Below are positions 1 to 64,000 of a DNA stretch of 64,000 nucleotides, in pieces. The DNA is from Heliocidaris erythrogramma. Taxonomy: Eukaryota > Echinodermata > Echinoidea > Camarodonta > Echinometridae. The notes under the pieces are model-generated. The model was not told the DNA's origin. It worked only from the letters and a program-made list of their open reading frames with translations, and made no database searches. The stretch spans positions 9,040,935 through 9,104,934 of the forward strand of contig CM046863.1 of assembly GCA_025617745.1 (NCBI GenBank). The letters are read 5' to 3'. A program made the translations under genes and the position numbers. The first letter of the stretch is position 1; every line of letters starts with the position of its first letter.

Positions 1-558
1 ACGTCATTCGTGTACTAAGTCCACTGCAAACATAGAAAATGGCGGCCCCCATGCATGTGCAGCAGACGACGGGCGAAAGACGTGTTTGGGGGATCATCAT
101 TCTATAACTTTCTTCATTGCTGTCCAATTCTGCTAAATTTGGTATCAAATTAACCAGCAAGTTACGCTCCATATAACATCAATAGAAGAAAATAAGGTTG
201 GATTTCTCTTTAATGATCAGAACAAGAACGTTTATAAGCCTTTTCAAGACTCTGAACTTTGCTGATACCGGCCTGAACCACTACAAATTTGTGTCAACCA
301 TGGATTTTGCACCATTTCACAACAATGACTATTGTTCGGTCAAGTGTAAAATATGGTTACATGTTTTGGTGTCATTTGATAGGAGAAACCCTAAGCTATC
401 CATAGGTATGAACATATTTTGAAATGTTCATTTGGGGAGATTTTTTCCAGCTGGCAACTTAACAAAAAAAGTACATAAATCCGAATAGCCAAGAATCGTT
501 CAGTTTCTAGTCGGTTTGGAATCGATTTGGCGATATGACTGAGGTATAGTCAACTCAC
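1..558 (-). other. Gene A intron 4 (partial) and window edge
   Basis: No exon is visible. Bases ~203-558 align closely with gene B intron 4 (from ~35848). Bases 1-202 do not match gene B; they include a motif reading ggcggcccccatg that resembles part of the TTAA-flanked MITE family seen at 25319 and 48662, so a transposon copy probably inserted here in gene A only. Confidence 0.5.
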
Positions 559-669
559 CTTTATGCCTATGTCCTTGCTGTCTGCAATACAGGTGACTTT
601 AAGATCTCCAGAACGCCATGCAATGAAAAACTCTTCACCCTTAATCGGTGCCATGTATCCGTGTTCGGG
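559..669 (-). CDS. Gene A exon 4: UPA continuation
   Basis: 111-bp (37-codon) phase-0 exon, acceptor ATAATCAG|CCC at 670/669, donor AAAG|GTGAGT at 559/558. It reads PEHGYMAPIKGEEFF, then IAWRSGDLKVTCIADSKD, a UPA strand region. It is too short to stand out as an open frame and was found by comparing the two paralogues; the gene B copy differs at HGYM (PGYI). Confidence 0.75.
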
Positions 670-3600
670 CTGATTATTTTTGGATAAGAAGAAAGTCTTA
701 TATATAGATCATGCAAAAGTATAATTCGTATAAGGAAAATATGCTATTTTTATTGAAAGGCCTGCAGAATATTACGTAATAAATACCGATTTGTAGAAAA
801 GGTGGAAACGAGTCTTCAGAATATTCATTGTTTTTATCAATAATTCATATTATTATTTTCATATAATATCTTATGCAAAGTGAGGTAAACGTTCTTTTTA
901 ATGTCATTGACTTGTGATGTAAAAATATGACAATAAGAACTATTTTAAGTGAGAATGTGAATTGTTGACACAATAGCGTAAAGTCTTTGAACAAACTGCG
1001 TTAAAACTTCTCCCCTTTCCCTTTCATACCTCTGATTTTCCGAGGTTATTATCTCTTATGCGGAGCCTCAAGAGATGCTCAGCGTTCCTCGGAGCAGATT
1101 CCGGTACATACGGTGTACAGATGACACGTTTGCCGAAGAATGTCCTTGTAATGTAGGCAATAATCCACCATTCAGAGAAGTGGTCGATGTAAAGATCAAG
1201 GTCTCGCTCTCTTAGAACACATTGAGGGTCATCATGTGCAAAAGTAATCAAGGAAAAGCTGTCGAAGCCTTTTAATAGAAAACATGACTTGCAATCCGTT
1301 ATCATGTTGAAGAATAACGAAGAAAACAACTACACTGTATATAACATAACATTTTAAAACACCCACCTATAGTAACAATAGATCACTCCACCTAATTCTT
1401 GTTCCACATTTAACCCGATGGGTTAAGATCGAAAATAATCAGGAATCGCTTTTTGAAACTGGTTTATGTGACTCATTTTTTAAAAATAGGCTAATGAAAC
1501 GTGTTTTGATATTTTGGACCGTGGGTTGTAAAGATGCCCTGCCCGGTTTCCATGGGAAAGAAAAAATAAAGAAAAGGGATGATATCATCATTCCGTGTGA
1601 AAAAGATAGAGATCATATTCTTACTGCTTTTCCGATAGTACGCTCCAATTGATGCAGTATCGAGTCTCGTAAAAATGGCAGCGTGGGGCATCATCACTTT
1701 GACTGGTGTGCTGAACTTTGCATCAGATGGTGACATTTCAAGACCAACACAGATGATTGCTTCGTTCTCCTGTAGCAGGTCCAACAGTTCAGGTGGAACT
1801 TCAGTTATTGCTTTCACAGTGATATCTTTAACGCCCCAAGGCTCATTTTGAGAAATCTGGACCTCAATGTGATTCTTCTCAAGGCGAATCACGCCTGACT
1901 GTTCATTGGAATCGTCTATAGAATGAGAAATATCAACGGAACTTTGTTCTACGACTTCTTCAGGAGCTGATGCAGAGTCCACGTCCAGCTGCTGTAGATA
2001 TCCCTTTACATCTTCCGGTTTTGCAGTCTTTTTTTTCGTTTCTTGATCCACTTGTTCCTCGGTACTTTCACTCCCTTTTTGTGAACCACCGGCTTGATCT
2101 AAAAATAAACAAGTGAAAACTGATTTTCATGTTCAGACGTATACCAAATCATATGTTCCTTGCCTAAAGTCATCATTGTTTTCACATGAGTTATGTAAAT
2201 TATGGGAATCTGTGATGTGTCTAATTGACTGTAAATGCTTGGAAAAGACACAGGCATATTGCGATATAACAGTGGTAATAAAGGTCGATGTGTGATGTGT
2301 TTTTTTCTTACAATGGAAGAGATATTTTATACCCAAACTCAAACGAAATTTCCTTTAAAGGGAAATTCAACCTTAATAGAAAGTTGCTTTGGAAGAAAGC
2401 AGAAAAATCAGAGAAGCAGATTGGTGAAAGCTTGAACGAAATCGGGCAACATGAGAGTTATGAATCGGTAACATCACTCTTATTTAGCGGCTGACAACTC
2501 TCCCATTTGTTCTAACATACAAGATAAATAAAATGTCCCTTTCTGAAAAAAATGTATAGGCCTACTCGGTTGGACCTTTTTATTTTTGGAGGACCTGTGA
2601 TAATATGATATCTATAATATATTTCGAGTACTGCCCCGAAGGAAAAGCAGTTAGGGGAGAAAATTAATGACATTTTAGTGTACGGCAAACGGGAGAGCTG
2701 AACGGGAATGCGTCACAATCGACAGACTAAATGGCCAATTGAGATTGGCATAGATTTAATGATTTTCGATTTTATTTTTCAAACATTGATAAAATTTTTA
2801 CTATTCATCTGATTTCCTTCAAACTTTCGCCATCCTGTTTCTCTTATTTTTCTTTTGTCGTACCAATGAACCGATTCCGCTTTAATGCATCACGAACGTC
2901 ATGAATAAGTCAATTAAACCATCTTGTTTTTTATTGCTTACATTGCTTACAGTGGCAAATGTAGATTAATGTCTTGCCAAAGAACATGAGTGCTCTGGCA
3001 GGGATTTGAACCCCGTACTTTGTTGTTCATAGTCCGGAAACTTATCCACTAGACCACAACCTCTACCTCACCAACAAGTATGGAAAAAAGGCAAAGTAAT
3101 AAGTTGGAACATACTAACTATTGGGCTTACCATTATCACACAGCGCTTGTTTACTACGGAGGTACTGAACTACATCAAGATGTCCATTTTCTGAAGCCAG
3201 GGAAAGAGGTGTGCTACCAGTCTTGTCACCCTTATCAAGGTCTCCTCCTTTACTGATGATATACTGTACAATGTCAAGATGACCATTAAAGGATGCCTTG
3301 TGAAGAGGTGTTCTACCGTCCTTATCAGTCTTCTCTAAATCTGCTCCTTTACTCACAAGAAAATCTACTACATCGAGATGACCATTATACGATGCCTTCA
3401 GAAGAGGTGTTCTACCAGTCTTGTCACCCTTATCAAGGTCTCCTCCTTTACTGATGATATACTGTACAATGTCAAGATGACCATTAAAGGATGCATTCTG
3501 AAGAGATGTGCAACCGCCCTTATCAATCTTCTCTAAATCTGCTCCTTTACCCACAAGAAAATCTACTACATCAAGATGACCCTTAAATGATGCCTTTTGA

Positions 3601-6600
3601 AGAGGTGTGCAACCGTCCTTATCAGTCTTCACTAAATCTGCTCCTTTACTCACAAGAAAATCTACTACATCGAGATGACCATTATACGATGCCTTTAGAA
3701 GAGGTGTGCTACCACTATTGTCACCCTTATCAAGGTCTCCTCCTTTACTGATGATATACTGTACAATGTCAAGATGGCCATTAAAGGATGCCTTGTGAAG
3801 AGGTGTTCTACCGTCCTTATCAGTCTTCTCTAAATCTGCTCCTTTACTCACAAGAAAATCTACTACATCGAGATTACCATTATACGATGCCTTTAGAAGA
3901 GGTGTTCTACCAGTCTTGTCACCCTTATCAAGGTCTCCTCCTTTACTGATGATATACTGTACAATGTCAAGATGGCCATTTAAGGATGCATTCTGAAGAG
4001 ATGTGCAACCGTCCTTATCAATCTTCTCTAAATCTGCTCCTTTACCCACAAGAAAATCTACAACATCGAGATGACCATTATACGATGCATATTGGAGAGG
4101 TGTCCTGCCCGTACTATCACCCTTATCAAGGTCTCCTCCTTTACTGACGATATACTGTACAATGTCAAGATGACCATTATACGAAGCTTTTTGAAGAGGT
4201 GTGCTACCAGTATTGTCACCCTTATCAAGGTCTCCTCCTTTACTGATGATATACTGTACAATGTCAAGATGACCATTAAATGATGTCTTGTGAAGAGGTG
4301 TGCTACCGTCCTGATCAATCTTCGCTAAATCTGCTCCTTTACTCACAAGAAAATCTACTACGTCGAGATGACCATTATACGATGCCTTCTGAAGAGGTGT
4401 GCTACCAGTATTGTCACCCTTATCAAGGTCTCCTCCTTTACTGATGATATACTGTACAATGTCATGATGGCCATTAAAGGATGCCTTGTGAAGAGGTGTT
4501 CTGCCGTCCTTATCAGTCTTCTCTAAATCTGCTCCTTTACTCACAAGAAAATCTACTACATCGAGATGACCATTATACGATGCCTTTAGAAGAGGTGTTC
4601 TACCAGTCTTGTCACCCTTATCAAGGTCTCCTCCTTTACTGATGATATACTGTACAATGTCAAGATGACCATTAAAGGATGCATTCTGAAGAGATGTGCA
4701 ACCGCCCTTATCAATCTTCTCTAAATCTGCTCCTTTACCTACAAGAAAATCTACTACATCGAGATGACCATTATACGATGCATATTGGAGAGGTGTCCTA
4801 CCCGTACTATCACCCTTATCGAGGGCTCCTCCTTTACTACCGATATACTGTACAACGTCAAGATGACCATTTATTGATGCCTTATGCAGAGGTGTCCTGC
4901 CAGTACTATCAACCTTCTCAAGATCTACTCCTTTGCTTACGACATATTGAACTATTTCAAGATGACCATTGAAGGATGCATTGTGAAGAGATGTGCAACC
5001 GTCATTTTGGCCCTTCTCGAGATTTGCTCCTTTACTCACAAGAAAATTTACTACTTCGAGATGACCATGTGTTGAGGCCTTATGCAGCGGTGTCATGCCC
5101 GCAAGATCAACCTGCTCCAGATCTGCTCCTTTACTCACGAGAAAATCTACTACATCGAGATGACCTTTATATGATGCCTGGTGAAGAGGTGTGCTGCCAG
5201 TCTTGTCACCCTTATCAAGGTCTCCTCCTTTGCTGACGATATACTGTGCAACATCAAGATGACCATGTATTGATGCCTTGTGCAGCGGTGTCATGCGCGT
5301 ACTATTAACCTGCCCCAGATCTGCTCCTTTACTCACGAGAATATCTACTACATCGAGATGACCATTATACGATGCCTCGTGAAGAGGTGTGCTACCCGTG
5401 TTGTCACCCTTATCAAGGTCTCCTCCTTTACTGATAATATACTGTACAATGTCAAGATGACCATTAAAGGATGCCTTGTGAAGAGGTGTGTTACCAATTT
5501 TGTCACCCTTCTCTAAATCTGCTCCTTTACTCACAAGAAAATCTACTACATCAAGATGACCCTTAAATGATGCCTTTTGAAGAGGTGTGCTACCGTCCTT
5601 ATCAGTCTTCACTAAATCTGCTCCTTTACTCACAAGAAAATCTACTACATCGAGATGACCATTATACGATGCCTTTAGAAGAGGTGTTCTACCAGTCTTG
5701 TCACCCTTATCAAGGTCTCCTCCTTTACTGATGATATACTGTACAATGTCAAGATGACCATTAAAGGATGCCTTGTGAAGAGGTGTGTTACCAATCTTGT
5801 CACCCTTCTCTAAATCTGCTCCTTTACTCACAAGAAAATCTACTACATCAAGATGACCCTTAAATGATGCCTTTTGAAGAGGTGTGCTACCAGTTTTGTC
5901 ACCCTTATCAAGGTCTCCTCCTTTACTGATGATATACTGTACAATGTCAAGATGGCCATTAAAGGATGCCATGTGAAGAGGTGTTCTACCGTCCTTATCA
6001 GTCTTCTCTAAATCTGCTCCTTTACTCACAAGAAAATCTACTACATCGAGATGACCATTATACGATGCCTTTAGAAGAGGTGTTCTACCAGTATTGTCAC
6101 CCTTATCAAGGTCTCCTCCTTTACTGATGATATACTGTACAATGTCAAGATGGCCATTAAAGGATGCCTTGTGAAGAGGTGTTCTACCGTCCTTATCAGT
6201 CTTCTCTAAATCTGCTCCTTTACTCACAAGAAAATCTACTACATCGAGATGACCATTATACGATGCCTTTAGAAGAGGTGTTCTACCAGTCTTATCACCC
6301 TTATCAAGGTCTCCTCCTTTACTGATGATATACTGTACAATATCAAGATGGCCATTAAAGGATGCATTCTGAAGAGATGTGCAACCGTCCATATCAATCT
6401 TCTCTAAATCTGCTCCCGTACCCACAAGAAAATATACTACATCGAGATGACCATTATACGATGCATATTGGAGAGGTGTCCTGCCCGTACTATCACCCTT
6501 ATCAAGGTCTCCTCCTTTACTGACGATATACTGTACAATGTCAAGATGACCATTATACGAAGCCTTTTGAAGAGGTGTGCTACCAGTATTGTCACCCTTA

Positions 6601-7154
6601 TCAAGGTCTCCTCCTTTACTGATGATATACTGTACAATGTCAAGATGACCATTAAAGGATGCACTGTGAAGAGATGTGCAACCATCCTGATCAACCTTCT
6701 CTAAATCTGCTCCTTTACTCACAAGAAAATCTACCACATCGAGATGACCATTACACGATGCATATTGGAGAGGTGTCATGCGCGAACTATCAAACTTCTC
6801 AAAATCCTCTCCTTTGCTGACGAGATATTGAACTATTTCAAGATGACCTTGAAATGATGCCATCTGAAGAGCTGTGCTCCCATTTTCATCTTTCTTCTCA
6901 AGATCTGCTCCTTTACTAATGAGAGACTTAACAACATTAATGTGTCCATTATTTGAAGCAAAGTGGAGAGGTGTCCAGCCATCATCATCACTCTTCTCCA
7001 GATCTGCTCCTCTGCTGATGAGATATTGAACTGTGTTAAGATCTCCATGATGTGATGCATTTTGAAGAGGTGTCCAACTGTCATTGTTACTCTTTTCAAA
7101 TCCGGCTTCAGTTCCAAACACACACTGAGCCACGTCGAAATGACGAATATCCAT
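559..7154 (-). CDS. Gene A: ANK-ZU5-UPA protein (ankyrin/unc44-like), 3' end off window
   Basis: Intracellular ankyrin-repeat protein followed by ZU5 and UPA modules; no signal peptide or membrane segment is seen. Four exons read on the minus strand: 7154-3131, 2098-1625, 1268-1030 and 669-559, with phases 1, 1, 0, 0 and GT-AG borders throughout (4848 bp, 1616 codons). ATG at 7154 follows an in-frame TAA about 20 bp upstream, so the start is well supported. Ankyrin repeats fill residues ~24-1336. The last exon visible ends in phase 0 with GTGAG, so at least the remaining UPA and probably a Death domain lie left of base 1. Proteins of this order are known as ankyrins (ANK-ZU5-UPA-Death) and relatives of UNC5; they scaffold membrane proteins or signal through the Death domain. 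The specific role here is unknown. Paralogue of gene B at 32031-41858. Confidence 0.85.
1030..1268 (-). CDS. Gene A exon 3: first half of UPA-type domain
   Basis: 239-bp exon, acceptor TTAAAAG|GC at 1269/1268, donor AGAG|GTATGA at 1030/1029. Phase joins exon 2 as A+GC (Ser) and leaves in phase 0. It encodes FDSFSLITFAHDDP, then DLDLYIDHFSEWWIIAY and GKRVICTPYVPESAP, the pattern of the UPA module that follows ZU5 in ankyrin, UNC5 and PIDD proteins. Length and borders are the same in gene B (36690-36928). Confidence 0.8.
1625..2098 (-). CDS. Gene A exon 2: acidic linker and ZU5 domain
   Basis: 474-bp exon entered at TTTTTAG|AT (2099/2098) and left at GCA|GTAAGA (1625/1624). It completes the phase-1 codon of exon 1 as GAT (Asp), reads QAGGSQKGSESTEEQVDQ, then a Ser/Glu-rich linker (roughly the first 65 residues). 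The ZU5-like core follows, with the family pattern GVKDITVKAITEVPPELLD, IICVGLEMSP, KFSTPVKVMMPHAAIF. ZU5 domains in ankyrins bind spectrin and in UNC5 pack against UPA and Death domains; which applies here is not visible. The gene B exon has the same length and splice sites. Confidence 0.85.
2350..2885. mobile_element. Putative MITE in intron 1 of gene A
   Basis: Begins near CCTTTAAAGGGAAATTCAACC and ends near GAACCGATTCCGCTTTAAT, with partly self-complementary arms (AACTCTCCCATTTG against CGGGAGAGCTGAACG). The same element is in gene B intron 1 at about 38060-38585. Borders are approximate and no TSD was resolved. Confidence 0.35.
2991..3066 (-). repeat. tRNA-like SINE head (intron 1, gene A)
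   Basis: On the minus strand an A-box-like TGGTCTAGTGG (3056-3046) and a B-box GGTTCAAATCC (3012-3002) are spaced as in a tRNA, but a cloverleaf acceptor stem does not form cleanly, so a tRNA-derived SINE or tRNA pseudogene is the better call. A copy lies in gene B intron 1 at 38690-38765. Confidence 0.55.
3131..7154 (-). CDS. Gene A exon 1: about 40 ankyrin repeats
   Basis: A single 4024-bp exon codes for MDIRHFDVAQ followed by about 40 tandem 33-residue ankyrin repeats of the pattern TPLhkASfnGHLDvVqylvSKGaDLeK. Beyond the first few repeats two forms alternate: one ending DFLVSKGADLEK, one ending QYIISKGGDLDK, giving a 66-residue (198-bp) higher-order unit. Repeats are nearly identical in DNA as well as protein, while the first three (SWTPLQNASHHGDL, GWTPLHFASNNGH, GSTALQMASFQGH) and the last (STPLSLASENGH, then YLRSKQALCDN) are distinct caps. 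The donor is AATG|GTAAGC at 3131/3130. The reading frame stays open through the intron to a TAG at 3114-3116, so exon 1 without splicing would end GKPNS. The splice choice is supported by phase agreement with exon 2. Confidence 0.9.
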
Positions 7155-7289
7155 GATTAGAATTACTTTGAATTACTAGCACTCAGAAAGGGAATGTCAT
7201 TTACCTTTGTATTCTCAACTGAATAGGCCTAATAATATACTTTTTTATCTATGGCTCTTTCATTTCATTTTATTGTTTAGCTGCGTGAT

Positions 7290-8290
7290 TCAGATATGGT
7301 GTATATAAGGTGGGTAAGCTGTCCGCTTAGCTAGATAGACTGAGCATGCGATCTTCGTGATAACGTGATGGTACTGCAATGTGACACCTTCGATGCGTGA
7401 TGATTTTTTTTTAATGAAAGTGAATCACTTTCTTCCCATTAATTTTGATTGAATTATTAACGCTTACTCTAGGGTTTCCTTTGGAAACATTCAAGTATTC
7501 CATGCATCCATTAACATATCCAATACATATATGTCACATATTAATCACTTCCTCAAAGTAGTCAAATCTTCGTAGGCATGTAATGCAACGGTTATTCTAA
7601 AAGAAAGTTGCCCATGTCGTCAAAAAGATAGGTGTCGAATTTATCTAGCGTTGCACTCGGCGACATAACTCTAGTGTATTTCATTTGTTGCCGATTCAGT
7701 CGAAATAACTCGAATCCATGATTCAAAATGATCAGAGAGGCAATGTCCTTCAGAGAATTGTTAAGCACTTTACATGTTCAATCTAAATATAGAAACTTCA
7801 TTATTTATCTCACTAAAATAGGCGTAATGATGTCATGTATTTCTATTTAAACTTTTCGTTTTAGGGCCATGGTTCAGCCTTAATAGTCTATATAATGTTG
7901 GTTTGCTGTCCGATTAGATAGCTATGATATCCAGGTGTGGTATGCAGTCGTCTACAACAACTTTTTTGGAGCTGCAAAATGACGTCTTCTTACTATGATG
8001 ATTATTTCACTGAAAATAAATGACTTCTTTTACTTTCCAAACATTCAAGTTTTCCATGGATCCATTAGTATATCCAGTGCACGTATGTCACTTCTTAATC
8101 ACTTCCCGCAAAGCAGACCAATATCCGTACGTGTATGGCAACGGTTATTCCTTAATAAGGATGCCACCTATTTCGTCAATGAGACAGGTGCCAAATAAGT
8201 GTTCCATACAGCTCGACGACATAACTGTAGTTTATTTCATTTATTGCCGAGGTCGATTCAGTAATATCGAGCTTTCTCTAGCTGTGGTGT
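7290..8290. repeat. Diverged tandem duplication of gene A 5' flank
   Basis: Two ~400-bp units, about 7290-7700 and 7880-8290, share ordered segments: a TATATAA motif, GCTGTCCG(C/A)TTAG, GATGATT(T)TTTTC, TTTCC..AAACATTCAAGT, ATCCATTA(A/G)(C/T)ATATCCA, and a GACGACATAACT..TTATTTCATTT end. Block 2 (41950-42470) carries one unit only, and block 3 (52790-53086) starts with the second type. Confidence 0.6.
7301..7310 (-). promoter_or_regulatory. Candidate TATA box of gene A
   Basis: Minus-strand CCTTATATAC lies about 150 bp upstream of the gene A ATG, and the same motif sits about 105 bp upstream of the gene B ATG (41961-41970). Conservation in both paralogues and the distance fit a core promoter; transcription start was not determined. 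The motif also reads TATATAAGG on the plus strand. Confidence 0.4.
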
Positions 8291-8951
8291 TTCTGCTGTT
8301 ACATTCGATAATTGCTACATGACTGGCTTTCCTAACGTGATGCGAGTGCGATGTTCCGCAAAAATATTTGTTGGTAGTAATAATGACTAAATTTAGTTTG
8401 TATTTGCATTTCGACTCGCCAAATAAACAATAGGCACAGTCGACTGGGTTGTCATGAATAGGCAAGGTCAATAGAATTCATTCATCTTGAACCTTCTGTA
8501 GCAATATATAAATTATTTGTCGAATAATATAAAAACCTCCTTTTTATTTCCTCGCGTTCAACGTACCGTAATACAGGTTGAATAGAATTACATTTGTTAT
8601 ATTTTGCCTACAAAATCTTAATCACATCGCCAGTGGCTAAGGTTTTAGCGTTTTGAAATGTCCATTTATGTTACCTTTCCATTGACATGAAAAAGAAATT
8701 ACATCAACATTAGATTTAATTTATATATGGAATGTTGTGATTGTTCCTCTTCACCCTGATATCCCCTCACCCCGATTATAAAGGTATTTAAAACGACAAT
8801 GTTCCCAAAATAATTGGTTTCTCAGTGGTTGACATGTCAACTCGAAATTTCTCCATTAAAAGTGACAACTAGAGTCAACTCTTGTTTTTTGGAATATCGT
8901 GAAATAGTAGAGAAGAACCATCTTCATACTGCTACGGGACCATACAAAAAA

Positions 8952-9772
8952 AATCATGCCAATTTGAGGAAAAAACTCAGCCAAAAACTGATCGTCGGAA
9001 AAGGACAACACCGACCGACCGTAGACGGAGTAATGCTGTCTCGACGCCGGCAGAATCGGGGACAGACGAACTGAACTCCAGTATTGATGATGAACTAAGT
9101 CTTACTGGTCAATCAAGCGGTCACTCCGGGGCCCGAGCCAAGACAATACTGAAAAACGCTATTGAAAAGCAGATTGCCCTTTCACTGCGGTCATCAAGCC
9201 TCATCAAACGCATAGCTGACGATGTTTATGACGTAATAGCTACAAAGCTGGAGGAGCGAGAAAGTTTATCAAGCTGTCAACATGGACTTGATGAAATACG
9301 CAGATGAAGTAGGAGCTATGAAACAGAAACTAACTGAAATGAAGAAGGAAACGAAAACGCTTCAAGATGGGAAGGAAGATGCAGAGTAATATAGTGGGAG
9401 AAAGGGCCTCCGGATATATGGCATCCCCGAAGGACCATGAGAAAAGACAGATGAACTTGTTTTGGATGTGTTCAACACGAAGCTTGGTCTTGCAGTTCAA
9501 GTGGATGCAATAGACCGTAGTCACCGTTTCTCTCCGCGTCCGAGGCAGGATACAGATCAAGATCGCGAGTCATCGACATCGGCATCGTACGCGGGCGCGA
9601 CGAGGAGGAATAAACCGAGACCCATAATTGTCAAGTTCAGCCAATATAACGTCCGCAGTGATGTCTACAAGGCCAGAACGAGACTTAGGGACGTTGATGG
9701 TCCAAAGATCTTTATCAAGGAGGATCCTACTGCCAAGCGGGCCAGTCTCTTCTGGGAACTTGTTAACAGCAA
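8952..9772 (+). pseudogene. LINE ORF1 (RNA-binding protein), 5' part
   Basis: Nucleic-acid-binding ORF1 of the LINE. Visible pieces in order: a basic/Ser-rich start, a helical segment (AIEKQIALSLRSSSLIKRIA), a coiled-coil stretch (EVGAMKQKLTEMKKETKTL), then the RRM-like start GLRIYGIPEG, DELVLDVFNTKLGL and the core PRPIIVKFSQYNVR, KIFIKEDPTAKRASLFWE. This matches L1-type ORF1 proteins. A stop sits in GKEDAE*YSGRKG, another just after GIPEG, and there is a frameshift near 9260. The frame is cut at 9772 by the nested element and resumes at 19363. Confidence 0.7.
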
Positions 9773-9785
9773 CCCTGATAGCAGA

Positions 9786-10745
9786 GAGTGGTAAAAATGA
9801 CGTGATATTGACGTGATATTTACGTCGTGGTTTACGTCTTTTTTACGTCCTGTAATTACGTCAATAAGACGACAACTTGCACCAACGCAAGACATCATGA
9901 GGACGTCTTATTTTAACGTCATCTTTACGTCTTCCAGGTCAGTGAATGACAACTTCATGACGTCTTGCAAATCACCAAATGACTACTTTTGGACGTCTTT
10001 TTGACGTCTTGCAGGTCATTAAATGACCACTTTATGACGTTTTTAGACGTCTTGCGGGTGGTAAAAAATGACGTGATATTTAAGTCATAGTTTACGTCTA
10101 TTTAACGTCCTGTAATTACGTAAATAAGACGACAACTTGCACCAACGCAAGACATGGTGAGGACGTCTTATATTGACGTCATCTTTACGTCTTGCAGGTC
10201 ACTGAATGACGACTTCATGACGTCTTTTGGGCGTCTTGCAAATCACCAAATGACGACTTTGTGACGTCTATTGGACGTCTTGCTGGTCACTAAATGACCA
10301 CTTTAGGACGTCTTTTAGAGGTCTTGCGGGTGGTAAGAAAATGACGTCATTTGGTGAACTGCAAGATGTCCAAAAGACGTAATAAATTCGTCATTTAGTG
10401 ACCTGCAAGACGTAAAGATGACCTCAGAATAAGACGTCCTCATGACGTCTTGCGTTGGTGCAAGTTGTCGACTTATTGACGTAATTACAAGACATAAAAA
10501 AGACGTAAATCACGACTTAAATATCACGTCATATTTTACCACCCGCAAGACGTCCAAAAGAGGTCCAAAAGTCGTCATTTGATGATTTGCAAAGTCATCA
10601 TTTAGTGACCTGCAAAACGTAAAGATGACCTCAAAATAAGACGTCCTCATGACGTCTTGCGTTGGTGCAAGTTTTAGACTTATTGACATAATTACAGGAC
10701 GTAAAAAAGACTTAAATCACGACTTAAATATTACGTCATATTTTA
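9786..10745. repeat. Left subterminal ACGTC array with inverted halves
   Basis: About 960 bp built from ACGTC/GACGT words. The first half (9786-10335) and second half (10340-10745) are imperfect reverse complements: for instance TTGCACCAACGCAAGACAT at 9876-9894 and 10136-10154 against GTCTTGCGTTGGTGCAA at 10447 and 10655. The motif GGTAAAAAATGACGTGATAT recurs near 10062 and inverted near 10528-10545. The segment could fold into a large hairpin. Confidence 0.75.
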
Positions 10746-13015
10746 CCATCTGAACCACTAATTACAATCTGTTTAAGTGTAATGACGACCTGTCAAAAGC
10801 ATTCATGAGCACATGGATACCAAAATTCAAAGTACATACATGTACAATCACTGACAAATAAGTTATGCATAATATACAAGGCAGACATAAAATCAGTTTC
10901 ACATTTTTAATGCCACTGGTATGAAAATCAGCTGCAAACATCCATTCATAAAACATACATAACAATGATAATCAAAACTGATGTGTGAGTAATTATATAC
11001 AGGTATTTGTTAACAGGTGTATTATTAAATCACACAGTGGGAAACACAAGCTACCCTAATGAAAAGAGTTGTGAAAATGAATGGATTTTTGGCACGAAGT
11101 AAAAAAAGGGTAAGAAAATACATTAAGTATTTGAACATTTACCAAAAAAACAGCATCACTGACAAAATTGGAGGGGAAAGTACCTGATTTCTATGGTCTC
11201 AAAAATGGTAATGTTGAATGTACATGAATTACTAACTCATGAAATAGCTTGAGTATAAGATTTTGTTAAGAATGTTTTGCCTCATTTGCATAAAGTAGAT
11301 ACTCAAAATGCTGAATTATTTGCAAAGCATTTTTTTTTCAATTTGGGTTTGAATCTAGATCTTGCACCAGAACAATGTTTTATACAAGAACAAGGAAAAA
11401 TAAAGAAAGTTAATTATGGAACGAAATGCTAGGAATCTATGTAAGACAAGAAACCAAATGGTGGAACTGTAATCAGAATAAGTTGGTTCAAAATAATGCA
11501 AGTTGATTTTACCCTTGAATTTCTTTGACAAACATATTTTTCACAAGGAAAAATGCCTGAATGAAGCATATTAATTGTGCGTAGCATTTCAGTCCAGTTC
11601 ATAACAAATAAATACGCACAACTTGGTGACTATGAAAAGTCCATTATTAACATAAACTTCATAGTGGCTCTTTGAATAATTGATGTACATGTATAACTAA
11701 TGAATTCTCTGTCCTGTGGATTGGCAGACGAATATAGTCTTAGGAATAATAAAATGAAAGATTTTGAGTTATGAAAACTGCAACTCTCAATCATTGCAAG
11801 ATATGGCATATTGACAAAATCTATCAAGCTCTTCTCCTAAAGAAAATGCGCTATTGGTAAAAATACCCTTTTACATCTACCAATATATTCTGCAAAAAGT
11901 ATGAAAGTGCTGAAAATTGCATACACAGTTTCAATTCAGTTCAATTTTATTTTAGTTTCTAATATTTTATATCAAATAAAACTTTGTCATATGTTTAAAG
12001 GTTATCAGGAGTACTTGCAGTGTGATTTCAGTTTGACACTAACTTTACTTTTGAATTGCTTGTCAATTGCCATGTTTTAACTTCAAATTCTACAAATATT
12101 TAGGACATTTTAGGTGCTTTATTTTCATGGAATGCATTCATAAAATGCTTTTAGGTTGGATACAAATGGATGGGAACTCTCTCCATTTTCTTCCATACAT
12201 TACCAATACTCCAGATGACATTTAAATGTACATTTATGGACAGAACTAACTGCAGTTTAGTATAAGTTTAAGTTTCATGTCATGCAATCATGAAACAAGT
12301 AGAACATTTACATTTTATGTGAATAAAACATTTAGCGCTCCTTATGGAGATAGAGGCACCGAAATTGTATATGAAATACATACAAGCATATGTGGAATTC
12401 TTAAGAGCATCCTAAAAACAGATAGTTGTTTGAAATATAGAAGAAATCCACTCCAGAATTTATTCTTCTTATTTCATGAGAAAACATCATACAGAACAGT
12501 ACAAATGTCACACAAATCTCATACAGGAAGATATGACATTTCAAAATTTCATTTTTATTTTCTTGACCAGTCCTTGCAAATATTTAAATGGGCGAGTAGA
12601 TGTCATCACCTCATAATTTTTTTTCAAATAAACTGTACATGGATTTCTAAAAAAACTTTAAGCTCACACTCGTAACACATATCCGCATAGCAAAATGTAT
12701 TATTTCTCCTTTATTTCGGGCGGTGATAAGACAAGTTTTAGATTCTCATAGCTGAAATATAAAACTTTTGTCATTTCTGTATATGAAAAGGATAGCAAAT
12801 TGTGAGGCAATGATATCATCACCTCGCTCATTAAAACACTAAGGACTGGTCAAAAAGTGTTTTTCCCCCAAAATATGAACTTTCATAATGTCATAACTTC
12901 CTTATTTCTTATGCAATATCTTTTAGCATTGTTTCATATTTAATTTGTTTCTGTATGTTTTAAATCTGTAGAGAGGATTCTTTCTTTAATTATTGCCAGT
13001 TGTAACTACAGCTTT
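10746..13015. other. Interior of the TIR element, no gene recognised
   Basis: AT-rich, unique-looking sequence. An open frame at 12277-12675 (plus) has no recognisable domain, no biased composition and no splice partner; I do not call it a gene. Confidence 0.4.
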
Positions 13016-13199
13016 TTACAGATTATTTGAGTGTTCCTCTGTGTCCATTGGCAAGGCTTCTTCTTCCTCCTGCAGTTCTGGAGTTACAGGCCTCCGAAGC
13101 TCCAGATCATTGTTTGGTACGTTTCGATAAATGTACTTGAAGTAGTATTGAATGCCACTTTCGGAGCAGATCTTGTCCGTTCGTTGCCCCTCACAGTCG
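13016..13199 (-). CDS. Candidate 3' terminal exon in TIR element
   Basis: Good acceptor (pyrimidine-rich TTTCTTTTCCAG|C at 13200/13199) followed by a 60-codon open frame to TAA at 13018-13016. It reads DCEGQRTDKICSESGIQYY, then YRNVPNNDLELRRP, and ends with an acidic tail EEEEALPMDTEEHSNNL. No family is recognised. It lies downstream of the DUF4806-like exons on the same strand, but its open frame needs an upstream exon leaving two bases, while exon 14243-14083 leaves one in its better frame, so an intervening exon or frame damage must be assumed. Confidence 0.4.
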
Positions 13200-13478
13200 C
13201 TGGAAAAGAAATAGAATGTGAAAGGAAAAAATAATTAAAAATTTAAATATTACCTCTCAGATCCGAAAGATACTGTATGGCTTCACTTCTTTTATGTCTC
13301 ACATTTAGCAAATACCTGAAATACATGGCCTGAAAATAAACTGCAATGGCCTGAATTCAGGCTTTTGCCTGGAAACTGGCATCTTTGTACACATATGACC
13401 ACTAAAATTGTTTTGTAGACCTTTTTTTTTTGTACCACGGGAGATGGCGAGTTCACTTCTAGGAAACTTTGGCAGTAA

Positions 13479-13636
13479 CAGGCGCGGATCCAGAGGGGGG
13501 CGCAAGGGGCGTGCGCCCCCCGCCCGTTTTGTATGACAAAGTATGCCCCCGGACCCCCTAGATGGCCGTTTGGCTTCGTCAAGCGGAGGGTTCCTCAGTG
13601 TGCGCCCCCTTTCTGAAAATCCTGTATCCGCCCCTG
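13479..13636. mobile_element. 158-bp MITE nested in the TIR element
   Basis: Imperfect terminal inverted repeats CAGGCGCGGATCCAG and CTGTATCCGCCCCTG, GC-rich interior with two runs reading GCGCCCCC, and a 5-bp direct duplication AGTAA on both sides (13474-13478, 13637-13641). Elements with GGGGCGGATCCAG-like ends are widespread in animal genomes. The open frames across it are compositional artefacts. Confidence 0.75.
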
Positions 13637-14082
13637 AGTAAAGATGTTTTTCAATTAAAAACAGAATGCTAGAAGCATAACGAACTTCAAAAGGCACCAG
13701 TTCAAACACTGTAATGAAGCTAACAGCCCTTAGAGGTAAAAACATCTCTGAAGATCTTTATCTTAATTTCTGCCTAATGATGCAAACAACAGTCCTTCTG
13801 GATTAGAGCATTATGGCAGTTAAGCAGGGGGAAGGCAGAAAGAGTTAAGCATACAAACATACCTATTTGACAATATTTTGAAACACTGAAATATATATAT
13901 ATATATATATATATCGAAGTTATATATATATCCAAGTTACTTTGTGATAAATAATGTGGGGGTCCAAAAAATAATTAAAATGTAATCTTCTAGATGTATG
14001 CAACTATCTGCTTATGATCCAAGAAGAAAAGAAAATCAACAGACTCTTCTGAAGATGAGAAAATGTATATACATCTAATTAC

Positions 14083-15070
14083 CAAAGATAACATCTATCA
14101 TCGCCTTATATCCCGAAAACTTGTGCTTCTGCCACGTTGTCCCATCTAACTGAATTGCACAGACAACTGAGGGTCCATCATTGTGTCCAGCACACGCCTT
14201 ACTGATTCTTTGGTGGCCCCTCCACATTTTTTAAGTATGACATCTGGAATAATGAAAGGGAATAGCAGTAAACATGTATTATTCTCACTTTCATGCATCT
14301 TCCTATCTGATTCAAACATGCATAAGATCTCACAATTGAAACCGATACTGATTTCAAAAGTTCTTTCAAACTTAATTATTCCAAGCAGAGGTCAATTTCA
14401 TTATAGGCATGCAAACTCTGGAAGACCTACAAGGTGGATGCAAAGCATTGTTTTTCATCCTGCAAGCTCTGTAAACAACCTGAGGCTGAAATTGATAACT
14501 ATATTGCAAAGAAAATGCATTTAGCAGCAGCTTTGCAAGCAAGACAAAAACAAACTTGCTGGCTGTTTGAAGTCATGACATAGCTGCAGAACAATTAATT
14601 GACCTCTCCTGTATGTAATAATGGAAATATAATATTCTCCAAAAATAATTGTCAATTTCAATTCTGGAATGAAGATGCATGTCACAAACAGTTTTTAATC
14701 CAACTTTCTACAATAAACAAATATGCTGTTGAAATTCTGATAGTTAATTTTCCCAATTAAGTTGAATGTTTGCCTAAATAATTGAGTATAAAGTGCAGAA
14801 GAAAGCTAATGAATCAACTGTTTAACACTATTATAAGCAGATAAAGACACTCACAAATTGCTTTTTTTGCAAGATCTTCCTGAAGGATCGTGTTGACCTC
14901 ACATAAGTCTTGAACGTTATTAAGTGGAAGAGAGGGTATTCCTTCTGGTATATCAGCAATTTCAGCCACTCTGCCCTTCTCCATTTTGGCACGGATTGCC
15001 CCAAGAAGTTTCCGGTTTTCCCTCACCTCCGACGTGACTTCCTCCATCTTATTATGCAATCGTCTCAATT
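14083..15070 (-). pseudogene. DUF4806-type gene, two exons, decayed
   Basis: Exon 15070-14855 (acceptor TTTCAG|AA, donor GTGAGTG) reads LRRLHNKMEEVTSEVRENRK (coiled-coil like), then IPSLPLNNVQDLCEV and LQEDLAKKA. Exon 14243-14083 (acceptor ATTCCAG|AT, donor GTAATTAG) continues in phase as VILKKCGGATKESVRRVLD. It then needs a one-base shift near 14150-14175 to read QLDGTTWQKHKF, SGYKAMIDVIF; without the shift it stops at TAG. The order LPL..dl, L..GG.t...vrr.l, then a G..(W).k..F block is the pattern of the DUF4806 family, which is expanded in invertebrates and has no known function. The family call is from memory of the pattern; the frameshift makes this copy non-functional unless it is a sequence error. 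Confidence 0.55.
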
Positions 15071-15423
15071 CTGAAATTAAATTGAAATATGAGAACATTT
15101 ATTTTTGTTTCTTTTTTGTATTTTTTCCTTATTCAATCGTAAATATTGTACATTCCACTCCAATCAGGGTATTTATATAGCACCAATGTCTAGTTGCCTA
15201 ATCAAAGGCGATGTTGGGACTGAAAAAAATACCATAATGTCTCTTTTGATTTCTGCCTGACACCATACAATTTTAGGCAAATTATTTATTTCTCCCTAAT
15301 TTTCTACCTTCAATTTCATGACATTTTTAATTTAGAAACACATTTGATGTGACATTTGGGAGTAAATTTCATAACCTTTGAACTGGGCCATATTTGCCCA
15401 CGATCTAATCGGCTCATCTCGTG

Positions 15424-15531
15424 TCATGCACTGCCGGTTTCACTGAGCCAAATAGGAACAACATTCATCCAAGGGTTCTCTTGATATTGTGTAGGTGTGA
15501 TTTTGTTCAGGCAGATGGATGGACCGACAAC
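15424..15531 (-). pseudogene. Possible upstream exon of the DUF4806-type gene
   Basis: After an acceptor (TTATGTTTTCAG|G at 15532/15531) the frame reads VVGPSICLNKI, then NPWMNVVPIWLSETGSA and stops at TGA. The NVVPIWLS piece resembles the V.VVP..WL motif at the N-terminus of many DUF4806 proteins. A weak donor CTCA|GTGAAA would join exon 15070 in phase. Speculative. Confidence 0.25.
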
Positions 15532-16679
15532 CTGAAAACATAATGCACGTACAAGCCCTAACAGGAGTATAGGCAATAAAAGACAATCATAGAATATTTT
15601 TGGTTTGTTTAGAAATTTCGAATTTTTCACTCTTTTTTCTGAAATGTACGTATGAACAGATCGCAGAGAAAAGAATAAGTGACATTTGATAAATAAATCA
15701 AATGAAGGAATACATTCATCAGAGACTTGCCTGATGGTGCCTTATATTTAAAAGCACTTCACTCTAACTCTAACAGTTTAATATTACAGTAACGTTAGTA
15801 ACAATATTATTGGACAAAAAACATAGCCTATAGGGTACACTGCCTAACAGTTAGTATTTAGTCTACTTATTTCGATGTTTACTTCAATGTAAGTAGACTT
15901 AACTCTGGCAGTATTTAAATGATCACTAAATGATAATTTGTAATTGTATATATAATTTAATGTCCCATGAAAGTGACAAAATACAGCACTCAGCAGATGC
16001 ATAATTTCGACTGTAATGTATAATAACGGTCACTTGACAAATGTGATTGATATTATACTGACAGTTCTACAAAACAGTATGACTAATAATAACACACGAT
16101 GTCTCACTATGAACATGGCAAACAAAGAAGCGGACAAAATATACAGCTCCTCATTGTACCTTCCACACTTGCTCTGGTAGACAAAAGAATATCCCTTCAT
16201 TGCTATTATGTAAGATTATGTAGAGCAGGTGTCACATGCATAGTCACCTGTTCCACTGCTATTTTTTCACATGCACACACTCCACGCTGAGTCGAGCAGC
16301 GCGGCAATGCACGCACGTGAAACAACGGACGAGTAAAACGATCGCGTTAAAAAACACAAAAAAAAAAACAAAAAACAAACAAACAAAGAAACCCCATTAT
16401 GTCAGCAAGATAATTGTAGGCCTATACATTGCGTACCGGCAAAAGGTACCGGCCGTGCATGCCTAGCCTGCCAGGCTAGCCGTGTATCGATATCACGCGC
16501 TAGTTGAGTGGCTCGATGACGTAGCCTGCAGTCAATACTGTTTCATTTAATTGTATTAATTATCCTTTCTTCTTCTTTCCCTTATGTTTGCAATAGCAAA
16601 AAATTATTTAGCTTTTATATCCAAAGTCTAGCGAATGCACGTTCTGATATCCTTTTTTTTCTAGGGCACATATCGAACC
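15532..16679. other. Interior of TIR element, no gene recognised
   Basis: AT-rich, with an A-rich run (16351-16390) and a stretch with GGCCTATACATTGCG, GTACCGGC and CCTAGCCTGCCAGGCTAG palindromes near 16420-16490. It may hold the promoter of the DUF4806-type gene; nothing specific could be assigned. Confidence 0.3.
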
Positions 16680-19340
16680 ATAAGTTGTATATTGACGTCA
16701 AAATCACGTCATGAACTAGTCCTTAAAAAAAATATAGACATTGTCTAATTAATCCCAAACCGTTCCCATGTTTAGATTTAAACTGAATAATCGTTCATAA
16801 GTGGTAAATAAAATTACCTCATGAACTAGTCATTCGGAGCTGGTCGTCAGTTGGCAATGAAGTCACGTAATAATTAGGTTTTTTTTTTTGGTCTTGAATA
16901 ATTATTCATATAAGTGGTAAATAATTGACGTCAAAATCACGTCATGAACTAGTCATTCTTAGCTGGTCGTGAGTTGGCAATGAAGTGACGTTATAATTAC
17001 GTCGTTTTTTGGTCTTGAATAATCGTTCATATAAGTGGTAAATAATTTACGCTAAAATCACGTCATGAAATAGTAATGGATAGTGCGATTCTTAACTGGT
17101 CGTGGGTTGGCAATGACATGACGTGATAACTGCGTCGTTTTTTGGTTTTGAATAATCGTTCATAAGTGGTAAATAATTGACGTCAACATCACGTCATGGA
17201 TTAGTCATGGATGGTGAAATAGCTGATCGTCAGCTTGCTATGAAGTGACATAATAATTACGTCGTTTTTTGGTCTTGAATTGTTCATATAAGTGGAAAAT
17301 AACTGACGTCAAAATCACGTCATGTGAGTTGGAATAGAAGTCACGTAATATTAACGTCGATTTTTGGTCTTGAATAAGCGTTAAACAAGTGGTAAATACT
17401 TGACGTCAAAATCACGTCATGAACTAGTCATTCGTAGCTGGCTGTGAGTTGGAAATGAAGTCACGTAATAATTACGTCGTTTTTTGGTCTTGGATAATCG
17501 TTCATATAAGTGGTAAATAATTGACGTCAAAACCACGTCATGAAATAGTAATGGATAGTACGTAATAATTACGTCGTCTTTTGGTCTTGAATAATTGTTC
17601 ATAAGTGGTAAATAAGTGACGTCAAAATCACGTCATGAACTAGTCATTCTTAGCTGGTCGTGAGTTGGAATTGAAGTCACGCAATAATTACGTCGTTTTT
17701 TGGTCTTGAATAATCGTTAAACAAGTGGTAAATACTTGACGTCAAAATCACGTCGTGAACTAGTCATTCGTAGCTGGTCGTGAGTTGGCAATGAAGTGAC
17801 GTAATAATTACGTCGTTTTTGGTCTTGAATAGTTCATATAAGTGGAAAATAACTGACGTCAAAATCACGTCGTGAACTAGTCATTCGTAGCTGGTCGTGA
17901 GTTGGAAATGAAGTCACGTAATAATTACGTCGTTTTTTGGTCTTGAATAATCGTTCATATAAGTGGTAAATAATTGACGTCAAAACCACGTCATGAAATA
18001 GTAATGGATAGTGCGTAATAATTACGTCGTCTTTTGGTCTTGAATAATCGTTCATAAGTGGTAAATAAGTGACGTCAAAATCACGTCATGAACTAGTCAT
18101 TCTTAGCTGGTCGTGAGTTGGAATTGAAGTCACGCAATAATTACGTCGTTTTTTGGTCTTGAATAATCGTTAAACAAGTGGTAAATACTTGACGTCAAAA
18201 TCACGTCGTGAACTAGTCATTCGTAGCTGGTCGTGAGTTGGCAATGAAGTGACGTAATAATTACGTCGTTTTTGGTCTTGAATAGTTCATATAAGTGGAA
18301 AATAACTGACGTCAAAATCACGTCATGAACTAGTCATTCTTAACAGGTCGTGAGTTGGCAATGAAGTGACGTAATAATTACGTCGTCTTTTAGTCTTGAA
18401 TAATCGTTCAAATAAGTGGTAAATAATCGACGTCAAAATCACTTTATGAACTACTCATGGATAGTGCAATTATTAACTGGTCGTTAGTTGTCAATGACAT
18501 GACGTGATAATTGCGTCGTTTTTTTGGTTTTGAATAATCGTTCATAAGTGGTATATAATTGGCGTCACCATCACGTCAAGAATTAGTCATGGATGGTGAA
18601 ATAACTGATCGTCAGCTTGCAATGAAGTGACATAATAATTACGTCGTTTTTTGTCTTGAATTGTTCATATAAGTGGAAAATAACTGACGTCAAAATCACG
18701 TAATGAACTAGTCATTCGTAGCTGGTCGTGAGTTGGAAATGAAGTAACGTAATAATTACGTCGTTTTTTGGTCTTGAATAATCGTTCATATAAGTGGTAA
18801 ATAATTGACGTCAAAATCACGTCATGAACTAGTCATGGATAGTGCAATTCTTAACTGGTCGTGAGTTGGCAATGAAGTGACCTGATAATTACATCTTTTT
18901 TGGGGTCTTGAATAATCGTTTATAAGTGGTAAATAATTGACGTCAAAATCACGTCAAGAAATGGTCATGGATGATGCAATTCGTAACTGGTCGTGAGCTG
19001 GCAATGAAGTGACGTAATAATTACGTCGTTTTTGGTCTTGAAAAATCCTTCATATAAGTGGTAAATACTTGACGTCAAAATCACGTCATTAAATAGTCAT
19101 GATTGTAGCTGGTCGCGAGTGGTCAATGCAGCGACGTAATAATTACGTCGTTTTTTGGTCTTGAATAATCAATCATATAAGTGGTAAATAATTGACGTCA
19201 AAATCACGTCATAAACTAGTCATCCAAATAAGACAATACATACTCGTCTTAGAAAGTCGTCACGAAGACGTCGTGATAACGTCGTTTATACGACGTATGA
19301 CCAGTTGACCAGAATACGACCAATATACGACGTCTTTAAG
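16680..19340. repeat. Right subterminal array: ~22 units of ~118 bp with TGACGTCA-type motifs
   Basis: Each unit runs: GTGGTAAATAATTGACGTCA, AAATCACGTCATGAACTAGT, CATTCGTAGCTGGTCGTGAG, TTGG(A/C)AATGAAGTCACGTAA, TAATTACGTCGTTTTTTGGT, CTTGAATAATCGTTCATATA. About 22 units are countable from 16695 to 19195. A ~456-bp higher-order copy is evident (17402-17857 repeated at 17858-18313). Each unit holds three to four ACGT cores, including a near-perfect palindrome ACGTAATAATTACGT. Confidence 0.85.
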
Positions 19341-19362
19341 ACGTCCGTCTGCTATCAGGGAA

Positions 19363-19468
19363 GAAGTCCAAGTCCTGCTGGACCCAAGATGGAAACATCT
19401 TCGCTCTAAGGACACGAGAATCAAGTAAGATCAGAATCAAGACTACACAAGACAGTGAAAACTTGTAA
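19363..19468 (+). pseudogene. LINE ORF1, 3' part
   Basis: Continues the ORF1 cut at 9772. Joined through AA it reads LFWELVNSKKSKSCWTQDG, then NIFALRTRESSKIRIKT and ends QDSENL before TAA at 19466-19468. The CWTQDG.IF motif is typical of the C-terminal domain of L1-type ORF1 proteins. Confidence 0.75.
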
Positions 19469-19529
19469 GAACTCATTTCTTTCCTTCTGACATATCTTCG
19501 ACAGTCTGTATATGAATTATGCCTCAATC

Positions 19530-22245
19530 TACTAATTTGACTCATGTTGAAATTCCATTTTTAAATTGCCGGAAAGAAGTGAAATAATACCATAATGCTT
19601 TGTTATGTGTATACTGTAAGAAATGGGCTCATCTGAAATGTTCACGTGCATCTATTGATACTTTTAACTCTGATACTGATTGGATGTGTGATTTTTGTGT
19701 TTTTAAAGAACTCCCTAAATACGTTAATGAACCTGATATTTCTGTACGATATCAAAATTCTGAAGCATATAACTATCTAAAAGTGTAGAACCAATTTTTG
19801 AAAAATTGAATCCCATTTAAATGTTTGCTCTCTGATGAAAAATTTTGATGAGATCCATGGTATTTTCACTACAACTAACATTCACATTTTTTCTTTATGT
19901 GAAACTCGTTTGGATGGCTTTGTTTCTAACCCAGAAATATCTGTATCAGGTTATAGAAGTGTGAGATTAGACAGAAATAAAAATGGAGGTTGAATTATAA
20001 CCTATAATTATTAAAGACACTGTACCATTCAGTGTTAGAAATGAATTATTTGTTGATGGTCTGGAACTAATGTGATTAGAGATCTGCTTACCAAACCAAA
20101 AACCTTTCTTAATTGTTTATTGGTCTAGACCCCCTAATTCCCATAGTGCACACTGTGAGAAATTTGAAAATTTGTTACAACTCTTAGAGTCATTCACAAA
20201 GGAATTTGTTATATTTGGTGATCTCAGTTGTGATTTGTTAAAAAGACCTATGTCAAGTCAAACGAAAGTTTTGAAGCGTTTGAGTGAAGAATACGATTTG
20301 AAATAATACATAAATAAACCAACAAGAGTTACATGTATGACCGAGACATTTTCAGTGTGTTTTATTCTTCCAATCATGAAAAGGTTTCTTTCAGTGACGT
20401 CATCCCGCTGACTTTGAGTGATCACTTTATGACAGTATGCAATTTTGGGAGAGTAAAAACCATGAAAACGCAACATAAGTATATCTATAGTCGTAATATG
20501 AAAATTTTGATTTAGCTCAATTTAAAATGGATCTCAGTCAAGTACAGTGGGATGATGTATTAACTGACCTTGATCCAACAAGTGGTTTTGAAAAATGGAG
20601 CTCCAAGTTCAATTTAGTTTTAAATAAACATGCGCCATTAAGAAAGAAAAGGATTCGACATAAAGATTCGCCTTGGATGAATAATGCAATTGTATATAAA
20701 ATGCGAGAAAGAGACCGAATGAAAAAAAAAGCTAAAGGATCAGGGTTAGTGAATGATTGGATGATGCATAAAAAAAAAGAAAAATGCTGTCACGGCGATT
20801 ATTAGGAAAGCAAAAACATTATATATCTTGGAAAGTATTGTAAATAATGAAGGTAATTCAAATACTATGTGGAAATCACTGAGACGTATTATGCCTAAAA
20901 AGGTGAATGACAACTTATTCAAAAGATAAGTGTTAATAATGAAGAAATAGTTCAATCAAAGCATATTCCATCATGTTTGAATGACCATTTCGTTAGGTTA
21001 GCATCTAAACGGAAGGGAAATAAAATGTTGGGTGATAATATGGATCAGTATATGACTCAAATAAATTCAAAATTTATGTTAAAGCAGATCAAAACTATTG
21101 ATGTTTTGAAATGTGTCCATGACATAGCAAGGAATAAGGCCACTGGCCTCGATCAAATACCAACCGGTATCGTAAAATATTCAATAGAATACATAGTTGA
21201 ACCTCTAACACATATTATCAATGCGTCATTAAGAGAGGGGAAATTCCTGGTGCGTGGAAACGGGCCCGGGTGACGCCTATTCACACGAGTGGTGATACGG
21301 CTAATCCCTGCAACTACAGACCAATACCGATCTTACCGGTATTATCTAAAGTGCTAGAAAAACTTTTGTTTAATCAAGTATATGATTACCTTTCAAAGAA
21401 TGAACTATTACATAACCAGCACGGCTTTCGCCTAAAACACTCCACTTTGACAGCACTCTTATCTCTCATTGAAGATGTTTGTAGAAAATTAGACAATGGT
21501 TATGTTGTTGGTATTGTAACACTTAGAAAAGCGTTCGATCTTATATCGTTTGAGATTTTGCTAAAAAAGTTAAGTTATTATGGTTTTGATCAAAATTCAA
21601 TATGTTGATTTCAGGATTACTTTCATTGTAGGGAACAATGTACTTTTGTAAATGGTAACTTATCACCGAGCAGAAAAGTAACAAGCGGAGTGTCCCAGGG
21701 AAGTATCCTAGGGCCGTCGTTGTTTATTATCACCCCAAATGATTTATGTAAATCAATCAAAACAAATGTTCCCTTTCTCTTTATGCGGATGACACTTGTA
21801 TGTACTTTGCTGCAAAAGACCCCAAAACATTAGAAAAATCAATAAATGACGATTTGAAATCTGCTACGACATGGCTTTCAAATAATGAACTGTTGCTTAA
21901 CGTTCACAAATGCCAATACATGTTAGCCGGTTCGAAATCAAATTTAACTCGTTTCTGTAATGTTGATATTCGTTTAAATAGTAAAAAATTAAATAGTAAA
22001 ATTTAAAAAGTAAAAAATTACTTAGAGTCTTGGAATGCAAATATCTTGCAATCTTTCATGGAATCTACAAATTGACCATGTAAAGGAAAACGTTTTAAAA
22101 ACGTTTTTTGCTTTAAAGCGCATGAGGCAGTTCATTGACGAAATATTAGCATTAATACTTTATAAAACTTTATACTTTATTAATACTTTATAATCCAGCC
22201 TCTATTCGACTATTGTAGCACAATTTGGATGAATGGTCAAGTAAG
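19530..22245 (+). pseudogene. LINE ORF2: PHD-like, endonuclease and reverse transcriptase, degenerate
   Basis: Segments in order: a PHD-like Cys/His region (LLCVYCKKWAHLKCS at ~19600, DWMCDFCVFKELP at ~19680); an APE-type endonuclease (NIHIFSLCETRLDGFVSN at ~19880, SVRLDRNKNGG at ~19960); a linker (DVLTDLDPTSGFEKWSSKFN at ~20550, HKDSPWMNNAI); then RT motifs NKATGLDQIPTGIVK (21135), NPCNYRPIPILPVLSKVLEK (21303-21362), QHGFRLKHSTLTALL (21420), a substituted LRKAFD block (21520), GVSQGSILGPSLF (21690) and ADDTCMYFAA (21785). Multiple stops and frameshifts; no active polymerase can be made. ORF2 is cut at LFDYCSTIWMNGQ by a MITE at 22250. Confidence 0.8.
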
Positions 22246-22249
22246 TCAG

Positions 22250-22550
22250 TTAAAGGCCAAGTCCACCCTAACAAAAAGTTGATTTGAATAAATAGAGAAA
22301 AATCCAACCAGCATAACACTGAAAATTTCATCAAAATAGGATGTAAAATAAGAAAGTTATGGTATTTTTAAGTTTCGCTTAATTTCGCAATACAGTTATA
22401 TGCACATCCTGCTCAGTATGCAAATGAGGGAACCAGTGACGTCACCCACACACTATTTCTTTTGTATTTTATTATGTAAAATATAGAATATTTTAATCAA
22501 TTTTAATCAACCTTGTTTCACATTATAACAAGGAAAAATTTAAATATTTC
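22250..22550. mobile_element. TTAA-type MITE fragment in LINE 3' region
   Basis: Starts at TTAA followed by AGGCCAAGTCCACCCTAAC, a terminus common to deuterostome MITEs. The other end is not recognised, so the right border is approximate. It separates the end of ORF2 from the LINE 3' UTR. Confidence 0.4.
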
Positions 22551-22751
22551 TTATTTCATTGATTCTATTTTTTTTTTTACTCCTGTAAATATGTTCATCT
22601 ATTACTTGCATCTCTTTTGTTTGTAAATTGTATTTTCCTTGTTTTATATCTATTGTCCAATGTGTTTATCACGGCCTCGCTGAAAAACAGCTTTTAGCTG
22701 AATGTGGGCACAATTGTATATTGTTTTTATCCGTGAATAAATAATATAAAC

Positions 22752-24118
22752 AATACATTATCATTAATTCTGATGACGAAGAGCTTTTTTTAAAGTATAC
22801 CCCGTGAATATCTAATGAATAATCGTAGTCGAATCATGTATGATTTATATATATTGCATAAAACATTGCATGAAACTCTGCCATCATGCCAGTCATCGTT
22901 TGGATGTTGGATGTATGTAGTACATGGTTAAAGTGAACCAAGTGGGTCCGCATTTTTTAGTTTTAAAAATTAAATTTTCAAGAACAATTTTCCACTTTTT
23001 GTTCACCTAATCACCCCGTTTTACGGTATTCAATAAACGTTTCACAAAAGCCGCCGTTTACATTGCGGTCATTACCTGCGCTAATCAAGCCTGTGATAGC
23101 AATTAAAAAGTGCATACAGCCAGTAAATTCCGTCTCACACGAGGCGTTATTTGCTGAAATTAGCACTTTTTTGGTGCGGTCTTTTGCGCGCCATGAAATG
23201 AACATTGCAAAAAAAAAAAAAAAAATTAATAACTAGCGTAAGGGTATATCGCTCTCACTGGCTCTCACTGGTTAGCGCAGGTGCTGACGCCAACGAAATG
23301 ACATCTCTGTGAGCCAGGCTTTAGATATCACTAGCCCATGGGGCATCAAAGGCTAGCCAATCGCTGATGCAGTCTAACGTAAGGCAAATACCAGCTCATT
23401 GTGAACGACAGGAATAATGCACGTTGATAGTGTAAGGTAGCATTATTATGAGAGTATAAATTTGTCTCCATGATCACTTCATCCTATTATTTACATTTTC
23501 TCTCTATTCAACTTTCCACCTGTTTTCTTGAGGAAATTGCTCCACTCTCCTACCTTCCTTTCTTGTCACCCCTATTCACCTTAAATCTTTTGTTCTCTCC
23601 CAGGCCCATTGAACCTTGCCTGCCATACTGTCTACTATGACTATGACTCACTGACCATCAAACCCTGACTTACTTATCACATTACTCATTCTATCTTTTC
23701 TCATTGGTAATTTACTGTTTGCAGACTTCTGATTGGTTATTTTTGTTTATGTACTTGTCAGCCATTTTTAATTTATATTTAAAATATACTTGAGTGCATC
23801 TCCAAACTTCAAGCCTGCAAAACCTGCTTTGTAGAGCCTGTTACAATAGGTTGTTCCTCTTATAATGAAATGGGAGCTGTTTGATTACTTCGAGGGTCTG
23901 CTTGTTTCTAAGGGTGTCTGCGTTCATTCGTTGTGGATGTATGATGATGACAACGATGATCAAGAAATAGGCAAGTTTAAAACGTGGGGATGAATGGAGA
24001 AGCACGAGAGTGTTCCCGTGTCCGCACATAAGAATATTTTGTGGTCCTACTACTTCTTTCTCCCCGAGTTTCGTTTCCTGTATGATAATAATTATGCTAT
24101 CTAGATAGATGTTAATTA
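22752..24118. repeat. Continuation of duplicated flank (block 1 right part)
   Basis: Matches block 3 (about 54767-56133) almost throughout, including the GATGACGAAGAGC start and the CTATCTAGATAGATGTT end. No gene is recognised; both copies share scattered short open frames with no domain. An A-run at 23210-23225 differs in length between copies. Confidence 0.75.
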
Positions 24119-24990
24119 GCATGCATCATCGTTAAGTGAAATACATAGTGCAGTCACCATCAGAGAATGAAAGCAGCATTTTTACCAGGAGAATATGTTT
24201 ATTGATATAATTTGATATTTCAACTCTTTTCCCATTATATGAGGACACAACATTTTTCTTTTGCTCTTTTTTTTCTTTTTGGCCGGGGGGGGGGGGGGGG
24301 GGCATATGTTACAGATTTAGGAACTTCTACTATGTTATTAAGTGTCCATTAATACAGTACGCATTCCATTTTAACCATAACATATCTTCGACGCAGAGGG
24401 GCACAGTCATCAAATATTGCATTATCATGTTAGATATTTACAGTAAAACCGCTATAACATGTGGACACTGTAGAAGCTATAGGTGACATAAAACAATTCA
24501 CATTGCATAAAATGGAAGCCATTTAAAGCACTTAGAAACACAACCATTAGGCGCTATATAAAAGCGGAATATTATTATTATTATTATTTCATGTGTATAA
24601 AGTATTCAATAAGGTCAAGGCGTTATGTCACCATCTCATACAGATGCAGAACATTATTACTGTCATTTGTTCCCCACCTAACTGTTACATGAGTACCCTG
24701 TAAGATTCGAAAGTCATTGTGGTCTTAAAAGCATTGCCACGAGTGTGTGTAAAATTGCGCTTAATTGAAATGCTCCCGGAGAGTGGAGAAGGTGCATACA
24801 TTGTGGGCGGGCAAGCCTGAAATCGTTGACGGGGTAATGTTTTACATTTTAAAGCACTAATTCATATTTTGAAATGAGACCTCCAGCCTCGGCCATGACA
24901 AAAAACTGGACAAGTCTGGACAAATTCTGACAAGAAGTTGGGCACACAACGACGCACTGAACTTATTTACAATTTTTAAAGTCATTTTCA
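24119..24990. repeat. Spacer with poly-G run and (ATT)n retroelement tail
   Basis: A G-run of ~20 at 24284-24302. At 24540-24590, GCGCTATATAAAAGCGGAAT followed by (ATT)n matches the type of 3' tail also seen at 51509-51545 (GCGCTATACAAGAACGGAAT plus (ATT)n), indicating a shared short retroelement family. No gene. Confidence 0.5.
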
Positions 24991-25140
24991 ATGCACGGGC
25001 CGTGCGTCGCGTATATGTGACGGGGCCAACACACTTCTCTAATAATATCGATGTACAAGGCAGCAAAGATATTGGACGATAATTTTGAAATAAACGACAA
25101 TCGTCTTTTTCAAAAAGTGGGCTACTAGACGTACTTAAGG
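24860..25140 (-). pseudogene. LINE reverse transcriptase fragment
   Basis: Minus-strand reading contains CRLFQNYRPISLLPCTSILL followed by EKCV, the NYRPISLLP...LEK motif of LINE RT domains. Sequence on either side has no further RT motif in frame, so this is a short relic. Confidence 0.6.
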
Positions 25141-25144
25141 AAAC

Positions 25145-25318
25145 TCCTTCATCCATTACTCCACCCGCACCAACAGTTTTAAACACTCATATATCCCACA
25201 GACAATCAAGGACTGGAACCCACTACCATCAAACATCCAGAGCATAGCAGATAACAACACATTCATACTGCAAGCGCCCAATTACTTCCACGGCGAAGAC
25301 TCAGGAAATAAGAACTGA
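25145..25318 (+). pseudogene. LINE ORF2 C-terminal fragment
   Basis: Plus-strand frame reads SFIHYSTRTNSFKHSYIPQT, then IKDWNPLPSNIQSIADNNTF and ends GEDSGNKN before TGA. The R..SFK.S..P.TI.DWN.LP pattern is the usual C-terminus of many CR1/Jockey/Rex-type ORF2 proteins. It is next to, but opposite to, the RT fragment on the minus strand. Confidence 0.65.
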
Positions 25319-26210
25319 TTAAAGGAGATTTAAGCCCTGATTACAAATTTACTTATATTGGAAGGTGTAATATATTCCTACTTATTCTAATAAGATATCA
25401 GAAAAGGGTATAAATAAAGATATTCCAACGCCCGGTATCGTCTCCTACTCATTTACATGGGGGCTGCCATTTTCTTGCTGATTTGGAGTTGTACATGAAC
25501 CATTGAGAAATGTTCTAGTCAGGAATTGAATTTTGAATCCAAATCCTAAATTGATTTTCTTCATTACCTAAAATCCCATATGTGACGGAAAATATAAAGT
25601 GGGCGTTTACATGTATTATAAAAATTAAATCTTTATAATGATACTTTTAAATTGTCTGGTTTTGCTAAAAATCTATTTTCTTGGGTTTGCCAAACAAAGC
25701 AGAACATGATATATGCAGCATGCATTCTGACTTTTCAAGCCCATTATCCGAAAGCAGGTGAATGCATAGTTTGCCGCTATAGATGCTCAGGGAAGAAGCA
25801 TTCATAAAATTTGAATTAATTTGTTCCGTCCCATACGTCCAGTATCGAGAAAATAGATTTCTATTAAGCGAATATCGATTTTCAACAGAAATATATAAGA
25901 AAATCTTCAGTTGAAAAATAAATTGACATATCTATTCTATATTTTTAATCTCAAATGGGTTTTTACTTTTGAAAAAGGCAATTGAGCATTTGGATTAAGA
26001 AAATGTTCTTGTACACATAAACAAAATGGCAGCCCCAATGTGCTGCTAGCAGACGATACATATTGCTAGCAGATGGTAAATTTTGCTCAGAAAAATTTGA
26101 TTCGTATCTATCTCGTATATTTTGACGCGAAGCCATATAGTCTAACAAGTAGGAATAAATAACACCTTTGAACACTATCGTCTTTATTTTTGAGCGTAAT
26201 TCTCCTTTAA
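25319..26210. mobile_element. TTAA-flanked MITE, copy 1
   Basis: 892 bp bounded by TTAA, with ends AGGAGATTTAAG (left) and the reverse complement of AGGAGAATTACGCTC (right). A second copy lies in opposite orientation at 48662-49571 with closely similar internal sequence. TTAA target choice is known for piggyBac and Kolobok elements. No transposase is present; an 89-codon open frame on the minus strand has no domain. Confidence 0.75.
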
Positions 26211-26305
26211 GGAACAGTGCGCACACCCACATCCATTTCGTTTGGTTTCAGACGCTTCATATGTTGTGTTTGGTATGGTTTGTTCTCTTGAAGCAGAAAA
26301 TGTCT

Positions 26306-26387
26306 CTTAACCCATTGCCCACGGGAACCGGGTGGTCCCTGTATTATGCCTATGGAGATGAAATAAGTCAGTAGTCAACGGGTTAAG
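26306..26387. mobile_element. 82-bp mini inverted-repeat element
   Basis: Ends CTTAACCCATTG and CAACGGGTTAAG are inverted repeats; the interior contains GGAACCGGGTGGTCCCTGTA. A reverse-oriented copy is at 37083-37166 in gene B intron 2. Confidence 0.65.
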
Positions 26388-26642
26388 TAGATTTTGTCCT
26401 AGAGGATGGGAGGGATGTGTTTGAAATCTTGAAAATTTTACTCTCTTAATAAACAATTTTGGATTCTAAATGTAATTTCTGTATTACTGCAATTCACGTG
26501 ATATTTTGTAAGAATAGGTTATCCTGGGGTTATCCATTGTGATGAGAGAGAGAGAGAGAGAGGGGGGGGGGGGGGGGGGGTGAAGAGGAACAGTTAGTCT
26601 GTGGCCTTATGCAGAATTATCTTTCTTTCCGAGTTGTGAATT

Positions 26643-27412
26643 TTATGACTCTGCCCACCGAAGGTAGTGCCGGAGACACTATGAAAGCGGGACGGACGGG
26701 CGGACAGAGAAAACCCGAAAACATAATGCCACCGGCACCACCTTTGGTAGGCGGAGTCATTATGTTTTCCGGTTGTCTATACGTCTCGCTTTCTCATTCT
26801 TGCAATAACTCAAGAACCACATGAGGTATGAAGTTCAAACTTGGTGCTAGAATGTATCACATAGGAAGACGATCTGATTTAGATTTTGGGGCTATTTAGG
26901 TCAGAAGTCAAAGGTCATAGAGGCCAATTCTGAAATTGCAGGTGTTAGCCTTAATGTGATACCTCAAGGGCCATCTGATCCATTAACTTCAAACTGGGTA
27001 CTAATATTATATGTTTTTGCAAATGTAAGTCAAAGGTCATGGAGGTCACCTACCTTGAAACTTCAGGGTTATGACTCTTGAATAATTGAAACCATTAACT
27101 TCAAATTTGGAACTTCTATATACATCACCATGCATAGTGAGACAAACGGATAAGATTTTTGTTCACGTAGGTCAAAGGCTACAGGTCAAAGTGGTCATTA
27201 CATGTGAAATTACTGGGTTTTTAAAAGCTTTTTTTATCGCCATCTCTCAAATAGTTTGCATTCATGACTAGGAGGAGATGTTCAGACTTTGGGGTTATAA
27301 GGTGTAAGGTCAAATGTCAAAGAGGTCAATTAACATTGCGGGCTTTTTATTCTGGTTATCACAATATTTCAGGAACAGTTTAAGCCATCAACTGAATTTA
27401 GGCGGAGGCATA
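26643..27412. mobile_element. GCCTCCGCC-ended element with AGGTCA repeats, copy 1
   Basis: Starts near TTATGACTCTGCCCACCGAA and ends GGCGGAGGCATA. Interior: a GGACGGACGGGCGG run, CCGAAAACATAATG, then about four diverged ~165-bp units containing AGGTCA-like half-sites. It is a shorter, more diverged copy of the element at 56338-58171 in the other orientation, and they share flank reading CGCAGTCGCATTCATCTTG, so the mobile unit is probably longer than stated. Confidence 0.6.
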
Positions 27413-28950
27413 TAGGGGACGCAGTCGCATTCATCTTGCTTGAAATTGAAATTGAAATGGTTTATTACAAGAAAACAACAACAAATATACATGTACATGC
27501 AGCCCGATGGCTGATACCGTTTGCTTTACAAAAGAAATGCATATATATAAAAATAAACATTTCATATTTTAAAAATTGATCACAATACACCACAATAATA
27601 TAGAATAACATATTCTTAAAAATTTACAAAAAATAGCAATGCAATTAAAACTTCATGACAACTAGCTTTAGACCAATGCAGAAAAGGAGTACGGATTAGA
27701 AGCTCTGGCAATATTGGGTCACATCTGACTGAAGTATCTTTAAATAGTATTATCGTTCATCGTTAATAATGTCGCCTTTAACTTGACAGGCTGTAGACTG
27801 GGAACTGGTCATTACCCCCCCCCCCCCCCCCCCCCCAGTAATACATGTAACTGCCTTTGCAAAACTTTGGGATGAATGGTGTTCAGGAGTTACCTTCATT
27901 TGTGAATGAATTAAAATGGAATGGAGACGATTCAACGAAATCTTGGATTGACCATCCATTTCATTCAATCCTTAGACAAAGGTAAATTTGACATGGATCA
28001 TGAAAAATGCTACCCTTCAGCTCTCCATGCATGCCATGGTCAGGATTTATTGATCAAGGAAACATGATAGGTTACAATATCATATCTATGACTAATTAAA
28101 TATGTAGGCCTACGGATAGGAACGATACAATCTTCAATAACATATATAGAGCATACAAAATCAATACAAATCCTCAAATGCTGACAAACTGATAAACTGT
28201 CATCTGTAATCATTTCAAGTTTCATGATAATATTCAATAATCAATGTTTATACATGTAATATGAGTCTACTAGAGAGTTGCGATTGATTGCAACTTAATT
28301 TGAGATTAATATCAGTCGCAGCTCTATAAATCAGATATAAAAGAGTGTATATTTGCGATTTATTTGAGGACTCGCGATCGATTCGGATCGATCACAAGAC
28401 CGAGCCCACGTATGTTCGTTGAATACACGACCAGTAGGCGCTTCGTGGGCGCCGACATTTTGGCAGAAAATGCGGGCGCTGGCGCGAGAGGCCGCTGATT
28501 ATTTGCCGATTCTGCTTAATAAGGTCACATGAGGGCGCAAACAACATGTTTTGTATTTTTACTTTCCAATGCTTCAAAAAATGGTTTCAAATTCCAAATT
28601 AAGTATTTGAAATGGGTTAGGCATGATATAGTTCAGGATGCGTGTATTTCTTTGCCCAAATCTTCAATATAATAAATTTAAATCATCCATATCGCACATT
28701 TAAGCTCATTTCCCGATCATCAATCGTGAGGGAAGGTCATTAACATCTCCATTGTCATAATACTAAACATTAATACTCCATATTTCATGAAAGCAATATT
28801 TTTTTCACAAAGGGGCAAGATATTTGATTTCTAGGGATATTCACCATTCTGGGGGAGAAATTGTGCTAGAGGTATAGGATTCCTTTGGTCAGGAACAGAC
28901 ATTTTTCATTCGGCGCACGTCTTTTGAATTAAACCCTTTTTATGTATCAT
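27413..28950. other. Intergenic, no gene recognised
   Basis: Holds a C-run of ~22 at 27817-27838, a GAAATTGAAATGG-type tail at 27443-27460 that resembles a retroelement end, and otherwise unique AT-rich sequence. Confidence 0.4.
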
Positions 28951-28964
28951 GAGTGCACGTAATT

Positions 28965-29335
28965 GTAATGCCAAATGCATCGCCAATAAGAGATAAAGAT
29001 GAGCCATCCCTCGTCAGAGAAGATGAGCCACCGCCCTTCAGAATGGAAAATGAGCCAACCCTCATCAGAGATGAACCACCGCTCATCACAGATGAAGATG
29101 AGCCATCCTTCATCAGAGAAATGAGCCACCCCCTTCAGCGTTGAAAATGAGCCACCTCTCCAAATAGAGGAAGATGAGCCATCCCCCATCCGAGGTGAAG
29201 ATGTGTCAACCCTCATCAGAGATGGAGGTGAGCCAACCCTCATCAGAGATGAAGATGGGCCAACCCTCATCAGAGATGGAGATAAACCACCCCTCATCAC
29301 AGATGAAGATGAGCCAACCCTCATCAGATAAGCCA
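28965..29335. repeat. Minisatellite of ~24-30-bp GATGAGCCA..CATCAGAGA units
   Basis: Roughly a dozen imperfect units built on GATGAGCCAACCCTCATCAG with spacer AGATGAA. Units contain the inverted pair GATGAG..CTCATC, so they can form small hairpins. Open on both strands (minus strand reads SDEGWLIFI repeats, plus strand DEPxLIRDE), which follows from the repeat and is not evidence of a gene. Confidence 0.7.
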
Positions 29336-29339
29336 CCCC

Positions 29340-31081
29340 CCCCCCCTTGACGGCATTCCCCTTTACCAAAGCCCCAAATCATGTGGCATATATTTTTTTT
29401 CTTGACTTGATTTATCAACTCAATTACTCTAACTTAGCATGGAACTAGTACTAGTAGGTCCATGCTCTAGTAATACAATAAAAGTTTTTTCTTCTCCTTA
29501 TCAGCAAACCTTTGGACTTCAGATTTGGGGTTTCCATGAGGGTCTATCTAGTGTCTGAGTAGTGGATAATACTAGTAGGCCTAATGCCTTTTTGGTCACA
29601 AGATCTAAATATTGTACATAGCTGGAGTTAGAATAGATTGGAAGCAATCATAATACTGATTTAAGTAATACTAAGTTGTAGGGAATCTATCTCGTCCATC
29701 AAATCGACTGTACAATTAAATATGTCTGTGGTGGGTGATCTGCCAAGTCTTCTTGTAGTTGTACGATCTATTTTCTCTCTCTCACTGTAATGATATATCT
29801 CTACCGTACATGTAGTTATATGTACGCTCTATGCCGCAGGTATGGAACGGTACGCAGTACCGTACCTGGCTGGATTGGTTTTGCCTTAAAAAAACATGAA
29901 AGAGGCGATATCGAAATAAAAACATATATATTTTTAATAAACAACATTTGCATCCCATTGTTGCTCATTTTACAGCAAGTAAAATACGACATAGACATAT
30001 GTAACGAACGGATACATGGTCAGCACACTTGAACTTTTCTCAAAAATTAACTTGTTTTCCCGTGCTGGCTACGTCGATGTCGTACTTGCCCCTCGGCTAA
30101 AAATTGTGAAAATATCTAGATTACATATCCATCGATCACAGAAATAGGTCAGTTAAGTTATTAAAAATTACAAAAATAAAAATATTAGCCGATGAAAATG
30201 GGCATACAATTAATTCATGATTATTCATAAAGTTTTAAAACATTTATACATTCCGAAATAAAGTTATTTTTGGTATATTTATGTGATATAAGTTAGCTTC
30301 AATGAAAGAGCTTGATTCATACATTTTTATAAATATTCATACATCTATGACATTTGTCGGGGAATTAATTGGCTGAATCATTTTTCGAGGGGTGTATTGG
30401 CTCATTATCGCATGGAAGGTGGTAATTATAGATGTAAGTCTGTCCGGCGGTGCTCACTGAACCGGTTCAGTGATTCCTCATTAACATTTCAAAATGGCCC
30501 ATCCCACGAAGTGAGCGGTGCAAACATACGTGAGCCGTGTAGTAGTTTCTTATTCTTGAAGTGTGATACGGTATACAGGTCTAGTAACATATTTATGCAA
30601 TATTGAGCAGACATTGGCAATCATATCAAACAACATATATATATATATATATATATGATAAAATATCAGAATTATCACCCCAAGGCTTCTTCAGGACATC
30701 ATGAACTTAATTTAAAAAGCCCGATAGGGGGCCTGCATGTACACGTATTTTATCTCTCCAACAGTAACTTTCGTATAACTCTACATCAACCGATGCAGGA
30801 CAGTTATTTACATTATTTTGTTTTTAGTGGGGGAGGGGAGGGGAGGGTGACTCATGCTAATTTCTTTGCAAAATAAAAAACAGTGCCACTCTTATAACTT
30901 AACCCCCACGGTCATCCCCTATAATCGAATGCACCTCGAACAGTAGAATGAGTACACTATTTGAGCCTATATCATTGTATATTACCCTCTTTTTTCAGAT
31001 GTGCCCTAAATGTAGGTCACATTCAACACCGTTTAGATTTCATTTAATTTGTACTTTATCCGATTAAAAGCACATATAAAG

Positions 31082-31118
<37 letters not shown>

Positions 31119-32030
31119 TATGCATATACATAACAAATATTATTTATAGTCTTCTATATAGACGGGCACATTCCAAATATGACGTTCAATGATAAAAAAA
31201 AAGATGGCGCCGTTATAAAATTAGAATCATATACATCCGGGCAAATCAAGCAAAAGGCCAAAAGTTTATGAATAAAAAGATAACCAACTGGACAAATATC
31301 GCTCAGCTGTGTATCTTAGAATTAAAGAAGGGCTATTACGAAGACACACTGCACACCAAACTGACGGAGTAGGTTTGTGAAAGTAGGTAATGGATTTTTT
31401 GAAAGCGGACATGACACAAAGTGGACAAGGATTATTGACTCCTTTGAACAGTTTGAAATGTGTGTGGGTTGTAGGGTTCAATGTGTATAACTTACTTATT
31501 AATAGAATCTTATACAGATACTCAAAACATATAAATACATGATGTTTAATAATATGAGATCACACAATTTCTTATCAACGCTAAAAAGGAGTGTAACGGA
31601 CATGACACTTGTCTGCTTTTCATAAACACCTACAGCATTGCTTTAAAATGTTCATTGGGTCATGCAAACTTCTTATTGGTAATCGTCGTTCCATTCATCA
31701 CACTACCAAAAAATACGAATCTGAAGTTCTTCTGGCATGAAAATAATGAGACCCAAAGATTAGATGTTTTGACCAAAAATGTTGCCACATTTGGAACCCA
31801 AAATGAATTGTTTGAAGGAAATTATGCATAAATATACTTCACTCTTTATATTGTACCACTCAAATTAAAGGGCTTATTGAGCTCTTTTGTTTGATACTAA
31901 ATTTGTCATGATGGTTACAAATAATTTTGGAGTTTCCGCCAATTCCGTATTGTTTTTGGGGAAGCGAATATTTTCTGTGGTATTTCCCATACTCGTTTCT
32001 CCATTGTAGGCCTTCCAATGAAATTTATGA
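29340..32030. other. Region downstream of gene B, no gene recognised
   Basis: Contains (AT)n runs at 30637-30658 and 31086-31112 and a short C-run at 29336-29346. No AATAAA on the minus strand is clear just beyond the gene B stop; a variant AATATA lies near 31850. No other gene evidence. Confidence 0.4.
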
Positions 32031-32350
32031 TCATAGTCTTGTATTTGTCCCACAATCCGAGACTTTACTTGAGGGTGACAGCTGATGGTAGTAGTTTATG
32101 TAATAACTGAGCCGTCCAACCTTAGCGTTAAGAAGAACTTGGTTCAAGTCTGCCAAAGTCCTATGTGAGCCTGTGTTCCAAAGCTGCAGTAGTTGCATGT
32201 ATGTCTCTGGGTAGTAGAACATCATCTTAGCTCTGATGCCTTCTGCAATACCTGCTGGAATTCCCAGGGCAACGTAAAGACCGGTGAAGTGACCCGGAAG
32301 GAGTCCTTGAGAGAGCTTTAGCAAATGCAGATCCGTTACTTCCTGTAAAT
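32031..32350 (-). CDS. Gene B exon 7: Death domain and C-terminus
   Basis: 320 bp including TGA at 32033-32031. The acceptor CCTTTCAG|AT at 32351/32350 is chosen over a nearby CAG because only it joins exon 6 in frame (G+AT, Asp). Reads DLQEVTDLHLLKLSQGLL, GHFTGLYVALGIPAGIAEGI, then YMQLLQLWNTGSHRTLADLN and QVLLNAKVGRLSYYI, the six-helix Death domain pattern with LgI..gi..I and LL.LWn..g...T...L..vL. Ends with a short Ser-rich tail. Confidence 0.82.
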
Positions 32351-35300
32351 CTGAAAGGCTGCATGTGGATTCAAACATAGACAAAGAGATTTGTAAAAAA
32401 AAAATTAATTAAAATACATGCGGTAGCTCTCAGTTTATTTTGGATTTACCTTAAAGGTTATAGAACATACAAATTCACAAGGGAAAATAGACAATTAACT
32501 CATTCATTTGAATAAATCAGTACGCTAGAAGGGAACTCAATTGCAGACCCATATCACATGAAATTTACCGTTAACTGATTAACAAACAAGAAATGGTTTA
32601 TGAAATTATTTTAAATGGGAATTCCATCCTAATATCAAGTTGATTTTGAAAGAAGAGGAAAAATTAAAGAAAACAGGTCAATGAAAGCTTATAAGAATTA
32701 AACAAATTATGAATTGAAATTTTGATCAATCTAGCACATATTGGCAACTCCTTGACGTATCTTGCGAGCTCCTCTCCCATTTGCCCTGAACTAATAAAAT
32801 CATAAATTTCCATTTTCTCTTTAGAAAATGCATAATCATACAGGCATCCTAGATATAATCATTGCAAATATGTTTTTACACACAACTATTATGAAACAAA
32901 TGTATTACTTTATTAGTAACTGAGAAAATACAAATCTATGAAACTTTCTAAACAGCTAGAGCAAATGAATGAGGAGCTCGCAAGATACGTCATGGAGTTG
33001 CCAATTTGTGTTTGATCGATTACAATTTCAAATATTTTTAACTTTATTATTTCTTGAACGGATTTTGCTCAAACTTTCAATAATTTATTTCTCTCGTGTT
33101 TATGCTTTTATTCAAATCAACTAAATACAAAGGTGGACTTAACCTTTAAAGGGAATCTTGATTTCTGGGAAAGGTGAAAAATAATTTGTGAGCTTTCTTA
33201 TTCCTTTTATGTCAGTTTGGAAGAACATCATGGTAGAAACATCCCCTGGCAAGGATAGCTCTTCAAATACTCTTATATTCAAAATATTACTAGAAATGGC
33301 TGAAATGTTCTGGCCCAACATTCATGCCACTAGTGTGTGTAATCCCATATACACATTTCTGTGTGCAATACATGTGATTTTCAGTGAGATTGGGTCAATT
33401 TCTTATCTATTTTGATGATTCCAAAACAACACAGTGTCAAACAATTCTTATGTAGACATTGAGACATTTATCTTTGAATAATGAACTATCGATTTTGTGA
33501 TTTATAACATATACCTTAGTGACAACGATAGTCCTAACAATTATATATATATATATACTTATATTTAGTTATTTTTATATATCTTTAGGTTTATCTCCTT
33601 CATCGCAGCCAACCACTTTCCTATAGGGTCACGGAATTATTAGAGTATAGCAAACAACCAAACACACACCCTATAAAAGGCTGTAGAGGAATAGAAATAC
33701 AAAATTGAATCGTAAATATTGAATTACTTTTCAGTTCCAGCTCTAGAAGTAGAATTGTGTAGTCTCTCTGAGCTTGACATCTGTCCTTTCGTTTGCTCTG
33801 TTATATATAAAGTATAGATTTAAAAAACGCAAGAAAATCATTAATGATGTATTGACATTTAATTGAAATGATGAGATAAATTGTGGAAAATACATTGGGA
33901 ATACTTTATTCTTGAGTTTAGACACGTGCCTTTTTACCACAACGAATTCTTACTTTACATATGCACCGCACGCACCTTCAACCGCCCACTCACACTCTAA
34001 TATTTAGATATTCATATGCGCGTGTGCTAATCGTGGATATATTCAGGGTTGCATATAACTCCACGGAGCTCCAGGTACGTTTACGCCAAACCGATTCTAA
34101 CTCAAGTTTGCTTCAATTTATAAAAAAAAAGAACAAGGTAAGATGAAAATGTGTACTGAAAAAACAAGACACAATTCTTTTAAACTCACTGTGTGCTGTC
34201 AGAAACCCACAATTTGAGCATTGTTTTGGATTTAAAAAATGCGTTGTGCTGGCAGCGCAGATATCCCCCCCCCCCCCCCCTGTTGTACATAGCGCCGAAA
34301 TCGAAATCAGTTAGCATGGTTAGTGCGCCATGGCTTGGACCGCCAAAATTACTTTGGACGCATGGGGAAGGAGGGGAGGGGGAAGGAGGGGAGGGGAAAC
34401 TTACCCGGCGAATCGGTTCTGCCAAGAGTCTCTGGAACGTTTCCTTCTTTGGATGACGGTGGTCGAACAGGACTCGGAGGAGCGGAATGATGACTTAGTA
34501 CCTCTCTGGGTTCTGATTTGAAAATATAAAGAAAGCAATATTGGTAATTACCTCCACAGGAATGAAAAAAACTCAATGCCACCCACTGTCGATGAAAAAA
34601 TGTGGAAACCAATTATTGGACAAAATAATGGATGAAATTGGCTACTTGATCAGGTCTTTGGCCAGCAGATTTGTGATTGAATACCTCCGCTTTTTCAATA
34701 TTACTATTGTATTACAATTAAGGACCGCCATAAGGAATAAACATAAACTTATGAGATCAATATCTTGATAAATATATTTCTTTTTCTTCATGCTTATCAT
34801 ATTTAGCCAAGTGATAAGCAGGTTAGCAAATGAAACAGCAAACTCTTCTTCTTCTCCTCCTCCTTCTTCTAAATCTTTCCTTCTTCCTGTCGCTTAACTG
34901 ATTCTCCTTACCTGACAAATAGATCGGACAGATAATGTCTGTCGTTGCACTTTGTTCCAGAATGAACTGAACGAAGACTTTGGATTTGGATTTGTCAGTG
35001 GCTGTAGTGTTCACAACGAAGGGTATATTGACCTCAACTGATTTATGAAACAATCTTTCTTGCCGCCTCTGTGAAGAAAGACATAATGTTAACTTAATTT
35101 ACCTATCTGCGACTTAAGGCGAAACCTAACATTAGGTTTATTCCGTCACAATAGAAATTCGACGTTAGGGCGAGACGAACGTGGGTTAGGGCGAATCATA
35201 ACAATAGGATGAGATAAAAGGTTTCGCCTTAAGTCGCAGTTAGAGTTATAATAATAATAATTATTATTATAATAGTAATAATAATAATGTTAGTAACAAT

Positions 35301-38300
35301 TATTTTGATGATGATGATAATAATAGTGGCAAGAATGAATAAATAATCAGGTTACAAAAACAGTCCCTTCATACAGTCTAAAATTTACTAAATATACAGT
35401 GAGTCCCAGAAAAAAAGGTAACAGTCAGAAAAAGTCTTCCAAATGGATATTTCAAAATCTTTGAAGCAAAATATCATACCTGTGGATAGTTTACAGTCTC
35501 TTATATTAAATGACACCTACAACTCTGGCTATATTTTACGCTGGGGTGAGCAGAGATCACTTTGTGAAAAAATCAAGACTTGACAAGAATTGGTATTTGT
35601 TCTGGCTGTAACAGGAGAGTTGAGAGTCATTTTTTCATTTTTTAATCAACAATAGACAATTTATGACAGAAGAAATTTGTTTCCTGTATGTACTAACGTA
35701 TCCCATCAACATATTTAAGCTTCATGGAGCATTTAGCTACTGTATTGAGTGTTTTGAAATATTCCTTTGGTAAGCGTTAATTCAACCATGGAGTTTTCAT
35801 AGGATATGTCAGCACATACAGAAAACCAAACTTACTCTTTCATAAAATTGCATTTTAATGATCAGAACAAGAACGTTTATCAGCCTTTTCAAGACTCTGA
35901 TCTTTGCTGATACCGGCCAGAACCACTACAAATTTGTGTCAACCATGGATTTTGCACCATTTCACAACAATGACTATTGTTTGGTCAAGTGTAAAATATG
36001 GTTACGTGTTTTGGTGTCATTAAATAGGAGAAACCCTAAGCTATCCATAGGTATGAACATATTTTGAAATGTTCATTTGGGGAGATTTTTTCCAGCTGGC
36101 AACTTAACAAAAAAAGTACATAAATCCGAATAGCCAAGAATCGTTCAGTTTCTAGTCGGTTTGGAATCGATTTGGCGATATGACTGAGGTATAGTCAACT
36201 CACCTTTATGCCTATGTCCTTGCTGTCTGCGATACAGGTGACTTTAAGATCTCCAGAACGCCATGCAATGAAAAACTCTTCACCCTTAATCGGTGCAATG
36301 TATCCGGGTTCGGGCTGATTATTTTTGGATCAGAAGAAAGTCTTATAATATAGATCATGCAAAAGTATAATTCGTATAAGGAAAATATGCTATTTTTATT
36401 GAAAGGCCTGCAGAATGTTACGTAATAAATACCGATTTGTAGAAAAGGAGGAAACGAGTCTTCAGAATATTCATTGTTTTTATCAGTAATTCATATTATT
36501 ATTTTTATATAATATCTTATGCAAAGTGAGGTAAACGGTCTTTTTAATGTCATTGACTTGTGATGTAAAAATATGACAATAACAACTAAATTGGATGAAC
36601 TATTTTAAGTGAGAATGTTAATTGTTGACACAATAGCGTAAAGTCTTTGAACAAACTGCGTTACAACTTCTCCCCTTTCCCTTTCATACCTCTGATTTTC
36701 CGAGGTTATTATCTCTTATGCGGAGCCTCAAGAGATGCTCAGCATTCCTCGGAGCAGATTCAGGTACATACGGTGTACAGATGACACGTTTGCCGAAGAA
36801 TGTCCTTGTGATGTAGGCAATAATCCACCATTCAGAGAAGTGATCGATGTAGAGATCAAGGTCGCGCTCTCTTAGAACACATCGAGGGTCATCATGTGCA
36901 AAAGTAATCAACGAAAAGCTGTCTGAGCCTTTTAATAGAAAACACAATATTTCATGACTTGCAATTTGTTATAGTGTCGAAGAAACAAAACAAACAAAAC
37001 AACTGCACTGTATATAACGGAAAAATTTAAAACGCCCATCTCTAGTAACAATAGATCACTCCACCTAATTATCGTTCCAAATTTAACCCGTTGACTACTG
37101 AATTATCTCATTCCCGTAGGCTTTTAAAATACAGGGGCCACCCGGTTCCAGTAGCCAATGGGTTAAGAACGAAATCAGGTATCGCTTTTTGAAACTGGAT
37201 TATGTTACTCATATGTTTTTTAAATAGGCTAATGAAACGTGCTTTGATACCTTGGGCTATGGTTTATAAATATGCCCTGCCCCGTTTCCATATCATGATT
37301 CCGATACGTGTGTAAAAGATAAAGATTATAATTATTCTTACTGCCTTTCCGATAGTACGCTCCAGTTGATGCAGTATCGAGTCTCGTAAAAATAGCGGAG
37401 TGGGGCATCCTCACTTTGACTGGTGTGCTGAACTTTGCACAAGATGGTGACATCTCAAGACCAACACAGATGATTGCTTCGTTCTCCTGTAGCAGGTCCA
37501 ACAGTTCAGGTGGAACTTCAGTTATTGCTTTCACAGTGATATCTTTAACGCCCCAAGGCTCATTTTGAGAAATTTGGACCTCAATGTGATTCTTCTCAAG
37601 GCGAATCACGCCTGACTGTTCATTGGAATCGTCTATAAAATGAGAAATATCAACGGAACTTTGTTCTACGACTTCTTCAGGAGCTGATGCCGAGTCCACG
37701 TCTAGCTGCTGTAGATCTCCAATTACATCTTCGGGTTTTGCAGTCTGTTTCTTCGTTTCTTGATCTACTTGTTCCTCGGTACTTCCGCTCCCTTTTTGTG
37801 AACCACCGGCTTGATCTAAAAATAAACAAGTGAGAACTGATTTTCATGTTCAGAAGTATACCAAATCATATGTTCCTTGCCTAAAATCATCATTGTTCTC
37901 ACATGAGTTGTGTAAACTATGGGAATCTGTGATGTGTGTAATTGACTGTAAATGCTTGGAAATGACACAGGCATATTGCGATATAACAGTGGTAATGAAG
38001 GTCGATTTGTGATGGGTTTTTTTTCTTACAAAGGAAGAGATATTTTGTACCCAAACTCAAACGAAATTTCCTTTAAAGGGAAATGCAACCTTAATAGGAA
38101 GTTGCTTTAGAAGAAAGCAGAAAATTCAGAGAAGCAGATTCGTGAAAACTTGAACGAAATCGGGCAACATGAGAGTTATGAATCGGTAACATCACTCTTA
38201 TTTAGCGGCTGACAACTCTCCCTTTTTTCTAACAGACAAGTTAATTAAAACGTCCCTTTCTGAAAATAATGTATTAGGCCTACTCGGTATGAGCTTTTAA

Positions 38301-41300
38301 TTTTTGGAGGACCTGTGATAATATGCTATCTATAATATATTTTGAGTACTGCCCCGAAGGAAAAGCAGTTAGGGGAGAAAATTGGAAATCAAACGGGAGA
38401 GCGAAACGGGAATGCGTCACAATCGACAGACTAAATTGCCAATTGAGATTGGCATAGATTTATTGATGTTATTTTTCAAAAATTCATAACATTTTTTTCT
38501 ATTCATCTGATTTCCTTCAAACTTTCGCCATCCTGTTTCTCTTATTTTTCTTTTGTCTACCAATGAACCGATTCCCCTTTAATGCATCACGAACGTCATG
38601 AATAAGTCAATTAAACCATCTTTTTTTTTGATTGCTTACATTGCTTACAAAATGTAGATTAATGTTTTGCCAAAGAACATTAGTGCTCCGGCAGGGATTT
38701 GAACCCCGTATCTTGTTGTTCACAGTCCGGAAACCTATCCACTAGACACCAACCTCTACCTCACCAACAAGTATGGGGAAAAAGGCAAAGTAATAAGTTG
38801 GAACATACTAACTATTGGGCTTACCATTATCACACAGAGGTTGTTTACTACGGAGGTACTGAACTACTTCAACATGTCCATTTTCTGAAGCCAGGGAAAG
38901 AGGAGTGCTAGCAGTCTTGTCACACTTGTTAAGGTCTCCTCCTTTACTGACGATATACTGTACAACATCAAGATGACCATTTATTGATGCTTTATGCAGA
39001 GGTGTCCTGCCAGTACTATCAAACTTTTCAAGATCTCCTCCTTTGCCGACGAGATATTGAACTATTTCAAGATGACCATTATACGATGCCTTTTGAAGAG
39101 ATGTGCTACCGCCATTATCACCCTTCTCCAGATCTGCTCCTTTACTCACGAGAAAATCTACTAAATCAAGATGACCCTTAAACGATGCCTTGTGAAGAGC
39201 TGTGCTACCACTCTTGTCTCCCATATCAAGGTCTCCTCCTTTACTTATGATATACTGTACAACGTCAAGATGACCATTATACGATGCCTTTTGAAGAGAT
39301 GTGCTACCGCCATTATCACCCTTCTCCAGATCTGCTCCTTTACTCACGAGAAAATCTACTACATCAAGATGACCCTTAAACGACGCCTTGTGAAGAGCTG
39401 TGTTACCAGTCTTGTCACCCATATCAATCTTTCCTCCTTTACTGACGATATACTGTACAACGTCAAGATGACCATTATACGATGCCTTTTGAAGAGATGT
39501 GCTACCGCCATTATCACCCTTCTCCAGATCTGCTCCTTTACTCACGAAAAAATCTACTACATCAAGATGACCCTTAAATGATGTCTTGTGAAGAGGTGTG
39601 CTACCAGTCTTGTCACCCTTGTCAAGGTCTCCTCCTTTACTCAGGATATACTGTACAATGTCAAGATGACCATTATACGATGCCTTTTGAAGAGATGTGC
39701 TACCGCCATTATCACCCTTCTCCAGATCTGCTCCTTTACTCACGAGAAAATCTACTACATCAAGATGACCCTTAAATGATGTCTTGTGAAGAGCTGTGTT
39801 ACCAGTCTTGTCACCCTTATCAAGGTCTCCTCCTTTACTGACGATATACTGTGCAACATCAAGATGACCATTTATTGTTGCCTTATGCAGCGGTGTCACG
39901 CCCGTTCTATCACCCTTCTCAAGATCTGCTCCTTTACTCACGAGAAAATCTACTACATCAAGATGACCCTTAAACGATGCCTTGTGAAGAGCTGTGCTAC
40001 CAGTCTTGTCTCCCATATCAAGGTCTCCTCCTTTACTGACGATATACTGTACAACATCAAGATGACCATTATACGATGCCTTTTGAAGAGATGTGCTACC
40101 GCCATTATCACCCTTCTCCAGATCTGCTCCTTTACTCACGAGAAAATCTACTACATCAAGATGACCCTTAAACGACGCCTTGTGAAGAGCTGTGTTACCA
40201 GTCTTGTCACCCATATCAATCTTTCCTCCTTTACTGACGATATACTGTACAACGTCAAGATGACCATTATACGATGCCTTTTGAAGAGATGTGCTACCGC
40301 CATTATCACCCTTCTCCAGATCTGCTCCTTTACTCACGAGAAAATCTACTACATCAAGATGACCCTTAAATGATGTCTTGTGAAAAGGTCTGCTACCAGT
40401 CTTGTCACCCTTGTCAAGGTCTCCTCCTTTACTCAGGATATACTGTACAATGTCAAGATGACCATTATACGATGCCTTTTGAAGAGATGTGCTACCGCCA
40501 TTATCACCCTTCTCCAGATCTGCTCCTTTACTCACGAGAAAATCTACTACATCAAGATGACCCTTAAACGACGCCTTGTGAAGAGCTGTGTTACCAGTCT
40601 TGTCACCCATATCAATCTTTCCTCCTTTACTGACGATATACTGTACAACGTCAAGATGACCATTATACGATGCCTTTTGAAGAGATGTGCTACCGCCATT
40701 ATCACCCTTCTCCAGATCTGCTCCTTTACTCACGAAAAAATCTACTACATCAAGATGACCCTTAAATGATGCATTGTGAAGAGGTGTGCTACCAGTCTTG
40801 TCACCCTTATCAAGGTCTCCTCCTTTACTGACGATATACTGTGCAACATCAAGATGACCATTTATTGTTGCCTTATGCAGCGGTGTCACGCCCGTACTAT
40901 CAACCTGCTCCAGATCTGCTCCTTTACTCACGAGAAAATCTACTACATCAAGATGACCCTTAAATGATGCCTCGTGAAGAGGTGTGCAACCAGTATTGTC
41001 GCCCTTATGAAGGTCTCCTCCTTTACTGACGATATACTGCACAATGTCAAGATGACCATTAAAGGATGCATTGTTAAGGGATGTGTTACCGTCATTATCA
41101 ACCTTCTCCAGATCTGCTCCTTTACACACGAGAAAATCTACTACATCGAGATGACCATTATACGATGCATATTGGAGAGGTGTCATGCCCGTACTATCAA
41201 CTTTATCCAGATCTGCTCCTTTACTCACGAGAAAATCTACTACATCAAGGTGACCCTTAAACGATGCATTGTGAAGAGCTGTGCTACCAGTTTTGTCACC

Positions 41301-41858
41301 CATATCAAGGTCTCCTCCTTTACTGACGATATACTTTACAACGTCAAGATGACCATTATACGATGCCTTTTGAAGAGATGTGCTACCGCCATTATCACCC
41401 TTCTCCAGATCCGCTCCTTTACTCACGAGAAAATCTACTACATCAAGATGACCCTTAAATGATGCTTTGTGAAGAGGTGTGCAACCAGTATTGTCACCCT
41501 TATGAAGGTCTCCTCCTTTACTGATGATATATTGAACTATTTCAAGATGACCTTGAAATGATGCCATCTGAAGAGCTATGCCCCCATTTTCATCTTTCTT
41601 CTCAAGATCTGCTCCTTTACTAATGAGAAATTTAACAACATCAATGTGTCCATTATTTGAAGCAAAGTGGAGAGGTGTCCAGCCATCATCATCACTCTTC
41701 TCCAGATCTGCTCCTCTGCTGATGAGATATTGAATTGTGTTAAGATCTCCATGATGTGATGCATTTTGAATAGGTGTCCAACTGTCATTGTTACTCTTTT
41801 CAAATCCGGCTTCTGTTCTAAGCACAATTTGAGCCACATCGAAATGACGAATATCCAT
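32031..41858 (-). CDS. Gene B: ANK-ZU5-UPA-Death domain protein (ankyrin/unc44-like), complete
   Basis: Cytoplasmic scaffold or signalling protein with ~30 ankyrin repeats, ZU5, UPA and Death domains; no signal peptide or membrane segment. Seven minus-strand exons: 41858-38825, 37815-37342, 36928-36690, 36314-36204, 35068-34912, 34512-34405, 32350-32031. All have GT-AG borders, all phases match, and the sum is 4443 bp, exactly 1481 codons with the stop. This agreement is the main evidence that the model is right. Approximate positions: ANK 24-1006, linker and ZU5 1012-1169, UPA 1170-1340, Pro/Ser linker 1340-1375, Death 1376-1455. The domain order is that of ankyrins, and UNC5 shares ZU5-UPA-Death. 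Death domains bind other Death domains, so an innate-immune or apoptosis role is possible but not shown. Paralogue of gene A. Confidence 0.88.
32612..33155. mobile_element. Fold-back MITE in gene B intron 6
   Basis: Inverted arms: GGCAACTCCTTGACGTATCT (from 32744) plus TGCGAGCTCCTC against GAGGAGCTCGCAAGATACGT (from 32971) plus CATGGAGTTGCC. The outer parts also pair (CATCC..CAAGTTGATTTT with AAATCAACT..GGTGG). No gene; borders approximate. Confidence 0.6.
33156..34404 (-). other. Gene B intron 6, remainder
   Basis: AT-rich with an (AT)n run near 33543 and a C-run of ~16 at 34265-34281. A 60-codon minus-strand frame at 33139-33321 has no splice sites that fit the gene and is not called. Confidence 0.4.
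34405..34512 (-). CDS. Gene B exon 6: Pro/Ser-rich linker
   Basis: 108 bp, acceptor TTTTCAAATCAG|AA, donor CCGG|GTAAGT. Reads EPREVLSHHSAPPSPVRPP, SSKEGNVPETLGRTDSP. A low-complexity spacer between UPA and Death domain is expected in this architecture. Phase 1 in and out. Confidence 0.72.
34912..35068 (-). CDS. Gene B exon 5: UPA end
   Basis: 157 bp, acceptor TTCTTCACAG|AGG, donor TCAG|GTAAGG. Reads RRQERLFHKSVEVNIPFVV, NTTATDKSKSKVFVQFIL, EQSATTDIICPIYLSG. Enters in phase 0 and leaves in phase 1, matching both neighbours. The gene A counterpart would be outside the window. Confidence 0.75.
35107..35239. mobile_element. 133-bp inverted-repeat element in gene B intron 4
   Basis: Perfect 21-bp inverted ends: left arm 35107-35127 begins CTGCGACTTAAGGCG and right arm 35219-35239 is its exact reverse complement. 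The interior repeats TTAGGGCGA. It would form a hairpin and could be a mini-MITE. Confidence 0.6.
35240..35847. other. Gene B intron 4, no homology to gene A
   Basis: An (ATA/AT)n run at 35253-35292, then unique sequence. Homology with gene A starts at about 35848 (TTTAATGATCAGAACAAG). Confidence 0.4.
36204..36314 (-). CDS. Gene B exon 4: UPA continuation
   Basis: 111 bp, phase 0 to phase 0. Reads PEPGYIAPIKGEEFFIAW, RSGDLKVTCIADSKDIGIK. Conserved length, frame and borders with gene A exon 4 support it as coding. Confidence 0.78.
36690..36928 (-). CDS. Gene B exon 3: UPA domain, first part
   Basis: 239 bp, acceptor TTAAAAG|GC, donor AGAG|GTATGA. Reads SDSFSLITFAHDDPRCVL, DLYIDHFSEWWIIAY, GKRVICTPYVPES. 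Nearly identical to gene A exon 3. Confidence 0.8.
37083..37166. mobile_element. Mini inverted-repeat element in gene B intron 2
   Basis: Copy of the element at 26306-26387 in reverse orientation, ends TTAACCCGTTGACTACTG and CAGTAGCCAATGGGTTAAG. At the same place gene A has only TTAACCCG joined to ATGGGTTAAG (1409-1427). Confidence 0.65.
37342..37815 (-). CDS. Gene B exon 2: linker and ZU5 domain
   Basis: 474 bp, acceptor TTTTTAG|AT, donor GCA|GTAAGA, as in gene A. Reads QAGGSQKGSGSTEEQVDQ, an acidic linker, then ZU5 (ITVKAITEVPPELLD, ICVGLEMSPSCAKFS, PVKVRMPHSAIF). Differences from gene A are scattered single residues. Confidence 0.85.
38060..38585. mobile_element. Putative MITE in intron 1 of gene B
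   Basis: Paralogous copy of the element at 2350-2885 with small indels. Confidence 0.35.
38690..38765 (-). repeat. tRNA-like SINE head (intron 1, gene B)
   Basis: B-box GGTTCAAATCC (38705-38695) and a damaged A-box (GTGTCTAGTGG). Paralogous to 2991-3066. Confidence 0.5.
38825..41858 (-). CDS. Gene B exon 1: about 30 ankyrin repeats
   Basis: 3034-bp exon starting MDIRHFDVAQIVLRTEAG. About 30 repeats of 33 residues. The main alternation is GSTSLQKASYNGHLDVVQYI with TALHKASFKGHLDVVDFL, again a 66-residue, 198-bp unit but with a different consensus from gene A (GDNGGSTSLQ, GGKIDMGDKTG). N-terminal caps and the C-terminal cap (ASENGHVEVVQYLRSKQ) match gene A. Donor AATG|GTAAGC at 38825/38824. 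Confidence 0.9.
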
Positions 41859-41960
41859 GATTAGAATTACTATGAATTACTAGCAGTCAGAAAGGCAATG
41901 TCATTTACATTCATATTGTCAACTGAATATTATTGTTTTAGCTCCGTGATTCAGATATGG

Positions 41961-41970
41961 TGTATATAAG
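41961..41970 (-). promoter_or_regulatory. Candidate TATA box of gene B
   Basis: Minus-strand CTTATATACA about 105 bp upstream of the ATG, conserved with gene A. Confidence 0.4.
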
Positions 41971-42720
41971 GTTGGCAAGCTGTCCGCTTAGCTAGACAGA
42001 CTGAGCATGCGATCTTCGTGATAACTGTGGAAATAGAAATGAAAATAAAAATCAGATCATTGTTTTCTTATTCTGGCATCTAAGGATATACCCTGTGATA
42101 TCCAGTCGTCTATACCAATTTTTGATGGTACTGCAATGTGACACCTTCGATGCGTGATGATTTCTTTTCACTGAAAGTGAATCACTTCTTCCCATTAATT
42201 TTGATTGAATTATTAACGCTTACTGTAGGGTTTCCTTTTGAAACAATCAAGTTTCCACGCATCCATTAACATATCCAATACATGAATGTCACATATTAAT
42301 CACTTCCTCAAAGTAGTCAAATCTTCGTAGGCACGTAATGCAACGGCTATTCTAAAAGAACGTTGCCTATTTCGTCAAAGAGATAGGTGTCGAATTTATG
42401 TAGCGTTGCACTCGACGACATAACTGTAGCGTATTTCATTTGTTGCCGATTCAATGATATCGTGCGGCCTCATAGCTTGGTCGTTAGTGTTATTACATCC
42501 GATTCTAGCTACATGTCCTGTCTGTCCTTACGTGATGCGAGTATGCTGTTTCTGCAAAACATATATTATGTGCTTGTACCGTAATGGTAGTTATAATAAC
42601 TAAATTCAGTATCTCTTGTGACTCAGCTAATTTAACAAAAGGGCCTTTACAGTAGACTGGCTTGTCATGAATAGGCGAAGTATCAATGAAACTCATTCAT
42701 CTTGAACCGTCAGTGGCAGA

Positions 42721-43190
42721 TCTGATTTTTTTTACCCGAATGATATAAAAGCATTTTTCGGGTGGGGAGGATCGGTATTAACAGACTAGTAGCACACAGC
42801 GGAAGAATATATTAAACAAGATGTAAAACTATAAAGTATCATTTCACATCTATTCCCCACCTATCGGTCTACAAATAAATACATGTGCATTAGTAGAAAC
42901 ATAAATTCTATCACGCACTCATTCATACTCAACAACATCTAACCTATCTCACTAACAAAAATTCCTCAATGAACTAAGTAATGTAAAGGAAATATGAAGT
43001 TCCTTTATTATTGATTAATTAAGAACATATTTACAATATGTACAACGTGTGTAACTGAAAAATCACATAACTATACTTAAATATAGAACAACTTGTTCTA
43101 TGTTATGTGTAATAAATCAAATATAAACAATCTAAAAATATCAGTAAAATTATTAATCGACATTGCTATAAGGCGAGGCATCATAAATCA
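42721..43190. other. Intergenic, nothing recognised
   Basis: AT-rich sequence after the end of block 2; no domain-bearing frame, no clear repeat. Confidence 0.4.
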
Positions 43191-43500
43191 GCAGCCTGCA
43201 GCCAGCTTCACCTATGCGTCCGGCTGCATTTTTAAAATTAGCTCAGCTGGCTTGCAGCCGGCGGAATGCCAGCGGCATGCCGAAAGTATGCGCCGGCCGC
43301 GGCCTCCCGGATGGAAGCCGAGCCTCAAAAAAAAGCGAGATAACATTAGGTCAGCCGGCTGCAGCCAGCCGCAGGTCAGCAAGTATGCGCCGGCCGCAGC
43401 CTCCCGAATGGAACTCGACCGTCATAAAGCTTTGTCTCAATTAGGTCGTCCGGCCGCGGCTGGCCTAAACGAAACAGCCACCGCGGCCTGCTGCATCGCT
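43191..43500. repeat. GC-rich imperfect tandem/palindromic repeat
   Basis: Words CAGCCGGC, GCGGCCG and CAGCCGGCTGCAGCCAG recur in both orientations. AGTATGCGCCGGCCGC occurs twice ~96 bp apart (43286 and 43382), each followed by a GGCCTCCCG-like word. Base composition is far from the surroundings. Likely a transposon end; class unknown. The 145-codon frame across it is compositional. Confidence 0.5.
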
Positions 43501-45265
43501 AAACCTGGCCAGACGATACATTATACTTGATTCGTCACTGGGGATAAATATGTGGTCTGTCTTTTCTGATATGCCGTTATCAATAAAGAGATCAGTCGTA
43601 CCGTGGAAATCTCCGGGTTCACTTCCTTTAGGTGAACCCCACATGTTTATAGATGGGTAATAGATGCCTTGTATTTTATATTTTAACATTATCTTTCATT
43701 TATATGTTACAACATGTGATTTGCATTTTTAAATTACTGTCTCGCCTCTTGTTTATAATATCTAGTTCATATCTTTATTTTTATTTTGTTATACTGCAAT
43801 GAGAAAAATCCTACTCTGTCACAATGTTTAAATATTTTTAAAGTTGAATTTTAATTCCCACAATTGAGAAAGTTTGTCTGTAAATGTGTAATTGTATTTA
43901 TCAACTTTTTGTATTCATTTATTGTGTATATAATATTTTGTTGTTAATACTTTTTGTTATTATTCTTGTTGTTATTATAATTTTGGCCAGTTATTAAAAA
44001 CTCCCGTACTCATATCTGGATTCAGCAATGCGAGGCCCTTCTATTGCGTTATGTATTTATTTCTGTATTTACACCCTCCTCTAAACAATTAGTGGGAATA
44101 TGCTAGCAAGTTTGATGTTTTCAGTGCTAGTAAATGTATTTATATGTTATGCGTTTTCTTTACGTAGCAATTACAGTATTTTTCCTCGGGGCCGAGAGGG
44201 CAAATATCTTTCAGAAAATGGAAAAGAATGAACGAATAGAAAGGAATTATAGTGCTCTTTTTTTGAGGCGAGATCGTCCGATGAGGACTTAAAGTAGAAC
44301 GTTAATGATTTTAAATATTGGCTTAATACTTATTATTGCATAGATGGCATAAATTAAACAAGGTTATCCAAATTCAACGCTTGGAAACATTTGAAGTAAT
44401 GATTATTATCAATTATAAAACGGTAAAATACAGCCCCCGATATAGCAGCTGAAGAGCTCCTCGAACGCTGCTGAGATATGTGACGACACACCCTGGACCA
44501 GTCCTGTCTAAGCAGACGATGTCCCATAACATCTTACACATTTTTCAGAGCCTATTTTGTCATCTCCTCTTCACTTATTTCTCTTCCTTCACTAGCGTCA
44601 GTCTTAATGTTAGTCTGTTGACTCACTCTTAACTTCGTGTATGGTATTATTTTGATGAAAAATGCAGCGTTAAAAAAATAAAGGAATCAGTCACTTGTAA
44701 ACAAAATAAGACGCCATTGTATTTTCAGCTGCTTGCACCGGGGCATGTTCGGCGTTTCAAGAGGGAACGAATACCATCCTGCTATTATTCGGAGGGCTTT
44801 TCAATTTGAAAGTGGGGTTTATTCCATTGATCATTGACCCTTCTCCTATGTATTTACAATCAAACGGTTTTAGCTATCAGAATCAGTTTCACTTTCCCTT
44901 TATAATGGTGTGAAATAAGGTCATGTTTAAATACACCAAACTCTTTATAATTTGATAAATAATTGCATTGCAATTACGTTCATTCATTATAGGACGTCGT
45001 CTGCTTAAGCAGGATCGATCCCGAGTGTGACGACATTAAAACATCGCTATATTTCTGGCGAATCCTCGGATATTCCAGATGCTGAGAAGAGCTTTTATTT
45101 GTGTTGTTTTTATAATCACCAGATACGCAGTTGACATAAAACTTATACGATTGCCATCTGTAAGCTTCCCAGTTTCTAGTGATACATTAATTGCCATATT
45201 TGTGATTTTCTTTGAATATCTACTTTAAAGATCATAGCATAAGCCCCCCCCCCCCCCCCCCCCCC
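43501..45265. other. Intergenic, no gene recognised
   Basis: Contains the 20-odd-bp word GAGGCGAGATCGTCCGATGA at 44266, repeated at 47295, and ends in a C-run of ~23 (45244-45266). Nothing coding is recognised. Confidence 0.4.
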
Positions 45266-45274
45266 CTCCCTTCC

Positions 45275-47136
45275 GGCTTTTGCTAAACAGTCGGGTAACG
45301 TCGCGTCGCGTTGGTAGAAATTTTCGAACATTTTTCAGGAATTTTATGTATGGTATCTTTTTTTTTAGCAGCAAAAAAAAAAAAAGAAAAGAAAAAGAAA
45401 AGGAGAGGGAAAAAAAAAGGTGGCCTGATGGCAGCATGAATTAATTATTTGATTTCTTATGCCATGAATAATTCGATTGTTGGATTAATTAATTAATTAT
45501 TCAATTAATCACTGTTTTATTGAACTTTGGATTGAAAACACAGAGATGTTTAATAATTTTAATAATTTTAGCCATTGTCTACGGCGGACCGTTTGAATAT
45601 TAATGAGTCAGAAAGAAGAGGATCTTGGGTATTTGATTCTAGTTCGTCGTGACTTGGCCGTGAACCAGAATAGCCTGGTGGTTAAGTCGCTGCCCGGCAA
45701 GCAGTAGATGACAGGTTCGAATCCCGCTGGTTCCAATTTTTTCTGACTTGTGTTTTTTCATTACAGATCGAGCGTACGATCTTTAACACTGGGAGTAATA
45801 TGCCGAAAGATTTGTTTACAAATTAAAAATTTTAGCTGTGTTTACGTTTTCCGGATTCGTGGAATGGCCTGAGCTGCGCATGGCCTAGCCTAGCCTAGCC
45901 TAGCCTAGTTTGCAGGCACAAACCCTGGTCAGTCGTAAAAGAGTGCCTGCACTGTAAGACTACTATAGGCCATGTACTATAGCTGCTCCTTCCGACCAGA
46001 AGGTAGCTGAATTAGGCTTCTGTCAAGACACAATGATTTTCTGATAAAGTGTCAAATTAGGGTCTGTGCTTGCAGACTAGGCCGAAGTTCGCGAGGGGAC
46101 TATGAAACGAACTCCGTTCGTGTGTGCGTGTGTGTGTACGTCCGTCCGTCCGTCCGTGTGTGCTCAAAAAGTTAGAAAATGCTACTTCTCCGTCATTTCT
46201 TGGCCGATTTTGATTCTGATTGTTTTATCTGATAGGGCTGAGTGGGGGCTTCCAAACTTCTACACAAAATCATGAAATTCATCAATTATGCAAATTTACG
46301 CAAATTTATTCAAAATCGACGAAAAATGCTACTTCTCTATTTCACACCGTATTTTGAATCTGATTGTTTTATCTGATAGGGCTGGGTAGGGGCTGTCAAA
46401 CCTCTACACAGAATTTTTAAATTCATTAATTATGCAAATTTATTGTAATTTATTCAAAATCAACAGAAAATGCATTTATAATCATAAAACATTAATTTGA
46501 TAATTCATTTCTAACATTTATCTTCAAGGTTCTATCAGAAATTACATAAATTAACAGCCATTCCACAGATCTACACTTCTGTCGGGGACATATATTACGC
46601 ATCGCGTAATTACTAATTCAGTTGTTTTTAATCCTTTTATTTTTTTCTTTCCACCTTTCCTTTCATTATGTTATTCTTTTATTGCTTTTATCATTTTTTT
46701 TTCCTTTCATCTTTTCTTTCGTTATGTTATTCCTTTATTCAAATTATCATCTTCTCTTCTATCTTTCCTTATGTTACTCTTAATATCTTTATCCTTCTAT
46801 CATTTATGTCTCTATCTTTCTTTATGTTATTCTTTGTTTTTATCCACTTATTTCTACTTTCCAACTTTCCTTTTGTTGTATTCTTTGTTTCCTTTCATCA
46901 TATTTTCTTCCATCCTTCCTACCCTTCTATTCTCTCTTTATAGTTCATGTTTTTCTTTGCATTATCCTTCTATTGTTTTCTTTATTCACTTGTTTGTCGT
47001 TTTTAGCCTGAAAACGGGAAAAATCATACTGAGATGGACTCTTTTTCAATTTGTCCCCTTGAAGACACCTTCCTGAAAAATGTTCGAAAATTTCTACCCA
47101 CGCGACGCGACGTTACCCGACTGTTTAGCAAAAGCC
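45275..47136. mobile_element. Fold-back TIR element with 9-bp TSD, copy 1
   Basis: Ends GGCTTTTGCTAAACAGTC and its reverse complement, with an exact 9-bp target duplication CTCCCTTCC at 45266-45274 and 47137-47145. The TIR continues through GGGTAACGTCGCGTCGCG to at least 65 bp. A 9-bp duplication and long TIRs fit Mutator-like elements, but no transposase is present. Interior: SINE-like insert at 45640-45750, (GTCC)n near 46138-46158, and a long C/T-rich arm 46620-47030. Confidence 0.85.
45661..45737 (+). repeat. tRNA-like sequence inside fold-back element 1
   Basis: GAACCAG at the start pairs perfectly with CTGGTTC at the end (7 bp), with A-box-like TAGCCTGGTGG and B-box GGTTCGAATCC between. 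The putative anticodon arm CTGC/GCAG has loop CCGGCAA, lacking the usual U33, and the D arm is poor. Probably a tRNA-derived SINE head rather than a working tRNA. Confidence 0.5.
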
Positions 47137-47464
47137 CTCCCTTCCACAGAGCTATCTGCTCATCGGCCACTCGTCGGAAGCATTTTTTTTTCTTCCAGTC
47201 ACCCATTGATGTGTATCGTATCACAGTCCAACGAATCCGATTCGTTTTAGGCGACTATCAGATCAGTGCCAGACGTGTCAGGCGTGATTCGCTGAGGCGA
47301 GATCGTCCGATGAGGGAACTAAGCTAAGAGCTTCGCCGTCAGACGTCAATTTCGGTAGGAAGTCGAAATGATCCAAATGTAATGATCCTAACGACACATT
47401 CTATGATGTGATTTCTTCATCGATTTGTTCTTCTTCTTCTTTATTTCGTGTCCGCGTTTAAATT

Positions 47465-47665
47465 TTGTTTGACACATCATGCACTTGAGTTGGCAAAATT
47501 AATAATCGTATTGTTACATTCACTTTTGTAAATCGTTTTGATTATGGTCTTGCAAAGATCTTAAAATATGTAGTTGAATGATACACGCACCGCCTAAAGT
47601 ACTTGCCCACTGAAATATTTCGATGGCTGAAAGAACGGGAATTATATTTATGATTTTGGAATAGA
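47465..47665. repeat. Dispersed repeat, copy near LINE fragment
   Basis: TGTTTGACACATCATGCACT and following words (GTACTTGCCCACTGAAATAT) recur in modified form at 50280-50440. Nature unknown. Confidence 0.45.
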
Positions 47666-48560
47666 GTAGACCATGAGTTGTTGATAAAGAAACTCAGGAG
47701 AAAGGGCATTTGTCAGAAAGCGTTACAATGGTTTAAAGACTACCTGATAAATCGTTGTCAGTGTACGGTTGTAAATGGTATTCAGTCATCTATGCAAAAC
47801 ATAACCTGTTGAATTTCACAAGGAAGTAATATTGGGCCCTCATGTTTGTAATAATATCGATGGCCTGGCTAAAGTCTAGAAGAGTAGTAAAGTATCCCTT
47901 TATGCTGATGACACTTGTGTATACGTTGAAAATCTAGATATGCTGGTAAATACTCTGAATGAGGATCTATCTGCGATAGGCAAATGGTTGGTACAGAATA
48001 AGTTGCCATTGAATGCAAAGAAATGTGAGTTTTTGTTGGTAGGGAGTAGGAATTGGATTAAAAATGTAGTTGTTCCTGATGTTCATATAGGCAAACATGT
48101 AATTCAAAGAGTAACATACATATTGACTGGAGCAAATAGACAGATATAGGCTTAAACAAGATGTGTTTTTATTGAAAAGAATACGTCCTTTTGTATCACA
48201 ACAAACAGCATTATTTTTTTTTATCAGAGCATCATTCGAAGCAAGTTTGACTACTTGATGTTATTTGGGGCAAACCTCCGAGGAGTTATTAATGACCGTC
48301 TTCAAAAACTGCAAAATAAAGCACTCCGTTGTGTTTCAGATGTGGACTGGATGTATTGTTCTGAATTATTGTTTACGAATTCAAATTTAATGTAAAAACT
48401 ATTTTACAAAGGCGAAATGAACGCACCTTACATGTAATGTACAAAGTTGCACATGGTCTGTCCCCAGAGAGTACATGTAGTCAATTCATATTCACTCATA
48501 TGGTAACTATAATTTCAGACATTCATAATTTACAATAGAGGGGAGCGAAACAATGGAACC
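47666..48560 (+). pseudogene. LINE reverse transcriptase fragment
   Basis: Frames carry RT C-terminal motifs in order: VDHELLIKKLRRKGICQKA, LQWFKDYLINRCQCTVVNG, SQGSNIGPS, YADDTCVYVENLD (~47905), then LPLNAKKCEFLLVGSRN and a degenerate tail (LLKRIRPFVSQQTA). Two or more frameshifts and missing 5' half. Same LINE group as the copy at 19530-22245. Confidence 0.75.
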
Positions 48561-48661
48561 AAGCCGTATAGTCAACAATAAACGTTCGGTCTTACTACAC
48601 GTAACACAACATTGTTATTATTATCATCATTATTGTTTTGCATGACTGATAGTTTAAAGAA

Positions 48662-49571
48662 TTAAAGGAGAATTACGCTCAAAAATAAAGACGATAGTGT
48701 TCAAAGGTGTTATTTATTCCTACTTGTTAGACTATATGGCTTCGCGTCAAAATATACGAGATCGATACGAATCAAGATTTTCTGAGCAAAATTTCCCATC
48801 TGCTAGCAATATGTATCGTCTGCTAGCAGCACATGGGGGCTGCCATTTTGTTTATGTGTACAAGAAGATTTTCTTAATCCAAATGCTCAATTGCCTTTTT
48901 CAAAATTAAAATCCCATTTGAGATTAAAAATATAGCATAGATATGTCAATTTATTTTTAAACTGAAGATTTCCTTATACATTTCTGTTGAAAATCGATAT
49001 TCGCTTAATAGAAATCTATTTTCTCGATACTGGACGTATGGGACGGAGCAAATTAATTCAAATTTTATGGATGCTTCTTCCCTGAGCATCTATAGCGGCA
49101 AACTATGCATTCACCTGCTTTCGGATAATGGACTTGAAAAGTCAGAATGCATGCTGCATATATTATGTTCTGCTCTGTTTGGCAAACCCAAGAAAATAGA
49201 TTTTTGTTAAGCAAAACCAGACAATTTAAAAGTATCATTATAAAGATTTAATTTGTATAATACATGTAAACACCCACTTTATATTTTCCGTCACATATGG
49301 GATTTTAGGTAATGAAGAAAATCAATTTAGGATTTGGATTCAAAATATCTTCCTGACTGGAACATTTCTCAATGGTTCATGTACAACTCCAAATCAGCAA
49401 GAAAATGGCAGCCCCCATGTAAATGAGTAGGAGACGATACCGGGTGTTGGAATATCTTTATTTATACCCTTTTCTGATATCTTATTAGAAAATGATTTAG
49501 GCCAATAAATAGGAATATATTACACCTTCCAATATAAGTAAATTTGTAATCAGGGGTTAATTCTCCTTTAA
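48662..49571. mobile_element. TTAA-flanked MITE, copy 2
   Basis: 910 bp between TTAA sites; ends AGGAGAATTACGCTC and AGGAGAATTAACCCC (read inward). Reverse orientation to copy 1 at 25319-26210. Confidence 0.75.
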
Positions 49572-50930
49572 GGTAACTCTTATAGCGGGATCTGCTCGCT
49601 ATTCATAAGAGCGCTATTTATAACAAATAAAAACAACTGCTATTCATTTTTCACACGTTAGGTATAGTGGCCCTTATGAATAGGTATCAAAAGTGGTCCT
49701 TATGAATAGCGAGACCGTTTGGTCGCATGAATTGTTATATATGGCAATGGTGTACATGCGTGAAAAACTCAAAAAATCCCACATGACACTGATAAATATA
49801 CACCATTTATTTACTTATGCATTATATGAATAAATAAACCATAGTGTCATCTCACTCATTATTTGCTATACATTTTTTTCCAGTCTTCCATTTTTTTTTT
49901 GGGGGGGGGGATCAGAATGAAAACTTTGCATCATGGAGAATTCCTCAGTAAATATATCACTATTTTGCAAGGTCGGATAGCGATAAGGGAGAAACATATA
50001 TGAACAGAGTCTTAGTGCACATTTGATCATACAGGCAAATCCAGTTATTTATTTGTTGTTTTTTTTTTGTCGTGGGGAGGGCGTCATGGAAACAATTAGA
50101 GAACATAAAGAAAAATAGAGGTCTATGAAAGGGAAATGCATGTAAAAAAGAAAGAGGATGAGAGAATTATCTAAAATAAAATAAAGATCCAGAAACTATA
50201 CAGTAGAAAAAGGAGTTGTATACATAATTAGAATTAGTAGTGGTAGTAGTAGTACTATCCAAAGAAAACAAAATCTAATTGTGTTTGACACACCGTGCAC
50301 TTGACTTGGAAAGCATAGTAATCGTTTTGCTACATTCCTTTTTTTTCTTTTCTTTTTTTGGTAAGTACTTGCCCATTGAAATATTTCCCATGGCAACTGA
50401 CCTGAAAGAACAGGAAATTCATGATTTTAGAAACTTTGTTGCTTAGAAGACCCCTCATTTAACCAGTAGCCTCCATCACAATGTCACCAAAGTAAACCGA
50501 CGGTTTCAGTTCTGTAATAGCTTATCGCGTAACGGGTGAGAAGATGGAGTTGGGGATTATTATGAAAGCGAATAAAAACAACAGATGGATTATCTGAGCG
50601 GAAAACTTTCCTTCGGAATTGCTGAGTTATGATCTGTAATGAAAGAACAGGAAATCTATTCATGCTTTTGAACTTTTACCTACGAGGACGGGGGTACGGC
50701 CTCTACGGAAGAGCACTTCTGCAAAAGAAGTAACGAAAAAAGCAAATCTTCGCAAAACGGGTGAATTAAAAACACTACCATAATAAAGGAAATGAGGTTG
50801 TTTAAAGCGAAAGTTGATTGCGAGTAAGTAAATTGATGTAGAAAACAAGACTTTTTAGAATGTCTGGAATTGTAGGACGTGGAAAAGATATTACAAATTT
50901 AATTTCATTTCATGTCGTTCAATTCCACTT
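49572..50930. other. Intergenic, no gene recognised
   Basis: Holds a G-run at 49900-49909, the second copy of the dispersed repeat (50280-50440), and unique sequence. Short open frames lack any domain. Confidence 0.4.
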
Positions 50931-50934
50931 CGAA

Positions 50935-52250
50935 CAAAATAAAATATATCCATGTGTTTTGCGAGCCCGCGCACAGCGATTGTTCTCCCTGTATAGCGCT
51001 GGTCCCATCCCGCCGTACTTGCAAGTGCGTGCTGTCTACGTGCAAAAACGTGGGCAAAATTTGGGGATCCGTACTTGGTGAGTACCGCCTCAGTACGGAT
51101 TTGGGAGCACGCAGACACGCCGTAGCACTTTTAGTGCACGAGGAACTTTCGCTGCGTTGAGGCTGCGGGCGGTCTACAGATTCACCCACAGTACGGGTGA
51201 CGTGCGTGCCATCTGCTGCTAACGAGCGCACAACGCACGGACTCCGTGAGTTTTTGAAAAATTTTCCCACATTAACTTGCTCTACGGATGACGCACTTAG
51301 CACGTGTGTGCTCCGCACGTGATAAATACGGGGTCCGTGCTTATTCGGCTTATTCGGCACTTCTCCAGTTGTAGTAAATGGGTACCTGGCAGGATTTATT
51401 CCTTGAAATGCACAAGCGCTGATTACGGCTGCCGGAGCTAAAGCCATGGTAGTAATATCCAAACCCTTTGGAAGCGCATAGAGACGTATGTATCATAACG
51501 TGTTATGCGCTATACAAGAACGGAATATTATTATTATTATTATTAATTGTCCAGTGAGCACGCAGAACTCACGTAAACCGCACCGAGTAAGTACATGCTA
51601 TGCATTTGCAACGCACGTTGCGCACGCTAATTTCTGCAGGATATACAAAAGCCGAGCAGAGTGACGAGTATCATCACTCGTCTCCAAGATGCCCAAGAAG
51701 CTTAACAAAAAGGGGTCAGCTCAAAAGACAGCTAATAGGTCTGGGCCAGAGAGGCCCAACAGAAACGGGCCGTAGATGATGTAAAGGCAGGTGACGAACA
51801 GATGAGGAGCGATGAAGACTCGGCAGATGGTGACGGGAAAAAAACTCACGTTTATCGCAATTGCACGCACTTACTCCCTGCAATTCAGTAAGGACACCGT
51901 ACGTGAAAGTACGGCCTCCGTACGATAACGAAGCAACCGCACGGCGATCGTACGTTGTAAGCACGTTGTAAACACGTACAGCTCACTTACCAAGTGCGCA
52001 ACGTACGATGCACGCAACCACTCACGTCCAGGCGTGGCGTGCTGTCCACGTACTTACACCTTGCGTTGTAGTGCGTGTGACGTAGTTCTTCCCTGCTCTT
52101 GCTACTCCCTCCCCACGTTTTCAGAAACACGTAAGGACTAAAAACACGCACGGCGGGATGTGACCATGCCTTGACGGAGCGATTTCGGTTACATCGCCGG
52201 TAATGGGAAATTTGGAGGTGCTTTCTATTTTGATTGCTCATTGCAACTCA
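50935..52250. repeat. CpG-rich region of GCACG/CGTAC repeats, possible DNA transposon
   Basis: Markedly richer in CpG than its surroundings, with GCACG, CGTAC and GTGCGTGCTGTC(T/C)ACGT words in both orientations at both ends. A divergent pair of ATGs (minus at 51448, MALAPAAVISACAFQGINP; plus at 51689, MPKKLNKKGSAQKTANRSG) flanks an (ATT)n tail at 51527-51545. The 185-codon minus frame lacks a recognised domain. Unclassified. Confidence 0.4.
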
Positions 52251-52529
52251 CTCGGTCTTTTTCGTCATTTTTAGTCAATGTAAACATGAAAGGTCAGACT
52301 TTTCTCCTTCTAAAAATATAAGTTTTGTTTATCGAAACCAAAAATACGGTTTGTTATTTTTGAGGGGAAAAGCCGTATTATTTTGTTGAAGCTTCGCTTC
52401 CTTCCTTTTCAATACACTTACAATACAAATTGCGTAAGCGCTGTCGCACGCGCGGTTCGATCAAGGTCTGTGATAACTTTTTTTTATTGATTTCATATGA
52501 TATCAAAAACAATACATAACAATCAACAC

Positions 52530-52562
<33 letters not shown>

Positions 52563-52782
52563 CATATATTAACAGAAATCAGCAATAAAATGAAGTATAT
52601 ATTATGCTTCAAAACTACTATAACTTCTTAAAAAAAAGAAAAACAAACATAAAATATTGTACCTGTATAAAAAACTTAAAAAGAAAAGGAATCTATGCAC
52701 TTGAGTTCGAACCACTCAGTGGTTCTATCCCCTATCTACCCCCCCCCCCCCCATCCCATGTATTTCTCTTTAAAAAATATCG
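52251..52782. other. Spacer with (AT)n microsatellite
   Basis: (TA)n with CATA variants at 52529-52570 and a C-run at 52740-52752, just before block 3 starts. Confidence 0.5.
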
Positions 52783-53086
52783 TTTTAGGGCCATGGTTCA
52801 GCCTTAATATTCTATATAATGTTGGTTTGCTGTCCGATTAGATAGCTATGATATCCAGGTGTGGTATCCAGTCGTCTACAACAACTTTTGTTGAAGCTGT
52901 AAAATGACGTCTTCTTACTATGATGATTATTTCACTGAAAATAAATGACTTCTTCCCATTGCACTCCACTTAAATATTCATGCTAACTGTGGGGTTTCCT
53001 TTCCAAACATTTAAGTTTTCCATGTATTCATTAGTATATCCAACGCACGTATGTCACTTATTATTCACTTCCGCAAAGCAGTGCAT

Positions 53087-53550
53087 GGAGTGCCGTATAT
53101 ATATAGTCGAGTGGGCTGTGAGTCGGTGGGTTTGGTGGGCGGCGATTCAGTGGATTGAGTTGTCAGTGGTGCTGGTTGTGTGGATTGGGTTTGGTGTTGG
53201 TTGGTGCCCCTGTGAAGGATTGGGTGCCAGATGTGGTTGAGTTGAAGTCCTGTGTCCTGTGGTACTGTGTCGTGGCGTTGAATCTCGATGGCCTCCCTCA
53301 CTCGTCTGGTGTGCCAGTGCTTGATGTTGGTGATTAGAGTGCTGTGTGCCCAGTCGATGTGGTGATCCTCTTGTTGTGCGTGTTTGACTATTGCAGATTT
53401 GTCCCAGTCGCTAAGTCGGTGGCAGGCCTTGTGTTCCTTGAGTCTTGTGTTGAAGTCTCGTCCTGTCTCTCCGATGTAGACTTTGCCGCAGTCGCAGGGA
53501 ATCTTGTATACGCCGGGTTGTTTGTTGGTCTTGTCCTTGTGTGAGTGCAA
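53087..53550 (-). pseudogene. GIY-YIG endonuclease domain of Penelope-like element
   Basis: Reads GVYKIPCDCGKVYIGETG (from 53514), then RDFNTRLKEHK and a His-rich DHHIDW motif. These are the GIY-YIG core, the catalytic-Arg region and the conserved tail found in Penelope-type proteins, which nick DNA for target-primed reverse transcription. The frame then runs out through a Thr/Pro-rich segment into flanking sequence, with no clean stop of its own. Confidence 0.8.
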
Positions 53551-54154
53551 GATGGAGTGAAGTTTCTTGGAGGATCGGTGTCGGACTTTGAAGTTGGCCT
53601 GAGTAAGTATGCGGTGCAGTTGGTGGATGTCTTACCGAGGTACGGGAGAACAACTGTGGTGGGTTGGTTTCCGGTAGATTGGTCATTGGTGGCGGCGCCT
53701 GTGGGTTGGTGATGAGGTGGGTGGGTGGAGATCGTCGGCGGCTGTCTTGGAGAGGAAGCGGAGCTTAGGTTCAACTTGCTGGACCACGTCGGAGAAAGGG
53801 ATCTTGGTGCTTGCTGAGGTTGATGACAGTGTCCTTGTGTCTAGGGTGGCGTGAGTTGTCGGTGGGAGTGGTCTTGGGTGTGGAGAGTTGGTTGAATTTG
53901 TTGATGTGCTTAAGTCGGGTCGAGCTGAAGGCTTGGTCGGTGGTGTCCTTGTTGAAGGTGTTGATCTTGTGTTGATCGACTTCACGCCGCCAGCCACCCG
54001 CTACCAATCCCTCCGACATCCGCACTCACGCCCACTCAACTCTCGGACATAATAGCGCCACCACCGACAGCAACCCCGCCCACACCACCGGCCGCCGATT
54101 CCTCCGACGTCCGCATACACACCATAAAACCCCGCCGCTCGTCTAGCACACTTC

Positions 54155-54195
54155 ACTCCTGATGACGGACAGTCAACCTGTCCGAAACGTCGAGT
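54155..54195 (+). ncRNA. Hammerhead ribozyme motif (type I, minimal stem III)
   Basis: Core in order: stem I strand ACTC (54155-54158), CTGATGA (54159-54165), stem II GGACAG (54167-54172), loop TCAAC, CTGTCC (54178-54183), GAAAC (54184-54188), GTC (54189-54191) and stem I strand GAGT (54192-54195). Stem III is reduced to the palindrome ACGT, as known from Penelope-element hammerheads that act as dimers. C54166 is an extra base at the foot of stem II. The motif is antisense to the surviving coding piece, which would fit an inverted terminal copy. Confidence 0.7.
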
Positions 54196-56133
54196 AACCT
54201 CCTACTTAAGCCTCATCTTCTCAAACCTTCGCTACTCAATCCATCGCTACTCATCCATTGATCATCAACCAAGTCTTCTCATCTCATCTCATCTGGTTTA
54301 CAGTCCTTTTCAGGACTTCACCCATTGTCACGAAAGAATATTTCTTCTTTTCTCTCTTGTCATCCTTTCTCGTCTATCCATTTCTAATTTCCTTTTTTCC
54401 CTTTCCTCCTACCAACACACATGGTGAACCGTAAACCTTCTCCACGTTATAAGCTCCACCATGCAAACCTTCAAAGATCATATAAATTATTTGTCTAATA
54501 ATATAAAAACCTCTTTTTTATTTCCTCGTGTTCAACGTACCGTAGTACAGGGTGAATAAAATTACATTTGTTATATTTTGCCTACAACATCTTAATCACA
54601 TCGCCAGTGGCTAAGGTTTTAGCGTTTTCCATTGACCTTAAAAAGAAATTACATCAACATTAGATTTAATTTATATATGGAAAGTTGTGATTGTTCCTCC
54701 TCACCCTGACGTCCCTTCACCCCGATTATAAACGTATTTAAAAAAGACAATGTTCCCAAAATAATTTGAATACATTATCATCAATTCTGATGACGAAGAG
54801 CTTTTTTTAAAAGTATGTTTTAAAGTAAACCCCGTGATAATCTATAAAATAATCGTATTCGAATTATGTTTGAATTCTGTTTATATATATTGCATTAAAC
54901 ATTGCATGAAACTCTGCAATCATGTCCGTCATCGTTTGGATGTTGGATGTATGTAGTACATCGTTAAAGTGAACCAAGTGGGTCTGCATTTTTTAGTTTT
55001 AAAAATTAAATTTTCAAGAACAATTTTTCCACTTTTTCTTCACCTAATCACCCCGTTTTACGGTATTCAATAAACGTTTCACAAAAGGCATCATTTACAT
55101 TGCGGTCATTACCTGCGCTCATCAAGCCTGCGATAGCAATTAATAAGTGCATACAGCCAGTAAATTCATTTGAAACCATGCCTTGTAAAACCCGTCTCAC
55201 ACGAGGCGTTATTTGATGACATTAGCACCGGGGACCTGACTGGTACGGTCTTTTGCGCGCCATGAAATGAACATTGCAAAAAAAAAAATACGTTTAATAA
55301 CTGGCGTATGGGTATATCGCTCTCACTGGCTCGATTAGCGCAGGTGCAGACGCCATCGAAATGACATCTCTGTGAGCCCGGCTTTAGATATCACTCTCCC
55401 ATGGGGCATCAAAGGCTAGCCAATCGCTGACGCAGTCTAACGTAGGGCAAATACCAGCTCATTGTGAGCGAATAATGCACGTTGATAGTGTAAGGTAGCA
55501 TTATTATGACAGTATAAATTTGTCTACATGATCAATTCACCCTCTTATTTACATTTTCTCTCTATTCAACCTTCCACCTGTTTTCTTGAAGAAATTGCTC
55601 CACTCACCTACCTTCCGTTCTTGTCACCCCTATTCACCTTAAATCTTTTTTTCTCTCCCAGGCCCATTGAACCTTGCCTGCCATACCATCTACTATGACT
55701 ATGACTCACTGACCGTCAAACCCTGACTTACTTATCACATGACTCATACTTTTTGCAGACTGCTGGTAAGTTTTGTTATGTACTTGTCAGCCATTTTGAA
55801 TTTATATTAAAATATACTTGAGTGCATCTCCAAACTTCAAGCCTGCAAAACCTGTTTTGTAGTGTATGTTACAATAGGTTGTTCCTCTTATAATGAAATG
55901 GGAGCTGTTTGATTACTTCGAGGGTCTGCTTGTTTCTAAGGGTGACTGCGTTCATTCGTTGTGGATGTATGATGACAACGATGATCAAGAAATAGGCAAG
56001 TTTAAAACGTGGGGATGAATGGAGAAGCACGAAAGTGTCCCCGTGTCCGCAAATAAGAATATTTTGTGGTCCTACTACTTCTTACTCCCGAGTTTCGTTT
56101 CCTGTATGATAATATGCTATCTAGATAGATGTT

Positions 56134-56337
56134 TTTTTTTTTATAATTATGTTTTTAATGACGAATCATCAAAGATCACAATATATACAAACAATTTTTA
56201 CATGATTGGAATACAAAATCAATAAGGCAGAATAACAGCAAGATAGTGAATTGATCAAAAGCGAAGTTCCGAGTCAGAAAAGGATGGCCAGTGATACAGA
56301 CCTTAGTTTAACAAGATGAATGCGACTGCGTCTCCTA
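56134..56337. other. Short spacer right of block 3
   Basis: Starts with a T-run (56133-56142). Near its end CAAGATGAATGCGACTGCG is shared, inverted, with the right flank of the element at 26643-27412. No gene. Confidence 0.4.
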
Positions 56338-58171
56338 TATGCCTCCGCCTAAATTCAGTTGATGGCTCAAACTGTTCTAGAAATATTTGATAACAAGGCT
56401 AAAAACAAGTAATTTCATTTAATTTCATGTAAATTGACCTCTGTGACCTCTGACCTTTGACCTACTTACCCCAAAATCTAATCAGTTCATCTTTCTACTG
56501 GGATGCATACTGGTACCAAGTTTGAAGTTCTCACCTCAGATAGTTCTTGAGATATCGTAACGGTGCTAAAAACCAGTAATTCCATGTAATTTCATGTAAA
56601 TTGACCTCTGTGACCTCTGACCTTTGATTTACTTACCCCAAAATCTAATCAGTTCATCTTTCTACTGGGATACATACTGTTACCAAGTTTGAAGTTCTTA
56701 CCACAAATAGTTCTTCAGAAATCGCGGTAACGGTGCTAAAAACCAAGAATTTCATGTAATTTCATGTAAATTGACCTCTGTGACCTCTGACCTTTGACCT
56801 ACTTACTCCAAAATCTAATCAGTTCATCTTTCTATGGGGATACATAATGGTACCAAGTTTGAAGTTCTCACCTCAGATAGTTCTTGAGATATCGCGGTAA
56901 CGGTGCTAAAAGCCAGTAATTCCATGTAATTTCATGTAAATTGACCTCTGTGACCTCTGACCTTTGACCTACTTACCCCAAAATCTAATCAGTTCATCTT
57001 TCTATGGGGATACATAATGGTACCAAGTTTGAAGTTCTCACCTCAGATAGTTCTTGAGATATCGCGGTAACGGTGCTAAAAACCAGTAATTCCATGTAAT
57101 TTCATGTAAATTGACCTCTGTGACCTCTGAACTTTGACCTACCTACCCCAAAATCTAATCAGTTCCTCTTTCTAAGGGGATACATACTGGTACCAAGTTT
57201 AAAGTTCTCATCTCAAACAGTTCTTGAGATATTGCGGTAACGGTGCTAAAAACCAGTAATTCCAAGTAATTTCATGTAAATTGACCTCTGTGACCTCTGA
57301 CCTTTGACGTACTTACCCCAAAATCTAATCAGTTCATCTTTCTATGGGGATACATAATGGTACCAAGTTTGAAGTTCTCACCTCAGATAGTTATTGAGAT
57401 ATCGCGGTAACGGTGCTAAAAACCAGTAATTCCATGTAATTTCATGTAAATTGACCTCTGTGACCTCTGAACTTTAAACCTACCTACCCCAAAATCTAAT
57501 CAGTTCCTCTTTCTAAGGGGATACATACTGGTACCAAGTTTGAAGTTCTCACCTCAAACAGTTCTTGAGATATCGCGGTAACGGTGCTAAAAACCAGTAA
57601 TTCCATGTAATTTCATGTAAATTGACCTCTGTGACCTCTGACCTTTGACCTACTTACCCCAAAATCTAATCAGTTCATCTTTCTATGGGGATACATAATG
57701 GTACCAAGTTTGAAGTTCTCACCTCAGATAGTTCTTGAGATATCGCGGTAACGGTGCTAAAAAACAGTAATTCCATGTAATTTCATGTAAATTGACCTCT
57801 GTGACCTCTGAACTTTGACCTACCTACCCCAAAATCTAATCAGTTCCTCTTTCTAAATGGATACATACTGGTACCAAGTTTGAAGTTCTCACCTCAAACA
57901 GTTCTTGAGATATCGCGGTAACGGTGCTAAAATCCTAGAATTTCATGTAATTTCATGTAAATTGACCTCTGTGACCTCCGCCCTTTGACCTACTTACCCC
58001 AAAATCTAATCAGTTCATCTTCGTATGTGGATACATACTGGTACCAAGTTTGAGGTTCTTACCTCAAATGATTCTTCAGATATCGCGGTAACGAGAAGTG
58101 GGACGGACGGACGGACGGACAACCCGAAAACATAATGCCTCCGGCACGCACCTTCGGTGGGCGGAGGCATA
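56338..58171. mobile_element. GCCTCCGCC-ended element with AGGTCA array, copy 2
   Basis: Inverted ends TATGCCTCCGCC (56338) and GGCGGAGGCATA (58171). Before the right end are GGACGGACGGACGGACGGAC and CCGAAAACATAATGCC, as in copy 1. Most of the length is a tandem array. Confidence 0.65.
56395..58095. repeat. ~10 tandem units of ~170 bp rich in AGGTCA half-sites
   Basis: Each unit reads GTGCTAAAAACCAGTAATTC, CATGTAATTTCATGTAAAT, then TGACCT-CTG-TGACCT-C-TGACCT-T-TGACCT, then ACTTACCCCAAAATCTAAT, GGTACCAAGTTTGAAGTTCT and TTGAGATATCGCGGTAACG. Unit starts are seen near 56397, 56567, 56733, 56905, 57075, 57245, 57415, 57585, 57755 and 57925. Units differ by a few percent. Confidence 0.9.
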
Positions 58172-58482
58172 AAAACAACCAGAAAGTCACAATTTCACTG
58201 ATATTAAAAACCTACAATAAAAGGTCAACAACGCGCAGCCTCGGTCGGAATAAACAAAGCCGAACGGCAGGGCGATTCACATAAAAACACAAATTGCCTT
58301 TCATAGCCAACACCCAGTCACTCCCCCCCCCCCTTGTCTCTCTCTGTCTCTCTCTCTCTCTCGCACTTTCTCCCCCCCCCCCCCCCCCCGAGAAGCATTA
58401 CAATTTTTGTCACTTATAAGTACACCGCTCCAACAACATACCGTAAACCAAAAAAAAAAATCGCTCCACCACTCGACCCCGT
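58172..58482. other. Spacer with simple repeats
   Basis: C-runs at 58323-58333 and 58374-58389 flanking a (CT)n stretch. No gene. Confidence 0.5.
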
Positions 58483-58491
58483 CTACTCCAG

Positions 58492-60165
58492 GGCTTTTGC
58501 TAAACAGTCGGGTAACGTCGCGTCGCGTTGGTAGAAATTTTCGAACATTTTTCAGGAAGGTGTCTTCAAGGGGACAAATTGAAAAAGAGTCCATCTCAGT
58601 ATGATTTTTCCCGTTTTCAGGCTAAAAACGACAAACAAGGGAATAAAGAAAACAATAGGATATTGCAAAGAAAAACATGAACTATAAAGCGAGAATAGAA
58701 GGGTAGGAAGGATGGAAGAAAATATGAAAGGAAACAAAGAATACAACAAAAGGAAAGTTGGAAAGTAAAAATAAGTGGAAAAAACAAAGAATAATATAAA
58801 GAAAGATAGAGACATAAATGATAGAATGATAGAATGATAGAAGATATTAAGAGTAACATAAGGAAAGATAGAAGAGAAGATGATAATTTGAATAAAGGAA
58901 TAACATAACGAAAGAAAAGATGAAAGGAAAACAAAATGATAGGATAAAAGCAAAGAATGTTTTAAGGAAAGTAAGTAAAGATGGGAAGCAGAAAATGATT
59001 TTAAAAAGAATAATATGAAAGATAGAGAGAGAAATGATAGAAGGATAAAGATTAACGTGAGGAAGGTGGGGGAGAAAATGATAACAGGAAACAAAGAATA
59101 TCATAACGAGAGGAAGGATGGAAAGATTATTGATAGAAGGATAAAAGCAAGAAATGACAAAGCGAGAGATAGAGAGAAAAATGATAAAAAGATAAATATA
59201 AACATGAAGAAAGGTGGAAGAGAAGATGATAAAAGGGAACAAAGAATAACTAAAAAATATATGTCCCCGCCAGAAGTGTAGATCTGTGGAATGGCAGTTA
59301 ATTTATGTAATTTCTGATAGAACCTTGAAGATAAATGTGAGAAATGAATTATCAAATTAATGTTTTATGATTATAAATGCATTTTCTGTTGATTTTGAAT
59401 AAATTACAATAAATTTGCATAATTAATGAATTTCAAAATTCTTTGTTCCCTTTTTCATTTCTTGCTTTTATCCTTCTATCAATTATCTTTCCATCCTTCA
59501 TCTCGTTATGATATTCTTTGTTTCCTGTTATCATTTTCTCCCCCACCTTCCTCACGTTAATCTTTATCCTTCTATCATTTCTCTCTCTGTCTTTCTTTAT
59601 ATAAGTTAAACTTTTTTTATCCTATCATTTCTCTCTCTATCTTTCATATTATTCTTTTTAAAATCATTTTCTGCTTCCCATCTTTACTTACCTTCCTTAA
59701 AACATTCTTTGCTTTTATCCTATCATTTTGTTTTCCTTTCATCTTTTCTTTCGTTATGTTATTCCTTTAATCAAATTATCTTCTCTTCTATCTTTCCTTA
59801 TGTTACTCTTAATATCTTTATCCTTCTATCATTTATGTCTCTATCTTTCTTTATGTTATTCTTTGTTTTTATCCACTTATTTTTACTTTCCAACTTTCCT
59901 TTTGTTGTATTCTTTGTTTCCTTTCATCATATTTTCTTCCATCCTTCCTACCCTTCTATTCTCTCTTTATAGTTCATGCTTTTCTTTGCATTATCTTTCT
60001 ATTGTTTTCTTTATTCCCTTGTTTGTCGTTTTTAGCCTGAAAACGGGAAAAATCATACTGAGATGGACTCTTTTTCAATTTGTCCCCTTGAAGACACCTT
60101 CCTGAAAAATGTTCGAAAATTTCTACCAACGCGACGCGACGTTACCCGACTGTTTAGCAAAAGCC
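58492..60165. mobile_element. Fold-back TIR element with 9-bp TSD, copy 2
   Basis: Same ends as copy 1 and an exact 9-bp duplication CTACTCCAG at 58483-58491 and 60166-60174. Left arm (58492-59258) and right arm (59441-60165) are inverted copies over almost their whole length, around a ~180-bp centre that matches 46410-46590 of copy 1 in reverse. Arms are purine-rich on one side and pyrimidine-rich on the other. Open frames of 85-180 codons in the arms are rich in Phe/Leu/Ser because of the C/T bias and are not genes. Confidence 0.85.
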
Positions 60166-60174
60166 CTACTCCAG

Positions 60175-60536
60175 CCCATTCTATGAGAATCCTTAGGAAC
60201 TCTATAAATACATTCTAAAAATTGTTCACCGACCGAAAAACAATGGTGGGAATTGTAGGTCAGGAGGTCACGCGCAGACGCTCGGAGTTCGCCCTTGAGG
60301 TAAACAAGAGTTTACATAATGGCAGTACATACTAGTATCACAATGTAAATGAACATAAACACGGACATGTACATGTAGCACTATCATGGGAATAGGCAAA
60401 TATTGCATGTGGCATTTTATACAAAAAAGAAATAAAGACACTCTTAAACACAATACATATTAATTTTAGGTTTACATAGGGGATTGCAAGGGAATAATTA
60501 AATCTCAAAGCGCCATTTCTTAAAGTGAGCAGTTAG
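60175..60536 (-). mobile_element. 3' UTR of the L1/Tx1-like LINE
   Basis: Sequence between the ORF2 stop and the fold-back element. No tail repeat or TSD is resolved, so the LINE 3' border (about 60190-60260) is uncertain. Confidence 0.4.
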
Positions 60537-63500
60537 TTAGTTTTTCTTCTTTGCCAAGTAATATTCAACTTCTTTCTGCTTTTTAACCAGGGACCTAAAA
60601 GCAGAAAAATTGGGAAGATGGTTCTTAAATTTGCAAATGAAAATGTGGTATTTCAATAACAAAAATACATATGAAATGAATTTGTCATTACAGATTCCAA
60701 AAAGTTTTTCAAAATTGGTTACAGTAATGACAGATTTGTTTTTCTGTGATATTATAGCAAGAAGGCTCTGCCAAACTGGGGTAACCACTTCACATTCACA
60801 AAAAAGGTGGACCATTGTTTCCTCCTTTTTATCACATAGGGAGCAATTAGGTGAATCTTTTCGTTTAGTCTTAAAAAGAAAATCGTTTAATGCAATGGCT
60901 TTGTGGAAAATCTTGAAGTAAAATGACCTTATTTTGGTATCAATAGTGCACAAGAAATTAGTATTGTGGACCTTTCCCCAGTCAATACCAACTGGTACAG
61001 GTAAATTTTCATTCCAAAAAGCATATCTTTTGTTTGGGGTGTGAGAACCAAGCAATAATTTGTAAGTATTTCTGGGGACTTTTTTAGTGTTTACTAGCTT
61101 ATGGACAATTGTTTCGTGGACACCCACCATATCAGGATCAAAATTCTTCATCCACTCTTCTGGTATATTTTTAATCAAAAAATTAAATTTCCTCCTGTCT
61201 GTAGCAGGGATACCAAAATCTAATATAAGTTCTTCAAATAATTTATGGCCAGGTGGGGTGGATTAAATAAATCAGATAAAGTCAAAACATTTTTACTATA
61301 CCAACATGGATAGAAGAAATGAGATTTAGATTTAGATCGAATTGATCTATTATACCACAGAATTTGACATGCGCCTAATTCAGAGAACTTTTTGTCATAA
61401 AATTCAATAGTAGCTTCTTCTCTGAAAATGTACCAACTTCTTAAAGATTCACCTAGTTGTATATTACCCAGGGAATTTAATACACTCTCAGGAGCATGAG
61501 ATTCCCACAGAATTTGAACATTTTGGTTAAACTTTTCCAAAAACGACACTTCAATACGTTTCCATGGAGCATCAAAATCGTCATCTAGTAATAATTTTAC
61601 CCAAACAAGTTTTTGAGCAGTTGCAAAGGAAAGGGGGTCAACCATCTTGAGACCTCCTTGAATATAATCATTACACATTATCTTTCTCTGTACTCTATCC
61701 CTACCTCCATTCCAAATAAACTTAAAGAACAATTTATTCAATGTTTTAAAAAAGGAACAAGGTAATTTAATAGAGAGAACCGAGAATAGATAAATTAACT
61801 GTGGTAACACAAGGGTTTTGATAACACAAACTCTGCCAATTAATGAAAGGTTTCTCATTCGCCAGCGGTCTAAGGTTTGCTCCAATTTTTTCAATTTCTC
61901 CTTGTAGTTCAGATCATAAATTAAGGAAACATTTAGACTAAAAATAACTCCAAGACATTTAAATTGAGAATTCTTCCACGAAATACCACGATCTGCATAA
62001 GGGAAAACTCGATTTCCCCTTTTTGAACCTATCCAAACAGCTTCAGTTTTGCTAAAATTTATTTTGCACCCAGAAAATTGACCAAATTTGTGTAAGGTTT
62101 CAAAAAGTTGAAAAAACGAACCGTCTGTGCCATCCAAAAAACAAACAGAATCATCAGCAAAACAGGGAGATCTTGACTTCTTGTTTTCTTACCCAAATAC
62201 CCTTAATCAAATTATTTTGTCGTATGGAAAGGGACATGATCTCTATTACAAGCAAAAATAAATATGGAGAGATAGGACATCCCTGAAAAATTCCTCTTTC
62301 CATAGTGATGCGTTCTGTAAGGAAGCCAGTATTCAAAACATATGACTGGCGACCAGCATATAATGTCTTTATTGAGTCTATAAAATCTTTGCTAAAATTG
62401 AACTTTTCTAGGGTTAGAAATAAAAAATTGTGGGAGACACTATCAAAAGCTTTCTCAATATCTAGTAACAGTATAGATCCCGGAATGCCATTTGTTTCAG
62501 TGTACTCAATTATGTCTAAAATTAATCGAATATTGTGGCCAATATTCCTACCTTTCAGAAAACCTGATTGATCGATGTGGATAAGATCCTGTAAACAATG
62601 CTTAAGACGGTTCGCAAAGCATTTCGCCACAATTTTATAGTCCGTTATCAATAGCGTAATAGGTCGATAATTCTTAACGAGGAGAGGGTCCTTATCCTTT
62701 TTAGGGAGAAGAGTGATTATTCCATTCCTTTGTGAAGGGGACAAAATACCATTTTGTAAAGAGAAATTCAGAGATTTTAGAAGTAAATCACTTATGTCAG
62801 GCCAAAATACCGTGTAAAACTCAACAGGAATACCATCAAAACCAGGGGTTTTATTCATATTCATTGACTTAATGACATTATACAGTTCTTGTATTGTAAG
62901 AGGGGTGTCTAAAAATGATTTCTGGCCTTCAGATAATTGTGGAATATTGATTTTATCAAAGAGAGATTCATTGATTTCCTTTTCATCAATTAATCCTCTA
63001 GCATCATCCTGAAAAGAGTATAGCTTATTATAAAAATTTTGGATTTCTCCTAGAACTCCAACTGGGTCAGATACTAAGCTACCATTACAGTCTTTAAGCC
63101 TAGAAATATTTTTCTTATGCCAGCCCCTGTTCTCTAAATTACAGAAATATTTTGTGCTTTTCTCTCCTTCCTCTACCCATCTAGCCCTGGAACGTGTAAT
63201 TAACCCTTTTGTCTCAAAATCATAAATTTTATTCAATTTTTCTTCAAGTTCTTCTAACTTTGTCAAAAAAAATCATCATTGGGAGATGGAACATTATTGG
63301 AAATTTGAAGTCTTATCTTGTCAATGTCAAGCAGTAACTTATTTTTTTCATTATTTCTTTCTTTCTTCTTCCTAGAGGAATATTCCATACTAACACCTGT
63401 AATAACACACTTCAGGGAGTCCCACAATATGTTTGGATTACAGTCAGAATTTCTATGATTTTCTTTGAAATCCTTGATTGTATCCTTGATTAATTTAACA

Positions 63501-64000
63501 AAATCATCATCGTGATGAAGGAAGTGACAATTCATTTTCCAAAAACCTCTGCCCCTTTTGGGTTGATTGTCATTAAATAAAATTTGTACAATAGAATGAT
63601 CAGATTGTATTCCAGGAATTATTTTAGAACTGACACAATTGTCTATAAAATTACTAGAGACTAAAATAAAATCAAGTCCGGATAAAGCCTTTGGGGATTT
63701 TTGGTGGCGAGTATACTGTCGTAAGTTAGGATGAAAGTGTCTCCACACATCAACTAGTCCAATATCTTCCATTAAAATAGAGAGCATTTCACTAGAATTT
63801 TTGTTTGAATGCTGTAATCTTGTACCCTGGTAGTCAAGTGGGATAATTACTAAGTTGAAGTCTCCACCTATAATTAGGAAGGGACTGCTTAATTTATCTA
63901 TTTCAGCAAAAACTTTTAACAAGAAGTCTGGGTCATCCTTATTTGGTGCATATATGTTAACTAGAGTCAATTGTAATTCATTTAAGCATGCCTTTAATAT
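60537..64000 (-). pseudogene. L1/Tx1-like LINE ORF2 (endonuclease, reverse transcriptase), near intact
   Basis: Minus-strand ORF2, cut at the window edge on its N-terminal side. Endonuclease: TLVNIYAPNKDDPDF (start), FLIIGGDFNLV and SDHSIVQILF (APE-type catalytic motifs). Linker with RARWVEEGEKSTKYF. RT: MNMNKTPGFDGIPVEFY, NYRPITLLITDYKIVAK, QSGFLKGRNIGHNIR, LLLDIEKAFDSVSH, GIFQGCPISPYLFLL, then FADDS. C-terminal: CKINFSKTEAVWIG, CLGVIFSL, GGLKMVDPLSF, and a Cys/His stretch CSLCDKKEETMVHLFCEC. Three breaks: an 8-A run at 63265-63272, a 4-A run at 62159-62162 that hits the FADD box, and a one-base shift near 61250-61262. Otherwise frames are clean, so the copy is young or the breaks are sequence errors. 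Confidence 0.85.

Follow-up and report, generated by a model that had tools for sequence, protein, structure and literature searches.

The window analysed here, a 64,000-nucleotide stretch of the Heliocidaris erythrogramma genome, contains a LINE interrupted within its first open reading frame (ORF1) by a 9588-bp segment, and the question is what kind of element this segment represents. The preliminary description could name no superfamily for it. Its features now fit the published animal CACTA/EnSpm elements called 'TRC' (the available part of PMC1636069), and we conclude, with a probability of about 0.8, that it is a non-autonomous cut-and-paste DNA transposon of this kind, inserted in the ORF1 end of an older LINE. 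The formerly unplaced element is named accordingly, and its ends are proven by an empty site.

The element (9773..19360) was delimited by its terminal inverted repeats (TIRs) and by the empty site found in two LINE copies. The TIR CCCTGATAGCAGA occupies 9773..9785 on the plus strand, and an exact copy occupies 19348..19360 on the minus strand. The target site duplications (TSDs) are AA at 9771..9772 and AA at 19361..19362, as determined from a table of flanks and the empty-site comparison; no strand is assigned to the element, its TSDs or its subterminal regions. Since base 14 differs between the two ends, the TIR is 13 bp long. A search of the window for CCCTGATAGCAGA with up to two mismatches yielded only two matches, both exact and both at the element ends, a count that alone is within chance (at least two such matches arose in 26 of 100 shuffles). 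Both TIRs lie at the outer borders of ACGTC arrays. The left subterminal region (9786..10780) consists of ACGTC motif arrays, in part organized as large inverted repeats, whereas the right one (16681..19340) is built of TGACGTCA-rich tandem units, each about 95-132 bp long. The density of ACGTC is 54.3 per kb in the left region and 32.7 per kb in the right region, versus 0.3 per kb in the core.

The host LINE lies on the plus strand in two pieces: the 5' part with the remains of ORF1 (8816..9772, the start being accurate to a few bases), and the 3' part with the end of ORF1, a PHD finger and a reverse transcriptase (19361..22751; Pfam PHD, E 0.0021; RVT_1, E 1.8e-17). Pfam matches support both pieces; the 5' part is missing from the duplicated segment 54480-56133, and the boundary of the 3' part comes from the same comparison. 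When position 9772 is joined to 19363, the translation runs from ...FWELVNS directly into KKSKSCWTQDGNIFALRTRESSKIRIKTTQDSENL and a stop codon. Host ORF1 is not intact overall, being open over about its last 145 aa only. For the left piece, Pfam gives Transposase_22 (L1 RBD-like) with E 0.17; the right piece alone matches Baculo_FP_2nd positions 21-50 with E 0.0097, and the joined protein matches positions 1-49 of the 53 in Baculo_FP_2nd, spanning the join, with E 0.015; all three matches are below the curated cut-offs.

A search of the same genome (1.06 Gb) with a 235-base joined LINE query revealed two empty LINE copies, C4:28133644-28133876 (95%) and C8:12609309-12609543 (94%), in which all 235 bases of the query were matched and GTTAACAGCAAGAAGTC is read across the junction. 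The window itself matches this query in two parts, 1-132 and 131-235, with a 2-bp AA overlap. The earlier claims about both ends, the length, the exact 13-bp TIRs and the nested position hold, and so does the claim that excision restores the ORF1 frame, which is open to the stop after the join. ORF1 homologues without the predicted junction would have spoken against that claim; the two LINE homologues have it. The nested element is a real transposon inserted inside an older transposable element.

The same ends are widespread in the genome: exact CCCTGATAGCAGA occurs at 4,828 sites (2408 and 2420 by strand), versus 3 sites (2 and 1) for the reversed control, and the long form is represented by 134 places marked by the 21-base right end. 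The element is one member of this large family, which seems to have lost its transposase. Identical 2-bp flanks were found in 27 of 32 delimited copies, matching flanks are absent in the remaining 5, and 3-bp identity was observed in 2 of the 32. Copies with other ends or longer TSDs, which had been named as grounds for doubt, did not emerge. The 2-bp length of the proposed AA duplication thus stands across the family and at the empty sites, whereas AA as a fixed target does not, as nine different dinucleotides were seen. TA accounts for 6 of the 27 matching TSDs, and Tc1/mariner was excluded because of this low share. Copy D (C1:30561747-30567710) has only the ends in common with the other copies; it lacks matching flanks and was counted as a miss among the 32.

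Comparison with published systems revealed several features pointing to animal CACTA elements: (i) the TIRs start with CCC at both ends, (ii) the TSD is 2 bp long and has no fixed sequence, and (iii) repeat arrays occupy both subterminal regions. According to the available part of PMC1636069, animal TRC elements start with CCC and produce 2-bp TSDs; SmTRC1 of Schistosoma and the Tribolium and Aedes TRC elements share with our element the CCC TIR, the 2-bp TSD and a multi-kb length (9.2 kb in Aedes). SmTRC1 also has an internal tandem-repeat region that we liken to the arrays described here, and the Tribolium TIR CCCTAGTAGCACC agrees by eye with the element TIR at 9 of 13 bases. TRC elements code for a Transposase_21 protein, whereas our element shows none; further differences are the extended ACGTC arrays that flank our element's core on either side and the gene remnant described below. 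The Hydra element Spongebob/EnSpm-4N1_HM likewise has CCC termini, a 2-bp TSD, a length of several kb and no exact transposase recovered, but it differs in its TIR (CCCAGCCAACATTGAC) and size (5.8 kb), and the available part of PMC4298943 does not mention subterminal arrays. Plant CACTA elements, as described in the available part of PMC2613891 (maize En/Spm, soybean Tgmt*), resemble our element in that their TIRs are short (13 bp in Tgmt*) and motifs are repeated in their subterminal regions; sizes reach 20.5 kb, and deletion derivatives are mobilised in trans. Tgmt* differs in its CACTA termini and 3-bp TSD; the ends of our element are CCCTG. In En/Spm, the subterminal repeats are bound by TNPA, and both element proteins act in trans (same source). 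By analogy, a Transposase_21-type DDE enzyme from an autonomous relative would act in trans on our element, cutting at the CCC-starting TIRs and inserting with a 2-bp stagger, and the ACGTC/TGACGTCA arrays would be putative binding sites for an accessory DNA-binding protein.

Against the CACTA assignment, the catalytic partner was found neither in the window copy, nor in longer copies, nor at Transposase_21 loci. The available part of a 2025 paper (PMC12730594) reports CA..TG termini in most cases in this clade, and our element lacks them; the 5 delimited copies with no matching flanks also count against it. Six read-through frames of the window copy core gave no Pfam match and no transposase. 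A longer copy coding for a transposase had been suggested as a check; five longer copies, judged by ORF length only, showed none. No tRNA was detected by scanning the window or nine loci of short copies, and an Rfam search of the window gave no match. In favour of the assignment, the genome contains 14 Transposase_21 matches, 13 of them above the cut-off, and at the loci L066-L069 a frame of 835-877 aa runs without a stop. At L066, L067 and L068, GCAAGCTTGC-type arrays lie 0.5-2.2 kb beyond the transposase frame; they are formed by a tandem palindrome unlike the element's motif and were seen on one side only. CCC-starting ends of these loci were sought and could not be fixed. Exact CCCTGATAGCAGA was absent from the 14 Transposase_21 loci (3.3-3.5 kb each), as was CCCTGATAGCAGA with up to two mismatches from 13.5 kb around L068; the surroundings of L066 and L067 hold just five sites, at 3 mismatches, and none of them make an inward pair. 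Between the 142 family exon places and the 32 transposase places, the smallest distance is 69 kb, and the closest right end among those listed is 39 kb from a transposase, its element extending away from it. Since no Transposase_21 locus was linked to CCCTGATAGCAGA, membership in animal CACTA/EnSpm is considered likely rather than closed.

The element contains a dead, spliced DUF4806-type gene on the minus strand. Its exon 14855..15070, identified by Pfam, encodes a coiled coil and the start of DUF4806 and has splice sites in all six aligned copies. The next exon (14083..14243) carries a stop in the window copy only and a frame break that, by reading, is common to the six aligned copies. The last exon (13016..13199) encodes an acidic tail and is 13 nt short in the window relative to other aligned copies. 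A composite peptide of the spliced exons, in which sister copies supplied some letters and an X stands where the frame breaks, scores 27.3 bits against DUF4806 (gathering cut-off 25, E 4.7e-6), versus 16.7 bits, below the cut-off, for the window's own letters. A DUF4806 family search gave no match at E <= 0.001 in this genome; as the 14 control genomes yielded none either, this negative carries no weight. Within L073, tblastn gave a weak match to exon 2 (E 2.4 over 13 aa), which was set aside.

Because one paper, in its available part, describes DUF4806 as a BEN-type DNA-binding domain, a lost subterminal-repeat-binding protein encoded by this gene is a testable idea. There is, however, an even chance that the gene is a passenger, captured from the host and having no role in transposition, which would be compatible with the CACTA assignment. 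The shared frame break suggests that the gene was dead before the six copies spread, no tblastn match to its exons was found near the Transposase_21 loci examined, and TIR sites are far more numerous than copies of the long form, so the gene is dispensable for the movement of short copies. Against a mere passenger, the gene is regular in the long form: for 76 of the 92 right ends listed on C1-C14, its exon lies on the inner side (expected strand, within 20 kb). Moreover, of three Transposase_21 loci tested, two are preceded by similar exons on the opposite strand (53% identity across 51 aa, E 1.6e-16), and such elements may therefore have a second gene. Pfam gave no match for this exon, and it was not recovered from the 9.6-kb element; in a Pfam scan covering the opposite-strand frames that precede L066 and L067, no DUF4806 was detected.

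A broader proposal, which we regard as rather doubtful, is that in animal CACTA elements the part of plant TNPA is played by an encoded DNA-binding protein of the DUF4806/BEN type, which fits the palindromic arrays particular to each family (TGACGTCA here, GCAAGCTTGC at Transposase_21 loci), the long family being a fossil two-gene system. TNPA/TNP1 are not described as DUF4806 proteins in the available part of PMC2613891, and the available parts of the literature found mention no animal TNPA counterpart. If DUF4806 proteins do fill a TNPA-like role, this open question on animal CACTA elements becomes testable. The family offers an animal resource: its long copies are many, their subterminal arrays are large, and a DUF4806-type gene is a regular part of them.

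Several other superfamilies, including Mirage and ISL2EU, are also characterized by 2-bp TSDs. It is improbable, yet consistent with the missing cognate transposase, that the element is a non-autonomous member of one of these, of PlavakaA or of an undescribed group, its CCC ends being coincidental. According to the available part of PMC12730594, PlavakaA likewise leaves 2-bp TSDs, but its ends are TGT..ACA. The length, CCC ends, 2-bp TSD and arrays jointly fit TRC as far as it is described in the available source. Finally, the segment could be no transposon but a set of satellite-like ACGTC arrays in which an inverted repeat arose by chance. This would agree with the shuffles, where two TIR-like sites per 64 kb, with two mismatches allowed, are not unusual, but the explanation is dismissed given the genomic excess of exact sites over the control and the TSDs of the delimited copies, and the two LINE copies with an empty site refute it.

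In the searched genome (1.064 Gb in 26 contigs, with the window at C11:9040935-9104934), the evidence on the element and its relatives comprises (i) its ends, (ii) an empty site, (iii) family copies, and (iv) a gene remnant. The element is delimited by exact TIRs, CCCTGATAGCAGA at 9773-9785 and the reversed CCCTGATAGCAGA at 19348-19360; the TIR is 13 bp long, the next base being unlike between the two ends, and the whole element has 9588 bp. It is flanked by the dinucleotide AA at both sides, and joining of 9772 to 19363 gives the reading frame FWELVNSKKSKSCWTQDGNIFALRTRESSKIRIKTTQDSENL followed by a stop. The preliminary description took this join for the original LINE sequence, and the decisive empty-site result is the contrast between unbroken LINE copies elsewhere and the split copy in the window. 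The genome search with a 235-base query made of the joined flanks yielded five matches. The copies on contigs C4 (95%) and C8 (94%) each cover query positions 1-235 and continue across the junction (GTTAACAGCAAGAAGTC), a partial copy on C16 covers 133-235, and the window matches in two pieces, 1-132 and 131-235, whose two-base overlap is the TSD.

The exact TIR occurs at 2408 and 2420 sites genome-wide, versus 2 and 1 for the control. Using the outermost TIRs, we delimited 32 copies: the window element, six long candidates (A-F), and 25 short copies of 0.79-1.28 kb. All except the window element come from the TIR matches listed, which are confined to C1; listed TIR sites lacking a partner were excluded (among those fetched, L001, L008, L009, L027, and L060-L063). 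Identical 2-bp flanks were found in 27 of the 32 copies (AA in 6, TA in 6, AT in 4, TT in 3, TC in 3, CT in 2, and AC, CA, and CC in 1 each), the remaining copies being D, L017, L023, L047, and L059; identity over 3 bases was observed only in L023 and L050 (2/32). The flanks of L051 and L052 are nearly alike, and these two may represent a single duplicated insertion, which would make the 2-bp count 26/31. Copies A, B, C, E, and F (11.8, 10.6, 11.2, 26.9, and 24.7 kb) are 97.5-98.3% identical to the window core, and the long form's 21-base right end was found at 64 and 70 genome sites.

Tandemly repeated ends were seen in 14 of the 25 short copies (L002, L005, L014, L017, L020, L028, L046, L047, L049, L051, L052, L054, L055, and L059), where one end bears an additional exact TIR, mostly 160-161 bp from the first in the listed cases; L059 has three. 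Copy F (L041-L043, C1:44418365-44443035) is one element with matching AC flanks that contains four tandem copies, ~98% identical, of an internal segment of ~4.1 kb.

The subterminal regions are rich in ACGTC (54.3 per kb on the left and 32.7 on the right, versus a core density of 0.3 and 1.1 for the remaining window), and the end sequences show ATGACGTGATWTTGACGT at both ends in inverted orientation. In En/Spm, subterminal repeats are recognised by TNPA, and both TNPD and TNPA are needed and may act in trans (PMC2613891). TRC elements, the animal CACTA elements, are described as having CCC termini and encoding Transposase_21; 2-bp direct repeats flank SmTRC1 in 7 of 14 copies, the TIR of the Tribolium element starts with CCCTAGTAGCACC, and the Aedes element is 9.2 kb long (PMC1636069). 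Also placed in this class is a Hydra element whose ends are CCC and whose TSDs are 2 bp long (PMC4298943). However, a 2025 paper ascribes CA..TG termini to most of this clade (PMC12730594), which tells against a simple fit. We conclude that the element is probably a non-autonomous CACTA-type transposon mobilised in trans, upon which a partner transposase would act.

Six read-through frames of 10750-16800 gave no Pfam matches up to E 1. By ORF length alone, the frames of at least 110 aa in copies A, B, C, and F do not exceed 169 aa; in copy E, two frames (1060 and 320 aa) look by eye like a Ty3/gypsy insert. The core retains a DUF4806-type gene remnant on the minus strand, with exons at 14855-15070, 14083-14243, and 13016-13199. 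Splice sites of the first and second exons are kept in 6/6 aligned copies, and the acceptor of the third is CAG in 8/9 rows and GAG in copy C. A composite peptide built from the spliced exons, using letters supplied by sister copies and an X where the frame breaks, scores 27.3 bits against DUF4806 (cut-off 25), versus 16.7 with the window's own letters. As read from the alignment, the second-exon frame break is common to 6/6 copies; the window remnant is further damaged by one stop and a 13-nt loss. The first exon has 147 genome matches (150 of 151 candidates scored) at 142 distinct places. Of 92 right ends on C1-C14, from 100 listed of 134, 76 have this exon inside, at most 20 kb away and with the strand and direction expected; conversely, 76 of 97 exon places on C1-C14 have such a listed right end.

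Transposase_21 has 14 matches in this genome, 13 of them above the cut-off, and the L072 protein as query gave 50. Stop-free frames of 835-877 aa are present in loci L066-L069, and GCAAGCTTGC-type arrays were seen 0.5-2.2 kb beyond the frame, on that one side only, in L066, L067, and L068. The element's TIR is absent from every examined Transposase_21 locus. Measured from 32 transposase places, the closest family exon is 69 kb off, and the nearest compared right end, among those listed on C1-C14, is 39 kb off and points away. Two similar exons (L080:2566-2766 and L078:1128-1280, both minus strand) lie opposite in strand to the Transposase_21 genes of L066 and L068, in the 5 kb upstream of each; over 51 aa they are 53% identical (E 1.6e-16). 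A similar opposite-strand exon was not found in the 5 kb upstream of L067 or in the window element, and the exon has no Pfam matches; it may resemble DUF4806/BEN proteins in their N-terminal part. These exons possibly belong to a second gene of animal CACTA elements, and we hypothesize that the role of TNPA is filled in animals by DUF4806 proteins. Next to a Transposase_21 fragment, L070:2-1054 (+) holds a 351-aa open frame, tyrosine-recombinase-like by eye.

The host LINE gave weak Pfam matches under the cut-off: an L1-type RNA-binding domain in the left piece (E 0.17), and Baculo_FP_2nd in the right piece (E 0.0097) and over the join in the joined protein (E 0.015). Downstream of ORF1 are a PHD finger under the cut-off (E 0.0021) and then a reverse transcriptase (E 1.8e-17). 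In a duplicated segment of the window, the counterparts of 8506-8815 (54480-54766) and 22752-24113 (54769-56133) lie two bases apart; the LINE is itself an insertion, at ~8816-22751, with the element nested inside. The large duplicated segment, 74-95% identical in pieces (209-8815 with 35854-54766, and 22752-24113 with 54769-56133), contains long tandem arrays of 99-bp units, ankyrin-repeat-like by eye. A tandem array of 10 copies of a 170-bp unit occupies 56398-58093, and a repeat of ~450-550 bp occurs at 46689-47138, 58490-59040, and 59622-60167 (95-98% identical), two of these places being mutually inverted.
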